Shown piece by piece: positions 1-64,000 of a DNA stretch of 64,000 nucleotides (position 1 is its first letter; the number at the start of each line of letters is the position of its first letter). Source of the DNA: an uncultured Clostridia bacterium (GTDB lineage Bacteria > Bacillota > Clostridia > Christensenellales > Borkfalkiaceae); the NCBI GenBank assembly GCA_944330115.1, contig CALVIN010000004.1, forward strand, positions 1 through 64,000. Reading direction: 5' to 3'. A model generated the notes under the pieces. That model saw nothing but the letters and a program-made list of their open reading frames with translations, did not search any database and was not told where the DNA came from. Position numbers and translations under genes: made by a program.

Positions 1-1
1 T

Positions 2-220
2 ATGGAGATAGATTTTTTACTTTCAAACAACAGTAAAACAAAACAAAAACTGTTTCCTATAGAAGTTAAGGCCGGCAAAAGATATACAACTGCGTCATTG
101 AATAATTTTATCGAAAAATATCACAGCCGCATAGGCAGGGCATATATTATCCATCCTAAAAATTTGTCTGTAAATAGTGAAATTGTTTGCTTGCCGTCAT
201 ATATGACTATATTTTTGTAA
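2..220 (+). CDS. C-terminal fragment of a DUF4143 AAA-type ATPase
   Basis: The 5' end lies outside the window, so the Met at base 2 is internal and not a start. The 72 visible residues match the C-terminal nuclease-like DUF4143 part of the complete protein at 5150-6505: the order is a V/I-D-F strand, P-I-E-V-K-A-G-K (aligned to V-P-V-E-I-K-S-G-K), then L-P-S-Y-M-T-I-F. The D...E-x-K arrangement is the PD-(D/E)XK-like signature of this family. A paralogue 5 kb away suggests the mobilizable element sits between two related genes. Function of the family (P-loop ATPase, often in mobile or defence contexts) is not firmly established. Confidence 0.7.
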   Translation: MEIDFLLSNNSKTKQKLFPIEVKAGKRYTTASLNNFIEKYHSRIGRAYIIHPKNLSVNSEIVCLPSYMTIFL

Positions 221-330
221 TGGAGCATGGTATTGCCGATTGGGCTCATATAGGTATTAGGTTTAATTGCAAGGTGATATGCTTATTTTGTGGTTACACA
301 GTAATCTATTGAGGTTGGAATCTCGGAGCC

Positions 331-449
<119 letters not shown>

Positions 450-461
450 TTCATTAAAAAA

Positions 462-492
462 CGCCCGTTTTCAGTCGAAAACGGGCGCTTTT
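462..492 (+). terminator. Intrinsic terminator of the 5S rRNA
   Basis: A perfect 10-bp stem (CGCCCGTTTT at 462-471 with AAAACGGGCG at 478-487) with a 6-nt loop, followed by CTTTT. Confidence 0.9.
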
Positions 493-601
493 CTCATGAT
501 TTTAACCGTTTTCGTTGATCGCTCGTTGTTAAATTGGTAAACGATTTTTAGTGGAAATTTGGCTTGACAATCAACTTTATGTTGCTGAATTTTACCTTAT
601 T

Positions 602-649
602 CCGCACCTTCGCGCAAATGTCAGGTTTGCCGCAAAGGTGCGGTTTTTT
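602..649 (+). terminator. Second terminator-like hairpin downstream of 5S
   Basis: CCGCACCTT (602-610) pairs with AAGGTGCGG (635-643) and is followed by six T. The 24-nt loop is long. It reads on the plus strand, so it serves the 5S side and not the integrase, which is transcribed the other way. Two copies of TTGGTAAACG (near 534 and 659) flank it and could be integrase arm sites; this is speculative. Confidence 0.5.
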
Positions 650-721
650 CATTGATTTTGGTAAACGTTTTGGTAAATAAAATTGCTCTCAAACGCCGAT
701 GGTTACTGTGGTTGCGCTATC

Positions 722-1942
722 TCAATAACACAGCTTTTTCCCTTCAGCGAGTAAAAATTCGTCCGAAAGGTCGGTATAGGTATTTCCGAGTTCACCCAAA
801 GAGTGCCCCACAAATTCGTTCCTCGCCACGGGTGCAACATTGCACTCCTGACAGCGGGTATAGAAGGTTGTCCTCAAATCATATAATTTATGATTGGGTA
901 GGATACCGTTAAATTTGTGTCTTATCTGCTCCAACCTCGTGAAATGAAGTTTTGTGTTGTTTTCGAGGTAAGGCTTTAACATTGGCGTTATGGGTATCTT
1001 CTTGGTTTCAACCTTTCCATTCTTGCGCTTACTATTGTTAGCGATTATGAAGTCGCCCTCAACCTTTGCGGTGTAGTACTCATTAGGCCGCATGCCCGTG
1101 TACAAACCCACGGCGAACATAGTCTGATAAGGCGTTCCCGCGGTGCGCTCCAACAGCAGTCTTTCTTCGTCCTTGGAGAGGGCAGAGCCATGCGTCCTGT
1201 TGTGTTTGGCGTGGAATACCATGTCCATGGGATTGTGCTGTAAAATTGCGTGTTTCATTGCCGCCTTGAATATCATGTTCAGAAGCGAGCAAACCTCGTC
1301 AACCGTCCTGCCTTTTCCCGTCGCCTCGATTTTGTCTATCAGCTCCTGGCATTGTTTGGGAGTGATCTTTTTTAACGGCGTGTTCTTGAAGTGCGGGGAG
1401 AGGTGGTTCTTGAACTGACTGAGCGCGGTGCGGTGGGTACTCTGCGTAACCTTGCGTTTGTAGAAGTTTTCAAAGTAGTAGTTTGTAAAGCCGTCAAAGG
1501 TAGTGGGTACAGATGGAGCGGCAGTTCCGTTGTTTTTGTCCGCCTCGTGCAGTTTCTCGATGAACTTACGCTTGGCTTCGTCTATGTCTGTGGACGAGGC
1601 GTTTATGTTGTAGCCGTTGCGCCTGTACCTTATGACATAGCACCAATTCTTCCTGCCGCTGCGTATCTTGTGGACGTGCGCAGTGCAGCCCTCTACTCTG
1701 AATTCTTTTCTGAAAGTCTTAGGCATTTTTCTTATCTCCTCTTCGGAGAACGTAATTTCCCGCGACTTTACTCCCGATAATTCTTTCAGTTGTTTGTCTT
1801 GTTTGTTGTCCGTGAGAGCGACAAGTTTTTCGAGGGTAATGGAATCGGCGGCCGCCTGCAAAACGGCCAGCGCCTTTTCGTCGTTGCCCTCGGGTACCTC
1901 ACGGATAGTTTGTAATAGTTGTAATAATTGTTCTTGCGTCAA
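722..1942 (-). CDS. int: Tyrosine recombinase (integrase) of a mobilizable element
   Basis: Site-specific recombinase of 406 residues that would integrate and excise the neighbouring element. The N-terminal half has an arm-binding region and a SAM-like core-binding domain (about residues 150-240). The catalytic half shows Arg285 in G-M-R-P-N-E, a Y-D-L-R box II (the usual first His is Tyr), His380 in V-G-H and the nucleophile Tyr389 in N-T-Y-T. The start is TTG: an in-frame TAA lies three codons upstream, no ATG occurs before residue about 74, and no clear Shine-Dalgarno site precedes the TTG. A 14-codon ORF with a perfect ribosome site ends 29 bases upstream, so translation may be coupled to it. 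It lies on the same strand as the relaxase gene, forming an integrase-relaxase module. Confidence 0.9.
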   Translation of the reverse strand: MTQEQLLQLLQTIREVPEGNDEKALAVLQAAADSITLEKLVALTDNKQDKQLKELSGVKSREITFSEEEIRKMPKTFRKEFRVEGCTAHVHKIRSGRKNWCYVIRYRRNGYNINASSTDIDEAKRKFIEKLHEADKNNGTAAPSVPTTFDGFTNYYFENFYKRKVTQSTHRTALSQFKNHLSPHFKNTPLKKITPKQCQELIDKIEATGKGRTVDEVCSLLNMIFKAAMKHAILQHNPMDMVFHAKHNRTHGSALSKDEERLLLERTAGTPYQTMFAVGLYTGMRPNEYYTAKVEGDFIIANNSKRKNGKVETKKIPITPMLKPYLENNTKLHFTRLEQIRHKFNGILPNHKLYDLRTTFYTRCQECNVAPVARNEFVGHSLGELGNTYTDLSDEFLLAEGKKLCY

Positions 1943-1971
1943 GTATTCTTATTCGGGTCGAACCGGCTGGT

Positions 1972-2016
1972 TTAGCCTATGCCCTTGTAGCTTTGAATAC
2001 TATGTTCTCTTTCCAT
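1972..2016 (-). CDS. Possible 14-residue leader peptide upstream of the integrase
   Basis: The peptide MEREHSIQSYKGIG is preceded by a perfect AGGAGG (2024-2029 on the plus strand) at 7-nt spacing, far better than the integrase's own site. It ends 29 bases before the integrase TTG. It could be a leader that couples translation, or the displaced original start of the integrase after a small rearrangement. Nothing in the peptide gives a function. Confidence 0.4.
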   Translation of the reverse strand: MEREHSIQSYKGIG

Positions 2017-2077
2017 CGCGTTTCCTCCTGTATTATAAAATTTTGTGTGTGCGGTGGGAGCTGTTCGTCTACGCCGC

Positions 2078-2284
2078 TCACTGTTTGTTTTTGTACTGTT
2101 CCTGCAAAGCCTGCCAACCTACATATATTAGTTCAATTTTCTTGATGCCGTTGTCCTTCAAAAACTTGTTGAGTTTGTCGAAGTCCTCGCGGTTCATAGA
2201 AGTACCCCATACGGCGTGCGCGGCCTTGCGTTCTTCCTTGTGCCTGTCCTCGTAGCGCTTGTCAATCTCTTTTTTCGTCATCAT
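2078..2284 (-). CDS. Small charged protein of the mobilizable element
   Basis: 68 residues, rich in Lys, Glu and Asp, with no membrane segment or cysteine motif. GGAG lies 8 nt before the first ATG, so that start is preferred over the second Met directly after it. The sequence predicts a helix followed by a short strand (K-K-I-E-L-I-Y-V-G). It is co-directional with the integrase and relaxase and therefore likely part of the element. I do not recognise the family. Confidence 0.55.
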   Translation of the reverse strand: MMTKKEIDKRYEDRHKEERKAAHAVWGTSMNREDFDKLNKFLKDNGIKKIELIYVGWQALQEQYKNKQ

Positions 2285-2306
2285 GTCAACTGCTCCGGCT
2301 TTTTAT

Positions 2307-2819
2307 TTACAACGTTATGTCAAAATCATACTTATCGTCAATAAGAATGTATCGCAGGCAGTGCCGTTTGCACATTTCAAGGTATTTGGCATTATCTGCC
2401 AAAATATTCTTTAAGGTGCAACAGCCGTCGTCTTTTCGCTGCTCTATGACATTTGCATATTTTTTTATGTTCTCAAAATTTTGCTCGATGTATGCCCGGC
2501 TCATCACAAGGCAGATAAAGCGTATATCTTTGAGATAGCTCTCCGAAAAATCTGTTTGCCAGTCAAACGGGATATAACACCCCTCGATGATCAAGTTCTG
2601 ATTGTTCTCTATGGCGGTTTTAATGATTTCCCGCGCGATCGGCCACAAATAATTTGCGAGTTCCTCGTCGTCATCGGGCGTGAGCGGCGTATTTCCGCTG
2701 CGTATCAATCCCATTTTTAAATGATCCAGAGAGAGGTAGGGGAAGTGATACTTTTCAAGCAGTTTCTGTGCCAGCGCAGTTTTGCCCGTGTGCGAAGCGC
2801 CGGTAATGAGTATGACCAT
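2307..2819 (-). CDS. P-loop small-molecule kinase-like protein
   Basis: 170 residues starting with a strand and a Walker A loop, G-A-S-H-T-G-K-T (about residues 7-14), then a D-H-L-K segment and an I-I-E-G-C-Y-I-P segment typical of the adenylate-kinase/AAA_33-type fold. Such proteins are often annotated as phosphotransferases on nucleotides, sugars or antibiotics; the substrate cannot be read from sequence. GGAG lies 7 nt before the ATG. As a cargo gene between integrase and relaxase it may be an accessory function carried by the element. Confidence 0.7.
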   Translation of the reverse strand: MVILITGASHTGKTALAQKLLEKYHFPYLSLDHLKMGLIRSGNTPLTPDDDEELANYLWPIAREIIKTAIENNQNLIIEGCYIPFDWQTDFSESYLKDIRFICLVMSRAYIEQNFENIKKYANVIEQRKDDGCCTLKNILADNAKYLEMCKRHCLRYILIDDKYDFDITL

Positions 2820-2915
2820 AAAGTTGCTCCTGCAGTTTTGAATAAAGCTGTTTTCAAAATGTTAATACGATTATACACGCTTTGCGACAGAAGTCAAGAG
2901 TTAGAGCAAAATTTC

Positions 2916-4013
2916 TTATTTGCCGCCGCGATTGCTCCCCGAACCATTGAAGGGAGAGGAGTGTTTAGTTGTCTTGCGCTGTTCTGCGGTCGCCAACGCC
3001 TCTTTGAGTTTATCGGGCGCGTGTTCCCTAATCTGACGCAGAATATCGGCGTCACTTTGAAGAGCCTGCTTTTCGCGTTCAGACTTTTGATAGAGAGTAA
3101 ACACGTCGTGTTGGTCGCGCCTGCTCATTTCAAGCTGTTGTTCGAGTTGCCCGTTCTCCGCTTTGAGTTTTGCTGCCTCGGCAGCGATTACGGGCAAGTC
3201 TCTTTTATTGAGCTTGCATTTGCCGTCGCTGTACTCCTGCAAAACTTCCGCAGCGGCTTGTAGGGGCTCAACTTCGCACTCCAACTTTCCTCGCTTTTTT
3301 TCAAGCGCCTGTGTCGCTTCTTCTGCGTGGGCTTGTCTGCTCTCGGCGGCGTCTGCTCCTTTCTCGGCAATGGCTTGTCTGTACTCTGCTTCATCTGCCT
3401 GCCGTTCGGCTCTGGCTGCCGCCTCTTTCATCTTCTTCAATTTGAACTCCGCCGTGTCAAGGTGTTCTGCCGTGCTGCCTTCCTTGCCGCGCTCCAAGCC
3501 CCAATGCTTGCCTACGTCATTATGCAGGTCGGTCTGTATGCTGCGCAGCTCCTTTCTGTCAAAGAGCTGCTTCGCACAAAGTCTGCCGTCCAGCACCGGC
3601 ATAAGATTGAGGTGCATGTGCGGAGTAGTTTCGTCCAGATGAACGATGGCGGAGATTATATTCTCCCGCCCGTATCGTTCGGCGAAAAACTCCGTGCACT
3701 CAAAGAAGAACGCGCCAATGTCGTCCCTGTCTTTGCCGACAAAGAATTCAGGGCTTGCGCCTACGAAGAACGAACACATAAGAACTGCGTCGTCCTTAAC
3801 TTTGCGCTTGGGCGCAAGGTCTGTAATCCTTTGATTAATAAAGACGGTGTAGGTGTCGTCAGGCTTTATGAAGTGATAGTTGTGCGGCGTTCGCTCGCAG
3901 TCAATCTGCGGGTTGCTCTTCGAGCGGTAAGTTTCGTCCCGTTCATTTTCGCGCTCGATGCCGACGATAGCATCGCGCTGATATTTTTTCATGTGGCAAA
4001 TTATGTATGCTAT
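2916..4013 (-). CDS. mob: MobV-family relaxase (plasmid recombination enzyme)
   Basis: Nicks oriT and pilots the strand during mobilization with a helper conjugation system. The N-terminus reads A-Y-I-I-C-H-M-K-K-Y, then N-E-R-D-E-T and N-P-Q-I-D, and the metal-binding motif H-L-D-E-T-T-P-H-M-H-L-N is the hallmark HxDExxPHxH of Pre/Mob enzymes. The C-terminal half is a long Ala/Glu/Lys/Gln-rich coiled coil. Start choice: a perfect AGGAGG (4021-4026) sits 7 nt before an ATA codon at 4011-4013, exactly where family members begin with M-A-Y. Longer upstream reading is open but runs through the repeats of the presumed oriT. The next ATG (3990-3992) would cut into the conserved N-terminus. An AUA start is therefore likely. 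Confidence 0.88.
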   Translation of the reverse strand: MAYIICHMKKYQRDAIVGIERENERDETYRSKSNPQIDCERTPHNYHFIKPDDTYTVFINQRITDLAPKRKVKDDAVLMCSFFVGASPEFFVGKDRDDIGAFFFECTEFFAERYGRENIISAIVHLDETTPHMHLNLMPVLDGRLCAKQLFDRKELRSIQTDLHNDVGKHWGLERGKEGSTAEHLDTAEFKLKKMKEAAARAERQADEAEYRQAIAEKGADAAESRQAHAEEATQALEKKRGKLECEVEPLQAAAEVLQEYSDGKCKLNKRDLPVIAAEAAKLKAENGQLEQQLEMSRRDQHDVFTLYQKSEREKQALQSDADILRQIREHAPDKLKEALATAEQRKTTKHSSPFNGSGSNRGGK

Positions 4014-4053
4014 AAATTTTCCTCCTGATAAATTTTTGATTCTGCACGAATGA

Positions 4054-4247
4054 CGGCAAAGGTATAGCTCACTTCGTCGCGGCCAACGCTTGCCCGATGG
4101 CGTTCGCTGAAAGCAAACGCCAATTTCGTAGCGTTGTCGCTCCTCTTCCCACAAAATTTCGCTGTGCGAATTTTTGTGGGAGTCCTTTTTTGTTTGGTAT
4201 AGTTCGCCATACGCTTTGCGCCTGCGGCGGCAAAGGTATAGCTCACT
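4054..4247. repeat. 20-bp direct repeat pair upstream of the relaxase
   Basis: CGGCAAAGGTATAGCTCACT occurs exactly at 4054-4073 and again at 4228-4247. A related partial copy (GGTATAGTTCGCCA) lies between them near 4197. The second copy is also the left half of a short palindrome (GGTATA/TATACC). Iterons of this kind flank relaxase-binding and autoregulatory regions in mobilizable elements. Confidence 0.75.
4148..4180. other. Candidate oriT inverted repeat
   Basis: CCCACAAAATTTCGC (4148-4162) and GCGAATTTTTGTGGG (4166-4180) form a near-perfect 15-bp hairpin with a 3-nt loop, 135 bp upstream of the relaxase start and between the two 20-bp direct repeats. MobV relaxases recognise a hairpin next to nic just upstream of their gene, so this is the best oriT candidate. 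The nic site itself cannot be placed. Confidence 0.5.
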
Positions 4248-4344
4248 ATACCAAAGCCGCTTCGCGGTTTGGTGCCGTTCGCGCTTGCAGCGAGCTATTT
4301 GTTTGTAGGTGGCTTGACTTTTGCTTCCTGAAAATCATACTTTC

Positions 4345-4368
4345 GTTGGGGCATACTATGGCCCCAAC
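4345..4368 (-). promoter_or_regulatory. Stem-loop after the minimal ORF
   Basis: An 8-bp GC-rich stem (GTTGGGGC 4345-4352 with GCCCCAAC 4361-4368) lies directly after the stop of the tiny ORF at 4374-4394 on the minus strand. There is no T-run. It is one of a row of hairpins between 4345 and 4585. Confidence 0.45.
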
Positions 4369-4373
4369 CGTAG

Positions 4374-4394
4374 TTATACCCTCATATATATCAT
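4374..4394 (-). promoter_or_regulatory. Start-stop minimal ORF with near-perfect ribosome site (leader-like)
   Basis: On the minus strand AAGGAGGTG (4395-4403) is followed by ATG-ATA-TAT-ATG-AGG-GTA-TAA. The second ATG is 11 nt from GGAGG and would give the peptide MRV; the first is too close to the site. A strong ribosome site on an ORF this short is typical of translational attenuators and leader peptides. It sits directly downstream of an intrinsic terminator (4428-4462), and the relaxase operon follows after about 350 bases. Confidence 0.45.
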
Positions 4395-4427
4395 CACCTC
4401 CTTGCGGGAGCATACCGTTTTAAGGAT

Positions 4428-4462
4428 AAAAAAAGTCCATAGAAAGATACCTTCCTATGGAC
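4428..4462 (-). terminator. Intrinsic terminator enclosed by a 13-bp inverted repeat
   Basis: On the minus strand CTATGGAC/GTCCATAG forms an 8-bp stem with a 12-nt loop followed by seven T. It lies inside a larger perfect 13-bp inverted repeat (AGCATACCGTTTT at 4409-4421 and AAAACGGTATGCT at 4487-4499). The upstream arm can also pair over 7 bp with AGCATAC at 4537-4543. Mutually exclusive pairings around a terminator are the layout of an attenuator. Confidence 0.6.
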
Positions 4463-4512
4463 AGTAATTTTATATTGGTAGTCCAAAAAACGGTATGCTT
4501 ATAACAGCCTTT

Positions 4513-5092
4513 GTTTGCGCATAGAAGCGCAACAAAAGCATACGGTGCGAGAATTTATCTCGCCCGTCAGCGACTTAAAGTCGCTCATTATAAACAGTGA
4601 TAACTGCCGTCGGCTACTGAAAATAATTCAGGTCACAGCTCAACAAACAAGTTATTCTTCTTAACCCGTCGTCGCAAGCCTCGGCAACACAAACGCGTTG
4701 CATTGTCGCCGCAAAAAGATAGTGGTGCAGGGGTCAAATCGAACGCCAGACTGCTCGGGTACCGTTTTTTGTCCGTAAAATGCCGCCGACACTGCCGATT
4801 CGCCGCGGCCGATAAAGTCTGTTAAAGCCATATAGCCGAACAGTAACAAGCTGCATAAAGCGATGGGAACAGACAAAACCTCTCGTTTCTTTCACCGATA
4901 CGGGCATTTTGCGTATATCGTGTAAAACTTAATTCACCCCGATACATTTATAATATAACACGCTGTATTCCGCTTGTCAAGCAAATATCAAACAAATGTT
5001 TGTAAATTTAATTTGTCGCAGACATTCTTTATAAGTATTTATAAAACGTCGCAAGTTCATTTATAAATTTTAAATAAAATGTCGCATAGCTA
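4513..5092. other. Noncoding stretch with short hairpins, no convincing gene
   Basis: Holds three more small inverted repeats: TTGCGC/GCGCAA (4515-4532), GCGAGA/TCTCGC (4547-4563) and AGCGAC/GTCGCT (4569-4585), all in the presumed leader on the minus strand. From 4590 to 5090 I see no gene; a 71-codon minus-strand frame at 4661-4876 has only a TTG start and no ribosome site. The right end of the mobilizable element presumably lies here, but no direct repeat matching the integrase side was found. Confidence 0.5.
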
Positions 5093-5121
5093 TTGACTGT
5101 GGGGTCAATCGGGTGTATAAT
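5092..5121 (+). promoter_or_regulatory. Sigma-A type promoter with overlapping palindrome
   Basis: TTGACT (5093-5098), 17-bp spacer, TATAAT (5116-5121), about 30 bp before the DUF4143 gene. ATTGAC-N6-GTCAAT (5092-5109) is an inverted repeat covering the -35 box and could be a repressor site. Confidence 0.8.
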
Positions 5122-5149
5122 ATAAAGCGAATAAAAATAGGCGGTGCAT

Positions 5150-6505
5150 ATGCTTTACAGAAAATTCTATGACGAATTAGTTGAATGGCATAAACAAACA
5201 AAAAAACTTGCGATGCTCATAGATGGCGCGAGGCAGATAGGAAAAACCACGCTCATAAGGCAGTTCGCAAAAGATTGCTACGGGGACAACTTTGTTGAAA
5301 TCAACTTTATAAACACGCCCTCTGCAATGAATATATTCAAGGGCGATATTTCGGTAGACGGCATTATAAGTAAACTTACCCTGTTTCTTCGTCGCCCATT
5401 AGAGCCGCATAAAACGCTGATATTCTTGGACGAAGTGCAGGAGTGCCCAGAAGTGCGCACAGCCATAAAGTTCCTCGTCGACGATGGTAGGTTCGATTAT
5501 ATCGAGTCCGGCTCGCTTCTCGGAATCAATTATAAGGAAATTAAGTCCTATGCTGTGGGATATGAGGAAATCAGAAAGATGTATCCCATGGATTTTGAGG
5601 AGTTTGCCATAGCGAACGGTATTCAGAAATCCACTTTGGATATGCTCAAAGACTGCTACAATAGGCGTGCCCCCGTAGACGAGTTCGTGCATAAGCAGAT
5701 GATGCAACTGTTTACCTATTATATCATAATCGGCGGTATGCCGGCAGTTGTGCAGGAGTTTGTCAATTCCAAAGATATGGGGCGCGTTGTGGGGATACAG
5801 GAGGATATATTGCAGCTCTATCGCAAGGATATAACCAAGTATGCTATGACTGGCAAGGAGAAGATAACGCTCATATTCGATACCATACCTGCAGAGTTGA
5901 ACGCAAAAAATAAGCGGTTTATGCTGTCAGACCTCGCCAAGTCGGCGCGCATGGAGAGGTACGAAAGTTGCTTTAATTGGCTTACCGACGCAGGCGTGGC
6001 ACTGCCGTGTTATAATCTTGCAGAACCTAAACAACCTGTTGAGATAAATAAACAGCACAATCTTTTCAAGTTCTTCCTTGCGGATACGGGGCTTTTATGC
6101 GCAATGTGTTCGGGCGACGTGCAATATCAGATAGTAAATGGTGCGTACGGCATAAATCAAGGCAGCATAATGGAAAATATGTTCGCCCAACAGCTCAAAA
6201 GCAATGGCTTCACACTCTATTATTTTGATAAGCAGAGAGTGGGGGAAGTTGACTTTATAGTCGAGCAACATGCCGAACTTGTGCCCGTAGAGATTAAGTC
6301 CGGCAAAGACTACAAGTCGCACAGGGCGCTGAACAATCTCCTGGCGGTGGATGAGTACAAGCTGAAGGAGAGCATTGTGTTCTGCACTGGGAATATCGAG
6401 GTCGAAGATAGAGTTGTCTATCTGCCGCTGTATATGATAATGTTCTTCAAGAAAGAAAATATGCTGAACAAAATTGTGTTCAAGAATGTTGCGGATAATT
6501 TATAA
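5150..6505 (+). CDS. DUF4143-family AAA ATPase
   Basis: 451 residues. The N-terminal P-loop ATPase domain (AAA_14 type) has Walker A in G-A-R-Q-I-G-K-T-T (about residues 26-34) and a Walker B-like L-I-F-L-D-E-V-Q (about 88-95). The C-terminal DUF4143 domain ends with a PD-(D/E)XK-like core: G-E-V-D-F followed by V-P-V-E-I-K-S-G-K. ATG at 5150 is chosen over an in-frame GTG two codons upstream because AGGCGG lies 5 nt before it. The gene has its own promoter and precedes the helicase by 58 bases. Family members occur widely as solitary genes near mobile and defence loci, and a molecular role is not established. Confidence 0.85.
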   Translation: MLYRKFYDELVEWHKQTKKLAMLIDGARQIGKTTLIRQFAKDCYGDNFVEINFINTPSAMNIFKGDISVDGIISKLTLFLRRPLEPHKTLIFLDEVQECPEVRTAIKFLVDDGRFDYIESGSLLGINYKEIKSYAVGYEEIRKMYPMDFEEFAIANGIQKSTLDMLKDCYNRRAPVDEFVHKQMMQLFTYYIIIGGMPAVVQEFVNSKDMGRVVGIQEDILQLYRKDITKYAMTGKEKITLIFDTIPAELNAKNKRFMLSDLAKSARMERYESCFNWLTDAGVALPCYNLAEPKQPVEINKQHNLFKFFLADTGLLCAMCSGDVQYQIVNGAYGINQGSIMENMFAQQLKSNGFTLYYFDKQRVGEVDFIVEQHAELVPVEIKSGKDYKSHRALNNLLAVDEYKLKESIVFCTGNIEVEDRVVYLPLYMIMFFKKENMLNKIVFKNVADNL

Positions 6506-6563
6506 TTACAGATGAAACATAGTAAAGACAGCTAATATATTTAGTGCTCGCGAGAGGTACGGA

Positions 6564-9500
6564 ATGAAGATAATTGATAATATCAACAATACAGTGAAAA
6601 ACGATTTGCAGGAGAGCATTCGCAAAGGAAGCAAGCTTTCGATTGCAGCAGCCTGTTTTTCAATCTATGCCTACCAGGAACTGAAAAAGCAGCTGGAAGG
6701 CATTGATGAGCTGCGATTTATCTTCACCTCCCCGACTTTTATCACGGAAAAGACCTCCAAAGCGCAGCGAGAGTTCTATATTCCCCGCATCTCCAGAGAG
6801 CGCAGTCTCTACGGTACCGAGTTTGAAGTGAAGCTGCGCAACGAACTCACACAAAAGGCAATTGCAAAAGAATGTGCCGACTGGATCCGAAAAAAGGTGA
6901 CTTTCAAATCCAACGTCACACAAGAGCAGATGATGGGATTTATGACGGTGGATGAAAGCACTTACATGCCCATCAACGGGTTTACGACGGTCGACCTCGG
7001 CTGTGAGCGCGGGAACAACGCATACTATCCCGTTCAAAAAACGGAAAGTTTCGAGAACGCGCAATATTTCATCAAACTCTTTGAGCAGCTTTGGAACGAT
7101 AAGAAAAGATTTCAGGAAGTAACAGATGTCATAATGGAAAATATTACGGCGGCGTACCGCGAAAATGCCCCGGAATATATTTATTTCTTCGCTCTTTACA
7201 ACATCTTTCATGAATTTTTGAATGATATTTCCGAAGACGAACTCCCCAATGAAGCGACCGGCTTTAAGGAAAGCAAAATTTGGGGCATGCTTTATAACTT
7301 TCAAAAGGACGCCGCCCTTGCGATCATTAACAAGTTGGAGAAATTCAACGGCTGCATTTTGGCAGACAGCGTTGGTTTAGGTAAAACGTTTACGGCACTT
7401 GCCGTTATCAAATATTACGAAAACAGAAACAAATCCGTTCTGGTCTTATGCCCGAAAAAATTGGCGGAGAACTGGAACACATATAAGGGGAATTACATCA
7501 ATAACCCTATTGCAGAAGATCGCCTCCGTTATGACGTGCTGTACCATACCGATTTGTCGCGTGAACACGGAAAATCAAACGGGATCGACCTCGAACGTCT
7601 GAATTGGGGAAACTATGATCTCGTTGTGATCGATGAGAGCCATAACTTTCGCAACGGCGGCGAAATATCCGGCGAAGATGCGAGAGAAAATCGCTATCTG
7701 AAACTTTTGAATAAGGTGATCCGTGCGGGCGTTCGGACAAAAGTATTGATGCTCTCCGCGACGCCCGTCAACAATAAATTTATCGATCTGAAAAATCAGC
7801 TCGCCCTTGCGTATGAGGGTGATGCCGAGCAACTCAATAAAAAACTCGATACGACGAAAAGCATCGACGAAATTTTTCGTCAAGCGCAGAAGGCTTATAA
7901 TATCTGGAGCCGCCTTCCTGCGGAAAGGCGCACGACAGACGCCCTTTTGAGGACGTTGGATTTTGACTTCTTCGAACTTTTGGACAGCGTGACAATCGCT
8001 CGTTCCAGAAAGCATATCGAAAAATATTACAATACTTCCGAAATCGGCAAATTTCCGGAGCGGCTGCCGCCGATCTCTCTTCGGCCGCGTTTGACCGATT
8101 TGAGCGACGCAATCAATTATAACGATATTTATGCGCTGCTCATGTCGTTGAACCTCTCCATCTACACGCCGTCCAATTATATCATGCCGTCGAGACTCGC
8201 AAAATATCTCGATCTTACGCACAACAAGGGGACAAGCCTGACGCAGCAGGGCCGTGAAGAAGGCATTCGCCGACTGATGAGCATCAATTTGCTCAAACGC
8301 CTGGAAAGCTCGGTATATTCCTTTCGCCTGACCCTGGAGCGCATCCGAAAGTTGATCGGCGATACGATCGAAACCATCAAAAATTACCGATCTGGAGATT
8401 GTATGCTCGATCTCACGGAGATTTCCGACAGTGAAGATTTCGATTACGACGATCAGAACACAGACCTCTTTTCCGTCGGTAAAAAGGTGAAGATCGATCT
8501 TGCCGACATGGACTATGTGTCTTGGCAACGGGAACTTGAAAAGGATGCCGAAAATCTGGAGCTGCTATCTCTCATGATCGACGATACCACGCCGGAACAT
8601 GATACCAAATTGCAGACGCTCCTCTCGCTCATTCGGCAGAAAATCGAGCATCCCATCAATCCGGGCAACAAAAAAATCATCATTTTCACCGCGTTTTCGG
8701 ATACGGCGAACTATCTCTATGAGAACGTCAGCAAATTTGCGAAAGAGCAATTCGGTTTGGAGACAGCGGAAGTTACGGGCGTCGTCGAGGGCAAGACGAC
8801 TATCCCCAAGCTCCGTGCCGACCTCAACACCGTGCTGACTTGCTTTTCGCCGATCTCTAAGGGGAAAAGTGTGCTTTTGCCGGGGCGTTCGGAGGAATTG
8901 GATATTCTGATTGCAACCGACTGCATTTCGGAAGGGCAGAACTTGCAAGACTGCGACTATCTTATCAATTACGACATCCATTGGAATCCCGTTCGCATCA
9001 TTCAGCGGTTTGGCCGAATCGACCGCATCGGCAGCAATAATGAACGCATCCAGCTTGTCAACTTTTGGCCGGATGTGGATCTCGATGAGTATATCAACCT
9101 GAAAGCCCGCGTCGAGACGCGCATGAAGATTTCCGTATTGACTTCCACCGGCGACGACGACCTCATCAACGCGGAAGAAAAAGGCGACCTCGAATACCGC
9201 AGGGCGCAGCTCAAGCGGCTGCAAGAGGAAGTCGTTGACATTGAGGATATGACGAGCGGCATTTCCATCATGGATCTTGGCTTGAACGAATTTCGCCTGG
9301 ATCTTATGGAATACATGAAACAGCACGAGGACATCGAGACGGCGCCCAAGGGGCTGCACGCAGTCGTAAATAGAGCGGAAGATCTGCCCGCCGGCGTGAT
9401 TTTCGTCCTTCGGAACATCAATGACAGCGTGAATATCGACGACAGAAATCGCATCCATCCCTTCTACATGGTGTACATCGGCGAGGATGGCGAGATCGTG

Positions 9501-9788
9501 TGCGATTACCTCAACCCCAAAAAACTGCTCGACACGATGCGCCTTTTGTGCCGCGGAAAGAGCGAGCCGCTGATGGAACTTTGCCGAGTGTTCAACGAGG
9601 AGACGGACGACGGCAAAAAAATGGGCAGGATATCCGAGCTGTTGTCCGATGCCATCAACTCCGTCATCGACGTAAAAGAAGAGAGCGACATAGACAGCCT
9701 TTTCAAAAGCGGCGGGACGACTGCGCTCCTCTCCGTGGTATCTGGTTTAGACGACTTTGAACTGATTTGTTTTTTTGTGGTGAAATAA
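6564..9788 (+). CDS. SNF2/SF2 helicase with N-terminal PLD-like domain
   Basis: 1074 residues. Residues 1 to about 200 resemble the phospholipase D-like domain found at the front of this helicase class. The motor follows: Walker A D-S-V-G-L-G-K-T (268-275), motif II D-E-S-H (357-360), motif III S-A-T-P-V-N-N, and C-terminal motifs I-A-T-D-C-I-S-E-G-Q-N-L-Q and Q-R-F-G-R-I-D-R-I-G. In known loci this protein is followed by a DUF4391 protein and a type III-like methyltransferase/nuclease pair. Here only the DUF4391 remnant follows, so the system appears incomplete. GAGAGG lies 6 nt before the ATG. Confidence 0.85.
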   Translation: MKIIDNINNTVKNDLQESIRKGSKLSIAAACFSIYAYQELKKQLEGIDELRFIFTSPTFITEKTSKAQREFYIPRISRERSLYGTEFEVKLRNELTQKAIAKECADWIRKKVTFKSNVTQEQMMGFMTVDESTYMPINGFTTVDLGCERGNNAYYPVQKTESFENAQYFIKLFEQLWNDKKRFQEVTDVIMENITAAYRENAPEYIYFFALYNIFHEFLNDISEDELPNEATGFKESKIWGMLYNFQKDAALAIINKLEKFNGCILADSVGLGKTFTALAVIKYYENRNKSVLVLCPKKLAENWNTYKGNYINNPIAEDRLRYDVLYHTDLSREHGKSNGIDLERLNWGNYDLVVIDESHNFRNGGEISGEDARENRYLKLLNKVIRAGVRTKVLMLSATPVNNKFIDLKNQLALAYEGDAEQLNKKLDTTKSIDEIFRQAQKAYNIWSRLPAERRTTDALLRTLDFDFFELLDSVTIARSRKHIEKYYNTSEIGKFPERLPPISLRPRLTDLSDAINYNDIYALLMSLNLSIYTPSNYIMPSRLAKYLDLTHNKGTSLTQQGREEGIRRLMSINLLKRLESSVYSFRLTLERIRKLIGDTIETIKNYRSGDCMLDLTEISDSEDFDYDDQNTDLFSVGKKVKIDLADMDYVSWQRELEKDAENLELLSLMIDDTTPEHDTKLQTLLSLIRQKIEHPINPGNKKIIIFTAFSDTANYLYENVSKFAKEQFGLETAEVTGVVEGKTTIPKLRADLNTVLTCFSPISKGKSVLLPGRSEELDILIATDCISEGQNLQDCDYLINYDIHWNPVRIIQRFGRIDRIGSNNERIQLVNFWPDVDLDEYINLKARVETRMKISVLTSTGDDDLINAEEKGDLEYRRAQLKRLQEEVVDIEDMTSGISIMDLGLNEFRLDLMEYMKQHEDIETAPKGLHAVVNRAEDLPAGVIFVLRNINDSVNIDDRNRIHPFYMVYIGEDGEIVCDYLNPKKLLDTMRLLCRGKSEPLMELCRVFNEETDDGKKMGRISELLSDAINSVIDVKEESDIDSLFKSGGTTALLSVVSGLDDFELICFFVVK

Positions 9789-9789
9789 T

Positions 9790-10233
9790 ATGTTAGAACT
9801 TTTTAATATTCCAAAACAATGTATCTTAAATAAAAATATCCCGTTAGAAAGATTTTTTGATGCGGATCAACATAGTGGCGCTGCCGTAGCATCTATTCAG
9901 TGGTGCGCGTCACTCAAGCCGGTATTGACTGGTACAGAAGCGGTAAATGAAAATAAATTTCGCTATGAAGAAATCGAGGTAATTTGTGTCGAATTGAAAG
10001 ATACAAATCATTTATTCGATGTGGTGAACGGCATATGTAAAAAAATTAAATATCCTTGTTTGCTCGATATAAAGTATGGGGATAAGTTTTTAATCGGCAC
10101 TTGTCAATTTGAAGCGGGGAAGCTCGACCGTAATAGTAATGTTCACCGCTATACATATAATAAAAAGTTTTGTTTGGGCTCCAATTATAAGTTACATTTT
10201 GTTTTTTATTCTTATGGAGTTTGGGCAGATTGA
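9790..10233 (+). pseudogene. 3'-truncated DUF4391 gene
   Basis: Starts one base after the helicase stop, with the L-F-N-I-P-K...N-K-N-I-P-L-E-R-F-F opening typical of DUF4391 proteins that accompany this helicase. It stops after 147 residues, clearly shorter than the roughly 220-250 I recall for the family. The remaining 140 bases before HsdR contain no continuation that I can align. AT content is higher than in the helicase. Most likely the 3' part was lost with the junction that also removed the start of the HsdR gene. Confidence 0.6.
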
Positions 10234-10377
10234 ATTAAGTATTGATTGGATAAAAGATTATCGCGTGTGGGTTAATGAGTATGTTATAACTTTTATGACA
10301 TATTTGTTACATATCTGTCTAAGGAAGAATGTGCAAGTTTAAGACAGAACTCCTTTAACGTCCTGTTAAAACCCATT

Positions 10378-13317
10378 TTGAAAGTTCAGCTCGAAAAAAT
10401 AAATAGTTTTGAATATGGCGGCGAAAAGAGGTCTTTTTCGGAAGTCAATATTTTGCGTGCCGTTGAGGAGCTGGACGAGCCTCTTACAGACGGTCTTATC
10501 AAGACGAGCGAAAAAATTTACGATGCCCTTATGCTCGGCAAAAGCTATGCCGAACAGACAGCGGACGGAACTATAAAAAGTTTTAACCTCAGATATATTG
10601 ATTGGGAAAATCCTGAAAACAACGTTTACCACGTAAAAGAAGAATTTCCCGTGGACAGTTGGGACAGGCTTCATAACGTTCGCCCCGATATAGTGCTGTT
10701 TGTAAACGGTATACCCTTTGGCGTTATTGAATGTAAAGCGCCATATATTCCTTTGGAGCAGGCAATAGAGCAGACTGTCCGCAATCAAGGCGCAAATTAT
10801 GCTCCGCAGCTCTATAAATTTACGCAGATACTTATGGCGGTAAGCATGAGCGAAGCTAAGTATGCCACCTGCGGTACTGGCAAAAAGTTCTGGAGCGTCT
10901 GGAAAGAACAAGACGATGCTTTTATGAAGAGCGCGCTTGAAAAGTGCGTAGTTGGCAGAGTGCCTACGGAACAGGATAGGGCAATTATCTCGCTTTTCTC
11001 AAAAGAAAGACTGTTAGAGCTCACTCAGTTTTTCATCCTCTACGATGCAAATGTAAAAAAAGTGTGCCGCTATCAGCAGTATTTCGCAGTTAAGGAAATA
11101 ATTAAAACAATAAACAAAAATGATATTCGTGGCAACAGGCAGAGCGGCGTAATATGGCATACTCAGGGAAGCGGCAAGTCGCTTACTATGGTAATGCTGT
11201 CCAAATATATCCTTATGAAACTTGCAGGACGTCCGCGCATTGTCGTCGTAACGGACAGAAAGGAACTCGACAGACAGATAGTTCAGACCTTTGCGCATAC
11301 AAGGTTAAAGCCCGCAAGGGCTACAAGCGGCAAGCATCTTATAACGCTCATCAACTCGGATGCGGTCGATGTGGTAACTTCAATAATAAACAAGTTCAAC
11401 ACGGTAGAGGTGAGCGGACTAAAAAATTATTCGCGCGATATTTTTGTGCTCGTCGACGAAAGCCACCGCAGCAATTACGGTGCTATGGCGGCGAAAATGC
11501 GTTCCGTTTTCCCCAATGCCTGCTATATAGGTTTTACGGGAACTCCGCTTATGAAGAGCGAAAAGAACACTATGCAAAGGTTCGGCAAGCTCATTCATAA
11601 GTACACCATTGCCGACGGTGTTGCAGACCGTGCAATTGTACCGCTGATATATGAGGGGCGTTTTGTCGAGCAGAGCGTTGATGAAGAAAATATTGACTTA
11701 TGGTTCGAACAGACGACAAAACGGCTGACAAGCGAACAGCGTGCAGACCTTGCAAATAAATGGAGTTCTATCCGCCGTCTGACGTCTACCGATGCCCGTA
11801 TCCGTCGCATTGCGTTGGATATAAATCAGCATTTTTGCGAGGCGTTAAAGAGTACCGGCTTCAAAGCGATGTTAGCCTGTAATTATAAAAAAGATGCAAT
11901 AAGGTATTACAACTGCTTTGAACAGATGGGGGATTTGAAAACTGCTGTGGTTATATCTGCCCCCGATGTCCGCGAAGGTCAGGACGACGTGGATGAAAGT
12001 ACGGATGATGTCGTAATTTCCTTCTGGCAGAAAATGATGAAGGAGTATGGCGATCCCGATACTTACGAAGAAACCTTAAAAGAGCAATTTATTCACGGCG
12101 AAATAGATATTTTAATCGTGTGCAGCAAGCTGCTTACGGGATTTGATGCTCCGCTTACGCAGGTATTATATATCGATAAAGAACTCAAAGAGCACGGACT
12201 TTTGCAGGCGATAGCGCGTACTAATCGTCTGTATGACGGTAAGGACTTTGGTTGGATAATTGACTATCGCGGACTTTTGAAGAAGTTGGACGACGCTATG
12301 GAATTATATGGCGGAGCAGGCCTTGAAAACTTTGATTCCGAGGATATCAAAGGCGTTGTCGTTGATGTAATGGCAAGCATTGCAAAAGTACGCGAGGCAT
12401 ACTCTCAGTTAATGGATTTATTCTCGGGTATATCCAAAGACGACGAAGAGGCAATTCATCAAAGTTTAGAAGATGACGAGAGACGAAAGAATTTTTACGA
12501 GTTGCTTTGCAACTTTGGTAAAGCACTCCGCATTGTAGTAAATTCCGAGCAGGTAGTACAGGCAATTCCAAGGGCTGAACTTGAAAAGCTGAAAGCAGAC
12601 TTCATTCGCTTCAGCAAGACAAGGCGTGCGGTGAGAATAAGATATTGCGATGGCATAGACAACGCCGAATACGAAAAGCAGATGCAGGGGCTTTTAGATC
12701 AGCATATGCGTGTGGCGGGGCTCAAGCAGATAACTCCGCCTGTCGATATCCTTGACGAAACGGGGATGGAGGAGCAGCTTGAAGAGCTGGGCTCAATATC
12801 TGCAAAGGCAGCGGCAATACAGTCGCATCTTGCAAAAAGCATTAAGCAGCATTATGACGAAAACCCTGCTTACTACGATAACTTTTCCCAAAAGATAAAA
12901 AATGCCCTCGACTTGTATAAAGCGCAGGTAATAACTGAAAGCGAATATCTTTTGAAAATGCGTGAGATAATGGAGGAGTATCGCAAGGGTATTACGGATA
13001 TAAAGTATCCCGAAAATATCAAGGGCAATCTCCATGCTCAGGCATTCTTCGGCGTTGTGGCGGCTATTCTCGAAAACGTCATAAATATGGCTGAAAATTT
13101 CGACTTGATTGGTGAAATATCATTAAAAATTGCCGAGATTATTGAAAAACACAACGCTGTCGACTGGCAGACGAATACGGCAATTCACAATAAAATCGCC
13201 CAGGATATCGACGATCTGTTCTACGCCTATGAAAAAGAGGGAAGGCTCAAATTGAATTTTAGTACGATAGATAAGATTATCGAAAATGTTAAGACGGTTG
13301 CACTTCGGAGATTTTAA
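10378..13317 (+). CDS. hsdR: Type I restriction HsdR subunit lacking its N-terminus
   Basis: 979 residues from a TTG. The nuclease core is present (R-P-D-I-V-L-F-V-N-G then V-I-E-C-K), then the translocase: Walker A H-T-Q-G-S-G-K-S, D-E-S-H box, F-T-G-T-P, and the helicase C-terminal motifs. HsdR-like sequence continues upstream in the same frame (N-S-F-N-V-L-L-K-P-I-L joins directly) and is open back to 10279, where a TGA stops it, with no ATG. So about 40-60 residues of the usual N-terminus and the native start are missing. No hsdM or hsdS is visible anywhere in the window, so classical type I activity is unlikely from this locus. The 3' end overlaps the next gene by one base (TAATG). Confidence 0.85.
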   Translation: MKVQLEKINSFEYGGEKRSFSEVNILRAVEELDEPLTDGLIKTSEKIYDALMLGKSYAEQTADGTIKSFNLRYIDWENPENNVYHVKEEFPVDSWDRLHNVRPDIVLFVNGIPFGVIECKAPYIPLEQAIEQTVRNQGANYAPQLYKFTQILMAVSMSEAKYATCGTGKKFWSVWKEQDDAFMKSALEKCVVGRVPTEQDRAIISLFSKERLLELTQFFILYDANVKKVCRYQQYFAVKEIIKTINKNDIRGNRQSGVIWHTQGSGKSLTMVMLSKYILMKLAGRPRIVVVTDRKELDRQIVQTFAHTRLKPARATSGKHLITLINSDAVDVVTSIINKFNTVEVSGLKNYSRDIFVLVDESHRSNYGAMAAKMRSVFPNACYIGFTGTPLMKSEKNTMQRFGKLIHKYTIADGVADRAIVPLIYEGRFVEQSVDEENIDLWFEQTTKRLTSEQRADLANKWSSIRRLTSTDARIRRIALDINQHFCEALKSTGFKAMLACNYKKDAIRYYNCFEQMGDLKTAVVISAPDVREGQDDVDESTDDVVISFWQKMMKEYGDPDTYEETLKEQFIHGEIDILIVCSKLLTGFDAPLTQVLYIDKELKEHGLLQAIARTNRLYDGKDFGWIIDYRGLLKKLDDAMELYGGAGLENFDSEDIKGVVVDVMASIAKVREAYSQLMDLFSGISKDDEEAIHQSLEDDERRKNFYELLCNFGKALRIVVNSEQVVQAIPRAELEKLKADFIRFSKTRRAVRIRYCDGIDNAEYEKQMQGLLDQHMRVAGLKQITPPVDILDETGMEEQLEELGSISAKAAAIQSHLAKSIKQHYDENPAYYDNFSQKIKNALDLYKAQVITESEYLLKMREIMEEYRKGITDIKYPENIKGNLHAQAFFGVVAAILENVINMAENFDLIGEISLKIAEIIEKHNAVDWQTNTAIHNKIAQDIDDLFYAYEKEGRLKLNFSTIDKIIENVKTVALRRF

Positions 13318-14039
13318 TGGAAAGGACTATTGTTTTTCCTGACAGGGTGCTGAATTATCAGTATGAAATAAAGGATGTAAAAAATATCAACATCCGCATT
13401 CGTCCGGATATGAGCGTGTATGTCTCTTCAAATATTCATACAGATTTTTCGCAAGTGGAAAAGGTTTTGTTGGAGAAAAAGGAGTATATCTGCAAGGCAT
13501 TGGATAATTACGCCGAAATGCATAAATATGCCTCTGTCGAGCGTGATTATATAAACGGCGAATCTTTCAGGCTGTTGGGCAAAGATCTTCGCTTAAAAGT
13601 TACTGTCGGCGACAAAAATTTTGTTGATACTGATGGACTATATCTGTTTTTATCCGTAAAAAAAGATGAATACGACGTTAAGAAAAGACTAATTGAGCAA
13701 TGGTATCAAAAGACTTGTTGCGAGGAAATCGGTAATATATGTCGCGAGATGTATCGATTTTTTGAGAAATATTCAATTGACTTTCCCGTTATAAGATATC
13801 GTTCAATGATTTCCCGCTGGGGTAGTTGTCAGCCAAAGAGAAAGGTTCTAACATTTAACCGAAGGCTGATTGAAATGCCTAAAATTTGTATAGAATATGT
13901 CGTCTTGCACGAGTTCGTTCATTTCTTACAGGCCGATCATTCAAAGAGGTTTTATGCGCTTATGACAATGTTTATGCCCGACTGGGAAAGTCGTGCCCAA
14001 TTGCTGGAGAAAGAGGGTGTGCAAGGAATTTTATGTTAG
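13317..14039 (+). CDS. YgjP-like (DUF45) metallopeptidase
   Basis: 240 residues with the zinc motif H-E-F-V-H in V-V-L-H-E-F-V-H-F followed by A-D-H-S-K-R-F, the third-ligand segment of YgjP/SprT-like proteins; the S-R-W-G-S-C block before it is also diagnostic. These genes are commonly the last gene of type I restriction loci, which fits the one-base overlap with hsdR. The protease target in such loci is unknown. Confidence 0.9.
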   Translation: MERTIVFPDRVLNYQYEIKDVKNINIRIRPDMSVYVSSNIHTDFSQVEKVLLEKKEYICKALDNYAEMHKYASVERDYINGESFRLLGKDLRLKVTVGDKNFVDTDGLYLFLSVKKDEYDVKKRLIEQWYQKTCCEEIGNICREMYRFFEKYSIDFPVIRYRSMISRWGSCQPKRKVLTFNRRLIEMPKICIEYVVLHEFVHFLQADHSKRFYALMTMFMPDWESRAQLLEKEGVQGILC

Positions 14040-14050
14040 TGAGGTAAAGT

Positions 14051-14518
14051 ATAACCAAGACAAACGCAATGAGGATAATAGAAAAAGAGGGAGTGGAGTA
14101 TAAAGTTCACGAATATGACGGCGGTGCGCTTTCGGGCGTAGAGGTTGCCGAAGCCCTCGGTGAGGATGTGGACAGAGTTTATAAAACTCTTGTAACGACG
14201 GCAGGCCCGGGCAAGTTCTATGTGTTTGTAATTCCCGTAGTCGCCGAACTCGACTTAAAGAAGGCGTCAAAGGCGGCAGGAGAAAAGGCGGTGGAAATGT
14301 TGCCGCAAAAGCAGCTTCTGCCTACAACGGGCTATATTCACGGTGGCTGTTCACCCGTTGGGATGAAAAAGCTCTTTCCCACATTTTTCGATAACTCTGC
14401 CGAAGGCAAGGTTATCTTTGTCAGTGCAGGCAAGGTAGGCATGCAGGTGGAACTTCCCTGTGACGTCCTTCTTAAAATTACGAACGGTAAACTTGCAGAT
14501 ATTGCGAGAGGGCAATAA
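14051..14518 (+). CDS. ybaK: YbaK/EbsC-type Cys-tRNA(Pro) deacylase
   Basis: Hydrolyses mischarged Cys-tRNA(Pro). The conserved K-T-N-A-M-R-I start, F-V-I-P-V, L-D-L-K-K-A-A/S-K, G-Y-I-H-G-G-C-S-P-V-G-M-K-K and S-A-G-K-V-G-M-Q signatures are all present. The family's T-K-T-N-A residues are encoded before the first ATG (14069), and an in-frame TAA lies only two codons before the ATA at 14051. GAGG (14041-14044) sits 6 nt before that ATA. AUA is therefore the most plausible start, giving 155 residues. Confidence 0.9.
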   Translation: MTKTNAMRIIEKEGVEYKVHEYDGGALSGVEVAEALGEDVDRVYKTLVTTAGPGKFYVFVIPVVAELDLKKASKAAGEKAVEMLPQKQLLPTTGYIHGGCSPVGMKKLFPTFFDNSAEGKVIFVSAGKVGMQVELPCDVLLKITNGKLADIARGQ

Positions 14519-14527
14519 AAAAATTTA

Positions 14528-14554
14528 ACGGGAGGCTGGTTGCCTCCCGTTTTT
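14528..14554. terminator. Bidirectional terminator between convergent genes
   Basis: ACGGGAGGC (14528-14536) and GCCTCCCGT (14542-14550) with a 5-nt loop, T-run on one side and A-run on the other. It serves both ybaK and the minus-strand zinc-ribbon gene. Confidence 0.9.
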
Positions 14555-14750
14555 ACATATCCTGATTGTCATCATTATCTACTATTGAAAGCTCGATAAT
14601 ATCTTCTTTATTTCCGCAGCGTCTCAGATAATCGAGACCGCCATCAACGGCAACCGCTCCGCAGGAGCAAGATACAAAGTCGTGAACGTGTTTAGATTCT
14701 ATAACGTCGCCGCATTTTCTGCATTGAATTGCGTTTTTGATTATTTTCAT
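14553..14750 (-). CDS. Small zinc-ribbon-like protein
   Basis: 65 residues with two cysteine pairs, C-R-K-C-G-D near residue 9 and C-S-C-G-A near residue 27, separated by a His-containing loop (S-K-H-V-H-D). This is the pattern of a short zinc ribbon of the kind found in DUF7695-like clostridial proteins. The ATG at 14750 is chosen because GAGG lies 8 nt before it; the longer upstream frame is not gene-like. The acidic C-terminus could mediate contacts. Function unknown. Confidence 0.7.
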   Translation of the reverse strand: MKIIKNAIQCRKCGDVIESKHVHDFVSCSCGAVAVDGGLDYLRRCGNKEDIIELSIVDNDDNQDM

Positions 14751-14902
14751 TATTATCGCCTCGCGCTTGAGAATTACAGCTATTTTACATTGAAATACGG
14801 CGGTTGTCAATATCGTGCATATAAAATTATTCAGATGTCGGTTTATCCTTGAAAACCCTATCAAAATTCGTTATCATATAGAGGTAATCACGGAGAAATA
14901 GA

Positions 14903-15016
14903 ATGGATAAATTTCTGGTAATCGACACCGAAACGACGTGGAGTGATAAGGTTATGTCGATAGGAGCAGTCATAGCTGACTCATACGATATGCGCCCGAT
15001 TCTGCATAGTTTTATA
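14903..15016 (+). pseudogene. N-terminal fragment of a DEDD-type 3'-5' exonuclease
   Basis: The first about 38 codons read like the start of a proofreading-type exonuclease: F-L-V-I-D-T-E-T with the D-x-E metal motif, then V-M-S-I-G-A-V-I-A-D. At about 15016 the similarity stops and the DNA continues in another frame as a histidine kinase. The exonuclease body is absent, so this is a remnant at a deletion junction. Confidence 0.7.
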
Positions 15017-15881
15017 TCCGCTGTTGTATTTTTCTATGATAAGGCGCATAAAAAAGAAGGGCAAACTGCAAAGACTTGTTATGCTTTTGCCTTCTGCGCT
15101 GATACTCTTCGCCTCGGTATTCATAAATCTTTATTTTATATTCTTGCGTTGGGAATATCCGTATATTTCCGTCTATCATATCATTCTCTGTGTGATCGCG
15201 CTGTTCTTGCAGATGAGTCTCTCGCAAAACGGGCGGCTCACCGAGAAGAACGAATATATGGCACATCTCTTTGAGAAAGAGCAGATGTATCAGAAACTCT
15301 CCGAAGAGAGCATAAACGCGATAAATCTCAAGTGTCACGATATGAAGAAACAGCTCGAGACGATTTCAAAGATAAACTCGCCAGAGTCTCTCAAGGAGTA
15401 TAAAAACGAAATAGCTCAGTCGATAGCCGATTATGATATGCTTGCCGAAACGGGCAACAACGCCCTCGATATAGCCATAAGCGAACGCATACCCTTCTGC
15501 CGCAGCAGGAATATCAAATTTACATTCATGGCGGACGGAAAACTTGCAGACTTTATTTCTTCTCCCGATCTGTATTCTATGGCAGGCAATGCTCTCGACA
15601 ACTGCATCGAGGCGGTCATGAAGCTCGGCGAGGCTGAACGCGTCGTTACAATGAAGCTCTTTGAGGAGAACGGCATGGTCTGTATGCAGTTTGAAAATTA
15701 CTTCGACGGAAAACTTGCCATGCGCGACGGTTCGCCTGCAACGAGCAAGAGTGATACAATAAGCCACGGCTTCGGAATAAAGAGCATACGCATGATAGCA
15801 AAAAAATATAACGGTACGGTAACTATATCTTGTGAAGATAATATATTCGACCTGAATATACTTTTCCCTTCCTCCCATTAA
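15006..15881 (+). pseudogene. 5'-truncated GHKL sensor histidine kinase
   Basis: Retains the last membrane segments (about 60 residues), the phosphoacceptor block N-L-K-C-H-D-M-K-K-Q and a complete ATPase domain with N-box G-N-A-L-D-N-C-I-E-A-V-M and G-box H-G-F-G-I-K-S-I. Aligned to the intact kinase at 20903 it lacks roughly the first 160 residues. The frame is open only from 14976, the best start is a weak TTG at 15024, and no response regulator is adjacent. It lies just upstream of the first LytTR-type promoter, so it may be the relic of a second regulator pair for the same locus. Confidence 0.75.
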
Positions 15882-15888
15882 AATTATA

Positions 15889-15928
15889 CATAAAAGGGCG
15901 GCCCGCGCAAGCGGGCCGCCCTTTTATG
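15889..15928 (+). terminator. Strong intrinsic terminator
   Basis: An 18-bp perfect stem (CATAAAAGGGCGGCCCGC with GCGGGCCGCCCTTTTATG) and a GCAA tetraloop. It ends the kinase remnant transcript and insulates the promoter that starts 10 bp later. Confidence 0.9.
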
Positions 15929-15937
15929 TGCGTTGTA

Positions 15938-16007
15938 ACATTTCGTGCGCAGTCAAAAACATTTCGCGCCGCTTAGCGTTGACGATATGCCGCTCCCAAC
16001 TTATAAT
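15938..16007 (+). promoter_or_regulatory. LytTR-type promoter 1 (paired repeats, 21-bp period)
   Basis: ACATTTCG occurs at 15938-15945 and 15959-15966, exactly 21 bp apart, followed by TTGACG (15979-15984), a 17-bp spacer and TATAAT (16002-16007). Two 8-9 bp repeats separated by about 12 bp upstream of -35 is the binding layout of AgrA/ComE/LytR-family regulators. The same geometry recurs at 22318 and 26271. Confidence 0.85.
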
Positions 16008-16059
16008 GGTTGCATTCTCACAAAGAGAGCAAAATATTATCAGACTGGAGGGTAAAATA

Positions 16060-16716
16060 GTGAACAAAAAATTCAGGATTGCAACTGTTGCGCTCAGCAC
16101 CGTTGCGGCAGCTGGCTTGGCTATGGGCCTTGCGGCGTGCGAAGATACCGGCAGGAAAATTTCCGGCACATACACGGTGGAGTACAGCCAGGAATATGTT
16201 TCTACCCATATGAGTGAATTTGTCGGCGGCAAGGAGAGTTTCCTTACCGTGGGCCAGGCAGTTTCTTCCAATACGTTGGTGTTCAACGAGGACGGCACCT
16301 ATACTTATACCAAAGAAATGACGATGGCGCCATTCTCTTTTGAATTTTCGGTAGAGTTTACCGGCAAATACAGCGACGGCACTACGGCGTATGAAGGCAG
16401 CACGGAGTATTCTTACATCCTCAACGAACCCACCTCGGCGGAGTGGTCTCTCACTCCCGGTATGACCTGTATAGCGGGATGGGGGGATGGCGTCATCCAT
16501 TCGGATGACTGGCAGAGTCAGGCAGGCAAAAGTTATACCGGCGGACTCGGCGATGCCATCCAGCTCGGCGAAGCGGGTATGACCGATCCCGTTGCCGTAA
16601 TAGATTTCTTCCCCGCCGAAACTTTCGTCGCGGTGACTACGGATGGGATGACGGACAGTCAGCTCAGCGTCGAAGTCGCAATAGACGACGAAACAAAAAC
16701 CATCATATATCTTTGA
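16060..16716 (+). CDS. Lipoprotein paired with GH3 enzyme 1
   Basis: 218 residues starting at GTG 16060, placed by GGAGGG 8 nt upstream; the frame is open further upstream but that part contains the promoter. A Lys-rich n-region, hydrophobic core and lipobox L-A-A-C (Cys27) mark a membrane-anchored lipoprotein. The mature part is polar and beta-rich, with repeated D-G-T-Y-T-Y-like strands that resemble a small lipocalin-like or beta-barrel fold. It is the first gene after promoter 1 and lies 17 bp before the GH3 gene. It may bind substrate or present the enzyme; no catalytic motif is visible. Confidence 0.8.
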   Translation: MNKKFRIATVALSTVAAAGLAMGLAACEDTGRKISGTYTVEYSQEYVSTHMSEFVGGKESFLTVGQAVSSNTLVFNEDGTYTYTKEMTMAPFSFEFSVEFTGKYSDGTTAYEGSTEYSYILNEPTSAEWSLTPGMTCIAGWGDGVIHSDDWQSQAGKSYTGGLGDAIQLGEAGMTDPVAVIDFFPAETFVAVTTDGMTDSQLSVEVAIDDETKTIIYL

Positions 16717-16733
16717 TCTGACCGGAGGATGCA

Positions 16734-19688
16734 ATGGCGAAACTCGTAAATAAAAAGAAACATATAATAAAGTGGTCGTGTATAATGGCAGTCGTCGCGG
16801 CGGTGATCATAGTCGTCAACTGTCTGGCAATGTCGCCCACGTTTTACAGCATCATAACTATGGCTCTCGGCGGCGCAAAATATGAAAACGTCGGCGGAGG
16901 AGATGTGAATGCCGAATATTATAAATCCTCTTATGCGAGCCATGACGAGGCTATTGCCGCTACCGAAGAGAAGATCATTCCCGAGGCGGTAACCGAGGGC
17001 ATCGTTCTTCTCGAAAACAACGAAGAGCTGCTGCCGCTGTCGGAGGGTGCAAAAGTCAGTCTTTTCGGATATGATTCGATAAATCTTGTCGTCGGCGGCA
17101 CGGGTTCCGGGCAGTCGGTCGGCAAAGCCGATATGAAGACAGCGCTCGAAAGTGACGGGTTCGACGTCAACGATGACGTCTGGACGGCAAGTACAAACGG
17201 CGGCGGATATCGCGGCTCTGTGGATGTCGTTTTAAATACGGCTGATTTCAGACTGACGGAAATATCTTCCTCGGCATACGATGGCGCAAAGTCTACCTAC
17301 TCAAACTATGATACAGCCATATATATGATCGGGCGAATGGGTGGAGAGGCGTTCGATCTTCCCCGCGATATGGGCGAATGGCGGGGCGATTCCGGCAGGC
17401 ATTATCTTGAAATGACTTCCGGAGAGGAAGCGTTGCTCTCGTATATATGCGATAACTTCACAAAAGTCGTCGTCATAGTCAATACGGCGGGCAATTCGTT
17501 TGAGATGGATAGGGTAAATGCTATACTTGATGACGCAAAAGCGGGTAATTCTGCCTTTAAGTCGGCTACTCTCTTTATGGCAGGCGTGGGTTCGACGGGT
17601 GCAAACGGCGTTGGGGAAGTGCTCAACGGCACTGTTTCTCCGTCGGGGCATATGACCGATACCTGGCTGTGGGATATAACCAAAGATATTACCTATGCAA
17701 ACTCCGGGGATTTCCGTTACGGCGGTCTCGACAACGTCGCCTACGTCGAGTATGAAGAAGGCATCTATATGGGCTATCGTTATTATGAAACGATAGACGC
17801 CATAAAAGATGACGGAGGCGAGTGGTATTCATCCACCGTAAGTTATCCTTTCGGGTATGGCCTGAGTTATACCACTTTCTCGCAGACCATGAGCGACATC
17901 ACCGTAGAGGATGGTGCGCTCAAATTTGACGTCACGGTTACCAACACGGGCAATACGTATTCCGGCAAGGACGTCGTGCAGATCTATCAGACCGCGCCTT
18001 ATTACACTGGCGGCATCGAGAAGGCGGAGCGCGTGCTCGTCGATTTTGCAAAGACGGACAATATCGAGCCGGGCGGCAGCCGGACGGTTTCTTTCTCCAT
18101 TCCCGTGGAAGATCTCGCGTCGTATGACTATAAGACGGAAAAGGCATATGTGCTTGATGGCGGCGAATACACCATCATAGCGGGTAAAAATGCGCACGAG
18201 GCGTATGACAGCAAGACGGTGGAGCTTGAAAAAGTCGTCTATTCGGGCGACAACAAGCGCTCGTCAGATGCCGTAGCCGCAACCAATAAGTTTGACGATA
18301 TGAGCGAATATATGGAGAAGGCCACGACGCAGCTCACCCGCGCGGACAATTTCGCCGGCGGCGTTACCGCGCCTTCGGGGTCGGGAGATGACCTGCCCTC
18401 ATATCAGTCGGAATATCTTACGATGTCCCTATCCGAAGCGTTGACCTCCAAAGATCCGTCCGTAGATTATACATACGATCCTTCGGTTTACAGCGGCGGA
18501 GAACCTGTGTTTGGCGAGGCAAACGGGCTCGATCTCATCGAGCTGCGCGGTCTCGAATATGACGATCCCCTTTGGGAAGATCTGCTCGATCAGATGGATA
18601 TGACCGAGGTGCGCAGGATGATAGGTACGGGTGGTTATCAGACGCTCGGCGTCGATTCGATAAACAAGCCCGCCACGAAGGATCCGGATGGCCCCGCGGG
18701 GTTCACTTCATTCATGGATGCGTCCATATACGGTTCATCAATACCTGCGGCAACGCTCATTGCATGCACCTGGAATAAGGATCTTGCTGAAGATCTCGGC
18801 GAGGCCATCGGCGAAGAGGGCCTCACGGGCGGTTACAGCGGTTGGTATGCTCCCGCCACCAATATGCACCGTTACCCCCTGTCCGGCAGACATTTTGAGT
18901 ATTATTCGGAAGATCCCGTACTTGCAGGACACATGACGACGCAGATCGTTCAGGGTGCGGCATCCAAAGGCGTATATGCTTATGTCAAGCACTTTGCCAT
19001 CAATGAGCAGGAAACCAACCGCAAGACTAATAATAATGTCGCAACGTGGGCAAACGAGCAGGCCGTACGTGAAATTTATCTCAAGCCTTTTGAGATGTGC
19101 GTCAAGAATGCGACCATTCAGCTCAACTATCTTGCCTCCGAAACGGATGAGGACGGATTGACGATGTACACTATGCATACAAAGCAATTCCCTGCATGCA
19201 CCGCCATTATGAGCTCGTACAACCGAGTAGGTGCGATATGGGCGGGCGGAAGATACTCGCTTATGACTGGTGTGCTCCGCGACGAATGGGGGTTTGACGG
19301 CATGGTCGTCACCGACTATTTCAGTACTTCGGTTCAGGATATGAATCAGATGCTGCGCGCAGGCAACGATCTCGCTCTTACCACTATTGCAAGCAGTGTG
19401 CCTGTGACGACGGCGGAAGATAAAACAGTCTTGCGCAACGCTGCACACAATATATTCTATACCGTTGTCAATTCTAATGCGATGAACGGCTTTTTCAAGG
19501 GCACAAGTCAGGTTGCGCTTACTCCTGCGTGGGTCATCGTGTTGTATACGGTAACGGGTATATTGAGCGCTGCTTGGGTAGCATGGGGCGTAATACTCAT
19601 CCTTGACGGCACAGGCAAAACACATATCGTCTATCAATTGACGAATGAAGAGGTAAAGAAGGTAAAGAAGGATAAAAATAAGCAATAA
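16734..19688 (+). CDS. Domain-permuted GH3 glycosidase 1, anchored at both ends
   Basis: 984 residues. A membrane helix lies at about 12-34 and a second at about 938-962, so the enzyme is tethered by both ends with a short cytoplasmic Lys-rich tail. The domain order is reversed from normal GH3: the alpha/beta sandwich (from E-G-I-V-L-L-E-N-N, about 87) and the fibronectin-III-like part (from Y-P-F-G-Y-G-L-S-Y, about 370) precede the TIM barrel (about 610-920). The barrel carries the substrate motif K-H-F-A-I-N-E-Q-E-T-N-R and the likely nucleophile Asp861 in V-V-T-D-Y. GH3 enzymes cleave beta-glucosides, beta-xylosides or beta-GlcNAc; the specificity is not readable. GGAGG lies 5 nt before the ATG. 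Confidence 0.85.
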   Translation: MAKLVNKKKHIIKWSCIMAVVAAVIIVVNCLAMSPTFYSIITMALGGAKYENVGGGDVNAEYYKSSYASHDEAIAATEEKIIPEAVTEGIVLLENNEELLPLSEGAKVSLFGYDSINLVVGGTGSGQSVGKADMKTALESDGFDVNDDVWTASTNGGGYRGSVDVVLNTADFRLTEISSSAYDGAKSTYSNYDTAIYMIGRMGGEAFDLPRDMGEWRGDSGRHYLEMTSGEEALLSYICDNFTKVVVIVNTAGNSFEMDRVNAILDDAKAGNSAFKSATLFMAGVGSTGANGVGEVLNGTVSPSGHMTDTWLWDITKDITYANSGDFRYGGLDNVAYVEYEEGIYMGYRYYETIDAIKDDGGEWYSSTVSYPFGYGLSYTTFSQTMSDITVEDGALKFDVTVTNTGNTYSGKDVVQIYQTAPYYTGGIEKAERVLVDFAKTDNIEPGGSRTVSFSIPVEDLASYDYKTEKAYVLDGGEYTIIAGKNAHEAYDSKTVELEKVVYSGDNKRSSDAVAATNKFDDMSEYMEKATTQLTRADNFAGGVTAPSGSGDDLPSYQSEYLTMSLSEALTSKDPSVDYTYDPSVYSGGEPVFGEANGLDLIELRGLEYDDPLWEDLLDQMDMTEVRRMIGTGGYQTLGVDSINKPATKDPDGPAGFTSFMDASIYGSSIPAATLIACTWNKDLAEDLGEAIGEEGLTGGYSGWYAPATNMHRYPLSGRHFEYYSEDPVLAGHMTTQIVQGAASKGVYAYVKHFAINEQETNRKTNNNVATWANEQAVREIYLKPFEMCVKNATIQLNYLASETDEDGLTMYTMHTKQFPACTAIMSSYNRVGAIWAGGRYSLMTGVLRDEWGFDGMVVTDYFSTSVQDMNQMLRAGNDLALTTIASSVPVTTAEDKTVLRNAAHNIFYTVVNSNAMNGFFKGTSQVALTPAWVIVLYTVTGILSAAWVAWGVILILDGTGKTHIVYQLTNEEVKKVKKDKNKQ

Positions 19689-19732
19689 TACTGCAAAGTA
19701 TTGCGCTTAATCATTAGTTTTCTCCTTATGCA

Positions 19733-19762
19733 GCAGGGCAACGTATGTTGCCCTGCTATTTC
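19733..19762 (+). terminator. Intrinsic terminator after GH3 operon 1
   Basis: GCAGGGCAAC (19733-19742) pairs perfectly with GTTGCCCTGC (19747-19756) around GTAT; the tail TATTTCT is modest. Confidence 0.8.
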
Positions 19763-19982
19763 TATATCATTATTCGATTTATGATAAATATATAAATTGT
19801 TCATTTCGCTATATATTCTATTGGGTTTGATTTAGCGGAGGCGAAGGAACGATATAAAGTTCCTGTTAACCATACCACAAAGAATACCAAACATTTGCAC
19901 AAATACCGCGAACGCCCTTTTAGTGTACTTGATTTTTTATAATGTTAAACACCTTCGGGAACACAATATTTATTTTTCGGTA
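19763..19982. other. AT-rich intergenic stretch, no gene seen
   Basis: About 220 bases without an ORF or recognised repeat between the terminator of GH3 operon 1 and the regulator's promoter. A single CATTTCG near 19800 resembles half of the LytTR-type repeat, but no partner lies 21 bp away. Confidence 0.5.
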
Positions 19983-20011
19983 TTGCAAAACGGCGGAGGG
20001 TGTGGTATAAT
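19983..20011 (+). promoter_or_regulatory. Promoter of the LytTR regulator and its leader RNA
   Basis: TTGCAA (19983-19988), 17-bp spacer, TATAAT (20006-20011). A start at 20018, 7 nt after the -10 box, coincides with the first base of the leader's closing stem. Confidence 0.85.
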
Positions 20012-20017
20012 AACTTT

Positions 20018-20152
20018 GCTCTTCAATGGTATACGCGTAATAAGGTTACAACGGCATAGATGTACCCTTCTTTTTCCATATTACGCGGAATTGTAGAGCA
20101 ACTTATTAAGGGTAACATTTTTGCGGGCGCCCTTAAAACGGGGCGCTCTTTT
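20018..20152 (+). ncRNA. Structured leader RNA or small RNA ending in a terminator
   Basis: Nested helices: GCTCTTCAAT (20018-20027) with ATTGTAGAGC (20090-20099), one mismatch; CGCGTAATA (20034-20042) with TATTACGCG (20079-20087), perfect; AGGTTACA (20043-20050) with TGTACCCT (20061-20068), one mismatch. A terminator-like hairpin GCGCCC/GGGCGC (20127-20146) with TCTTTT follows. A later stretch, AAGGGTAACA (20108-20117), can compete for TGTACCCTT (20061-20069), so alternative folding is possible. The start codon is 42 bases after the terminator. It could be an attenuated leader or an independent RNA. I cannot assign it to a known family. Confidence 0.6.
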
Positions 20153-20193
20153 GTTACGGCGCGGAAATACGGACAATTCAAGGGGGGAAAATT

Positions 20194-20901
20194 ATGTATT
20201 CCATAGCACTGGTGGATGACGACAAGGAGGACAGGGAGACTCTTAAGGCGTACATCGCCAGATATTTCAATGAAAACGGCGGTGAGTATGCCGTGGCGGA
20301 ATTTGCCGACGGCAGCGAACTTTTAACAAACTATGCGCCCAAGTACGACATAGTTTTTCTGGACATCGACATGGAGAAGCTCAACGGCATGGCGGCCGCC
20401 AAAAAGATGCGCGCCACCGACGAGAGCACGGCCATAATTTTTGTCACCCGCATGGCAAAGTACGCCATAAAGGGGTATGAGGTGAGTGCCCTCGACTTTA
20501 TCGTAAAGCCGGTAGAGTATTACAGTTTTGCCTTAAAAATAAAGCGCGCCCTCGACTATTGCGACGCCAACCGCAAAAACTATGTGCATTTAAAGGTGAG
20601 CGGCAACGAGGTGTTCATCAACGAGGCCGATATAACGTATGTGGAAACGCTCGGCCACTACCTCATATATCACACAAAGAAGGGCGAGCATAAGATACTC
20701 GGCACGCTCAAATCGGCGGAGGAGGCGCTCTCGCCCGGCAACTTTGCGCTGTGCAACCGCTGCTATCTTGTAAATCTGCGCTATGTGGTATCAATAGAGG
20801 GCAACATTCTCTCGCTCGGGGACGAAGAGCTTGTTATAAGCCGCTACAAGCGCAAATCTTTTATAGAGGCGCTGGCGGGGTATTGGGGCAACCGCGGATA
20901 A
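20194..20901 (+). CDS. LytTR-family response regulator
   Basis: 235 residues. The receiver domain (1 to about 120) has the acidic cluster D8-D9-D10, the phosphoacceptor Asp57 in F-L-D-I-D-M, and the K-P switch Lys in V-K-P-V-E. The LytTR DNA-binding domain follows (about 135-230): Y-V-E-T-L-G-H-Y, F-A-L-C-N-R-C-Y-L-V-N-L-R-Y-V and I-S-R-Y-K-R. It is the AgrA-like type that binds pairs of 9-bp repeats. The kinase gene begins one base after its stop, so the two are co-translated. Phased repeats at three nearby promoters are the obvious targets (inference). AGGGGGG lies just before the ATG. Confidence 0.93.
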   Translation: MYSIALVDDDKEDRETLKAYIARYFNENGGEYAVAEFADGSELLTNYAPKYDIVFLDIDMEKLNGMAAAKKMRATDESTAIIFVTRMAKYAIKGYEVSALDFIVKPVEYYSFALKIKRALDYCDANRKNYVHLKVSGNEVFINEADITYVETLGHYLIYHTKKGEHKILGTLKSAEEALSPGNFALCNRCYLVNLRYVVSIEGNILSLGDEELVISRYKRKSFIEALAGYWGNRG

Positions 20902-20902
20902 T

Positions 20903-22249
20903 ATGCAGACATTTATAAATTATTTTTTCTCGTTCAAGTTTTTCCCCAGCCTTGTTGTGGCAACGCTGCTGTTTGCCATATATATGCCCAAGCGCAAGCT
21001 GTTCTGGCTGCGGCTGATACTCTCCTTTTTGGCGCTGAGTATCCTGTCGGTATTTATGTGGCGCTTTGCAAAGAGCGACATCGTGGCCGCCGCGCTTGGC
21101 AACTTTGCCTATGTGCTGTGCGACGTCACCTTCTTTTTTATGATAGCCGCCTTTTTGTGCTTCAACTTCAAGTGTTCATTTATAGAGGCGGTGTTGTACG
21201 ATTCCACCGGCTGGTGCGTGGAGCACATAGCCAATTCGCTCACCGTTATATTCGCGCTGCTTTTGAATATGGGGGTGGAAACTTTATATTTTAATTACAG
21301 CACGGAGTATTTCGTGCTCACCGTCCTCGTCTATCTTATAGTATACATGGCGGCGGCCATAGCGTTCTGGGCCTTCTGCCGCGGCAGCACCATAAAGCTC
21401 AACAAAAAGAGGGTGCTGCTGCCCTCCGTGCTGGTGCTGTTCGTAACTGCGCTGATGGGCGTATACACGCCGATAGCCGACGTGCAGCCGAACGTAATGA
21501 TAATATTAAAGTTGTTTGCCATAGTGTGCTGCATAACCAGCCTCTGCCTTGCTCTCAGCATGTTCGAGGCGGGCAAATACCGCTACGAGCTCGACGCGAT
21601 AGAGGTTATCGACCGCAAGCGCAGGGAGCAGTATGAAATAGCCAAAGACACGATTGACGCAGTAAACGTAAAGTGCCACGACTTAAAAAAGATGATAGGC
21701 TCGGTACTCGGGCAGTACAAAGTCATGACGGAGGAGGAGCTGAAAAATTTAAGCAACAAGATATCCATATACGACGCCATAGTAAAGACGGGCAACGAGG
21801 CGCTCGATCTCATACTCACCGAAAAAAGTCTGTATTGCGAGCAGAACGATATAAAGCTAACAATAATCGCCGACGGCGACGGGCTGGGATTTATCTCCGA
21901 CGCCGACACCTATTCGCTGTTCGGCAACATACTCGACAACGCCGTGGAGGCGGTGATGAAGCTCGAGCCGCACCGCCGCACGATAACGCTCAACGTGCGC
22001 ACGGTGGGCGGCATGCTCGTCGTGCACGAAGAAAATTATTGTGCCGGCGAGGTGCGCTTTGTAAACGGCACCCCCGTCACCTCCAAGGGCGACACAAACG
22101 AACACGGCTACGGCGTTTTGAGCATACGGCACATAGCCGAAAAATACGGCGGCGGTGTGAACATAACTGTGAAAGACGGCATATTTTCAATGAACGTGCT
22201 CATGCTGATACCGCAGGGTGCGGCGGGCGGCGCGGCCGCCCGAAAGTGA
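20903..22249 (+). CDS. GHKL sensor histidine kinase (AgrC-like)
   Basis: 448 residues. About six or seven membrane helices in residues 1-220, with few extracytoplasmic residues, then a dimerisation/phosphoacceptor segment N-V-K-C-H-D-L-K-K, and an ATPase domain with N-box G-N-I-L-D-N-A-V-E-A-V and G-box H-G-Y-G-V-L-S-I-R. The polytopic sensor without a large outer domain matches peptide or small-ligand sensing kinases. No agrD- or agrB-like gene is visible near it, so the signal is unknown. The truncated kinase at 15006 is a close relative. Confidence 0.92.
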   Translation: MQTFINYFFSFKFFPSLVVATLLFAIYMPKRKLFWLRLILSFLALSILSVFMWRFAKSDIVAAALGNFAYVLCDVTFFFMIAAFLCFNFKCSFIEAVLYDSTGWCVEHIANSLTVIFALLLNMGVETLYFNYSTEYFVLTVLVYLIVYMAAAIAFWAFCRGSTIKLNKKRVLLPSVLVLFVTALMGVYTPIADVQPNVMIILKLFAIVCCITSLCLALSMFEAGKYRYELDAIEVIDRKRREQYEIAKDTIDAVNVKCHDLKKMIGSVLGQYKVMTEEELKNLSNKISIYDAIVKTGNEALDLILTEKSLYCEQNDIKLTIIADGDGLGFISDADTYSLFGNILDNAVEAVMKLEPHRRTITLNVRTVGGMLVVHEENYCAGEVRFVNGTPVTSKGDTNEHGYGVLSIRHIAEKYGGGVNITVKDGIFSMNVLMLIPQGAAGGAAARK

Positions 22250-22288
22250 GCCGTTTAGCATGGCGGCATAAGTTTTATTAAAAGTATA

Positions 22289-22317
22289 AAAAGGGTCTCC
22301 CGCGAGGAGGCCCTTTT
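22289..22317 (+). terminator. Intrinsic terminator after the two-component operon
   Basis: AAAAGGGTCTCC pairs with GGAGGCCCTTTT (one G-T pair) around a CGCGA loop. The next LytTR-type promoter begins immediately after it. Confidence 0.85.
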
Positions 22318-22385
22318 GCTATTCGCGAATATGTGCAGGCTATTCGGGCATAGCCCCTTGTTTTTTTGCAAGGCTCTCCTATAAT
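22318..22385 (+). promoter_or_regulatory. LytTR-type promoter 2 (paired repeats, 21-bp period)
   Basis: GCTATTCG at 22318-22325 and 22339-22346, 21 bp apart. The first copy lies in the palindrome ATTCGCGAAT. Then TTGTTT (22358-22363), a 16-bp spacer and TATAAT (22380-22385). The start of repeat 2 is 41 bp from the -10 box, against 43 and 42 bp at promoters 1 and 3. Confidence 0.88.
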
Positions 22386-22429
22386 GGGGGTAACTTACAT
22401 AACATTTTCAATTTAAGGAGGAACAATGT

Positions 22430-23638
22430 ATGAAAAAACTCAAAAAGTGCCTTTTCGGCGCTCTTGCCGTCGCCATGGCGGCAGCGGCTGTATGCGGTCT
22501 TGCCGCGTGCGGCGAACCCGACGCCCCCGATACTCCGGACCCGGGCGACGAAACTGTGGGGATCTCCTATCAGTTCACCGGTCACTATACCGATTCCACC
22601 CTTACGGGCATGGGATTTGACTATTATGTGCTACTCAATCTCATGGACGACGGCACCGTTGCGGGCAGCGGCTACAACAATCTCACGATGGACAGCTCGC
22701 CCTATGCCGAAAATGCCGGTTTTTCTGAAAAGTGGTATAAGGGCAGCTGGGAAGATACCCAAAACGAGGAGGGGCTCGACTGCATCGAGCTAAAAGTCAG
22801 CTACGATACCGACGCCGTAAACTCCATGACGGGCGGCCAGCTCGTCGGCAACTTCGAGTATCAGCTCTATAAAGATTCCTCGGGCAACATAAAGTTCACG
22901 CTCGACGTGCCCTTTGCATCCGGCCGCCAGACCGAGGTTACGGGCAGTTCGTCGGTAAAGTATGAAACGCTCGACGAGTTCATTCAGGGCAACCTCTATC
23001 AGTTCACCGAACCCGAATATTTGGTCGTGTTCCAGACTGCCGAGGGTAGCGAGGACGCCGCAAGGCTCTATTGCCAGGACGACGGCACCGCGCTGTTCTA
23101 CACCGCCACGCAGGACCCCGCTACCGGCGAAGAAAAGTACCGCATAAATTCCACCTGGCAGTGGAGCTGCACGGGCGATAAATTTACCATAATACAAAGC
23201 GAAACATCATCTATAGAGGCCGCCGTTTCCGGTAATTCTGCTTCCTTTGAGTATGAGTATTCACTCATGGGCTATGAACCTACCGTATATAACCTCTCCT
23301 GTAACGATATATCTGCTCTTGCCGAAAACGGCGGCATTGCTCCTCCCGCAGAGGTGACGACTCTCGCCACCTTCGTCAGCGAGGACGGCAGCAGCACTGT
23401 AACGGTATATTCCAACGGCACTGCCACCATGAGCGCCTACGGCGGCATGCTCAGCCCCGAATTTGTATGGGAGTATAACGGCAGCCAGCTAACCTTTACC
23501 GACGCCGAAAATTCGCAAAAGGTGCACACCGCCGTAATATCGGGCAGCTCGGCTACGCTTACATACAACGATACCCTCGCGGGCAACACCATTCAGATAG
23601 TTCTCTCCTGCGACGACGTTTCGGCCTTGATAAAGTGA
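22430..23638 (+). CDS. Lipoprotein of the GH78 operon
   Basis: 402 residues with a signal peptide and lipobox L-A-A-C (Cys27), then a Pro/Asp linker (D-A-P-D-T-P-D-P-G). The mature part starts I-S-Y-Q-F-T-G and contains an A-S-F-E-Y-E-Y...G-Y/D-x-T-V-Y block and a C-x-D-x-S-A segment. The lipoprotein at 30641 shares these (I-S-Y-Q-F-S-G, A-S-F-E-Y-E-Y, C-A-D-Y-S-A), so the two are paralogues. No catalytic motif is visible; a beta-rich carbohydrate-binding or scaffold role is possible. AAGGAGG precedes the ATG. It is followed after 10 bp by the GH78-like gene. Confidence 0.8.
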   Translation: MKKLKKCLFGALAVAMAAAAVCGLAACGEPDAPDTPDPGDETVGISYQFTGHYTDSTLTGMGFDYYVLLNLMDDGTVAGSGYNNLTMDSSPYAENAGFSEKWYKGSWEDTQNEEGLDCIELKVSYDTDAVNSMTGGQLVGNFEYQLYKDSSGNIKFTLDVPFASGRQTEVTGSSSVKYETLDEFIQGNLYQFTEPEYLVVFQTAEGSEDAARLYCQDDGTALFYTATQDPATGEEKYRINSTWQWSCTGDKFTIIQSETSSIEAAVSGNSASFEYEYSLMGYEPTVYNLSCNDISALAENGGIAPPAEVTTLATFVSEDGSSTVTVYSNGTATMSAYGGMLSPEFVWEYNGSQLTFTDAENSQKVHTAVISGSSATLTYNDTLAGNTIQIVLSCDDVSALIK

Positions 23639-23648
23639 CGGGGAGAGT

Positions 23649-26045
23649 ATGAAAAAGATAATATTCAAGATACTCGCGCTGGCTATGTGCGCGACGGTGG
23701 GGCTTACTGTAGCCGCAGGCTGCGACAACGGCAAAACGGATACCCCGCCCGATGATCCGGGCGGCCCGGTGCTCCCCGACGACCCCGACCCCGAACCCGT
23801 CGACAGGAGCGACCTGCCCTATCTTTCCTCCCTGGAGGAGTATAAAAAGGACGCCTCGGAGTGGGGAGATGCAAAGTGGATATGGGCGGACAGGACTACT
23901 TCAAACTCATACGTCGCTTTCCGCAAGACGTTCACACTCTCGTCGGTGCCCCAAAGCGCCGTGGCCGATATCGCCGCGGAGAGCAAGTACTATCTGTGGG
24001 TAAACGGCGAGCTCGCCGTTATAGACGGCGCTTCCAAGCGCGGCGCAACGCCCTACGACGGCTTCTACGAGCAGATCGAGCTTGCCGACTACCTCGTGCA
24101 GGGTGAAAATACCCTTGTGATACTCGTCTCCTACAACGGCAGGGGCGGCAATTCCAGCGTCGATCCGGGCGCGGCCGGCCTGCTGTTCGAAATGGAGGCG
24201 GGGGACGTCACCGTCGTATCCGACCAGACTTTCAAGGCCAACAGGCTTACGGCATACCGCAACCAGGGGCTGCTCGGCGCCGATTGGCCCAACTATTCGC
24301 AGTCGTCGATGCTTGCCGAGTGGAACGTGTATTACGACGCCCGCCAGAGCGTGGGCGATTACACCTCTCCCGAGTTTGACGATTCCTCGTGGAGCGCGGC
24401 AACGGTGGTGGCGGAGCCCGGCGAACAGCCCTTCAACGATATCTACCTTTCGGTGATCCCTCCCATGGAGTTCGACGAGGAATATACCTTTCTCGAGAGC
24501 GAGTACATAGGCAAAAAGTTTACCGTAGATACCGTGATTACGGTGGACCTGCCCGAAAATATGCAGTTCAGCCCCTACTTTGAACTTTCGGCCGAAAGCG
24601 CGGGGCTGCGCTTTACCTACTACACAAACACGCTTACCAGCCAGGAGATAGATTCCTTCCGCGACGACTACGTCACCGTGGAGGGGGAGCAGACCTACGA
24701 AAGCCTGCCCTGGCGCACGGGCTCGCAACTCATCATAGAGGTGCCCGCGGGCATAACGTTTACAAAGATAGGCTTCCGCAGGAGCGGCTACGCCTCCGAG
24801 CGCGCGGGCAAATTCGTCAGCGACAACGAGGATGTGAACACGCTCTGGGAAAAGGCGGTCAATACTCTGCTCATCTGCATGCGCGATACCTACATGGACT
24901 GCCCCGAGCGCGAGCGTTCGCCATACATAGGCGACGCCGCCAACCAGATCTCCGAAACTTTCTACGCCCTCGACAGCTCTTCGTGGGCGATGACAAAGAA
25001 GACTATACTCAACATCATCGGCTGGACAAAGACCGACGGCTGCATACCGCTGCGTTCCCCCAGCGAGGTGACCAACGAGTGCCCCGCGCAGACGCTCAAC
25101 TTCCTCGTTTCGGCATACGAATATTACCTGTATACGGGCGATAGCGAAACTATGGAAAAATTCTATCCCGTGGCAGTAGATTATTTAAAGTTGTGGGAGC
25201 TTGAAGAGGACGGCAGCATAGTTTACCGCAACGGCACCTTCCAGTGGGTAGACTGGGGCAGCGGGCAGGATAACGAAGTGATACAGAATTGCTGGTATTA
25301 CTACGCGCTCGACTGCACGCATAAACTTGCGCTGGGATTGGGAATAGATACCGACGAACAGTTCTTCACCCAAAGGCTCGCCTCTGTAAAGGCCGGTTTT
25401 GATAAGTTCAGAACGGAAAGCGGCTTTACTTCGGGCACATCTTACGACGACAGGGCAAACGCCATGGCGGTCGTAAGCGGCCTCGCCGAAGAGAGCGACT
25501 ATCCCGCCGTGCTCAAAGTGCTCACGTCCACATACAACGCCAGCCCCTACATGGAGAAGTTTGTGGAGGAGGCGCTCTGCATCATGGGCGAGTACGGAGC
25601 ATGCATAAACCGCATGCTCTCCCGCTACGGCGAGATGATAGATGACAAAGAGTCTACCCTGTGGGAGCTGTGGAGCAAGGCCGAGGGCACCATAAACCAC
25701 GGCTGGTCGGGCGGTTCGCTCACCGTGCTCTCAAAATACTTCGGCGGCGTTGTACCAAACGATGCCGGCTACCAAAGCTACTCGATACGCTTCAACGACT
25801 ATTTCGGCGCGCTCTCGGTAAACGTGGTAACGCCCAAGGGTGATATAAGCTATTCGCTTTCCACGTCTGCAGACGGCGTAAAAAACATAGATCTCTCCAC
25901 GATATCGGCAGAAGGCTTGCTGTATATCCCCTCAGAATGGGGCACGGTGAGCATAAGCGGCGCGGATTGCGAAACGTCGGTTGAGGGTGGCTGCACGGTG
26001 GTGGCCGTAACGGGCGGCAGCTGTGTTATTACCGTAACTCCTTAA
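23649..26045 (+). CDS. GH78-like alpha-L-rhamnosidase lipoprotein
   Basis: 798 residues with a lipobox A-A-G-C (Cys25) and a Pro/Asp-rich linker. An N-terminal beta-sandwich part (A-K-W-I-W-A-D, Y-V-A-F-R-K-T-F, Y-Y-L-W-V-N-G) is followed by an (alpha/alpha)6 barrel with D417-C-P-E-R-E-R and G-D-A, the signature around the general acid of GH78 enzymes, then N-H-G-W-S-G-G-S and a C-terminal beta-sandwich. GH78 inverts alpha-L-rhamnosides; related inverting families with similar domains cannot be excluded. Being surface-lipidated suggests action on external polysaccharide or glycosides. Confidence 0.85.
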   Translation: MKKIIFKILALAMCATVGLTVAAGCDNGKTDTPPDDPGGPVLPDDPDPEPVDRSDLPYLSSLEEYKKDASEWGDAKWIWADRTTSNSYVAFRKTFTLSSVPQSAVADIAAESKYYLWVNGELAVIDGASKRGATPYDGFYEQIELADYLVQGENTLVILVSYNGRGGNSSVDPGAAGLLFEMEAGDVTVVSDQTFKANRLTAYRNQGLLGADWPNYSQSSMLAEWNVYYDARQSVGDYTSPEFDDSSWSAATVVAEPGEQPFNDIYLSVIPPMEFDEEYTFLESEYIGKKFTVDTVITVDLPENMQFSPYFELSAESAGLRFTYYTNTLTSQEIDSFRDDYVTVEGEQTYESLPWRTGSQLIIEVPAGITFTKIGFRRSGYASERAGKFVSDNEDVNTLWEKAVNTLLICMRDTYMDCPERERSPYIGDAANQISETFYALDSSSWAMTKKTILNIIGWTKTDGCIPLRSPSEVTNECPAQTLNFLVSAYEYYLYTGDSETMEKFYPVAVDYLKLWELEEDGSIVYRNGTFQWVDWGSGQDNEVIQNCWYYYALDCTHKLALGLGIDTDEQFFTQRLASVKAGFDKFRTESGFTSGTSYDDRANAMAVVSGLAEESDYPAVLKVLTSTYNASPYMEKFVEEALCIMGEYGACINRMLSRYGEMIDDKESTLWELWSKAEGTINHGWSGGSLTVLSKYFGGVVPNDAGYQSYSIRFNDYFGALSVNVVTPKGDISYSLSTSADGVKNIDLSTISAEGLLYIPSEWGTVSISGADCETSVEGGCTVVAVTGGSCVITVTP

Positions 26046-26122
26046 ATTGACGCGGCACAGGCCGCAAACAACAGTTTCAGACGCCCTATCCTTGATTCGG
26101 GTGTTCTGCATATTCCGCGTAT

Positions 26123-26160
26123 GGGAAGGCTGCGGCTTGCCGCAGTCTTCCCCTTTTTTG
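26123..26160 (+). terminator. Intrinsic terminator after the GH78 operon
   Basis: GGGAAG and CTTCCC enclose an inner GCGG/CCGC stem, and six T follow. Confidence 0.9.
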
Positions 26161-26270
26161 TACTTGTGAAAAAATGCGCGAAGTAATAGAGCGTATTTAA
26201 CAAAAACGGCGCCCTGCTGCCGAGCGCTGCAAACAACAGGTGTTAATTGCGGCAAAACGTGCCCCGAAGT

Positions 26271-26339
26271 GCTATTCGCGAATACTGAAAGGCTATTCGT
26301 TCATATGGTATTGATTTATAAATTTTGCCTTTCTATAAT
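26271..26339 (+). promoter_or_regulatory. LytTR-type promoter 3 (paired repeats, 21-bp period)
   Basis: GCTATTCG at 26271-26278 and 26292-26299, 21 bp apart; the first lies in the palindrome ATTCGCGAAT as at promoter 2. TTGATT (26311-26316), 17-bp spacer, TATAAT (26334-26339). It would drive the lipoprotein/GH3 genes from 26380 onward. Confidence 0.88.
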
Positions 26340-26379
26340 GTGCTTACAAATAAATTTTTCACAATTTAAGGAGGATATT

Positions 26380-27015
26380 ATGAAACTTAAAAAACTTGTA
26401 ATTGCAACCGCATGTGCGGCTGCGGCTGTTGTGGCGGCGGCGTGCCTTGCCGGCTGCTCGGGCGGCGCTCCCGCATCTACGGGCACCTACCTTTCGGAGA
26501 ATGAACTCTCATATTCTAACATGCTGCCTGCATACAACTACTTCTTTGCAACTTCCACCACGCAGCAGCTCGATACCTACAGCGACAATACCTATTGTCT
26601 CACCATAACCACAAGCACCTATTCAAATATCAGCCTCGGCCCCGACGTCGCCACCGGCGAGGAGACCTGGAACGACCGCGGCCAGACGATAACCCGCTAC
26701 TACGGCGCATGCACGGTAGAGACGGATCCCTCCGACGACACTCTCTCCTTTATAACCATATCCTCTCCCGATCGCGTAGTGTTTGCCTCCTTCGGCTCTG
26801 TAACTCTCGATACCGGCAACTGGACCGACGCCATGACCGAAGCGGCCACGACGCTCGCATCCAACCCTCAGGGCGGTCTCGGCATACAGCTTGAAGAGGG
26901 CGAAACCGTCACCGCCGAGCTCCTTCTCGAGGCAAAGGTGGGCGAGTTTCCCGCAGACGGGATAGAGATAATGGTAAATCTCAACGCATGTTCGTTCGAA
27001 CAGGTAAGCTGGTAA
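26380..27015 (+). CDS. Lipoprotein paired with GH3 enzyme 2
   Basis: 211 residues from the ATG at 26380 (AAGGAGG, 6-nt spacing); the longer upstream frame covers the promoter. Signal peptide with lipobox L-A-G-C (Cys27). The mature part is Ser/Thr-rich and beta-rich, with no catalytic motif. Like the lipoprotein at 16060 it is the first gene of its operon and directly precedes a GH3 gene, which supports a shared role, although direct sequence similarity between them is weak. Confidence 0.78.
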   Translation: MKLKKLVIATACAAAAVVAAACLAGCSGGAPASTGTYLSENELSYSNMLPAYNYFFATSTTQQLDTYSDNTYCLTITTSTYSNISLGPDVATGEETWNDRGQTITRYYGACTVETDPSDDTLSFITISSPDRVVFASFGSVTLDTGNWTDAMTEAATTLASNPQGGLGIQLEEGETVTAELLLEAKVGEFPADGIEIMVNLNACSFEQVSW

Positions 27016-27029
27016 CGGACCCCGCACGG

Positions 27030-27048
27030 GCGCCGCGCAATGCGGCGC
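27030..27048 (+). other. GC-rich intercistronic hairpin without T-run
   Basis: GCGCCGC (27030-27036) and GCGGCGC (27042-27048) with a 5-nt loop, between lipoprotein and GH3 genes. Similar hairpins sit at 30578, 31790 and 34953. Confidence 0.6.
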
Positions 27049-27075
27049 TCATGCTCAATCGATAAGGAGCTGAAA

Positions 27076-30000
27076 ATGAGAGATAACAAATTCTTAAAGG
27101 TCTTCAAATCGGTCGTAGGCAAGGTCAACATATGGCGCGGCGCCGCCGCGGTATTCGGCCTGCTCATGGCCGTATTCCTCGTCCTTACCAATCTGGGCTG
27201 GCGCTATGAGGGCTTCGTAAACGATGCACTTGGCGTCGTCCCTCCCGTCATAGAGGGCGATGAAGACACCATGGTATATACCTCGCAGTTCGGCGAGCTC
27301 AATGCCGAAAACAGCCAAAAGCTCATCGAGGCCGAAAACGATTTCAATATACGCGCAATGGAGGAGGGCGCCGTTATGCTCCGCAACGAGGACAACGCGC
27401 TGCCCCTCGCGCAGAACGAAAGGAGCATAACGCTCTTCGGCAACTCGGTAAAGAACCCCGTATACGCCACCAACGGCGGCGGCTCTTCCTTCAAGGCCTC
27501 CCGCGGCGGCGGGCTTCTGGATGCGTTCACGGCGGCGGGCTTCGACGTGAACATGACTATGTATAACGCCTATATGAACAGCAACGTGAACAGAGTTTCC
27601 TCTGCCACGCCCGGGCTTTCGGATATAGGCGAGGTGGGCAGAGATTTCTATACCTCCGAGCTCACAAATTCCTACGCAAACGACTATAACGACGTGGCCG
27701 TCGTTCTGCTCACCCGCTACGGCGGCGAGGGCGTCGACCTCGACTACAACAAGGACGCCGACGGCGTGCCCCTGCTCTCCTTCCACCAGGAGGAGGCCGA
27801 TCTTCTCAAGATGATAAACGATTCGGGCAAGTTCGGCAAAATAGTGGTGCTCGTAAACAGCCCGTTCGCAATGGATCTGCAGTGGATAGAGGACGAGCAG
27901 TACGGCGTCGATGCCTGCATAGTATTCGGCGCGGCGGGCGACGTCGGCTTCAAGGGCATAGCCAACCTTTTGACGGGCGCGGCCGACCCCTCCGGTCACC
28001 TTGCCGATACGTATGCCGCCGATTCGCTCTCCGCTCCCGCAATGCGCAACTTCGGCGACTTCACCTTTACCAACCACAGCACCCAGTACGAAAATAAGTA
28101 TGTCATATACGCCGAGGATATCTACGTCGGCTACAAGTACTACGAAACGCGCTATCACGACCAGGTGCTCGGCATAAACAACGCCGCGGGCTCCGCGGGC
28201 GTGTATGCAAGCACGAACAACAGTTGGAACTATGCCGATGAAATGGCATACACCTTCGGCTACGGCCTCTCATACACCAACTTCACGCAGGAGCTGCTCT
28301 CGGTGGAGTGGGACAGGGAAAACGGTCAGGTGGTGGCAAAGGTCAACGTCACCAACGAGGGCAACCCCGAATCGTCCTACACGGGCGCTTCCAAGAGCGT
28401 CGTGCAGCTGTACGCAAGCCTGCCCTATGAGGACGGCCAGGCCGAAAAGTCGGCCATTCAGATGATAGGCTTTGCCAAGACCGGGCCCCTCGAAGTAGGC
28501 GAAAGCCAGGAGGTCACCGTAACCGCCGACGACTATCTGTTTGCTACTTACGACGACGAGGCGGTGAACGGTGCCGATACCACAAAGACGGGCTGCTACA
28601 TCTTCGATGAGGGCGACTACTACTTTGCCATAGGCGACAACGCGCACGACGCGCTCAACAATGTAATGGCGGCCGAATACGGCGAGGAAGTTTCGGGCAA
28701 GCTCACCGATGAAAAGGGCGCTGCCGTCGGCGGCGACGCCAACAAGGCCGTCATGATAAACCTTGCGGAATACGATAATACAACTTACGCCCGCTCCGAG
28801 GCGACGGGAGAGGTGGTATCCAATCAGTTTGAAGAGATAGATTTCAACTACTTCACTGAAAATACCGTTACCTACCTCACCCGCAGCGACTGGAACACCT
28901 ATCCCAAGTCGTACACGGGGCTGGCCGTCACCGAGGAGCTAAGGCAGCTTCTCATAGGCGAGACTTATACAAGGCCCGCCGATTCGCCCGACGCCAACGA
29001 CGACGTGGTCACGGGCGCCGACAACGACATAGAGTTCGTGGAGATGAAGGACGTCGCCTACGACGACGATGAAATGTGGGATGCCTTCATCGACCAGCTC
29101 TCCATAACCGAGCTCGGCACCATCATGGGCGAGACGATGGGCAACGAAAAGATAAATTCTGTAAACAAGCCCGCAAACTCCAATACCGACGGCCCCAAGG
29201 GTCTGGGCGCAAGCTATAACAAGGGCAACGGCGAGGGCATAACCCTCTACGTCGACCAGGTGGTAATGGCGTGCACGTGGAATCTCGACCTGCTCGCCGA
29301 GCGCGGCACGCTGTTCGCCGAGGATGCGCTGTATGCCGGCTATTCGATGATATTCGGCCCGGGCGCCGACTGGCACAGAACTGCCTACTCGGGCAGGAAT
29401 TCCGAATATTACTCCGAGGACGCCAACATGTCCTATCTCTGCGGCGCCGCTCAGGTAAAGACCATGCAGGAGGGCGGCCTGCTCTCTGCAATAAAGCACT
29501 TTGTGGGCAACGATCAGGAGACCAACCGCCACGGCGTGGCAACCTTCGCCGATGAGCAGGGCTTCCGCCAGGGTTCGCTCCGCTGCTTCGAGGGCGCTCT
29601 TCGCGACGATGTGGGCGGCGCGCTCGCCACCATGACCTGCTTCAACCGTGTGGGCGCTACCGCAGGCGCGGCAAGCGAGGCCATACTCACGCAGGTGCTC
29701 CGCAACGAATGGGGCTTCAAGGGCGTAAACCTCACCGACTCTTCGAGGGACGCGGCCGACTACGTTCACACCGAAGAGTGCGTTATGGCGGGCACCGACA
29801 TGTTCAACAACGATAACGGCAGAACGAGCGAGCTCACCAGAATAACCAGGCAGAACGGCGACGGCACCATACTCGAAAAGATGAAGGAGGCCAACAAGCA
29901 CTTCTACTACGCATACTCGCGCTCCAACCTCGTAAACGGCCTTGCGGTCGGCGTTGAAGTGCCCGACTTCGTTCCCTGGTGGCAGACGGCGCTCATCGCA

Positions 30001-30099
30001 TTGGATATAACTCTCGGCGTGCTCACCGTTGTATGCGCCGCGGCGTTCGTAACGGGCAGCGTGTTCGTGCTTATCGGCAAAAAGGGAGGTGCAAAATAA
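27076..30099 (+). CDS. Domain-permuted GH3 glycosidase 2, anchored at both ends
   Basis: 1007 residues from the ATG at 27076, chosen because AAGGAG lies 6 nt upstream. Membrane helices at about 17-38 and 972-1000. The order is again alpha/beta sandwich (E-E-G-A-V-M-L-R-N-E, about 95), FnIII-like part (Y-T-F-G-Y-G-L-S-Y), then TIM barrel with K-H-F-V-G-N-D-Q-E-T-N-R and nucleophile Asp888 in N-L-T-D-S. A large acidic insertion region (about 520-680) separates the halves. The stop overlaps the next start (TAATG). Reverse-order GH3 enzymes are known from rumen clostridia such as Butyrivibrio; a double membrane anchor is not something I know for them. Confidence 0.85.
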   Translation: MRDNKFLKVFKSVVGKVNIWRGAAAVFGLLMAVFLVLTNLGWRYEGFVNDALGVVPPVIEGDEDTMVYTSQFGELNAENSQKLIEAENDFNIRAMEEGAVMLRNEDNALPLAQNERSITLFGNSVKNPVYATNGGGSSFKASRGGGLLDAFTAAGFDVNMTMYNAYMNSNVNRVSSATPGLSDIGEVGRDFYTSELTNSYANDYNDVAVVLLTRYGGEGVDLDYNKDADGVPLLSFHQEEADLLKMINDSGKFGKIVVLVNSPFAMDLQWIEDEQYGVDACIVFGAAGDVGFKGIANLLTGAADPSGHLADTYAADSLSAPAMRNFGDFTFTNHSTQYENKYVIYAEDIYVGYKYYETRYHDQVLGINNAAGSAGVYASTNNSWNYADEMAYTFGYGLSYTNFTQELLSVEWDRENGQVVAKVNVTNEGNPESSYTGASKSVVQLYASLPYEDGQAEKSAIQMIGFAKTGPLEVGESQEVTVTADDYLFATYDDEAVNGADTTKTGCYIFDEGDYYFAIGDNAHDALNNVMAAEYGEEVSGKLTDEKGAAVGGDANKAVMINLAEYDNTTYARSEATGEVVSNQFEEIDFNYFTENTVTYLTRSDWNTYPKSYTGLAVTEELRQLLIGETYTRPADSPDANDDVVTGADNDIEFVEMKDVAYDDDEMWDAFIDQLSITELGTIMGETMGNEKINSVNKPANSNTDGPKGLGASYNKGNGEGITLYVDQVVMACTWNLDLLAERGTLFAEDALYAGYSMIFGPGADWHRTAYSGRNSEYYSEDANMSYLCGAAQVKTMQEGGLLSAIKHFVGNDQETNRHGVATFADEQGFRQGSLRCFEGALRDDVGGALATMTCFNRVGATAGAASEAILTQVLRNEWGFKGVNLTDSSRDAADYVHTEECVMAGTDMFNNDNGRTSELTRITRQNGDGTILEKMKEANKHFYYAYSRSNLVNGLAVGVEVPDFVPWWQTALIALDITLGVLTVVCAAAFVTGSVFVLIGKKGGAK

Positions 30100-30527
30100 T
30101 GTTCTCCGTTAAAAATGCTTTCAAAAACAGGACCGTGGGCTTCTACATAGGCCTTGCGGCGGCTGTCATTGCGCTCATCGGTGCGATACTCTTCATAGCC
30201 ATCGACGGCGACGACAGAACTTTCACCGCGACGGGCTTCGCGCTCATGCTTGCGGGTGCGGTAGTAGAGGCGGTAGTCATATTTGCCGACTTAAAGATAG
30301 TGCCCCTCATCTCCACGGGGCTGTATATCGGCGGCTTTGCGCTCACGATAAACGCCGCGCTCCCCTCGCTTTCCGATGTGTGGAACGGCGTAACGTTCAT
30401 AGGCGGCAACGCCACCCTCGGCGTGATATTTTCGGCAACGTTTTTGATATGCGCCGTTGCGGGCATAGTTGCATGCTTTATGAACGAAAGGCGTAAAACG
30501 GATGACGCGGCTCCCGCCGAAGATTGA
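30099..30527 (+). CDS. Four-helix membrane protein coupled to GH3 enzyme 2
   Basis: 142 residues starting at the ATG that overlaps the GH3 stop (TAATG), with GGGAGG 8 nt upstream. It has four hydrophobic segments (about 13-35, 47-66, 70-93 and 103-125) and a charged C-terminal tail (N-E-R-R-K-T-D-D-A). Translational coupling implies a fixed ratio with the enzyme; it may hold or position the membrane helices of GH3 enzyme 2. The family is not recognised. Confidence 0.75.
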   Translation: MFSVKNAFKNRTVGFYIGLAAAVIALIGAILFIAIDGDDRTFTATGFALMLAGAVVEAVVIFADLKIVPLISTGLYIGGFALTINAALPSLSDVWNGVTFIGGNATLGVIFSATFLICAVAGIVACFMNERRKTDDAAPAED

Positions 30528-30577
30528 TTTTTTAATACTGCCGCAATAAATTTTAAGCGGCAAACAATGTAATAAAG

Positions 30578-30601
30578 GCGGCGCGGCATGTCCCGCGCCG
30601 C
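30578..30601 (+). other. GC-rich intercistronic hairpin without T-run
   Basis: GCGGCGCGG (30578-30586) and CCGCGCCGC (30593-30601), a perfect 9-bp stem. No terminal T-run, so probably mRNA processing or stability and not termination. Confidence 0.6.
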
Positions 30602-30640
30602 TGTAATAGCGGTTAATACCGCAATCGGAGGTTTAATTTT

Positions 30641-31768
30641 ATGAAGGTAAAAAGATGGCTCGCAGGCCTTGTGCTTGCCATAGCCGCCATATGTGCAGTA
30701 TTTGCTTTTGCCGGCTGCGATAACGGCGGTGAAACGGAAGAAGAAGCTCCCGGTGAAGTTACGATATCCTATCAGTTTTCGGGCGTGATGGACGGTGAAG
30801 ACCTCGATTCGTTCAGCTTTGCCAAGGGCGCGTTCTGGCTCAAACTCATGTCCGACGGCTCTGTCGTGATGGACCGCTATAGCTTCGGCAACTACAACAC
30901 CTCTCCCGCGGCGGAGAACGAGGACTACATACCCGGCTATATGTCGGGCGAGTGGGAAACGACCAGCCGCGACGGCGTGGACGCGCTCTCCATAGAGGTA
31001 TATATGCTCACGAGCGGCGTAAAGACCAACGCTGCCTCCGGCACCGCGTATGACAGAAACGGCACCTATTCCTGCTCGCTCAGGCTGGAAGTCGTTCAGG
31101 GCGCGGGCTTCTACAGGGAAATTGAGTTCACCGGCGGCACGACGCTCTATGCCGACGCCGATGAGTTTATTGCCGATAACGCCAAGGAGTTCGTTCCTCC
31201 TCAGTCCGTAACGACGTTCACCGCCGAGGGCGGCACCGTATACGTTCAGGAGGGCGGCACGGCGCTCATATATTCGGGCTATTCGCAGGTCGCCGAAGCG
31301 ACGTATGCAAACGACGGCGAGGGCAATATGACCGTGACCGTTGGCGGCCAGACTATAGACGTCACCGTGGATACGGCAAACAACACCGCATCTTTCGAGT
31401 ATGAGTACGCCATCTACGGCGACTATACCACGGTATACAGCTTCACCTGCGCAGACTATTCGGCAATACCGGTAGTTGCCGCACAGACGCCCGCCGGCGA
31501 CGTTTATACCGGCACATACAGCTCCATGACGTGGACGCTCACCATACTTGACGATGCCTCCTGCACCATAGGCGCAAATATGGGCGGGTTCAACGTAGTG
31601 TTCAACTGCACCTATGCCGAGGATGCCGACGGTGCGCTCACTCTCGCCACGGTAGACATGCCTGAGGCATATGCGCCCGCATGGGCGGCCATCGACGGCG
31701 TAAAGTGGCAGCTTGCAGATGACAATACCATGACGGCTATAGCTCCTGCTCCTTCGCAGCAGGGATAA
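30641..31768 (+). CDS. Lipoprotein paired with GH3 enzyme 3
   Basis: 375 residues, signal peptide with lipobox F-A-G-C (Cys26), acidic linker, then a mature part clearly related to the lipoprotein at 22430 (shared I-S-Y-Q-F-S-G start, A-S-F-E-Y-E-Y, C-A-D-Y-S-A-I). No LytTR-type repeats or clear promoter lie in the 113 bases upstream, so it is probably read through from promoter 3. CGGAGG precedes the ATG. Confidence 0.8.
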   Translation: MKVKRWLAGLVLAIAAICAVFAFAGCDNGGETEEEAPGEVTISYQFSGVMDGEDLDSFSFAKGAFWLKLMSDGSVVMDRYSFGNYNTSPAAENEDYIPGYMSGEWETTSRDGVDALSIEVYMLTSGVKTNAASGTAYDRNGTYSCSLRLEVVQGAGFYREIEFTGGTTLYADADEFIADNAKEFVPPQSVTTFTAEGGTVYVQEGGTALIYSGYSQVAEATYANDGEGNMTVTVGGQTIDVTVDTANNTASFEYEYAIYGDYTTVYSFTCADYSAIPVVAAQTPAGDVYTGTYSSMTWTLTILDDASCTIGANMGGFNVVFNCTYAEDADGALTLATVDMPEAYAPAWAAIDGVKWQLADDNTMTAIAPAPSQQG

Positions 31769-31789
31769 GCCTGAGTTCATCTTTTAAGG

Positions 31790-31818
31790 CTGCGGCGGGG
31801 AATTCAGCCCCGCCGCAG
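31790..31818 (+). other. GC-rich intercistronic hairpin without T-run
   Basis: CTGCGGCGGGG (31790-31800) pairs with CCCCGCCGCAG (31808-31818), an 11-bp stem between the lipoprotein and the GH3 gene. Confidence 0.6.
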
Positions 31819-31870
31819 CGCAATATCTGCGGGGGGCCATGCCCGTCCGCAGTCAACAACGGAGACGGTT

Positions 31871-34800
31871 ATGAAAAAATTATTTTCAAAAAAACTATGG
31901 ATAGCGCTTACGGCGGTCTTTGCCGTCCTTATGGCGGTATGTATCGCCGCCTATTGCGTGACCGACTTTTTCAGAACGGCTATAAACGCCGCCCTGCAGG
32001 TCACCGACTATAAGGTCATACAGGACCCCGACGCGCAGATATTCTACGAGCCGCTTGCTTACAGCGACGAGGCTCTCGCCGAATACGAGGCGCAGCTGTG
32101 CGAGGATATAGAGGGGGAGGGCGCCACGCTGCTCTTCAATAAGGACAATGCTCTGCCCCTTGCAAAAGACAGTAAATTTTCCTGCTTTTCGCAGTCCTCT
32201 GTAGATCTTCTCTACGGCGGCACGGGTTCGGGCAGCATGGATGCCGGCGATGCAACCACGCTTCACTCGGCGCTCACTTCCGTGTTCGGCGAGGGGTGCA
32301 TAAACCAGGACTTGTGGACCTTTTACGTAACGTCCGGCTATAAGCGCGTAAATGCAGCCACTACCGGCGGCAACCAGGGTCAGTACCGCATAAACGAAGT
32401 TCCCTGGAGCGAATATGAGGACGCGGGCGTAACTTCCTCGTTTGCCCAATACGGCGATGTCGCCCTCGTGGTGCTCGCGCGTTCGGGCGGCGAGGGTGCA
32501 GACCTTCCCGACGACGAGGAGTGCTTCACCAACAACGGCGCGACCGATTTCGACAGTACCGACGGCGATTACCTCCGTCTCTCCGCCGAGGAGAAGGATA
32601 TGCTCGACCACATCCTTCAGTACAAGGCTAACGGCACTTTCAAAAAGGTGGTGCTGCTTTTAAACTCGGCCAATGCGCTCCAGCTCGATTTCCTTGCCGA
32701 CTATGACATCGACGCCGCGCTGTGGATAGGCGACGTCGGCATGACGGGCATCAACGCCGTCGCCGAACTTCTCTCCGGCGACAGGATCCCTTCGGGCAGG
32801 CTGGTGGATACCTTCCTCAAAGATAATCACTCGTCGCCCGCAATGGTAAACTTCGGCGCGTTCGCCTATTCAAACGCCGATGAACTCGGCCTTGAAAGCG
32901 CCCAGAACAACACCGATCCGGGTGCAAAAAAGGCCAACAGGAACTATGTGATATACCAGGAGGGCATATACGTCGGCTACCGTTACTACGAAACGAGGTA
33001 TGAAGACTACGTGTTCGGCAACGGCAATGCGGGCGACTATGACTACTCGGCCGACGTCGCATACCCCTTCGGCTACGGCCTCTCGTATACCACCTTCGAA
33101 TACAATAACTTCAACGTGGAGCCCTCGTCCGACGGCAAGACGTTCAAAGTGAGCGTAGACGTCACCAACACCGGCGACGTCGATGCAAAGCACACCGTGC
33201 AGATATATTTCAGCTCGCCCTACACGCAGTATGATATACAAAACGGCATCGAAAAGGCCTCGGTAGAGCTGTGCGGGTTCGATAAAAAGCTCATAGCGGC
33301 TGGCGACACGCAGACCTACACCATAACGGTAAACAAGGAGGATCTCACCTCGTATGATGCCAACGTCGCCAAGACATATATACTTGAAGACGGCGACTAT
33401 TGGTTCACTGCGGGGCGCAACGCGCACGATGCGGTAAACAACATCATACGCGCAAAGGCGCAGGATGCGGGCGTAACTCTCGATGAAGACAGAATGTACA
33501 GTTTCGAGGGCGACGGCAACGGCGATGCATCACTTGTTGCAAAGTGGACTAACGGCGAGTTTGACGATACCACCTTTGCCGTATCTTCGGCCACCGGCAA
33601 TCAGATAACCAACAGGTTCGATAACGCCGACCTCAACAAGTATGCCGGCACCGCCGATCAGAAGATAACCTATCTTACGAGGAGCGACTGGACGGGCACG
33701 TTCCCCACCGAGGTAAAGGTGCTCACCGTCACCGATCAGATGTGGGCCGACGGCCTCACGCACGACGAATCGGGCGAAAGCGGCAGGGCTGCGCTTGTAG
33801 AGCGCTATAAAGAGGCCTATTGGTCAGACGCCACAACGCTTCCCACCCAGGGCGCGGCGGGCGACCTCAGCGCCATCGACATGCGCGAGGAGGAGTATGA
33901 TTCCGAGGTATGGGAACAGCTGCTGAACCAGATCCCCTATTCCGAGATGACGGCGCTCATAGGCGACGGCTTCCACCTCACGCAGTCCGTTCAGAGCATA
34001 AACCTCCCCGGCACGCTCGATGAAAACGGCCCTCAGGGCCTCACCGCCAGCCTCGTCGGCGGCGAAAGCGCAATGGCCTACACTTCCGAAGACATCATGG
34101 CGGCAACTTTCAACCGCGAGCTCGTGGCCGAGATGGGCAAGTGCATAGGCGAAGATTTTCAGCGTGCGCCCAGCAACGGCGAAAGCGTATATACAGGCAT
34201 ATACGGCCCCGGCGCAAACATTCACCGCACGCCTTATTCGGGACGCAACTTCGAATATTACTCCGAAGACGGCTGGCTGAGCGGCGAGATTTGCGCGGTA
34301 GAAGTGGCGGCCATTCAGGAGCGCGGCGTGTATGTGTTCACTAAGCATTTTGCGCTCAACGATCAGGAGGAGGGGCGCTACGGCATAAGCACGTGGTCCA
34401 ACGAACAGGCTATCCGCGAGCTCTATCTCGAGGGCTTCGAGGGCTCCGTCGTAAAGGGCGGCGGCCTCGGCGTGATGACTTCCTTCAACAGGCTGGGCGT
34501 AGTCTGGTCCGGCTCGCACAGGGGCCTCATGACGGGCGTGCTCCGCGATGAATGGGGCATGAAGGGCGCCGCCATAACCGACTGCTCGGTAATGGCCAAC
34601 TATATGGACTACCGCCTCGGCGTGCTCGCCGGCCAGGATCTGTGGGACGGCTACCGTTCGGGCATGGATACGCTCGCAGGGTTAGATAACGACCCCGCAA
34701 TAGTTTCGGCGTGCAGGCTGGCGGCAAAGCACATAATATACAGCGTAATAAACAGCCATGCAATGAATATCGGCGACGCGCAGATAATTCCCGTAATGCC

Positions 34801-34912
34801 CTGGTGGCAGGCGGCCATACTTTCGGCAACGATAATATTCGCCGTATTCACCGCGGCAAGCGCAGTCATGCTCGTCGTAAGCATCGTCAGATCAAAAAAG
34901 CAGAACAAGTGA
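31871..34912 (+). CDS. Domain-permuted GH3 glycosidase 3, anchored at both ends
   Basis: 1013 residues. Membrane helices at about 7-29 and 978-1005, the second followed by a basic tail. Sandwich domain first (E-G-A-T-L-L-F-N-K-D), FnIII-like part from Y-P-F-G-Y-G-L-S-Y, then the TIM barrel with K-H-F-A-L-N-D-Q-E-E-G-R and nucleophile Asp904 in A-I-T-D-C. The Arg of the K-H-F...R motif is preceded by Gly here where the others have Asn, so the substrate pocket may differ from its two paralogues. Confidence 0.85.
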   Translation: MKKLFSKKLWIALTAVFAVLMAVCIAAYCVTDFFRTAINAALQVTDYKVIQDPDAQIFYEPLAYSDEALAEYEAQLCEDIEGEGATLLFNKDNALPLAKDSKFSCFSQSSVDLLYGGTGSGSMDAGDATTLHSALTSVFGEGCINQDLWTFYVTSGYKRVNAATTGGNQGQYRINEVPWSEYEDAGVTSSFAQYGDVALVVLARSGGEGADLPDDEECFTNNGATDFDSTDGDYLRLSAEEKDMLDHILQYKANGTFKKVVLLLNSANALQLDFLADYDIDAALWIGDVGMTGINAVAELLSGDRIPSGRLVDTFLKDNHSSPAMVNFGAFAYSNADELGLESAQNNTDPGAKKANRNYVIYQEGIYVGYRYYETRYEDYVFGNGNAGDYDYSADVAYPFGYGLSYTTFEYNNFNVEPSSDGKTFKVSVDVTNTGDVDAKHTVQIYFSSPYTQYDIQNGIEKASVELCGFDKKLIAAGDTQTYTITVNKEDLTSYDANVAKTYILEDGDYWFTAGRNAHDAVNNIIRAKAQDAGVTLDEDRMYSFEGDGNGDASLVAKWTNGEFDDTTFAVSSATGNQITNRFDNADLNKYAGTADQKITYLTRSDWTGTFPTEVKVLTVTDQMWADGLTHDESGESGRAALVERYKEAYWSDATTLPTQGAAGDLSAIDMREEEYDSEVWEQLLNQIPYSEMTALIGDGFHLTQSVQSINLPGTLDENGPQGLTASLVGGESAMAYTSEDIMAATFNRELVAEMGKCIGEDFQRAPSNGESVYTGIYGPGANIHRTPYSGRNFEYYSEDGWLSGEICAVEVAAIQERGVYVFTKHFALNDQEEGRYGISTWSNEQAIRELYLEGFEGSVVKGGGLGVMTSFNRLGVVWSGSHRGLMTGVLRDEWGMKGAAITDCSVMANYMDYRLGVLAGQDLWDGYRSGMDTLAGLDNDPAIVSACRLAAKHIIYSVINSHAMNIGDAQIIPVMPWWQAAILSATIIFAVFTAASAVMLVVSIVRSKKQNK

Positions 34913-34952
34913 CGCCGCTTAAAGCGTGATCTCACGAAAAATAAACAAACAT

Positions 34953-34988
34953 CCGCCTGCGCCGCAAGAAAAGCTGCGGCGCAGGCGG
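34953..34988 (+). other. GC-rich hairpin after GH3 enzyme 3
   Basis: CCGCCTGCGCCGC (34953-34965) and GCGGCGCAGGCGG (34976-34988), a perfect 13-bp stem with no T-run. Confidence 0.6.
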
Positions 34989-35010
34989 CAAACTTAACAC
35001 AAGGCTATGT

Positions 35011-35919
35011 ATGAAAGATATGTTGAATAAGGGAGATATTATATATATGGGCGAGCCGGAGCGCTCGGTCGGGTTTGACGGCGCGTTCCGCGTACTCGAC
35101 CCCAAAATTTGCAATAACGGCAGGCCGGGCATATTCCTCGTTTCCGAAAATCTCGTCGGCGGAGAGGGAGGCAGGGGAATTGCCTTTAAAGATGTTCCCA
35201 AACCGACCGATAACTTTTATGCCGGCAGCACAGCCCAAAAATGGTGCCGCGAGTTTTATGAAAGGCACTTCTCCGATGCCGAAAAGGCGGCCATTCTTTC
35301 TACCGATAAGTCAGACGAAGCCTATGTTAAGATGCGCACATGGAAGCTCACCGGCGGCAGAGAGTGCGATTTTGAGTGCCCTTTTGTGGCTGCGCCCGGT
35401 ATTTTGCAGGGCGACAAGCTGTTTCCGCTTTCGGTCGAAGAGGCCGACTGCGCGGCCTACGGCTTTGCAGACGACGCCTCGCGTCTCGCATATTTGCGCG
35501 GAAAGCCCGCCGCGTGGTGGCTCAGAAGTCCGCATGCGCCCGACTTTCCAAAAGACGTAGGCGTGGTATTTTTCAACGGCTGGCTGCTCGACTTTGTTGA
35601 AAATAAAAATTCCGTTTTCGGCAAAGCGCCGGTGTGCATGCGCCCCGCGCTCAATCTCGACTCCTCCAAAATAGCCGATATCCTGCCCGCGGGCGGGCAG
35701 AGCGGCGAAAGGAGCTATAACGAGTGGGTGCTGCGGTTTGAGGGCGAAAGCGAGGAGGAGGCGCGCGGCAAGCTCAAAAAATACGCCTTCGGCAGGCGCG
35801 TCTGCAAAGAACAAAAGGCCGCGTCTGAAGAGCTCGGACCGTTTGCCCGCCTCATGATGACGGTATTTCTGGCCTTTTTGGACCGCAAGCGCAAAAAAAT
35901 GCAGCGCGATAAAAGGTGA
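35011..35919 (+). CDS. DUF6273-like protein
   Basis: 302 residues without a signal peptide. The W-W-L-R-S-P...V-F-F-N-G-W...V-C-M-R-P-A-L-N-L block is the core of DUF6273, a fold related to formylglycine-generating-enzyme-like domains in bacterial surface and phage proteins. The N-terminal region has G-D-I-I-Y-M-G and F-R-V-L-D as in other members, and the C-terminus is a basic amphipathic tail (R-K-R-K-K-M). It follows GH3 enzyme 3 on the same strand and may be the last gene of that transcript. Function unknown. Confidence 0.7.
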   Translation: MKDMLNKGDIIYMGEPERSVGFDGAFRVLDPKICNNGRPGIFLVSENLVGGEGGRGIAFKDVPKPTDNFYAGSTAQKWCREFYERHFSDAEKAAILSTDKSDEAYVKMRTWKLTGGRECDFECPFVAAPGILQGDKLFPLSVEEADCAAYGFADDASRLAYLRGKPAAWWLRSPHAPDFPKDVGVVFFNGWLLDFVENKNSVFGKAPVCMRPALNLDSSKIADILPAGGQSGERSYNEWVLRFEGESEEEARGKLKKYAFGRRVCKEQKAASEELGPFARLMMTVFLAFLDRKRKKMQRDKR

Positions 35920-36238
35920 ATTGCCTTTTCAATGTTTATGAGGGTATGCGATGGCAAAAAGCATACAAAAACATATCTTAAACTCTTATCTGCTTTGGAT
36001 AAAATATATGCTTATCTGCTCTGTATAAATGGCAAGCGGGGCGCGGAGTTTTCCGCGCCCCGCTTGCTAATATAGAGGCGAATTAAAATATTAAGTTAAA
36101 TAACTGATAAATCTTGTTCCGATATTGGTTGCTATCCTTTCGTAATAGTGGCTATTATTTATGCAGTATTGACAAAATTTTATAGTTGTATCAAAATAGT
36201 GCTATAATGTTATATGCTCAAATTTAAAAAGAGGGATT
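35920..36238. other. Intergenic region: terminator-like hairpin and TIR gene promoter
   Basis: A perfect 16-bp stem (GCAAGCGGGGCGCGGA 36032-36047 with TCCGCGCCCCGCTTGC 36052-36067) with a 4-nt loop probably closes the preceding transcript although only AATAT follows. An AT-rich stretch with TATAAT near 36202 probably starts the TIR gene; no good -35 box was found at 16-18 bp. Base composition changes sharply here. Confidence 0.6.
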
Positions 36239-37342
36239 ATGGAAACAAGTGGATATGCTTTTATTAGTTACAGTTCTAAAAATTACATAGAAGCTGAAAC
36301 AATGCGCGCGATTTTAAATGAATCGGGAATTAAAACATGGATGGCGCCGGGTGATATACCTGTGGGGAAAAAGTATGCCCAGGTAATTAATCGTGCTATT
36401 AAGAATTGTTCATGTTTTGTCCTGATACTATCGGATGAAGCACAGTCCTCTGTATGGGTTCCAAAGGAAATCGATAGGGCGGTACACTATAAAAAACCAA
36501 TTTTCCCTGTTAAAATCAAGGAAACTTCTCTGAACGATGAATTTGAATTTTATCTCAGCACCGATCAGCTCGTTTTAATAAAAAAGCTGGAAAAGTCAAA
36601 TGAAATATTGAAAAAAATGTTGGCTAGCATATCTGCATGCGTGCATGAAAGTGCTGCGTGCAACATTAGCAAAGACGAAAATAAAAATGAAGATAAAGAG
36701 GAAGAGAAAAACAAAGCGCAGATTCTTGACTGTAAATCCGATGTCGTAGATTCAGCAGATTTTGCTAATTACTTTTATTTTCATATCAATTTTAGTGACA
36801 CGGGCGGATCTTTATTAGTAGTTTCACCTGAAAGTAGATCTGGCAAGATTTTAAAGGCTGAGATTACGGAACAAATTTGGTCAGAATTTGTTAAACTTGT
36901 AAAACAATTATTGTCTACGGCACTCGGAATTGATACAGATGAGGTGTCCGTTAAGCGTTACGCTGATTGTCCGTTGGGAACCTATGAGTGCGCGCCGGCA
37001 GGCAGTTTGTCCTATGATAAAGTGAAAAATGAAATTTATTTTTCATGTGCTTGTTTGGGCAGCAATAGTCATTTCATACATAATGGAGTAGTGTTTCAAG
37101 TATACGAACGTCAATTTGAAGTTTGCTTTTTTAAGGATGAAGACTTTGCATTTAAATTTATGCCCAAATATTCTACATTCAGTGATTTCGGCGTGGATGA
37201 ATCAAAGATGTATGAGCTTGGAACGCAGCTTATTTCATTTGCTATGCAAAAGAAAGATTTGCATATAGCAAAACAAATGCAAAAAAGAGTGTATGATGAT
37301 TACAGTGGTGGCTTTTATATAAATTTTATAGACAAAGAATAG
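36239..37342 (+). CDS. TIR-domain protein
   Basis: 367 residues. The TIR domain (about 5-120) has Y-A-F-I-S-Y-S-S-K-N, the B-B loop region W-M-A-P-G-D-I-P-V-G-K, and Glu77 in W-V-P-K-E-I-D, at the position of the catalytic Glu of NAD-cleaving TIRs. An acidic Lys/Glu linker (about 140-160) leads to a C-terminal domain of about 200 residues that I do not recognise; it could be the sensor. The gene is AT-rich compared with the glycosidase locus. It converges with the TIR/STAND/HD gene. Bacterial TIR proteins of this type mostly act in anti-phage abortive responses. Confidence 0.85.
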   Translation: METSGYAFISYSSKNYIEAETMRAILNESGIKTWMAPGDIPVGKKYAQVINRAIKNCSCFVLILSDEAQSSVWVPKEIDRAVHYKKPIFPVKIKETSLNDEFEFYLSTDQLVLIKKLEKSNEILKKMLASISACVHESAACNISKDENKNEDKEEEKNKAQILDCKSDVVDSADFANYFYFHINFSDTGGSLLVVSPESRSGKILKAEITEQIWSEFVKLVKQLLSTALGIDTDEVSVKRYADCPLGTYECAPAGSLSYDKVKNEIYFSCACLGSNSHFIHNGVVFQVYERQFEVCFFKDEDFAFKFMPKYSTFSDFGVDESKMYELGTQLISFAMQKKDLHIAKQMQKRVYDDYSGGFYINFIDKE

Positions 37343-37639
37343 CCGCTGGCCGAATGTGCTTTGCGTCGTTTAGTTATTATTTTATCTTGTTATTCCTCAA
37401 TGAAGTTTATCTTGCCGCCAACTTTTTTTGCGCCTTTTAATGTGCAATATCCGCTGCGGCAAAGTAGTTGTGATTTTTATTCGTGATTTACGGCGGCACT
37501 GAATAGCAATGCCGCCGTCTGCTGTTTCAAATATATCCCCGACAAGCTTTTCTGCTCGCAGCTCTTCGATCAATCAATTTAAAGAACATATAATAAAATG
37601 CAGGTATTGCGTTTTTTTAGAGGGGAGGTAAATTATAAT
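37343..37639. other. Convergent intergenic region, no gene seen
   Basis: A weak minus-strand frame of about 57 codons (37398-37570) without a ribosome site is the only ORF-like feature. An imperfect GGCGGCA/TGCCGCC hairpin near 37483-37507 could be a terminator for either flanking gene. Confidence 0.4.
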
Positions 37640-40600
37640 TTAATTACAGTTATTATGTAACAGCGTGATGCATTCGGCAAATTCGGGATTGTTTAATATC
37701 ACTTTAGTGCTTATCATTCTGCCGATGTCGGTGCGTAAAGCGCATCTGGGGCTATCAATGTATACAGCTGAAAGCCATCTGATGCAGTCTTCATCGCTGA
37801 AGTTGCCCGAATGCCTTAAATAATATCTGCAGTATTGATATGCCGCTTGTATTTCGTCAATATCTTTTGCTATCAAAGCGTTGATGCCGGCGTTATCGTC
37901 GCTGTGTTTTAACCAGCTTGACCATTCTTTGTTGAAATCGGCCAACGAAGCGTTGACCATAGGGTATGTTCCTATCAGCAGGAGAGAACGCACTACCTGG
38001 TCTTCTTCTTTATCGTATTTTTCTTTATTCAAGCTTTTGGTGGCGCGGTCGATATCGCCCGTCACGGTTTCTCCGATATCGTGTATGAGCAGCATTTTTA
38101 GTATACTGTCTTTACAATAACCTTCTTCGTCGCTGTGGTCAGGTAAAAACAGCAGGCCTATGAGCCAGCAGTTATACATATGTTCCACGATGTTTTCCGG
38201 CGCATCGATTTGGCGTTTTACCCAGCCTGTGCGCTTTACTTCTTTTGCCTTTGAAAAAGTATTGTACGCGCTTGTTTCCAAAGATATATCTATGCCGCGG
38301 TAATTATCTGCGCGCATATTTATAAATTTAGCAAGCTCGTCCTTGATCCATCTGAAATATGCCCTTATCTCGTCGTCAAGTTTGTTGAAAAACGGTCTTT
38401 GCGACATCATAAAATTGATATGCTTTATACAGCCGGGGACATAGTTCGCGATGTTTAGAACATTATTGCCTGTACGCATTCGTGCCTGAATAAGACTGCA
38501 CATTGTAAAAAGCTGCAGTACGGTTTTATACGTGTATTGATTATTTGACCTTTCAAGTTTATCCAAAGACATTTCAAGTACCCTGAAAGTATTTATTCCT
38601 TTTGAAAGATCGTCTGTCAATTCAAGCGTATAACTTCCCGCTCTGCCTGAAAATTTGATATCGCCGTAATATTCCAGGTGAAAGCCTCTGTTGATATCGT
38701 TTGCCATCTTATCATGCAGCAACGAATGCATATAATCGGTAAACGCCTCCGCTTTATTGCCGTATATCAGACTAACGCTTATGCCGCGCAATAAAAATGC
38801 ATTGTTGCGTTTTATTGTATTGTCGTCGCCGGTGTAATTTTTGCATATTTCTATTTGTTCGCGGCGCAGATTTTCAAGTATTTCAAGGGAGGCTCTTTCA
38901 TATTTTTTTGAAAGTCTGCCAAGCCATAACGTAAATTCGCTTTTACCGTATAAACCAAGTTTATCATAGTAATTTTTTGCGATTTTTAAAACCTTTTTTT
39001 GGTTTTCGTCGTTGCCGCATAACATCTGTACTATAAATCTGGTTATGCTTTTGGGCATTACAATATCAAAAAACTTAAGTTTATCGTCTATATCTTCAGT
39101 GTAATTTAAGTCGAGCTCCTCCAACTTATTTACATAATAGCGCGCAATGAGAAAATCTAACGTGCTGCGGTGTTTGCGGATAGTTTTCCATTCTTTGCTG
39201 AAAAAGAAATCGTTGTTAAAAAAGCCATCTCTGCCAAATTCAAATTCGTAAGCAAATTGAGCCGCATTGTTGGTGTTTTTTGTCCCTGCGCCCAAAACAT
39301 CTTCACATAGCGATGTGTATAGTTCAATCAAGTTTTGAGGGGCATAGTTTTTTATGTTTTTAAGTATAGATACAAGCCAATAGGCATCAAGAGAGATCAG
39401 GTCGAAATTATTGAATGTGTCATATAGTTTAACTACGTCATCCCGGCTATACTGAGCAATGGTAGGATCTTCCTTGCCGAAAATATCAATGCAATCGCCG
39501 ATAAATTCTTTGCTCTCTTTTTCTTTATCAAGCTTCATTGAGCTTATTCTTATAAAGTATTTGAAGGTATTTGGCGCAAGTCTGTTATATATTCTTTTTT
39601 GGACGCTGTTGTTTGTGAAGTCGGTATCTACGCCGACAACTCTATAGAATTTTAATCTGTCGAGCATTTCATTTAAAATATCGTAGATCCAAAGTTTTCC
39701 GCAGGCAAAGTCGCGTATTCCGTCAACTATAACGAAGGGGCTCAGATTGGGCGAAGCTTTTACCATTTCCTCTATTTCGCTGATATTTTTTTTGAGATGT
39801 TCTTCCCAGTTGGCTCCATCGATCTTCTCATACATCGCCACGTCAATATAAAACGGCAATATATTTTTGATCGTCTTGGCTACATACAAATACATATATT
39901 GCAATAACCTGTTTTTGTATGAACCGAGAGGACTTTTAATTTTTAATATCAGTTTTTCGCCGTATAAGCCTACGTTTTCTGTGCAGTTCTTTATTATTTC
40001 ATATATTTCGGCGCCGATATCGTCTATATTTTTCCGTATTTTGTCGGTTCCTTCCACCTGAGCGATATTTTTGAATATTCTTGAAAAAGAATCTATATCG
40101 CTTCTTAACGCATCGGCCGTATAGCCGAGTCTGTTTTTTGCATGTTTGTGAAAGAACTCGCGGGCGGAAAAAGCTATCGCATTGTTTATCGCGGCCTCTG
40201 TGTTTAAAGCATTGCCGAAAAAATGTTCGATTGTATCGTCAAAGTAATTGTCTGGTTTGCCTAAAGACTTTGCCACCCATACCAACATGGCCGACACTGC
40301 TTTTTTAAACCCGTCTTCTTCTGATGATTCTTTAAAATTTGCGGCACCGTTGAACATTATATGAAATCTGGCTGCACGCTCATGGTCAAGCCCGCCGTAT
40401 GCAAATACGCGTGCTTTGCCGCTTGTGCCGTATGCCTGGAGGTTATAGAATGCGCTTAATTCTTCATTGATGTCAACGGAGTCCAGTTCGCCGTTTTTGT
40501 CGGTAGTTACTTTTTCGTTTGCCACGAACAAAAACAGTTTGCTGTGCGAGGCGATGATGGGCGTGCTTTTAAAGTTGCCAGAGATATTTATTTTGGTTTG

Positions 40601-40747
40601 CAAAAAGGGTTTTGTTTTGCCTGAATAACTGAGTATTTCAAACAGCTGTTCGGCTTTTTTGATCGAACCGGCGGGATCTTCTGTTCCGTGATATCCGATA
40701 AAGATATCAAAGTCTGCATGTAGAACATCTTTTGCATTCGTATCCAT
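37640..40747 (-). CDS. TIR - STAND-like - HD-hydrolase fusion protein
   Basis: 1035 residues. An N-terminal TIR-like domain (about 12-160: F-D-I-F-I-G-Y-H-G-T, L-F-L-F-V-A-N, and acidic N-E-E-L with Glu95/96 at the catalytic position). A central P-loop-like segment K-S-P-L-G-S-Y-K-N (271-279) and a Walker B-like P-F-V-I-V-D-G (337-343) suggest a degenerate STAND/NACHT-type NTPase, followed by a long helical middle. The C-terminus is a YfbR-like HD domain: His856 in V-E-H, His889-Asp890 in I-H-D and Asp962 in A-K-D-I-D. YfbR enzymes hydrolyse deoxynucleoside monophosphates. This would combine NAD depletion and nucleotide hydrolysis in one sensor (inference). It has its own strong promoter, and GAGG lies before the ATG. 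Confidence 0.8.
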   Translation of the reverse strand: MDTNAKDVLHADFDIFIGYHGTEDPAGSIKKAEQLFEILSYSGKTKPFLQTKINISGNFKSTPIIASHSKLFLFVANEKVTTDKNGELDSVDINEELSAFYNLQAYGTSGKARVFAYGGLDHERAARFHIMFNGAANFKESSEEDGFKKAVSAMLVWVAKSLGKPDNYFDDTIEHFFGNALNTEAAINNAIAFSAREFFHKHAKNRLGYTADALRSDIDSFSRIFKNIAQVEGTDKIRKNIDDIGAEIYEIIKNCTENVGLYGEKLILKIKSPLGSYKNRLLQYMYLYVAKTIKNILPFYIDVAMYEKIDGANWEEHLKKNISEIEEMVKASPNLSPFVIVDGIRDFACGKLWIYDILNEMLDRLKFYRVVGVDTDFTNNSVQKRIYNRLAPNTFKYFIRISSMKLDKEKESKEFIGDCIDIFGKEDPTIAQYSRDDVVKLYDTFNNFDLISLDAYWLVSILKNIKNYAPQNLIELYTSLCEDVLGAGTKNTNNAAQFAYEFEFGRDGFFNNDFFFSKEWKTIRKHRSTLDFLIARYYVNKLEELDLNYTEDIDDKLKFFDIVMPKSITRFIVQMLCGNDENQKKVLKIAKNYYDKLGLYGKSEFTLWLGRLSKKYERASLEILENLRREQIEICKNYTGDDNTIKRNNAFLLRGISVSLIYGNKAEAFTDYMHSLLHDKMANDINRGFHLEYYGDIKFSGRAGSYTLELTDDLSKGINTFRVLEMSLDKLERSNNQYTYKTVLQLFTMCSLIQARMRTGNNVLNIANYVPGCIKHINFMMSQRPFFNKLDDEIRAYFRWIKDELAKFINMRADNYRGIDISLETSAYNTFSKAKEVKRTGWVKRQIDAPENIVEHMYNCWLIGLLFLPDHSDEEGYCKDSILKMLLIHDIGETVTGDIDRATKSLNKEKYDKEEDQVVRSLLLIGTYPMVNASLADFNKEWSSWLKHSDDNAGINALIAKDIDEIQAAYQYCRYYLRHSGNFSDEDCIRWLSAVYIDSPRCALRTDIGRMISTKVILNNPEFAECITLLHNNCN

Positions 40748-40799
40748 AAAATCCTCTTCTTACATAAAATATTATAAAATTATTGTTATAATTATATAA

Positions 40800-40828
40800 A
40801 GTATAGCATTTTCATATTTCAGTGTCAA
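40800..40828 (-). promoter_or_regulatory. Promoter of the TIR/STAND/HD gene
   Basis: On the minus strand TTGACA (40823-40828), a 17-bp spacer and TATACT (40800-40805), a near-consensus sigma-A promoter about 50 bp before the ATG. Confidence 0.88.
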
Positions 40829-41022
40829 TTATATGTTCTTACAGAAATCACTTGCATTATGGTGTTGGCGTTGTTTGGTACTTCTACATAGGGTTGAAGA
40901 GGAACATGTGGTCGATGTTATAAAGACTGCGGGACGGCAACAAAAAATACTCTTCTTTTCTCAACCGGTATAAACGGCGGGGCGGCAAATTGCCGCCCCG
41001 TCGTGCTTTTATGTGTTGTGAG

Positions 41023-43498
41023 TTAATCTTGTAATGATTGCAATGCTTTTTCGCAATCGTTCACGTCGTTTGTATATAAGCCGGGATTTTTGCTTTCCAA
41101 GCGCTTATAAATTTCTAATGCTTTTTCATAATATTCTTTCGCTTCAGCTAATCTCTGTGTATCTCTATATAAAACGCCGAGATTGTTATAGCTCATTGCA
41201 AGGTCTGGTTCATAAGCCGCGGGGTTGGCTTCTGCTAGGCGCCCATATATATCTATTGCCTTATTATAATACTCCTCGGCTTCGGCAAATCTTTGTGTGT
41301 TTTTATATAAAGTGCCGAGATTGTTATAGCTCATTGCAAGGTCAGGCTCATAAGCTGCGGGATTGGCTTCTGCTAGGCGCCCATATATCTCTATTGCCTT
41401 GTTATAACACTCCTCGGCTTCGTCGAATCTCTGTGTGTCGTCATATAAAGTGCCGAGATTGTTATAGCCTGCTGCAAGGTTCGGTTCATAAGCTGCAGGA
41501 TTAGCTTTTGCTAACCGCCCATATATCTCTATTGCCTTGTTATAACACTCCTCGGCTTCGTCGAATCTCTGTGTGTGGTTATATAAATTGCCGAGATTGT
41601 TATAGCTCATTGCAAGGCCCGGTTCATAAGCCTCGGGGTTGGCTTCTGCAAGCCGTCCGTATATTTCAATTGCCTTATTATAATACTCCTCAGCTTCGTC
41701 AAATCTCTGTGTGTTATGATATAAATTGCCGAGATTGTTATAGCTCATTGCAAGGTCAGGCTCATAAGCTGCGGGATTGGCTTCTGCTAGGCGCCCATAT
41801 ATCTCTATTGCCTTGTTATAACACTCCTCGGCTTCGTCGAATCTCTGTGTGTCGTCATATAAAGTGCCGAGATTGTTATAGCCTGCTGCAAGGTTCGGTT
41901 CATAAGCTGCAGGATTAGCTTTTGCTAACCGCCCATATATCTCTATTGCCTTGTTATAACACTCCTCGGCTTCGTCGAATCTCTGTGTGTGGTTATATAA
42001 ATTGCCGAGATTGTTATAGCTGTCTGCAAGGTTCGGTTCATAAGCAGCGGGGTTAGCTCTTGCAAGCCGCCCGTATATTTCTATTGCCTTATTATGGCAA
42101 TCCTCAGCTTCGGCAAATCGCTGAGTGTCGCTATATAAATTGCCGATATTATTATGGTTTGTTGCAAGATAAGGTTCGTAAGCTTCGGCATTAGATTCTT
42201 TAAGACGTTTTATCATTTCTAACGCCTTCTTATAACATCTCTCAGCTTCGGTAAATCTTTGAGTATCGCTGTATAAAAGCCCGAGCAGATTGTTGAGTTC
42301 GGCAATATCGTATTCAGTTGCGTTTGCTATGCCGTCGCTGTAATATGTCTGCAATTTTTCGGCATAGCTTATGGCTGTGTCATATTGATTTTGCCTCCAA
42401 AGAAAATAAGCATAATCATATAGGACATCAAGTTCAACGGCGTTTTCTTCCGCCTCGGCGATTATTTCGCGATATATCCTGTCAATTTCTTCGTGCCGTT
42501 TGGCGTATAGATACATGGTATTTAATACGCTTATGGCAAGTCGTTGCTCGCGTATGTAGTTGCGCACAAAATTCTTGCGTTGCTCGGCGAGTTGTTCAAT
42601 CTGTCTGTCAAATTCAAGTAATCGGGCACGGAATTCATTTTTATTCTCGTCCTCCGTCAGCAGCTTAACGCAGCCCTCCTTGTCGCCGAGCTCGAGCAGG
42701 CGGTGTGCCTCTTTCATTCGGGGAGATATTTCTCCCGCGGCAAAGTTGCGGTTTATGTTGAGCATCAGTTCAAAGGTCGCCTTGCGCAGCTCCTCAAGGT
42801 CTTTTTTCAGCTTCTCACGCCTTGCCGCAACTTTGGCATATTCCTTGTAAAAATCGTCGTCAACTCCGCCCTTTGCATATATGGGCTTCATCTGCAGGTA
42901 CTTTTCTTCCGTGCGCGCAAGCTCGTCCTGCAACGCCTTAAGATCCTTGCTGTTGGCAAATTCTGTCACGTTTTCTAATTTTATGCTGTCAATATCTTTT
43001 CCGCCGACTCTGCATTTGCCGTCTGCCACTTCTATGGGGAGGTAGTCCATAGCGTTTAGCTTTATGTTCAGTAACAGGCACAATTTAACCGTATCGAGGT
43101 AGGCAAAAGTGCTGTAAAAGTGCTTATATGTCTTGTCAACTTCGCCCATAAAATCGGTGAGCGACTGTTCCACGCTTGTGCCCGGCTGCTGAGTTTTGTT
43201 TGAATGTTTCCACGGCCTTGCGGAATTCCTCCACGGTATACTCGCCCGCGCGGGTGTAGAAGAGGAAGAAGCACATATCGCTGTTTTTTATGGCCTCGTT
43301 GTATTCGTCCTGCTTGCGCGTGAGCGCCATGGCGGTGTCGAACGCCTCGCAGACTACGGGTATTATCCTTGTGTTGTATCTGTCTTCAAAGTCGTTGCTC
43401 AGGCGGTGGATAAAGTTCTCCAGCTCCATGCGCTCTGCGGCGAATTCGGTTATCGAAGACCCGATGAATATGTAGATCTTCTTTTGCGGTGCTGCCAA
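41023..43498 (-). pseudogene. DUF4062-TPR protein gene broken by a frameshift
   Basis: Two frames make one protein. The 5' part (43136-43498) encodes a DUF4062 TIR-like domain: I-F-I-G-S-S-I-T-E-F, E-R-M-E-L-E-N-F, K-Q-D-E-Y-N-E-A-I, C-F-F-L-F-Y-T. The 3' part (to 41023) continues with E-Q-S-L-T-D-F-M...Y-Y/F-S-T-F-A-Y-L-D-T-V-K-L, a coiled coil and about nine TPR units of 46 residues. At about 43185 the frame shifts and, compared with relatives as I know them, about ten residues (the I-Y-T-Y-F-K stretch) are missing. The 3' frame has only a GTG with no ribosome site. Intact relatives are thought to be sensor proteins in accessory regions. A sequencing or assembly error cannot be excluded. 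Confidence 0.75.
41313..42021. repeat. 414-bp higher-order duplication of three TPR units
   Basis: 41313-41607 and 41727-42021 are identical over 295 bp at an offset of exactly 414 bp, three 138-bp TPR units. The flanking units have diverged, so a recent duplication or gene conversion is likely. Confidence 0.9.
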
Positions 43499-43782
43499 AA
43501 TGTATTTCCTCCCTGATTTTTTAAGGCCGCCGTTAAAGTGCCTATTACAGGCCCGGCCTTTGTTTAATATACTTATATTTTATCATTAAAATTATATCTG
43601 CGCAATATGCAGTCCCTTAAAATTTACATAAAAACAACAAAAACTACATAACCCGCGGCGGGCGCGAAAAATTCCGCACCCCGCCGCGGGTTAAAATGAG
43701 TATTATATCTGAGCAGGTCGCACTATCGGGTTCGGCGGGTTTAAATGGCCGCCGCGCCGCCTATTTTTTACCGCCGCGCCGC
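43499..43782. other. Intergenic region with GC-rich inverted repeat
   Basis: AACCCGCGGCGGG (43650-43662) and CCCGCCGCGGGTT (43680-43692) could form a 13-bp stem around a 17-nt loop at the 3' side of the VWA gene. No gene was seen. Confidence 0.5.
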
Positions 43783-44448
43783 TTATTTTTTGTCGCCGTT
43801 TTTACCGCCGCGCTGCTGCTTATCTTTTCTTATTTTATTGAGGCAGGACTGCGGAACGGCTCCGCTCTTGCGGAAGGCCGACACCGTTTCGCACATCATG
43901 CGGTAGCTCAGTTCCACGCCTTCGCCGTCGGCCACAAAGTCCGCCGCCCTGTCGGCGCCTATGCCGAATCTTCCCGCCGTTTCAATTGCGTCGATGTTGG
44001 CGCCGAGGAATATGAACTCCCAGCCATAGCGTTTCTTTTGCTTGCCTATCATCTCCCTGACTTTTGCGGCGGAGTAGCGCCGGCTGGAGTTTTCCTCGCC
44101 GTCGGTGATTATTACGAACATCACCTTGCCCGCGCGGTAGTCCTCGGCGGTGTTTTTTTGTGCGTTTGCTATCTTCTCTATCGTAAGCCCTATCGCGTCG
44201 AGCAGCGCGGTGGAGCCGCCTACGAAATACTCCTTGGCCGTTATCGGGTTCACAGCCCTGATGTCGATACGGTCGTGGAGCAGTTCATAGTTGTGGTCGA
44301 ACAATACGGTGGTTATAACGCACTCGCCCTCCGCTTTTTTCTGCTCTTCGAGCATGGAGTTGTAGCCGCCTATCGTGTCGCTTTCCAGTCCGCTCATAGA
44401 GCCGCTCTTGTCGAGTATGAATACAAGTTCCGTTAAATTTTCTTTCAT
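43783..44448 (-). CDS. VWA-domain protein
   Basis: 221 residues from the ATG at 44448 (GGAGGGC upstream; the 19 extra upstream codons are not supported). A single von Willebrand factor A domain with a full MIDAS: D13-K-S-G-S, G-G-S-T-A-L-L-D-A and I-I-T-D-G-E-E-N. The C-terminal tail is strongly basic (K-Q-Q-R-G-G-K-N-G-D-K-K). It has no signal peptide, so it is cytoplasmic and a metal-dependent protein-binding module. It follows the macro-domain gene on the same strand after 80 bp and probably shares its transcript. Confidence 0.85.
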   Translation of the reverse strand: MKENLTELVFILDKSGSMSGLESDTIGGYNSMLEEQKKAEGECVITTVLFDHNYELLHDRIDIRAVNPITAKEYFVGGSTALLDAIGLTIEKIANAQKNTAEDYRAGKVMFVIITDGEENSSRRYSAAKVREMIGKQKKRYGWEFIFLGANIDAIETAGRFGIGADRAADFVADGEGVELSYRMMCETVSAFRKSGAVPQSCLNKIRKDKQQRGGKNGDKK

Positions 44449-44528
44449 TTTAAAGCCCTCCTGCTTTCTTGTTATGGCTGCATTATAGCGCATGAGGGCC
44501 CGCATATGGTCGCTTTGAAGGCGACATA

Positions 44529-45548
44529 TCAGCCCGCGCCGAGCAGGGGCTGATCGTATTTGAACAGCACTTCGTTTATCTCGAATATGTCATACTTCTT
44601 GTTTATAATAAAAAATTCCACGATGACGTCGAATATCCTGCTGTGCGAAAGGGTATAGCCCGCCCTTTTAAGCAGGTCGTCGGTCTCCTGCAGATTGAGT
44701 TCCAGCGCAATTGCCAGCGCCAATATGGTACGTTTGCCGGGCGTATATCCCTTTCCCGTGCGTATCTTTGAAAAGAGCTTCCTGTCGATATTGGCCCGCT
44801 TATATACCTCGGCGTCAGTCTTTCCGCGGGCGTCGATAAGTTTTAAAAGCGTGGTATTGAACGGCTCGTCGAGCTCGCCTAAAACGTCGTCAAGCGCCTT
44901 TGCGTCGGCCGCGGCGGGGGCGCCCTTTGCGGGAGGTATGGCGGCAGAGTGGGAGGGGATGCTCTGCACTATTGTATTTAGGCTTTCGATTGTGCTGCGG
45001 CGGAATATATGCGAGGATATATAATTTTTGTCAATATAACTTGTCACCGCGCCCAACAATTCTTTGTTCACTTCAAAGGAGCGGCGGTCGAATATTGCCA
45101 GATACACATCCATGTCGCACGTGTCGAGGAAATCTCTTATGGCGGATACGGCTACTTTAAGCGCCTCGTCTTTTGGGTAGCCGTATATGCCCGAGGATAT
45201 CAAAGGAAAGGCTATGCTGCCGCATCCGTTTTTATGCGCAAGCTCCAGCGAACTGATGTATGCCGAGCGCAGCAGCCGTTCGGCGTCGCTTTTGCTCCAA
45301 TTGCCGTATATGGGGCCGGCCGCGTGTATCACAAACTTTGCCGCAAGCGCAAAGCCGGGCGTAATGGCCGCGCCGCCCGTGCGTATGGGCGCGAGCTTAT
45401 TGCAAGCCTCCTGCAGTTTTTTGGCGCCTGCCGCCCTGAAAATGGCGCCGCAAACGCCGCCGCCCATGATAAGAGCGGTGTTGGCCGCGTTTACGATCGC
45501 GTCGGTATCCATTTTGGTTATGTCTTGCCGCACTATTGTAAATGGCAT
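44529..45548 (-). CDS. Macro-domain protein with C-terminal HTH-like region
   Basis: 340 residues from the ATG at 45548 (GGGAGG, 7-nt spacing). Residues 1 to about 175 form a macro domain: D-A-I-V-N-A-A-N, G-G-G-V-C-G-A-I, and S-S-G-I-Y-G-Y-P-K-D, the loops that hold ADP-ribose. Residues about 235-300 look like an Xre-like helix-turn-helix (T-D-A-E-V-Y-K-R-A-N-I-D-R-K-L-F-S-K-I). There is no membrane segment. It could hydrolyse ADP-ribose esters or act as an ADP-ribose-responsive regulator, which is notable given the nearby TIR domains whose products are ADP-ribose derivatives (inference). Confidence 0.85.
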   Translation of the reverse strand: MPFTIVRQDITKMDTDAIVNAANTALIMGGGVCGAIFRAAGAKKLQEACNKLAPIRTGGAAITPGFALAAKFVIHAAGPIYGNWSKSDAERLLRSAYISSLELAHKNGCGSIAFPLISSGIYGYPKDEALKVAVSAIRDFLDTCDMDVYLAIFDRRSFEVNKELLGAVTSYIDKNYISSHIFRRSTIESLNTIVQSIPSHSAAIPPAKGAPAAADAKALDDVLGELDEPFNTTLLKLIDARGKTDAEVYKRANIDRKLFSKIRTGKGYTPGKRTILALAIALELNLQETDDLLKRAGYTLSHSRIFDVIVEFFIINKKYDIFEINEVLFKYDQPLLGAG

Positions 45549-45992
45549 AAGTTTACCTCCCGCACATGAAATATATCGCGCATGTATCATTATATATCAT
45601 TTCTGCCGCAATTTCAAGGCCGCATTTTATGTTGCGGCGCGCAATATGCGTTATACGGCGGCTTTTGAGGTCGGTTTTTTGAGCCTGTATGCAAAAGTTG
45701 CGGGCTGGTAATATAAAAAATTCTTATATTTTTTCGTGAAGTTTGTGTGACAATTTATCGTGATAAATTGTTGCCAAATAAAACATCGTGTGATAGAATA
45801 ACAATGTGTAGATAAAAGATTTTGTCGGCTTATGTCGGCTTAACACACAAAGATCTCTTCACTAAAATTATTCAGGCCGGAAAATTTGCATAGCTTATAT
45901 AACGATCAGCATTTTTTAACGTTGGCCTGAATTTTTTTATAGCACTGCCAAAAATATCTTTTCAAATAGTGTAAAGAAAGGAGGAACATTAA
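45549..45992. other. Divergent intergenic region with operator and promoter
   Basis: About 445 bases between the macro-domain gene and the large surface protein, holding the palindrome and promoter at 45750-45799. The leader of the surface gene is about 190 nt; no small ORF or strong hairpin was seen in it. Confidence 0.6.
45750..45799 (+). promoter_or_regulatory. Promoter with a perfect palindromic operator
   Basis: ACAATTTATC (45750-45759) and GATAAATTGT (45762-45771) form a perfect 10-bp inverted repeat with a 2-bp centre, abutting TTGCCA (45771-45776), then a 17-bp spacer and TAGAAT (45794-45799). It looks like a dimeric repressor or activator site controlling the surface protein. Confidence 0.75.
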
Positions 45993-48900
45993 ATGAAGGC
46001 AAAGACCAAAAGATATCTTTTGATCGTAGCGGGCTTTATCTGTGCGCTTTCGCTCTTTCTCGGCATTGGATTGTGGCAAAGCGAAGCACCTGTGCTCAGC
46101 GCAGACGCAGAGAGATATAATGTCACTTCTACAGTAAGTGCGATATCTTCCGGCGTAAAAGAGACCAAGTACATCACAAACGACTTGCCCAGCAATACTG
46201 ATCAGGTCGTCACATATGCCATAGAAGTCGATCTTAGACAAAATACTCTTATTGCCGGCTACAAAGGTTATGATACCAGCGGCACATGGGGTATGGATAC
46301 TGTGCGTAACCATGTTACGGCGGCTGAGCGAGCTCGCGATGTGAAAATTGTTGCAGCGGTAAATGGCGACTTCTTCAATATGGCCACGGGCGAACCTACC
46401 GGTGCGCTTGTTATGAACGGCAAAGAAGTGCATGCTTCGGGCAACAGAATTTATTTCGCTATATTGGAAGATAATACGGCTGTCATTCGTACCGGCGAGC
46501 TTCAAGGCGATGAAAAGGAGGCTATCGGCGCGGCGAGTATGCTCGTCGAAAACGGCGAAGTTGTGCCCAGTTCCTCCGATACAGTAAAGCAGCCCCGTAC
46601 GGCGGTAGGCATAAAGGCAGACGGCACGGTGGTTTTAATGGTGGCAGACGGCCGTCAGTCGCCTTATTCGAGCGGTTATTCACTCTATGATCTTGCTTGC
46701 AAGATGAAGGAAGCAGGGTGTGTGGTCGCCGCTAACCTCGACGGCGGCGGTTCGACTACATATCTTGCAAAATATGCAGGCACGGACGAGCTTACACTTG
46801 CCAACAGTCCATCCGATGGTCAGGAACGCTCGGTTTCCTCCTCGCTTCTCGTGGTTTCAAATGCCGAGCCCACGGGTGTGTTTGCTTCGGCAGAGATTTC
46901 TCCCAATAACCTCGTTTATACTCCGGGTTCCATTATCGAATTCTCGGCAATAGGCGCTGATACGGCGGGTTTCCCTGCAGAAGTGCCTGACGAGGCTTAT
47001 TGGCGCGTAAGCGAAGAAGATGCGATATACGGCGAAATGACCACCCTCGAGGGTGGTAACGGTGAGTTTGTAAGCAATGAGACAACTATCCCGGCAGAGG
47101 GAACTCAGGTAACTGTAGAGCTGGTATACCAGAATAATGTTGTGGGTTCTGCTACGGTAGAGCTGCGCAATCCCGATACACTCTCATTCTCATCTTCGGC
47201 AGTAACGCTTGCATTCGGCCAACGTACCGACCTTGGTTTTACTGCAACATGGCAGCATCGTGAAGTTATCGTGCGTGAATCGGGCGACCTCGAGTGGACG
47301 ATAGGCGAGGGCTATGACAGCAGCGGCGAACCCACCGGTTACAAGGCGGGCGCAATGGACGGTAATACTTTCGTTGCTGACGAAGAGGCACTTGACACAA
47401 CTTCGCAAGTCACCGTAAAATCGGTTAAAGATCCCTCGATTTCTGCAAAGGTATCCGTTTCTGTAGGTCAGATTCCTACAGTAGTATGGGACTTCGAAGA
47501 TGTGTATGACGAAGCAACAGGAACAACTATACCGGCTGAAGAATACTATTCCACCACAAGTGAAGATTCTGATTTCTCGGTAGGTAACGCCGGACGCGGT
47601 GCTGTTGTAAGCACTCAGGTCGTAAGCAGCGAAGACGGGTATCCCGTGCGCATGGGTTCACATTCGCTGCGCGTTGACTACGACTTCACCAATATAACTG
47701 GTACCGACGGTGCTTATTTCGGTGAATCTAACGAAACGCTCGTTCCCGGCAAGCCTACCGCGGTTGGCGTATGGATGTATGTTCCCGAGGGGACACGCAA
47801 CCTTTGGTTACGTGCTTACGTTAACGGCTATAATTATAATGACGAGGGCGAGATCGCTTATATAGAGAATGAAGACGGCGAAATGGTCCTTGACCCCGCT
47901 TATAAAGTGACCGGCAGTTATGCCGTAATCAACTTTACTGCACAGTCGCAGACCGAGGCAGATGCACTCGGCATACCTTATTACGCCGATTATATTCCTG
48001 CCGGCTGGCACTATTTCGAAGCGCCTCTTGCAACTTACAGCACGACTGACGGTGTTACCACCACAACTCCGATTGCCGGTGACTTTTACACACTTTGGGC
48101 AGGTCAGGCGCTGCGTCTGATGGTTGTTCCCGGAATAGGATTGGGCGTTGATGAAAATAAAAAGGGTGACAAGAGCTATGTCTACTTCGACGACTTCCAG
48201 TTCGTATACGGCGCTCAAACCAATGACACTAACGCTCCCGAAATAACGCTTGCCTATATAGCAAATCCCCAGGGCGATATCGAGAATGCCGAACTTAAAG
48301 ACGGCTTGGTGATAAATTCGTCCAAGTTCCAGGTACACGCCCAGTACAAAGACTACACTAATCAGTTTGATACCGGCGTTATTCCTGAAAATATACATAT
48401 TTATATAGATGGCAACGAGCTTGAATATGGTTCGAGGACGGGTACTCAGGATGCCGAGGGCAACGCTACCCAAAATGAAGGAAATACCCAGTCGCTCGAC
48501 TATTTTGTGCCCAACGGTCAGCACGTTATCACCATAGAGGTGGGCGACTCGGCGCAGAACTATACAAGCAAGTCGTTCACTGTTACGGTAAACGGCAACA
48601 GTAACTTCGAAACGGTTTCTCTTGTTCCCGAGCAGGAGTCGGCACCCTTGCTCAACAGCGAGTATATGCTTGAGCTTGTGGCTACCGATATGAGCAAGGT
48701 AGATAACGTTACTTTCGATTTCTCGCTGCGCAGCGAATTTGAAATGGACGTTGTGCCCGTGGAAGGGTTTACTGTAAACAGTGTACTTACGAATGCGGTC
48801 AACAATACTTATACGATAACGGTAGAAAAGGATGAAAATGTCGCTGAGGTTGCCGAAGGAGAGGGTAGCATTGCAAAGATAGCAATAACTATACCTAAAG

Positions 48901-51900
48901 ATCATGCTTCGGGCATACCTCTCGTATATTCGGTAGACGCAAGTAAGGTAACATATATCGACGGTTTCCAGGAGCAGACCGAAGATGGTTTTGCGATAAT
49001 GAACAGCTTCTGCCTCGAAGCTACCGTAAGTGTTGAGGCATACTATGCTGTATCTACCGATATACTCGTAGTTGGCAATAACGATAAATATAACGCATAT
49101 ATCTATGTTACGCACGCAGGTCAGCCCGCTGCAGAGGTAACGCTCTATATCGACGGGACTTCTGTAGGCGCAACCGATGAGAACGGTAAACTTAAATTGC
49201 CGGACAGCTATCTTGAAAGCGCCGCTGTAATGCAGGTAAAGGCAGAGGATGCCTCCGGTAATGTATCATTTGCGACCACAGCGTTTACCCGCGTTGCTGC
49301 AGGTGATAGCATAGGGCCGATGTTTGTATCTTCAAAGGCTAACGAGGATTCTCAGACTCAGCAGCATATAAGTTGGTTGGCCAACCCTATCACTTCCGAA
49401 AATAAGGCCATAGTGCGCTACATGACTGCAGCAGATTATGAGGCCAACGGCAACTCTTTTGAAAGCGGTTATACGGAGTTTGAGGGCGTAAGCGAACTGC
49501 TCGCTATGGGTGAAACAGCCACCGCAACCGAGAATCATGCTGTGCTTGTAAATTCCGCCGAGATAACCGGCCTCAAGCGCAATACCGAGTATGTTTATAT
49601 AGTTGGCGACGGTACAAATTGGTCGGAAGTTCACTATTTCTCGACAACTATAGATGGTGAAAATACAAACTTCTTTGTTATCGGCGATACCCAGGCTGAA
49701 AATGCGGCAAATGTTGAAACTATAGCTGAATTTATAGGTTCTTCCGGAATAGACTACAGCTTTGGCATTCAGACGGGCGACTTTGTCGATAGCGCGAACT
49801 CCTACGCACAGTGGGCCGAGATACTTAACGTATTCTCCTCCAACTTCAGTAATGTCGATATGGTGCAGGTGCTTGGTAACCATGAGTATGCCGGCGATTT
49901 AAGCGGCAATATCGCAAGCACTATAAATATGTTGCCAAATGCAGCATACTATTCAGTAACTTATGGCAACACATATGTAGCTGTTATTAACTACTGTGAT
50001 GCTGCCGGCCTTCAGGATGCTATTGATTGGCTTATTGAAGACGCACAGAACAGCAATGCTATCTGGAAAGTGCTTACACTTCATCAGCCGCCTTATTATA
50101 CCAACCCTACAGGTGGTAGCGATTTCGTAAATCAGCTTCTTCCTCCGGCTGTAGATGAGGCTGGTATAGATGTAGTATTCTCTGGTCATGACCATGCATA
50201 TGCCCGTACTCTTCCTATGACTGGCGGACAGGTCGATGAGCAGAACGGTGCGGTTTATTTCATTTGCGGCTCTACCGGTGAGAAGTCATATGATGTGTAC
50301 CCCAGCGGCAGCTTCAACTTTGCTGTAGCAACAAATGATTATAATGCCGTATATATCTCCGTTGAGGCAACCGATACGGAAATGACTATTATTACATATA
50401 ATCTTGGCTCAGGCGGGCCTGAAATTTTTGATACATATATCATTCAGAGGAACAACTCATGCTCGCAGAACGGCCACAGCTATGTATATGAAGGCGAATA
50501 TATCTATTGCACGGCATGCGGCTATTGCATGACTGATATAAGTGATTTCTCAGGATTCATACAGAATACAGAAGGCCAAAATATGTTCTTCACGGCCGGC
50601 GTTCCTCAGACCGGCTGGACACCTCTCGGTACCGATTACTACTACTTCGATGAAGACGGCATAGGTGTAAACGGCGAGGTAACGCTCACCTCCGACTATG
50701 CGGGCCAGCAGGCGGGCGATATAACGTTCGTGTTTGAAAACGGCCTTAAAGTTGGCGGCCACACAGGCTGGTACGGCGAAAAGTACTATGATAATGGCAC
50801 ATTCGTCACCGGCTGGATAGACCTTGACGGCGACTATTACTACCTTGCCACCGGCAATGATGTGGGCAGAAATCCTGGCGTAAGCATAGGCGACAAGCTC
50901 AAGGGCGGCCGCCGCGCTGTATATACGCCTACAAGCCCCTACTTCACAATTTACTATATCTACTTTGATGCCGACGGCAAGTATATGCACGGCGACTTCC
51001 ACGAAAGGGGCGATAACGGCTCCGGTCAGTGGGCATATACCTACGTTCGCGTGCCTTCCGATCCCGACGGTGTTTGGGTAAACTATTGCTGGGACAGGTG
51101 GGTAGAAACTGAATACGGCATGTTCTACGTGCAGTATAATACCATTATTACCCGCGGCGAGGCCGTTATCGACGGCGTCAGGTACCGCTTTGCCGATGAA
51201 GGCACGGCAGATCCCCGCACATCGGGCAACGGCGTGCTGCTCGGCAGGTATTACGATGTAGAGTTCGTATCTCAGGGCACCACTATCTCCTCGTCAGAGA
51301 TGTTCGAGGGCGATAAGATAACCGCTCCCGCAGCTCCCGAGGCACCCGCAGGCAACAGCATAAAGAGCTATACCTTTGCAGGCTGGTATAACGGCGACGT
51401 TGCCTTTGCCGACGACGTCGTAACGCAGGATGTGACCTATACCGCAAAATTCGATGCGGTATACACCGAAAAGTATAACGAAATTGCAGGCGCTCTCGAA
51501 GTTCTCGAAACGGCGGAGGAGCTTGCAGATAAGCGTGCGGCCCTCTACGACGTGCAGGAGCTCTATAACGGGCTTACCGCCGAAGAGATAGCCGACTGCG
51601 AGGCCGAAGGGCTCAGCTTCGATACATACCGCGAGCTGCTCGGCGAACTCTATACGGTAACCTTCGTTGCCAACAACAGAGTGGTATTCACCGCTAACGT
51701 CCTCTCGGGCGAAACGGTAAATGCTCCCGCAACTCCCGCGGCTCCCGCAGGCAACAGCATAAAGAGCTATGTATTCGGCGGCTGGTTCAGCGGCAGCACG
51801 CAGTTCGTGTCGGGCGTTGTAACGCGCGGCGGTACCTATACGGCAAGGTTCGATACCGTATATACCTCAACATATAGCTCCGTTGCAGGCGCGCTCGCCG

Positions 51901-52586
51901 TGCTCAACAGGGCGCAGACTCCTTCCGCACAGCGCGAGGCTATCGAAGATCTCCAGCCTCTGTATGAAGCCCTCACCGAGCGTGAGCTGGCCGACTGCGA
52001 GGCCGAAGGGCTCGACTTCTCGCTCTACCGCGAACTTGTAGATGATTTCTGCACGGTCACCTTCGTTGTCGACGGTGAAAACGTGCTCACCGTAACCATA
52101 CTTCCCGGCGAAACGGTTGCCGCTCCCGCAGCTCCCGAAGTACCCGCAGGCAACAGCATAAAGAGCTACACCTTTGCAGGCTGGTTCAGCGGCGACACCG
52201 CTCACACTCCCGAACTTGCCATAACTGCCGGCATGACTTTCGAGGCTGTGTTCGACGCGGTATATACCGATAACTACACGCAGCTCTCCGAAGCACTTTC
52301 GGCTCTCGAAGGCGCCGAGGGCGGCACCCTTTCCGCAAGGTACGAGGCGCTCACCGCTGTTTACAATGCACGCGCAGCCATGACCGAAACCGAACTCGCC
52401 GATTCCGAGGCGGAGGGACTTTCGTTCGCACTGTATGATGAGATGCTCGCCGACTACAACTCCGTTGCAGACGGTGCAAAAGAGGATCTCGATACGGCTA
52501 CAGACGCAGCCGCAGCCATAATCGGCGCGGTGACCGCAGTGGCCGCAGCGGCTGCCGTGGCAGGCTTCTGCATCAAGAGGAGGTAA
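45993..52586 (+). CDS. Giant surface protein: NAGPA phosphodiester glycosidase plus metallophosphatase
   Basis: 2197 residues. N-terminal export/anchor helix (about 7-28). NAGPA domain (about 70-290) with N-G-D126-F-F-N, P-R-T-A-V-G-I and N-L-D250-G-G-G-S-T, which cleaves sugar-phosphodiesters. Then Ig-like and galactose-binding-like regions (about 300-870), a cohesin-like part (about 870-1010), a purple-acid-phosphatase type FnIII domain (about 1105-1220) and a calcineurin-like phosphoesterase (G1231-D, G-D-F-V-D, G1295-N-H-E, G1398-H-D-H). Glucan/choline-binding-like repeats (about 1510-1720), three InlB/Flg_new type repeats (A-G-W-Y/F) and a C-terminal helix ending K-R-R follow; there is no LPXTG. 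It plausibly removes phosphodiester-linked sugars and phosphate from surface polymers. AGGAGG precedes the ATG. Confidence 0.88.
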   Translation: MKAKTKRYLLIVAGFICALSLFLGIGLWQSEAPVLSADAERYNVTSTVSAISSGVKETKYITNDLPSNTDQVVTYAIEVDLRQNTLIAGYKGYDTSGTWGMDTVRNHVTAAERARDVKIVAAVNGDFFNMATGEPTGALVMNGKEVHASGNRIYFAILEDNTAVIRTGELQGDEKEAIGAASMLVENGEVVPSSSDTVKQPRTAVGIKADGTVVLMVADGRQSPYSSGYSLYDLACKMKEAGCVVAANLDGGGSTTYLAKYAGTDELTLANSPSDGQERSVSSSLLVVSNAEPTGVFASAEISPNNLVYTPGSIIEFSAIGADTAGFPAEVPDEAYWRVSEEDAIYGEMTTLEGGNGEFVSNETTIPAEGTQVTVELVYQNNVVGSATVELRNPDTLSFSSSAVTLAFGQRTDLGFTATWQHREVIVRESGDLEWTIGEGYDSSGEPTGYKAGAMDGNTFVADEEALDTTSQVTVKSVKDPSISAKVSVSVGQIPTVVWDFEDVYDEATGTTIPAEEYYSTTSEDSDFSVGNAGRGAVVSTQVVSSEDGYPVRMGSHSLRVDYDFTNITGTDGAYFGESNETLVPGKPTAVGVWMYVPEGTRNLWLRAYVNGYNYNDEGEIAYIENEDGEMVLDPAYKVTGSYAVINFTAQSQTEADALGIPYYADYIPAGWHYFEAPLATYSTTDGVTTTTPIAGDFYTLWAGQALRLMVVPGIGLGVDENKKGDKSYVYFDDFQFVYGAQTNDTNAPEITLAYIANPQGDIENAELKDGLVINSSKFQVHAQYKDYTNQFDTGVIPENIHIYIDGNELEYGSRTGTQDAEGNATQNEGNTQSLDYFVPNGQHVITIEVGDSAQNYTSKSFTVTVNGNSNFETVSLVPEQESAPLLNSEYMLELVATDMSKVDNVTFDFSLRSEFEMDVVPVEGFTVNSVLTNAVNNTYTITVEKDENVAEVAEGEGSIAKIAITIPKDHASGIPLVYSVDASKVTYIDGFQEQTEDGFAIMNSFCLEATVSVEAYYAVSTDILVVGNNDKYNAYIYVTHAGQPAAEVTLYIDGTSVGATDENGKLKLPDSYLESAAVMQVKAEDASGNVSFATTAFTRVAAGDSIGPMFVSSKANEDSQTQQHISWLANPITSENKAIVRYMTAADYEANGNSFESGYTEFEGVSELLAMGETATATENHAVLVNSAEITGLKRNTEYVYIVGDGTNWSEVHYFSTTIDGENTNFFVIGDTQAENAANVETIAEFIGSSGIDYSFGIQTGDFVDSANSYAQWAEILNVFSSNFSNVDMVQVLGNHEYAGDLSGNIASTINMLPNAAYYSVTYGNTYVAVINYCDAAGLQDAIDWLIEDAQNSNAIWKVLTLHQPPYYTNPTGGSDFVNQLLPPAVDEAGIDVVFSGHDHAYARTLPMTGGQVDEQNGAVYFICGSTGEKSYDVYPSGSFNFAVATNDYNAVYISVEATDTEMTIITYNLGSGGPEIFDTYIIQRNNSCSQNGHSYVYEGEYIYCTACGYCMTDISDFSGFIQNTEGQNMFFTAGVPQTGWTPLGTDYYYFDEDGIGVNGEVTLTSDYAGQQAGDITFVFENGLKVGGHTGWYGEKYYDNGTFVTGWIDLDGDYYYLATGNDVGRNPGVSIGDKLKGGRRAVYTPTSPYFTIYYIYFDADGKYMHGDFHERGDNGSGQWAYTYVRVPSDPDGVWVNYCWDRWVETEYGMFYVQYNTIITRGEAVIDGVRYRFADEGTADPRTSGNGVLLGRYYDVEFVSQGTTISSSEMFEGDKITAPAAPEAPAGNSIKSYTFAGWYNGDVAFADDVVTQDVTYTAKFDAVYTEKYNEIAGALEVLETAEELADKRAALYDVQELYNGLTAEEIADCEAEGLSFDTYRELLGELYTVTFVANNRVVFTANVLSGETVNAPATPAAPAGNSIKSYVFGGWFSGSTQFVSGVVTRGGTYTARFDTVYTSTYSSVAGALAVLNRAQTPSAQREAIEDLQPLYEALTERELADCEAEGLDFSLYRELVDDFCTVTFVVDGENVLTVTILPGETVAAPAAPEVPAGNSIKSYTFAGWFSGDTAHTPELAITAGMTFEAVFDAVYTDNYTQLSEALSALEGAEGGTLSARYEALTAVYNARAAMTETELADSEAEGLSFALYDEMLADYNSVADGAKEDLDTATDAAAAIIGAVTAVAAAAAVAGFCIKRR

Positions 52587-52592
52587 GATAAG

Positions 52593-53138
52593 ATGAAAAA
52601 GTATCTGATAATTTCGGCGGCTGCCGCATGTGTTCTGGCCTCTTCGGTGCTGTTTGCCGCATGCCAGCCTTCCGATTACGAAGTTATAAGCGACGCTGTT
52701 CAAAATGCAGGCAGCGCGTCGGAGATAGTTAAAACTATAACCGTTACAAACGACGGAGAAGAGGTGGCCTCCTTAAAGGAGGAATACACGCTCGATGGCG
52801 GTTCGTATACCGTAGTCACCACCGAGCGCACGCTCAACCCCATAGGCGCGGGCGAGCAGTTCTCCGAAAGCGTGACCACCGGCACCGTTTCGCAGGATGA
52901 AATAAGCATCGGCTCGCTGCCCGCAGAGAGCGCGCTTACCGATATCGCCTACACCGGCGATCTTACGATGACTGCCGAGGTCGCCGACCTCGGCGCCGTG
53001 GGGCTCACCGCCTCCGATGTTCAGGGCGATGTTACGGTGCGCTACGTGGTGGAAGAATCACAGTGCACAGAGATAACGATGCAGTATTCCACTACAAACG
53101 GAAATGATGTAAATGTGCTTATAACATTTGCCTATTGA
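52593..53138 (+). CDS. Small lipoprotein downstream of the surface protein
   Basis: 181 residues, signal peptide with lipobox F-A-A-C (Cys24). The mature part begins acidic, then repeats beta-strand-like Thr/Val-rich segments. It starts 6 bp after the giant protein's stop, so it is co-transcribed. No known domain recognised. Confidence 0.78.
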   Translation: MKKYLIISAAAACVLASSVLFAACQPSDYEVISDAVQNAGSASEIVKTITVTNDGEEVASLKEEYTLDGGSYTVVTTERTLNPIGAGEQFSESVTTGTVSQDEISIGSLPAESALTDIAYTGDLTMTAEVADLGAVGLTASDVQGDVTVRYVVEESQCTEITMQYSTTNGNDVNVLITFAY

Positions 53139-53153
53139 TCCTTTAAGCTACGG

Positions 53154-53182
53154 ACGGGCGCAGCACATGCTGCGCCCGTTTC
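53154..53182 (+). terminator. Terminator-like hairpin
   Basis: ACGGGCGCAGC (53154-53164) and GCTGCGCCCGT (53169-53179) around ACAT, followed by a short T-run (TTTCT). Confidence 0.65.
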
Positions 53183-53220
53183 TGCGGCTTTATTGTTTAT
53201 ATGAGAGGAAACAAGCATTT

Positions 53221-56200
53221 ATGAATAAAAAGACGGTCTCGCTCATTATACCTTGTTACAATTCTGAAGAATTTATCGAAAACACATTAGGGTTTGTACT
53301 CAATCAATATTACAGCGATATTCAGGTGATCTGCGTAAACGACGGCAGCACCGACGGCACCGTGGAAATAATACAAAAGTATGCCGGCATATATAAGAAC
53401 ATACAGCTCGTCGACCTCAAAGAAAACCGCGGGCTGTTTGCCGCGCGCATCGCAGGCGCAGAGGCGGCAACGGGCGACTATATACTCTTTTTAGACAGCG
53501 ACGACGAAATAACTCCAGGCTGGGTGAGCGCCCTCGTCCGCAAGGCCGAGGCAGAGGGCGCCGACATCGTTTTGGGCGATGTAAAAAAGAAAGGCGACTT
53601 AAAAAATAAGCAGATCGATCCCAAGATCAGTTCTTATCAGAACCTCGAGCCGCTTCATCTCATCGATCTCGATACCGACGGCAGCGGCATGATAGATATA
53701 CTCATGCGTATTCACGGGCTTTGTTCGCATTTCCATTACATATGGAATAAACTTATCCGCCGCGACCTGTGGCAGGCATGCCTTGCCGATTTTGCAAAAC
53801 TTTCTGCGGTCAATCCCCATCATGTCATGGGCGAAGACCTCGCTTTCTCGGCGACGCTCTACTGCCATGCTAAAAAGGTTTGCAACATACATAACGAATA
53901 TTATATATACTGCTTTCACGACGGGCAGAGCGCACGCTCCGATTCGATAGAAAAGTATTTGAAGAACGTTTCGGAAATAATAATTACGTTCAACTATTTT
54001 GAAGAACTTTTAAAGACGTATGGCTATTACGAAAAGTACGCCAACGAATTTAAAATGTTCAAACAGCGCTACGGAATAATATATCTGCGTGCAGCCGATA
54101 GCCTTAAATTACCCAGGCGGCTGCGCGAGCATGTCGAAAAGCTCTTCCTTCAGGATGAGATCGAAAACGAGAAGCGAGTAAAAACAGAATTTTTCTTCTC
54201 GCTCATGACAAACACTTCGCCGATATATGAAGAGTACACCAAACTCATGCGCATGCTGTTTTCGGACGAAGTGGAGGTGGTAAGTTTCGACTTGTTCGAT
54301 ACTTTGGCGCTGCGTCCGTTTGGCGATCCGCTGGATATGTTCAATTATCTCGAAAAGCCGTTTGCCGAATTATTTAAAACTACTCCCTATGTGAATTTTG
54401 CTTCACAGCGCATAGTTGCCGAAGACATAACGCATAGAAAACAAAAAATAAATAAGCCCGGCATTGAAGAGCCTACCCTTGACGATATATACGACACATT
54501 GTCTGAAATATACGGCTACGACAGAGAAAAACTCAGAAAGATAGAGAATATCGAGCAGGAAAACGAGGTCCGCTTTTTATATCCCAGAAAATTTGCAAAA
54601 GATATCTTCGAGTTGGCAAAGGAGCTGGGCAAAAGGGTAATTATCGTAAGCGATATGTATTTGCCTCGCGGTTGCGTAGAGGCCATACTTGATAAACTGG
54701 GGTTATACGGGTACGAAAAACTCTACCTTTCCAGCGAGGTGCATCTCACAAAGCATCACGGCACCCTCTATAAATATATTTTAAAAGACCTCGGCGACAT
54801 AAAGCCGTCGCATGTGCTGCATATCGGCGATAATTATCGCTCCGATATAGAGAATGCCAAGAGTAACGGGCTTAAAGCAGTTCATTTGCCCAGAACCATC
54901 ACCCTTTTCAGGGCCGATAACCCGGGTATTTATACCGGTAAATGTTATCATAGGATATTCAGAGTGGGTGATAGGTACCGCGATATGTCGCTTGCCTATC
55001 ACGGATTTGCGGGAATGCGCAGCCTGTGCGCCATTGCCGCCAACGAAATTTTCGACTTCCCCTATGTAAGTTACAACAAAAACAGCGATTTTAACGCCGA
55101 TCCCAGGTATATCGGCTACTTCGCGCTCGGCATGCACATATATGCCGTCGCCCGCTGGTTGATAGAAAATGTGCGCGGCAAGGGATACCGTAAAATACAT
55201 TTTGCCGCAAGAGACGGCTATATAATCAAAAAGGCGTATGACATACTCGCCGAGGGCGAGAACGACTTGCCCGAAAGCAATTATATCCGTATTTCCCGCA
55301 AGGCATTTGCCATTGCAGATATCAATTGCATACAGGATATGCATTCCTTGGTATACAAGCTCAATTTTGTTCAGCAGACGCCCGATTCGGTATACGATCT
55401 CTTTGCCCCGGTAATGAGTGAAGAATCAAAGGCACGCTATGCGGAATACAGCGAACGGAACCCCGGCCGTTGCCAGACAAATTTTATCGAGCGTTTTCAG
55501 TTTGACGAATTTTTGGTACAGTTCTATAAAGATTATCTGTTTGACGCCGACTTTAAGGGCTACCAGGCCATGCTTAAAAAGCACTTTGGCGAAACATTCA
55601 AAGCAAACGACGTGCTCTTTGATATCGGCTACTCGGGACGCATAGAGATGGCGCTCAACAAGCTGCTCGGCTATAAGATAAAGTCGTTCTATCTCCACAT
55701 AAACAACGACCTTATCGATAAGCGCAAAAATCTGTCGGATATCGAAAATTCGACCTTCTATGACTATAAGCCTGCCGTTACCGGCATAATACGCGAGCAT
55801 ATACTTTCGGAGATGTGTCCTTCAACTATAGGCTATACGTTTGAAGACGGCGAGTTCAAACCCGTGTTCGATGAGTATGATATCGACTTCCCCACGCAGT
55901 TTGTTACATATTTAATGCAGGAAAGTGCAATAAAATTTGTTTCCGACGTAAAAACTATATTCGGTAAAGATGCTCTCGATTTGTATTGCCGCCTCGACGA
56001 TGTTTCCCGACCGTTTGAGTACTACATGCATTTCTCCCGCAATTTCGACAGGCGTGTGTTTGCCGATTCGGAGTTTGAGGATGATTTCGGCGAAGGTCAT
56101 CAGTTCAGCGGACTTGATTTCTGGAATCGCGCTCTCGCCCGCGGGCATGACGACTATGTGGGCGAAGAGGAGCCAGTACCGGTATTGCCTGAGGCCGTAA

Positions 56201-56301
56201 AAAACAAAAGCAGGCTGCTGCGTGCGCTGTATTTCTTTATCTATGACAGACAGAAGTTCAAAGAGAAGTTAAAAAATAAATTCGGAAAAGGCAGCAAATG
56301 A
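53221..56301 (+). CDS. GT2 glycosyltransferase fused to a HAD-type hydrolase
   Basis: 1026 residues from the ATG at 53221. The N-terminal GT-A domain (about 1-230) has V-S-L-I-I-P-C-Y-N, V-N-D-G-S-T-D-G-T and D-S-D-D-E, which are family 2 signatures. The middle carries a HAD core: F-D357-L-F-D360-T, V-S-D-M-Y-L-P, and H-I-G-D-N-Y-R-S-D. The remaining about 400 residues (F-A-A-R-D-G-Y-I-I-K-K, V-L-F-D-I-G-Y-S-G-R) match the predicted HAD-superfamily hydrolases of the COG5610 type, found in capsule and cell-wall glycopolymer loci. It probably builds or edits a phosphate-containing surface glycan. It is cytoplasmic, with no membrane segment. The stop overlaps the next gene by 4 bp. Confidence 0.85.
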   Translation: MNKKTVSLIIPCYNSEEFIENTLGFVLNQYYSDIQVICVNDGSTDGTVEIIQKYAGIYKNIQLVDLKENRGLFAARIAGAEAATGDYILFLDSDDEITPGWVSALVRKAEAEGADIVLGDVKKKGDLKNKQIDPKISSYQNLEPLHLIDLDTDGSGMIDILMRIHGLCSHFHYIWNKLIRRDLWQACLADFAKLSAVNPHHVMGEDLAFSATLYCHAKKVCNIHNEYYIYCFHDGQSARSDSIEKYLKNVSEIIITFNYFEELLKTYGYYEKYANEFKMFKQRYGIIYLRAADSLKLPRRLREHVEKLFLQDEIENEKRVKTEFFFSLMTNTSPIYEEYTKLMRMLFSDEVEVVSFDLFDTLALRPFGDPLDMFNYLEKPFAELFKTTPYVNFASQRIVAEDITHRKQKINKPGIEEPTLDDIYDTLSEIYGYDREKLRKIENIEQENEVRFLYPRKFAKDIFELAKELGKRVIIVSDMYLPRGCVEAILDKLGLYGYEKLYLSSEVHLTKHHGTLYKYILKDLGDIKPSHVLHIGDNYRSDIENAKSNGLKAVHLPRTITLFRADNPGIYTGKCYHRIFRVGDRYRDMSLAYHGFAGMRSLCAIAANEIFDFPYVSYNKNSDFNADPRYIGYFALGMHIYAVARWLIENVRGKGYRKIHFAARDGYIIKKAYDILAEGENDLPESNYIRISRKAFAIADINCIQDMHSLVYKLNFVQQTPDSVYDLFAPVMSEESKARYAEYSERNPGRCQTNFIERFQFDEFLVQFYKDYLFDADFKGYQAMLKKHFGETFKANDVLFDIGYSGRIEMALNKLLGYKIKSFYLHINNDLIDKRKNLSDIENSTFYDYKPAVTGIIREHILSEMCPSTIGYTFEDGEFKPVFDEYDIDFPTQFVTYLMQESAIKFVSDVKTIFGKDALDLYCRLDDVSRPFEYYMHFSRNFDRRVFADSEFEDDFGEGHQFSGLDFWNRALARGHDDYVGEEEPVPVLPEAVKNKSRLLRALYFFIYDRQKFKEKLKNKFGKGSK

Positions 56302-57590
56302 CAAATGGCAGATTATTAAAGCTCACCGCGGCTGCAACCGCCGTTCTCATAGCGCTCTGCGGTTGCGCCCCCGCGGTTGTCCCCGGCGACGATCCCGATG
56401 TCCCCGATGTTCCCGATACTCCTGAAGAGCCGGATACCCCCGAGGGACCGGATATGCCGGAAGAACCGCAGGATGGGATAACGCTCACGTCCGTCTATGG
56501 CGGCGGCATTGTACCCATATACGGCGACGCCGTAAGGGAGTATCTCACCGCGCCGTACGAGGAGCAGCCGGAAGTGCTTTTGGAATGGTATAACACGGGC
56601 GAGGGCTCGCTTATCAACCAGTTTATCGCCTTTTCGTGGGACTATACTGAAGACGAGGCGCCCTATACGGTTACCTTTTCGCAGAACGAGGATCTTTCCG
56701 AAGGCTTTTCATTTGTCACAGATCAGGAGAGCCTCTCCGTAGGCGTGTTCATACCGGGGGTAACCTATTATTGGAACGTCACCTCGGCATCTGGTGCGCA
56801 ATCTGCCACCGATAGTTTTGTGCCCGAAGATCTCGACGTGCGCTTTGTCACTGTCGGCGGGCTCGACAATATCCGCGACCTCGGCGGCTGGCGGACGGAG
56901 TCCGGCAAGAGCGTGAAATACGGCATGATATACCGCGGAACTCAGCTCAACGGTTATGCTAACGGTCCTACGCTCACCGATGAGGGCAGAAAGGTATTCG
57001 AGATCCTCGGCATCAATTCCGAGATAGATATACGCACCCCGGGAGTAGATGACAAGGATCAGATGTCAAATCTCACGGGTGGCAGCGGGGCATATTTAAA
57101 GGCGCCCTTCTATGCCTATACTTGTATACTCCCCGAGTTCGACCAAATCTACCCCACGCGCAGAAATTTTGACGAGCGCGTGCCGTTGTCTATCCGCGCG
57201 ATATTTGAATTTCTTGCCGACGAGAGCAACTACCCCGTATATATCCATTGCAATGCCGGTGCCGACCGAACGGGCACGATAGCCTTCTTAATAAGCGGCC
57301 TTCTCGGCGTGGGATATGAGGATCTTACGGCCGATTTCGAGCTGACGTCGTTTGCCGGTGCCGGCAGGCGCTGGCGCGGCGACCTCACACGCGACGACCT
57401 CGGCAACGGAGTGATGCAGGACGACAGTTCCAACTATGTTGCCTGGGATAAGATGTATGACTACATGCTGCGTTACTACGGCACGCCGGGCGGCACGCTC
57501 TCCGCGGCGATAAGAAATTATCTTTCTTCCGTCTGCGGCGTTTCCGCCGATATGATGGACGCGGTGTGCGATATAATGCTTGAAGACTGA
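56298..57590 (+). CDS. Lipoprotein tyrosine-type phosphatase
   Basis: 430 residues overlapping the glycosyltransferase stop (ATGA). Signal peptide with lipobox C-G-C (Cys23), then a Pro/Asp/Glu repeat linker, an FnIII-like domain (about 60-175), and a tyrosine-phosphatase domain of the Y_phosphatase3 type with N-I-R-D-L-G-G and the P-loop H317-C318-N-A-G-A-D-R324-T-G. Anchored outside the membrane, it may dephosphorylate proteins or phosphosugars. Overlap with the GT/HAD gene and the phosphatase modules of the giant protein upstream suggest a shared surface phosphopolymer theme. Confidence 0.87.
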   Translation: MTNGRLLKLTAAATAVLIALCGCAPAVVPGDDPDVPDVPDTPEEPDTPEGPDMPEEPQDGITLTSVYGGGIVPIYGDAVREYLTAPYEEQPEVLLEWYNTGEGSLINQFIAFSWDYTEDEAPYTVTFSQNEDLSEGFSFVTDQESLSVGVFIPGVTYYWNVTSASGAQSATDSFVPEDLDVRFVTVGGLDNIRDLGGWRTESGKSVKYGMIYRGTQLNGYANGPTLTDEGRKVFEILGINSEIDIRTPGVDDKDQMSNLTGGSGAYLKAPFYAYTCILPEFDQIYPTRRNFDERVPLSIRAIFEFLADESNYPVYIHCNAGADRTGTIAFLISGLLGVGYEDLTADFELTSFAGAGRRWRGDLTRDDLGNGVMQDDSSNYVAWDKMYDYMLRYYGTPGGTLSAAIRNYLSSVCGVSADMMDAVCDIMLED

Positions 57591-57609
57591 AAAATTTATT
57601 TATAAGTTG

Positions 57610-57640
57610 CCCGCCGTGCCTGCACGGCGGGTTTCTTTTT
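57610..57640 (+). terminator. Intrinsic terminator
   Basis: CCCGCCGTGC (57610-57619) and GCACGGCGGG (57622-57631) followed by TTTCTTTTT. The 2-nt loop implies that the innermost pairs open. Confidence 0.88.
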
Positions 57641-57678
57641 GCTCCGTTTTCTTTACTAACGCATAAGTTGCATATGTA

Positions 57679-57707
57679 TTGTATTTTGCGCGGGGGTGTG
57701 ATATAAT
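57679..57707 (+). promoter_or_regulatory. Promoter of the kinase-epimerase operon
   Basis: TTGTAT (57679-57684), a 17-bp spacer and TATAAT (57702-57707), about 155 bp before the start codon. Confidence 0.75.
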
Positions 57708-57730
57708 CGTCTATGTAAGAGCGCGTGGCG

Positions 57731-57846
57731 CAAAACGGCATAAAACAAGACGTACAAAACAAGGCCATAAAGCAAAACGGCGTAAAACAAGACGCACAAA
57801 ACAATATAAAACAAAGGCAGTAAAGTAAAACGGCATAAAGCATAAA
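57731..57846 (+). repeat. Direct repeats in the leader of the pentose operon
   Basis: A 32-bp unit (57731-57762) recurs at 57773-57804 with two changes, offset 42 bp; a shortened third copy begins at 57826. The shared core is AAAACGGCATAAAACAAGAC. The sequence is C/A-rich and unstructured, and forms nearly the whole 5' leader up to the ribosome site of the kinase gene. Confidence 0.8.
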
Positions 57847-57861
57847 TAAACAGGGTGATTT

Positions 57862-59415
57862 ATGACAGATCTAAGCAAATGTTATGTGGGCATAGAGCTC
57901 GGCTCCACCAGAATAAAGGCGGTGCTCATCGACGGGCGCGGAGAGGTGCTCGCCTCGGGGCAGTTCGGCTGGGAAAACAAACTTGAGGGCGGCATATGGA
58001 CGTATTCCTATGGCGATATCGTCCGCGGCCTGCAGGAGTGTTACGCCGCCTTAAAGCGCGACATAAAAAACCGTATCGGCGCCGATGCCGTCACGTTCGG
58101 CGGCATGGGTATTTCGGCGATGATGCACGGCTATATCCCGCTCGACGAAGGCAACAGGCCGCTCGCGCCCTTCAAAACGTGGCGCAACAACGATGCGGAG
58201 GAGGCCGCCGCCGAACTTACGGCGCTGTTCGGCTATCCCATACCCGCCCGCTGGAGCATTGCGCACCTCTACGCCGCCATAAGGGCGGGGGAGGAGCACG
58301 TCGGCAAAACAGATAAGTTGTGTACGCTTGCCGTATACGTCCACCTGCTGCTCACGGGCAGATTCTGCGCGGGCATAGGCGAGGCGAGCGGCATGTTTCC
58401 CATAGATACGCGCACAAAAACCTACAATTCGCGCATGCTCGCCATGTTTTCAAAGCGCAGCGGAAAAGACGCGCTTCCCATTCTTCCCGAGGTGCTCCTT
58501 GCGGGCGACGACGGCGGCAAACTCACCGAAAGCGGCGCGCGCCTTCTCGATCCCTCGGGAGAGCTTAAGGCGGGCGTGCCCTTCTGTCCGCCCGAGGGCG
58601 ACGCGGGCACGGGCATGGTGGCCACAAATTCCGTTCGTCCCGGCACGGGGAATATCTCGGCGGGCACTTCGGTGTTCGGCATGGCCGTTTTAAGGGCCCC
58701 GCTAAAGCGCGTGCACGGCGGCATAGACCTTGTAACTACTCCATGCGGCGACGAGGTGGCCATGGTGCATTGCAACAACTGCTCGTCCGAAATCAACGCA
58801 TGGGTAAATATTTTCGGTGAATTTGCCCGCGCCGCGGGCGCCGAGATGCCCAAGGACAGGCTGTTTGAACTGCTCTTCTCTTCCGCGCTTGCGGGGGAGG
58901 ACGACTGCGGCGGCACGGTGGTGTGCAACTACCTCTCGGGCGAGAATATCACCGAGATTGAGCGCGGCGTGCCCGCCGTGATACATACTCCCGGCCGCGC
59001 CTTCAACCTTGCAAACTTCATGCGCGCTCAGCTCTATTCGGCGTTCGTAACTTTAAAAATAGGCATGGACGAACTCACGCGCGGCGAGGGCGTTGTGCTC
59101 GATAAAATGTATGCCCACGGCGGCATCTTCCGCACGGAGGGAGTGTGCCAGAAGTTCCTCGCCTCGGCTATAAACACGCCCGTCTCCGTACTCGAAACGG
59201 CGGGTGAAGGCGGCGCATGGGGCATGGCGCTGCTTGCGGCCTATCGCGGCAGCGAGCAAAATCTTTGCGACTTCCTCGACGAAAAAATATTTTGCGGCGC
59301 CGAGGAGATGTGTGCCCTGCCCGAAAAAGATTGCGCCGAGGGGTTCGGGCGGTATGCGCTCGCTTTCAAAAAACTGCTCGATGCCGAAGACCTGCTCTCG
59401 AGAGAGATGCTATAA
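57862..59415 (+). CDS. FGGY-family carbohydrate kinase, probable L-ribulokinase-type
   Basis: 517 residues. FGGY fold: I-E-L-G-S-T-R-I-K-A phosphate 1 motif, G-I-S-A-M-M-H-G-Y substrate strand, G-N-I-S-A-G-T-S-V-F-G adenosine/phosphate 2 region, and the C-terminal G-G-I-F...G-E-G-G-A-W-G-M-A motif. It phosphorylates a sugar or sugar alcohol using ATP in the cytoplasm. The gene 25 bp downstream encodes an L-ribulose-5-phosphate 4-epimerase, so L-ribulose is the likeliest substrate, although the sequence is not of the classical AraB type. No araA or transporter is in the window. Confidence 0.85.
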   Translation: MTDLSKCYVGIELGSTRIKAVLIDGRGEVLASGQFGWENKLEGGIWTYSYGDIVRGLQECYAALKRDIKNRIGADAVTFGGMGISAMMHGYIPLDEGNRPLAPFKTWRNNDAEEAAAELTALFGYPIPARWSIAHLYAAIRAGEEHVGKTDKLCTLAVYVHLLLTGRFCAGIGEASGMFPIDTRTKTYNSRMLAMFSKRSGKDALPILPEVLLAGDDGGKLTESGARLLDPSGELKAGVPFCPPEGDAGTGMVATNSVRPGTGNISAGTSVFGMAVLRAPLKRVHGGIDLVTTPCGDEVAMVHCNNCSSEINAWVNIFGEFARAAGAEMPKDRLFELLFSSALAGEDDCGGTVVCNYLSGENITEIERGVPAVIHTPGRAFNLANFMRAQLYSAFVTLKIGMDELTRGEGVVLDKMYAHGGIFRTEGVCQKFLASAINTPVSVLETAGEGGAWGMALLAAYRGSEQNLCDFLDEKIFCGAEEMCALPEKDCAEGFGRYALAFKKLLDAEDLLSREML

Positions 59416-59440
59416 AATAATTAAAATGTGAGGTGCCGAT

Positions 59441-60151
59441 ATGCTTGAACAATTAAAAAATGAGGTGCTCGCCGCCAATCTGGAGCTCAAAAAAAACGGC
59501 CTCGTGCTGTTCACCTGGGGCAACGTCTCCGCGATAGACAGGGCGAGCGGGCTTATAGTGATAAAGCCGAGCGGCGTGAGCTATGAGGAGATGAAACCGC
59601 AGGACATGGTGGTAGTGGATATGTACGGAAAGGTGGTGGAGGGGACTTTGCGCCCCTCTTCCGATACGCCCACGCACGCGGCGCTCTACCGCGCATTTCC
59701 GCAGCTGGGCGGCATAGTGCACACGCACAGCACGTTTGCCACGGCGTTCGCGCAGGCGTGCAGGGCCATTCCCGCCTACGGCACCACCCATGCCGACTAT
59801 TTTTACGGCGACATACCCTGTACCCGCAGTTTGACCGGGGAGGAGATGGCCGACTACGAGGCCAACACTGGCAAGGTGATAGCCGAAACTGTGAAAAGAG
59901 AGGACGTGCTCGCCGTGCCCGCCTGCCTTGCCGCCAACCACGGCGTGTTTGCGTGGGGCAAGACGGCTGCCGAGGCGGTGTATCACGCCACCGTCGTCGA
60001 AGAGGTGGCAAAGATGGCATACCTCACCGAAGGTCTCTCGCGTGAAGCGCGCAAGTTGCCGCAGCACATCGCCGATAAGCACTACTTCCGCAAGCACGGC
60101 AAAGACGCCTATTACGGCCAGCCCTCCTCGCCTGACGGCGACAAGAAGTGA
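59441..60151 (+). CDS. araD: L-ribulose-5-phosphate 4-epimerase
   Basis: 236 residues, the usual family length. Class II aldolase/epimerase fold with G-N-V-S-A substrate loop, K-P-S-G-V, S-S-D-T-P-T-H, metal ligands H-T-H-S and a late N-H-G-V-F-A-W-G segment. It converts L-ribulose 5-phosphate to D-xylulose 5-phosphate, feeding the pentose phosphate pathway. GAGGTG lies before the ATG, and it is co-transcribed with the upstream kinase. Confidence 0.92.
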
Positions 60152-60206
60152 GCCGCCGTTCGATATCGCGCATAAAAAATTTGTGCGAGCATAGGTAAAT
60201 GGAATA

Positions 60207-60365
60207 AACCGCGTGCCTGTGGCATAGGTCATAGCGGTTGCTATAATAGCAGAGGTAAATATATTGCGCTCTGCAACATTAAGGGGCGGCGATCCCGTTT
60301 CTTACGAGGTAGCGGACTTGAACCGGCGTGGCAACCTTATCCTAACCTAATATAACAGACGGCAA
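60207..60365 (+). ncRNA. Unidentified structured noncoding stretch
   Basis: Inverted repeats AACCGC/GCGGTT (60207-60239), then TATAAT (60242-60247), then GCAGAG/CTCTGC (60249-60274). A distal pairing of CTG...ATTA...GG (60271-60284) with CC...TAAT...CAG (to about 60359) would close a long imperfect hairpin. A strong terminator follows. No ORF. Could be a small RNA, but the -35 box is weak and I match it to no family. The first repeat may instead be an operator. Confidence 0.35.
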
Positions 60366-60395
60366 GACGCAATCATGACGATTGCGTCTTTTTCT
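60366..60395 (+). terminator. Intrinsic terminator
   Basis: AGACGCAATC (60365-60374) and GATTGCGTCT (60380-60389) with a 5-nt loop, then TTTTCTTTTT. Confidence 0.9.
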
Positions 60396-60509
60396 TTTTC
60401 CGGGAATATAAAAGTACTGTTTGGACCGGGCCGGCTGCACCGTTTTAATGTCCGCTTTTCGGTACATCGGGAGTGGTATTATCCTCTGCGTAAAGGCAGG
60501 TGAAATACA

Positions 60510-61096
60510 ATGAACGACAGGGAGATGAGGGGTATTCTGATTGAATACCTCATGATAAAAAACAGACATTACCGCATATTTCAGGAGAAGAACATAGGTT
60601 CGTCGGTGTGCGACGTCATGCTCGTGACCGACAGGCTGTGCGGCTTTGAGATAAAGAGCGACAGCGACAACTTCGAGCGTATAGGCAGGCAGGTGGAGGC
60701 ATACGAAAGGTTTTTTGACGAAAATACCATCGTCGTGGGCGAAAAATACAGGGATACCGCCGCCAAAAGGTGTGCTCGCTTGCGGAGTTCGAAATTTACA
60801 CGCCCGAGCGGCAGTCGCCGTCAAAGTCAAGCCTATATATAGGGCGCGGCGGGGCGGAATACTGTGTGGAGTTCGGCGCAAGTTTAAAGGGCAACATCAC
60901 CCGCCTGAAGAACTTTTTGCGCGGCTTTGAAAAACTTATAAACAATATGAAAAAGTTTCTGCGCGAACAGCAAAAGCGCAAACAACTGCTGCTCGAACAG
61001 CAAAAGGGCGATCCCGCCGCCGCGCAAAAGGCAGAGCGGCTCAAGGCGGAGCTTGCCGAGCTCTTCCAGAAGCTCCGCGCCTCCGGCGAGGTGTAA
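60510..61096 (+). pseudogene. Frameshifted sce7726-family gene
   Basis: The first frame (60510-60842) starts with AGGTG 7 nt before its ATG and encodes C-D-V-M-L-V...G-F-E-I-K-S-D-S-D-N-F-E-R, Q-V-E-A-Y and T-I-V-V-G-E-K-Y, the sce7726 signature (a PD-(D/E)XK-like fold). At about 60770 coding potential moves to the -1 frame, which ends at 61096 after a Lys/Gln/Glu-rich coiled coil. The V-P-x-W-W-G-like segment expected after the A-A-K is missing, so a small deletion plus frameshift is likely. The second frame has only a GTG and no ribosome site. Confidence 0.65.
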
Positions 61097-61105
61097 AAGG
61101 CGGCA

Positions 61106-61134
61106 TTGACAAAATAGTTTAAATAATTTAAAAT
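61106..61134 (+). promoter_or_regulatory. Promoter of the nuclease-like gene
   Basis: TTGACA (61106-61111), 17-bp spacer, TAAAAT (61129-61134), about 43 bp before the ATG. Confidence 0.85.
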
Positions 61135-61176
61135 AATATTATCGTTATTATATATTTAAAGCAAGGGGTATAAATT

Positions 61177-62100
61177 ATGAATGATTATGTTGTGAGGATA
61201 AATTTAAAAACTAACTGTGAAGGGAAAGGCAAGGCCGGAAGAAAAAAGCTTATTGATTTTTGTCTGAATAACAATGAACAGTATCTTGCAATAGGTTGGA
61301 GCTATGTGTATAAAGATAAGGATGTTCGCATAAATAGTTATGACAATTTTTTCGACAATGTTGTAAAAAAAGAGGGTAAAAAGAATAAAACTATAAATGT
61401 CTTTAAAGAAGTGCAGGCTGGCGATCTCTTTTGGACAAGAGATTTGGATGGGTATTATTGGATATGTCGTGCCAAAGGCGGAGCAATGCCATATTATAGC
61501 GATGAAATGGATATAGGTGCTGTGGTGCCTATAGAAGCGTATAAATTTAGCATGCAGGTCACCGGGCAGATAAAGGCATCTTTTAATAGACCTAATGCTG
61601 GAACTTTACAAAAAATATGCGGCGACTTAATGTTACAGTATTCAAGATATTTATTTAATAGGTTGTGCGGCAAAAATATATATGAGGTCGCTTATATAGA
61701 AAACGATATTCTATCAAATCTGCCGGATTTTGATTTGGAAGAGTTGGTCATTTTATATCTTCAAATAAAGCATAATTACTGCGTTCTCTCCAATTCAATA
61801 GCAAGTAAATCTACAACCGTAGAAATTGAATGCGAATTGATTTCACGTGATGCAAATGATAAAAGAAGAGCTGTTGTTCAGGTAAAGGGTGGTAATAATA
61901 AACATATAAACGCATTTGATTATAAGTGTTATGCTGAAGATGGATATACTGTATATTTTTATGCGCCATATATAGATGAATTAGAGCAGGTAGATAATGT
62001 TGTTGTTATCACTCCCGATGAGCTGCGTTCTTTCTTTAATGAATATAAAAATATATTGCCGGCATCTATAACTATGTGGGAAAACCTGTTTAAAAACTAA
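61177..62100 (+). CDS. Putative modification-dependent restriction endonuclease
   Basis: 307 residues, AT-rich and with its own promoter. The N-terminal part (about 35-125: A-I-G-W-S, V-Q-A-G-D-L-F-W-T-R, G-Y-Y-W-I-C-R) resembles an EVE/PUA-like base-recognition domain. The C-terminal part has V-E-I-E-C-E-L and A-V-V-Q-V-K-G-G, consistent with a PD-(D/E)XK nuclease (E...Q-x-K). This reader-plus-nuclease layout is typical of type IV restriction. Assignment is by motif only; the middle helices are unrecognised. AAGGGG precedes the ATG. Confidence 0.55.
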   Translation: MNDYVVRINLKTNCEGKGKAGRKKLIDFCLNNNEQYLAIGWSYVYKDKDVRINSYDNFFDNVVKKEGKKNKTINVFKEVQAGDLFWTRDLDGYYWICRAKGGAMPYYSDEMDIGAVVPIEAYKFSMQVTGQIKASFNRPNAGTLQKICGDLMLQYSRYLFNRLCGKNIYEVAYIENDILSNLPDFDLEELVILYLQIKHNYCVLSNSIASKSTTVEIECELISRDANDKRRAVVQVKGGNNKHINAFDYKCYAEDGYTVYFYAPYIDELEQVDNVVVITPDELRSFFNEYKNILPASITMWENLFKN

Positions 62101-62143
62101 ATAAAATTCAATGTAAAAATTAGTTGATATATAATAATTTAAA

Positions 62144-62174
62144 AACACCCGAGGAGCCTCGGGTGTTTTTTTAT
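62144..62174 (+). terminator. Intrinsic terminator
   Basis: AACACCCGAGG (62144-62154) and CCTCGGGTGTT (62157-62167) followed by a run of T. Ends the nuclease-like gene. Confidence 0.92.
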
Positions 62175-62316
62175 GGCAAGGGGCTTATTTATGAAGATAA
62201 TAATACCGGCACTCAAAATGTCGCAAAAAAATTTTTGCAAAAGGCGGGCAATGTACCAAAAACGGGACGGGGGTTGCATTATAATATAACTGTAAAACGA
62301 CAAGTGAGGTGTTTTT

Positions 62317-63585
62317 ATGGAAATTTTCAAAAACGTTATCGGCTACGATAAGGAAAAGCAGGAACTTATGCAGGTATGCGATATGGTCACCGACCCGCAA
62401 AAATATGCCGTCCTCGGCGTGCGCCTTCCCCGCGGCGTGCTTCTTCACGGCGAACCCGGCGTAGGCAAAACGCTCATGGCCACCGACCTCATAAACGCCA
62501 TGGGCAGAAAGATTTTCACGATCCGCAGGGATAAGTCCAACGATAAGTTCGTCGACCATATCGGCGAGGTGTTCGCCGAGGCGAAAAACAGCGCGCCCTC
62601 GGTTGTGTTTCTCGACGATATGGATAAATTCGCGCACTCGAAGTACGGCAGTCCCGAAGAGTTCACCGCCGTGCAGGCTGGCATCGACGCCGTAAATAAC
62701 AGCGACGTGTTTGTTATAGCCACCGCCAACGATATCGACGATATTCCTCAGTCGCTCCTCCGCTCCGGCAGGTTCGACCGCATTATAGAGGTATGCACTC
62801 CCCGCAGAAAGGACGCGGTTGAGATAGTCCGCCACTACCTCAGCGGCAAAAAGGTGGCAAACGACGTCACCGCCGAACTCGTCGCCCGTCTCATGGACGG
62901 CCATTCCTGCGCCGACCTCGAATCGGTGCTCAACGAGGCGGGCATCTATGCAGGCTTCGACGGCTGCGCCCAGATAGGCCGCACGCACATCATGCGCGCC
63001 GTGCTCCGCAACATTTTCGAGGCGGAAGACGGCGTAAACGAAATCTCCGCCGCACTCAAGCAGGAAGTCGCCTTCCACGAGGCCGGCCATGTTGCCGTGG
63101 CCTACATTTTCGAGCCCGAGAGCGTGGGCATAGTGTCTATCCGCTCTTGCAGCAACGACGAGCGCGGCGTGGTGCAGCTTCTCAAGAGCGACGACTACTT
63201 CGGCTCTTACGAAAAGATGTATCAGCGCGTGCTCGTGCTCCTTGCCGGCAGGGCGGTCACCGAGCTCAAATTCGGCCGCACAGACGTGGGCGCCGAAAGC
63301 GACCTCAGCCGCGCAACGGCAATAATACAGCGCTTTGTGTGTAAGTACGGCGCAAGCGGCCTGCATCTTCTCCGCGCGGACAGCGATTGCGACCTCGAAT
63401 ACGACGGCAACGACAGGGCGGTGATAGACGAAACGAACGCCATGCTCGCAAGAATGTATGAAGAGGTAAAGGCAATTCTGCGCAAAAATTGGGACAAGGT
63501 AGAGCTTGTTGCTGCCGCCCTCGCAGAGAGGGGCACCCTGCTGTTTGAGGATATCGTCGAACTTCTTGGCGACAAGGCCGCATAA
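62317..63585 (+). CDS. Soluble FtsH-like AAA+ zinc protease
   Basis: 422 residues without any membrane segment, against about 600-650 with two helices for FtsH. AAA+ module with Walker A G-E-P-G-V-G-K-T (45-52), Walker B V-V-F-L-D-D-M-D (96-103), and R-S-G-R-F-D sensor/arginine-finger region (about 149-154). The M41 peptidase domain has H254-E-A-G-H258 and a later G-A-E-S-D-L-S-R-A-T segment with the third zinc ligand. The Walker B second acidic residue is Asp instead of the usual Glu. It would unfold and cut cytoplasmic proteins. GAGGTG lies 5 nt before the ATG. Confidence 0.87.
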   Translation: MEIFKNVIGYDKEKQELMQVCDMVTDPQKYAVLGVRLPRGVLLHGEPGVGKTLMATDLINAMGRKIFTIRRDKSNDKFVDHIGEVFAEAKNSAPSVVFLDDMDKFAHSKYGSPEEFTAVQAGIDAVNNSDVFVIATANDIDDIPQSLLRSGRFDRIIEVCTPRRKDAVEIVRHYLSGKKVANDVTAELVARLMDGHSCADLESVLNEAGIYAGFDGCAQIGRTHIMRAVLRNIFEAEDGVNEISAALKQEVAFHEAGHVAVAYIFEPESVGIVSIRSCSNDERGVVQLLKSDDYFGSYEKMYQRVLVLLAGRAVTELKFGRTDVGAESDLSRATAIIQRFVCKYGASGLHLLRADSDCDLEYDGNDRAVIDETNAMLARMYEEVKAILRKNWDKVELVAAALAERGTLLFEDIVELLGDKAA

Positions 63586-63603
63586 GCCATACAAAAATTC
63601 AAA

Positions 63604-63642
63604 GTACTGCGCGCGGCGCAAAAATTGTGCCGCGCGCAGTAC
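63604..63642. other. GC-rich hairpin after the protease gene
   Basis: GTACTGCGCGCGGC (63604-63617) pairs perfectly with GCCGCGCGCAGTAC (63629-63642). No T-run on either side. Confidence 0.6.
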
Positions 63643-63780
63643 CTTATAAAAAGCGGCGCTGTATGTATAGCGCCGTCGCCCGCCATTTTACCGCCAAAAA
63701 CCGCGCCGCTATTGCAAACGGGCGGATAAAGTATTATAATGTATATATAATTTTATTTTTTGATACGAGTGGTGAAAATC

Positions 63781-64000
63781 ATGAAACTTTCTAAGAGCAA
63801 ATATACCCGCTATTGGCAGTGTCCTAAAATGCTGTGGATGGATACATACAAAAAGGAGCTCGCAAGGGAGGACCCCGCTTTGGAGCGCCGCTTTGCCGAG
63901 GGCAACGAGGTGGGCGACCTTGCCATGGGGCTTTTGGGCGACTATATCGAAACTACCGCCTACACCGAGGACGGCAAACTCGATATCGCGGCAATGCTCA
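63781..64000 (+). CDS. Start of a DUF2779 nuclease-like gene (truncated by window)
   Basis: 73 codons visible before the window ends. It begins L-S-K-S-K-Y-T-R-Y-W-Q-C-P-K-M-L-W, followed by F-A-E-G-N-E-V-G-D-L-A, the N-terminal signature of DUF2779 proteins (Cas4/RecB-like PD-(D/E)XK fold with an iron-sulfur-type Cys near the start). Its role is unknown; relatives often stand alone or near defence genes. Confidence 0.75.
   Translation, partial: MKLSKSKYTRYWQCPKMLWMDTYKKELAREDPALERRFAEGNEVGDLAMGLLGDYIETTAYTEDGKLDIAAML

Follow-up and report, generated by a model that had tools for sequence, protein, structure and literature searches.

A candidate LytTR-GHKL two-component unit with paired-repeat promoters before surface glycosidase operons, and the probable remnant of a paralogous cassette, in an uncultured Clostridia bacterium

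LytTR-type response regulators have been described in the vicinity of glycan-degrading enzymes in other bacteria. In Butyrivibrio proteoclasticus B316, PULs 7, 21, and 33 place LytTR regulators beside secreted GH3 enzymes that have a C-terminal membrane helix (PMC2914790), and the Roseburia gpPUL Ros-7 includes a LytTR-kinase pair inside a glycan locus (PMC5320581). In the promoters that LytTR proteins recognize, the spacing of the repeats and their distance to the -35 box are conserved, whereas the repeat itself is not (PMC6193735, PMC4847170); in published examples, the spacers measure 12 bp and the distance to the -35 box tends to be 10 bp (PMC6193735). The YpdA/YpdB system of Escherichia coli binds direct repeats of GGCATTTCAT (PMC4847170), close in sequence to site 1 described below.

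The window analyzed here (the whole 64-kb stretch of DNA, from an uncultured Clostridia bacterium) contains three pairs of direct repeats, each followed by a promoter and by an operon that starts with a predicted lipoprotein gene (Table 1). At all three sites, two 9-bp repeats set 21 bp apart are followed, after 10 to 11 bp, by a -35 box and, after another 16 to 17 bp, by TATAAT, with 43, 41, and 42 bp from the start of repeat 2 to the start of TATAAT at sites 1, 2, and 3, respectively. The six half-sites, their 21-bp spacing, and a TATAAT 41 to 43 bp after repeat 2 are all found where the preliminary description of this DNA had placed them, and the three promoters fit the published two-turn LytTR layout that it had invoked. 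It had also called the repeats identical, which holds within each pair and between sites 2 and 3; the half-site of site 1 agrees with theirs at 5 of 8 bases, sharing the TTCG core and the C at position 2 and differing at the other three (positions 1, 3, and 4). Neither strand of the window has a further exact 8-bp pair at 21 bp with a perfect TATAAT in phase, and the same search returned zero pairs in 60 Markov-simulated sequences of 64 kb that reproduce the window's dinucleotide frequencies. Random occurrence across the genome, which the preliminary description had proposed to check, is not what a search of all 1.77 Mb revealed: RCWWTTCG-N13-RCWWTTCG has 5 matches, of which two fall within long open reading frames and the others are sites 1 to 3. 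All three repeat pairs are real and not a product of chance.

Table 1. Features of the repeat-pair block (window coordinates)
Feature	Coordinates	Strand	Details
First 36 codons of DnaQ-like (DTETTWSDKVMSIGAVIAD) gene, cut at the putative deletion junction	14903..15010	+	homology ends at residue 36
Truncated orphan GHKL histidine kinase (cassette 1 remnant)	15011..15881	+	PF14501 3.4e-25
Repeat pair 1 (LytTR-type, direct)	15938..15967	+	ACATTTCGT-N12-ACATTTCGC; 8-bp half-site ACATTTCG at 15938/15959
Promoter 1	15979..16007	+	TTGACG-17-TATAAT
Predicted lipoprotein (LAAC lipobox)	16060..16716	+	no Pfam family
GH3 glycosidase	16734..19688	+	Pfam order GH3_C, Fn3-like, GH3_N; hydrophobic segment at each end (read from sequence)
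LytTR response regulator (receiver + LytTR)	20194..20901	+	PF00072 1.6e-17, PF04397 6.5e-16, both over curated cut-offs
GHKL histidine kinase	20903..22249	+	PF14501 2.4e-21; several N-terminal hydrophobic segments
Repeat pair 2 (LytTR-type, direct)	22318..22347	+	GCTATTCGC-N12-GCTATTCGG; 8-bp half-site GCTATTCG at 22318/22339
Promoter 2	22358..22385	+	TTGTTT-16-TATAAT
Predicted lipoprotein	22430..23638	+	ortholog in L033 (49-50%); paralog in C6 cassette (28%)
Secreted GH78-type alpha-L-rhamnosidase with lipobox	23649..26045	+	PF17389 9.3e-31
Repeat pair 3 (LytTR-type, direct)	26271..26300	+	GCTATTCGC-N12-GCTATTCGT; 8-bp half-site GCTATTCG at 26271/26292
Promoter 3	26311..26339	+	TTGATT-17-TATAAT
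Predicted lipoprotein	26380..27015	+	ortholog in L033 (58%)
GH3 glycosidase	27040..30099	+	Pfam order GH3_C, Fn3-like, GH3_N; terminal hydrophobic segments

The LytTR regulator and the kinase, a member of the GHKL group, do sit among the sites as originally reported, between sites 1 and 2. The proposed targets also bear scrutiny: by Pfam matches and sequence features, surface or secreted GH3 and GH78 enzymes are encoded behind the lipoproteins. The GH3 enzymes of the site 1 and site 3 operons have the same inverted domain order, GH3_C, Fn3, GH3_N. For the 22430 lipoprotein, fold matches were discarded as meaningless, the predicted structure being of low confidence (pLDDT 56). Among the proteins scanned between 13317 and 37342, there was no match to transporter families. 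The block, with its enzymes and a regulator, lies outside the gpPUL definition (a polysaccharide-degrading enzyme, a transport system, and a regulator in one locus), because no transporter was recognized.

With B. proteoclasticus B316, this locus has in common a LytTR response regulator near a secreted GH3 enzyme with a C-terminal membrane segment. However, the B. proteoclasticus evidence consists of three cases of gene content only, whereas here there are candidate DNA sites, a lipoprotein gene in the first position, and many cassettes per genome. Thus, LytTR regulators beside secreted GH3 enzymes are already known; what is added is the candidate sites and a cassette expansion of which no description was found in the open-access literature searched. 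Ros-7 likewise combines a LytTR regulator and a kinase in a glycan locus but has transporters and AraC, none of which was recognized here. YpdA/YpdB is a LytS/LytTR-type pair, too, but with a different target (yhjX) and from a different lineage. The layout of the repeats, their distance to the -35 box, and the low conservation of the repeat itself are shared with the LytTR Regulatory Systems HdrRM and BrsRM (PMC6193735), in which the LytTR protein stands alone and its partner is a non-kinase membrane inhibitor; in contrast, a GHKL histidine kinase is the partner here and the regulator contains a receiver domain, which places the pair outside the LytTR Regulatory System (LRS) class.

The promoters of AgrA, ComE, and PlnC resemble those of the window in having 9-bp direct repeats with a 12-bp spacer upstream of a sigma-70-type promoter, and these regulators also have GHKL kinase partners. 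Their targets are peptide or bacteriocin genes, whereas here they are glycosidase operons, and no AgrB was found. The kinase, with its membrane-embedded sensor, GHKL domain, and no recognized extracellular ligand domain, follows the plan of AgrC and ComD, so that one could imagine an agr-like peptide quorum-sensing system that happens to drive glycosidases. We consider this improbable, given that the genome (95.6% complete) has no match to AgrB (PF04647), a search for which the positive controls were weak, the control genomes barely testing the family, and that no peptide gene was seen beside the regulator-kinase pair in an inspection that covered short frames at most unsystematically. The use outside quorum sensing that had been put forward for this locus is plausible, with no AgrB found, but not new, given the B. 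proteoclasticus precedent (PMC2914790).

Sites 2 and 3 recur in relatives. L033 (the same as G015) encodes an ortholog of the regulator with 63% identity, followed by both operons in the same order, and the type of repeat, its phase, and the -10 box match those of the window; its GCTATTCG pairs are at 4220 (the equivalent of site 2) and 8046 (the equivalent of site 3), before the orthologous operons. In G037 (L229), a third genome, the pair is also retained and lies between the rhamnosidase gene and that of the lipoprotein that follows it (the equivalent of site 3). The 9-12-9 layout at 9 to 11 bp from the -35 box is thus seen twice in L033 and once in L229, so that the hallmarks of LytTR direct-repeat promoters (9- to 11-bp repeats, an 11- to 13-bp spacer, and about 10 bp to the -35 box) are present at the three sites of the window and at three more in relatives. 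The GCTATTCG core is nearly invariant in five sites from three genomes, and across 61 genomes of the genus, the remaining matches to the GCTATTCG pattern that were examined all lack a TATAAT in phase. By inference, the conservation of the GCTATTCG sites together with the operons supports direct control by the 20194 regulator, and sites 2 and 3 appear to form a single conserved regulon. As a counterpoint, the regulator and the sites of L033 could co-occur merely through joint inheritance of the whole block. At both sites 2 and 3, the first half-site is embedded in a 12-bp palindrome, TATTCGCGAATA (22320-22331 and 26273-26284), which is not conserved, because the relatives have TATTCGCGTATG there. 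No GCTATTCG pair that might indicate autoregulation was seen in the sequence upstream of the 20194 gene.

In principle, any of the six further LytTR regulators of this genome, which encodes seven, might instead read the sites, alone or together and with cross-talk between systems, and the orphan kinase near site 1 could still phosphorylate one of them. This appears very improbable: sites 2 and 3 adjoin the 20194 regulator and travel with its ortholog, and the other cassettes of the same genome have different pairs, for example, ACACTTTG in L025 and GAAGTCAAA/TAAGGCAAA in L024. We consider it likely that 20194-30099 constitutes a two-component glycan-response unit that reads sites 2 and 3 and that site 1 is the output half of a paralogous cassette broken by a deletion. 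Beyond the observed genes, layout, and conservation of sites with operons, we infer phosphotransfer, binding, and activation, drawing on established LytTR biology, and also the nature of the signal. In such a unit, the membrane GHKL kinase (20903-22249) would respond to a signal and phosphorylate the LytTR regulator (20194-20901), two monomers of which would bind cooperatively on one DNA face, two turns apart, to GCTATTCG-N13-GCTATTCG, with the -35 box about 10 bp farther downstream. The regulator would contact RNA polymerase near the -35 region and activate the operons for a lipoprotein and the GH78 rhamnosidase (22430-26045) and for a lipoprotein and a GH3 enzyme (26380-30099). Since the kinase (20903-22249) has no recognized extracellular domain, its signal may be a released sugar, a lipoprotein partner, or a peptide.

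Site 1 has a different setting. It follows a kinase remnant of 285 residues (15011-15881), which aligns only from about positions 143 to 195 onward of full-length paralogs of about 440 to 480 amino acids. About 150 residues are missing from the N terminus of this remnant, and no gene for a LytTR regulator adjoins it. Immediately before the remnant, residues 1 to 36 encoded at 14903-15010 are 81 to 83% identical to intact genes of about 183 to 191 amino acids in G025 and G027 and 67% identical to one in G003; the DnaQ-like name of this fragment rests on a sequence motif, as Pfam has no match. The exonuclease-like similarity stops at about 15010, where the kinase similarity starts, which puts the junction at about 15000-15015; the segment 14903-15015 has the appearance of a gene fusion scar, in which the head of an exonuclease-like gene is joined to the middle of a kinase. 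In the simplest reading of these alignments, a deletion took out the remainder of the exonuclease-like gene together with the regulator gene and the 5' part of the kinase gene and left site 1 and its operon, and site 1 is most readily understood as a promoter that belonged to a paralogous cassette, now broken. The operon at 16060-19688 would then be the output half of this second cassette, with the deletion ends joined at about 15010, and site 1 was most likely once read by the lost regulator and may now be orphaned or taken over by another LytTR protein. Searches for an intact cassette 1 among 100 relatives by kinase, GH3 enzyme, and repeat found paralogs only. A ACATTTCG/CCATTTCG pair spaced by 21 bp, likewise with a phased TATAAT, occurs in L248 (G037) at about 1501-1529; it precedes the gene for a GHKL kinase of more distant relationship and is possibly a LytTR-controlled kinase promoter.

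The preliminary description had joined all three promoters in a single regulon. For sites 2 and 3, conserved in two other genomes, this view stands; extended to site 1, it would require the 20194 regulator to bind the ACATTTCG pair as well and to have captured the orphaned 16060 operon. Because ACATTTCG equals GCTATTCG at 5 of 8 bases, including TTCG, one regulator might tolerate both; LytTR proteins do tolerate degenerate repeats (PMC6193735, PMC4847170), the layout, the phase, the TTCG core, and the C at position 2 are common to all sites, and the lone kinase's own regulator is gone, so another may act. However, positions 1, 3, and 4 differ at site 1 while the GCTATTCG core hardly varies elsewhere, G015, although it retains the regulator ortholog, yielded no ACATTTCG pair, and site 1 comes directly after the remnant of its own, different kinase. 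Capture of site 1 by the 20194 regulator is therefore unlikely, and we retain the reading of site 1 as part of a separate, broken cassette.

Several side observations concern the surroundings of the block. A conserved non-coding element (20012-20152, plus strand), followed by a terminator, lies directly upstream of the regulator gene. It is present in 10 of 101 genomes searched, usually as a single copy and adjoining different genes; its outer and inner stems vary in sequence with pairing kept in most of 8 genomes, its loop, ACAACGGCATAG-TGTA, is conserved, and loop-to-tail pairing is possible. With no match in an Rfam search, it is a candidate new structured RNA. A TIR-domain protein with weak ThsB-like similarity (36239-37342) and a type I restriction R subunit (10378-13317) are possible defense genes near the cassette, and 41023-43173 encodes a protein that consists mostly of TPR repeats.

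The two cassettes of the window belong to a large family in this genus. Besides its seven LytTR regulators, this genome has eight GHKL kinase matches above the cut-off, and several of the 100 relatives searched have about ten or more regulator-like matches. In a collection of 119 regulator-kinase pairs, the cassette order is LytTR regulator, GHKL kinase, and then often a gene for a lipoprotein or membrane-anchored protein. Repeats behind the kinase (118 regions) are most strongly enriched at a spacing of 21 bp (23 regions at a threshold of at least 8/9 versus 1 to 12 at other spacings; 21 versus 0 to 10 with a -10 box required), and so are those ahead of the regulator (127 regions; 22 versus 1 to 14); several thresholds were used in these scans, and it is the enrichment, not the individual sites, that should be trusted. 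The repeats differ among cassettes: an orthologous group that includes the C10 cassette of this genome has AAGTCAAA/AAGGCAAA and another group has AAGGTTACG, both unlike those of the window. In two G091 cassettes, L156 and L136, the code found ahead of the regulator recurs behind the kinase; such agreement occurs in 2 of 10 testable cassettes, a sample too small to generalize from. These differences suggest that each orthologous group or system has its own private DNA code, an idea that rests on a minority of cassettes, because about 80% of the paralogous ones show no clear pair in the scan.

This work defines a candidate DNA site for a two-component system of the LytTR type whose probable targets are surface glycosidases and which comes from a lineage of Clostridia known mainly through metagenome assemblies, and it illustrates how a switch may decay, with the regulator lost and the promoter and enzyme operon left behind. 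Since dozens of paralogous regulator-site pairs could be collected, the poorly understood DNA specificity of LytTR domains could become directly testable. We tentatively entertain the possibility that insulated LytTR-GHKL switches form a large and rapidly diverging array in this genus, numbering ten or more in some of its genomes, and that every switch is connected to a lipoprotein-glycosidase operon of its own through a private repeat code phased at 21 bp. If true, such an array would provide a natural set from which to read the LytTR DNA-recognition code and would represent a Gram-positive counterpart to the expanded sensor arrays of Bacteroides PULs.
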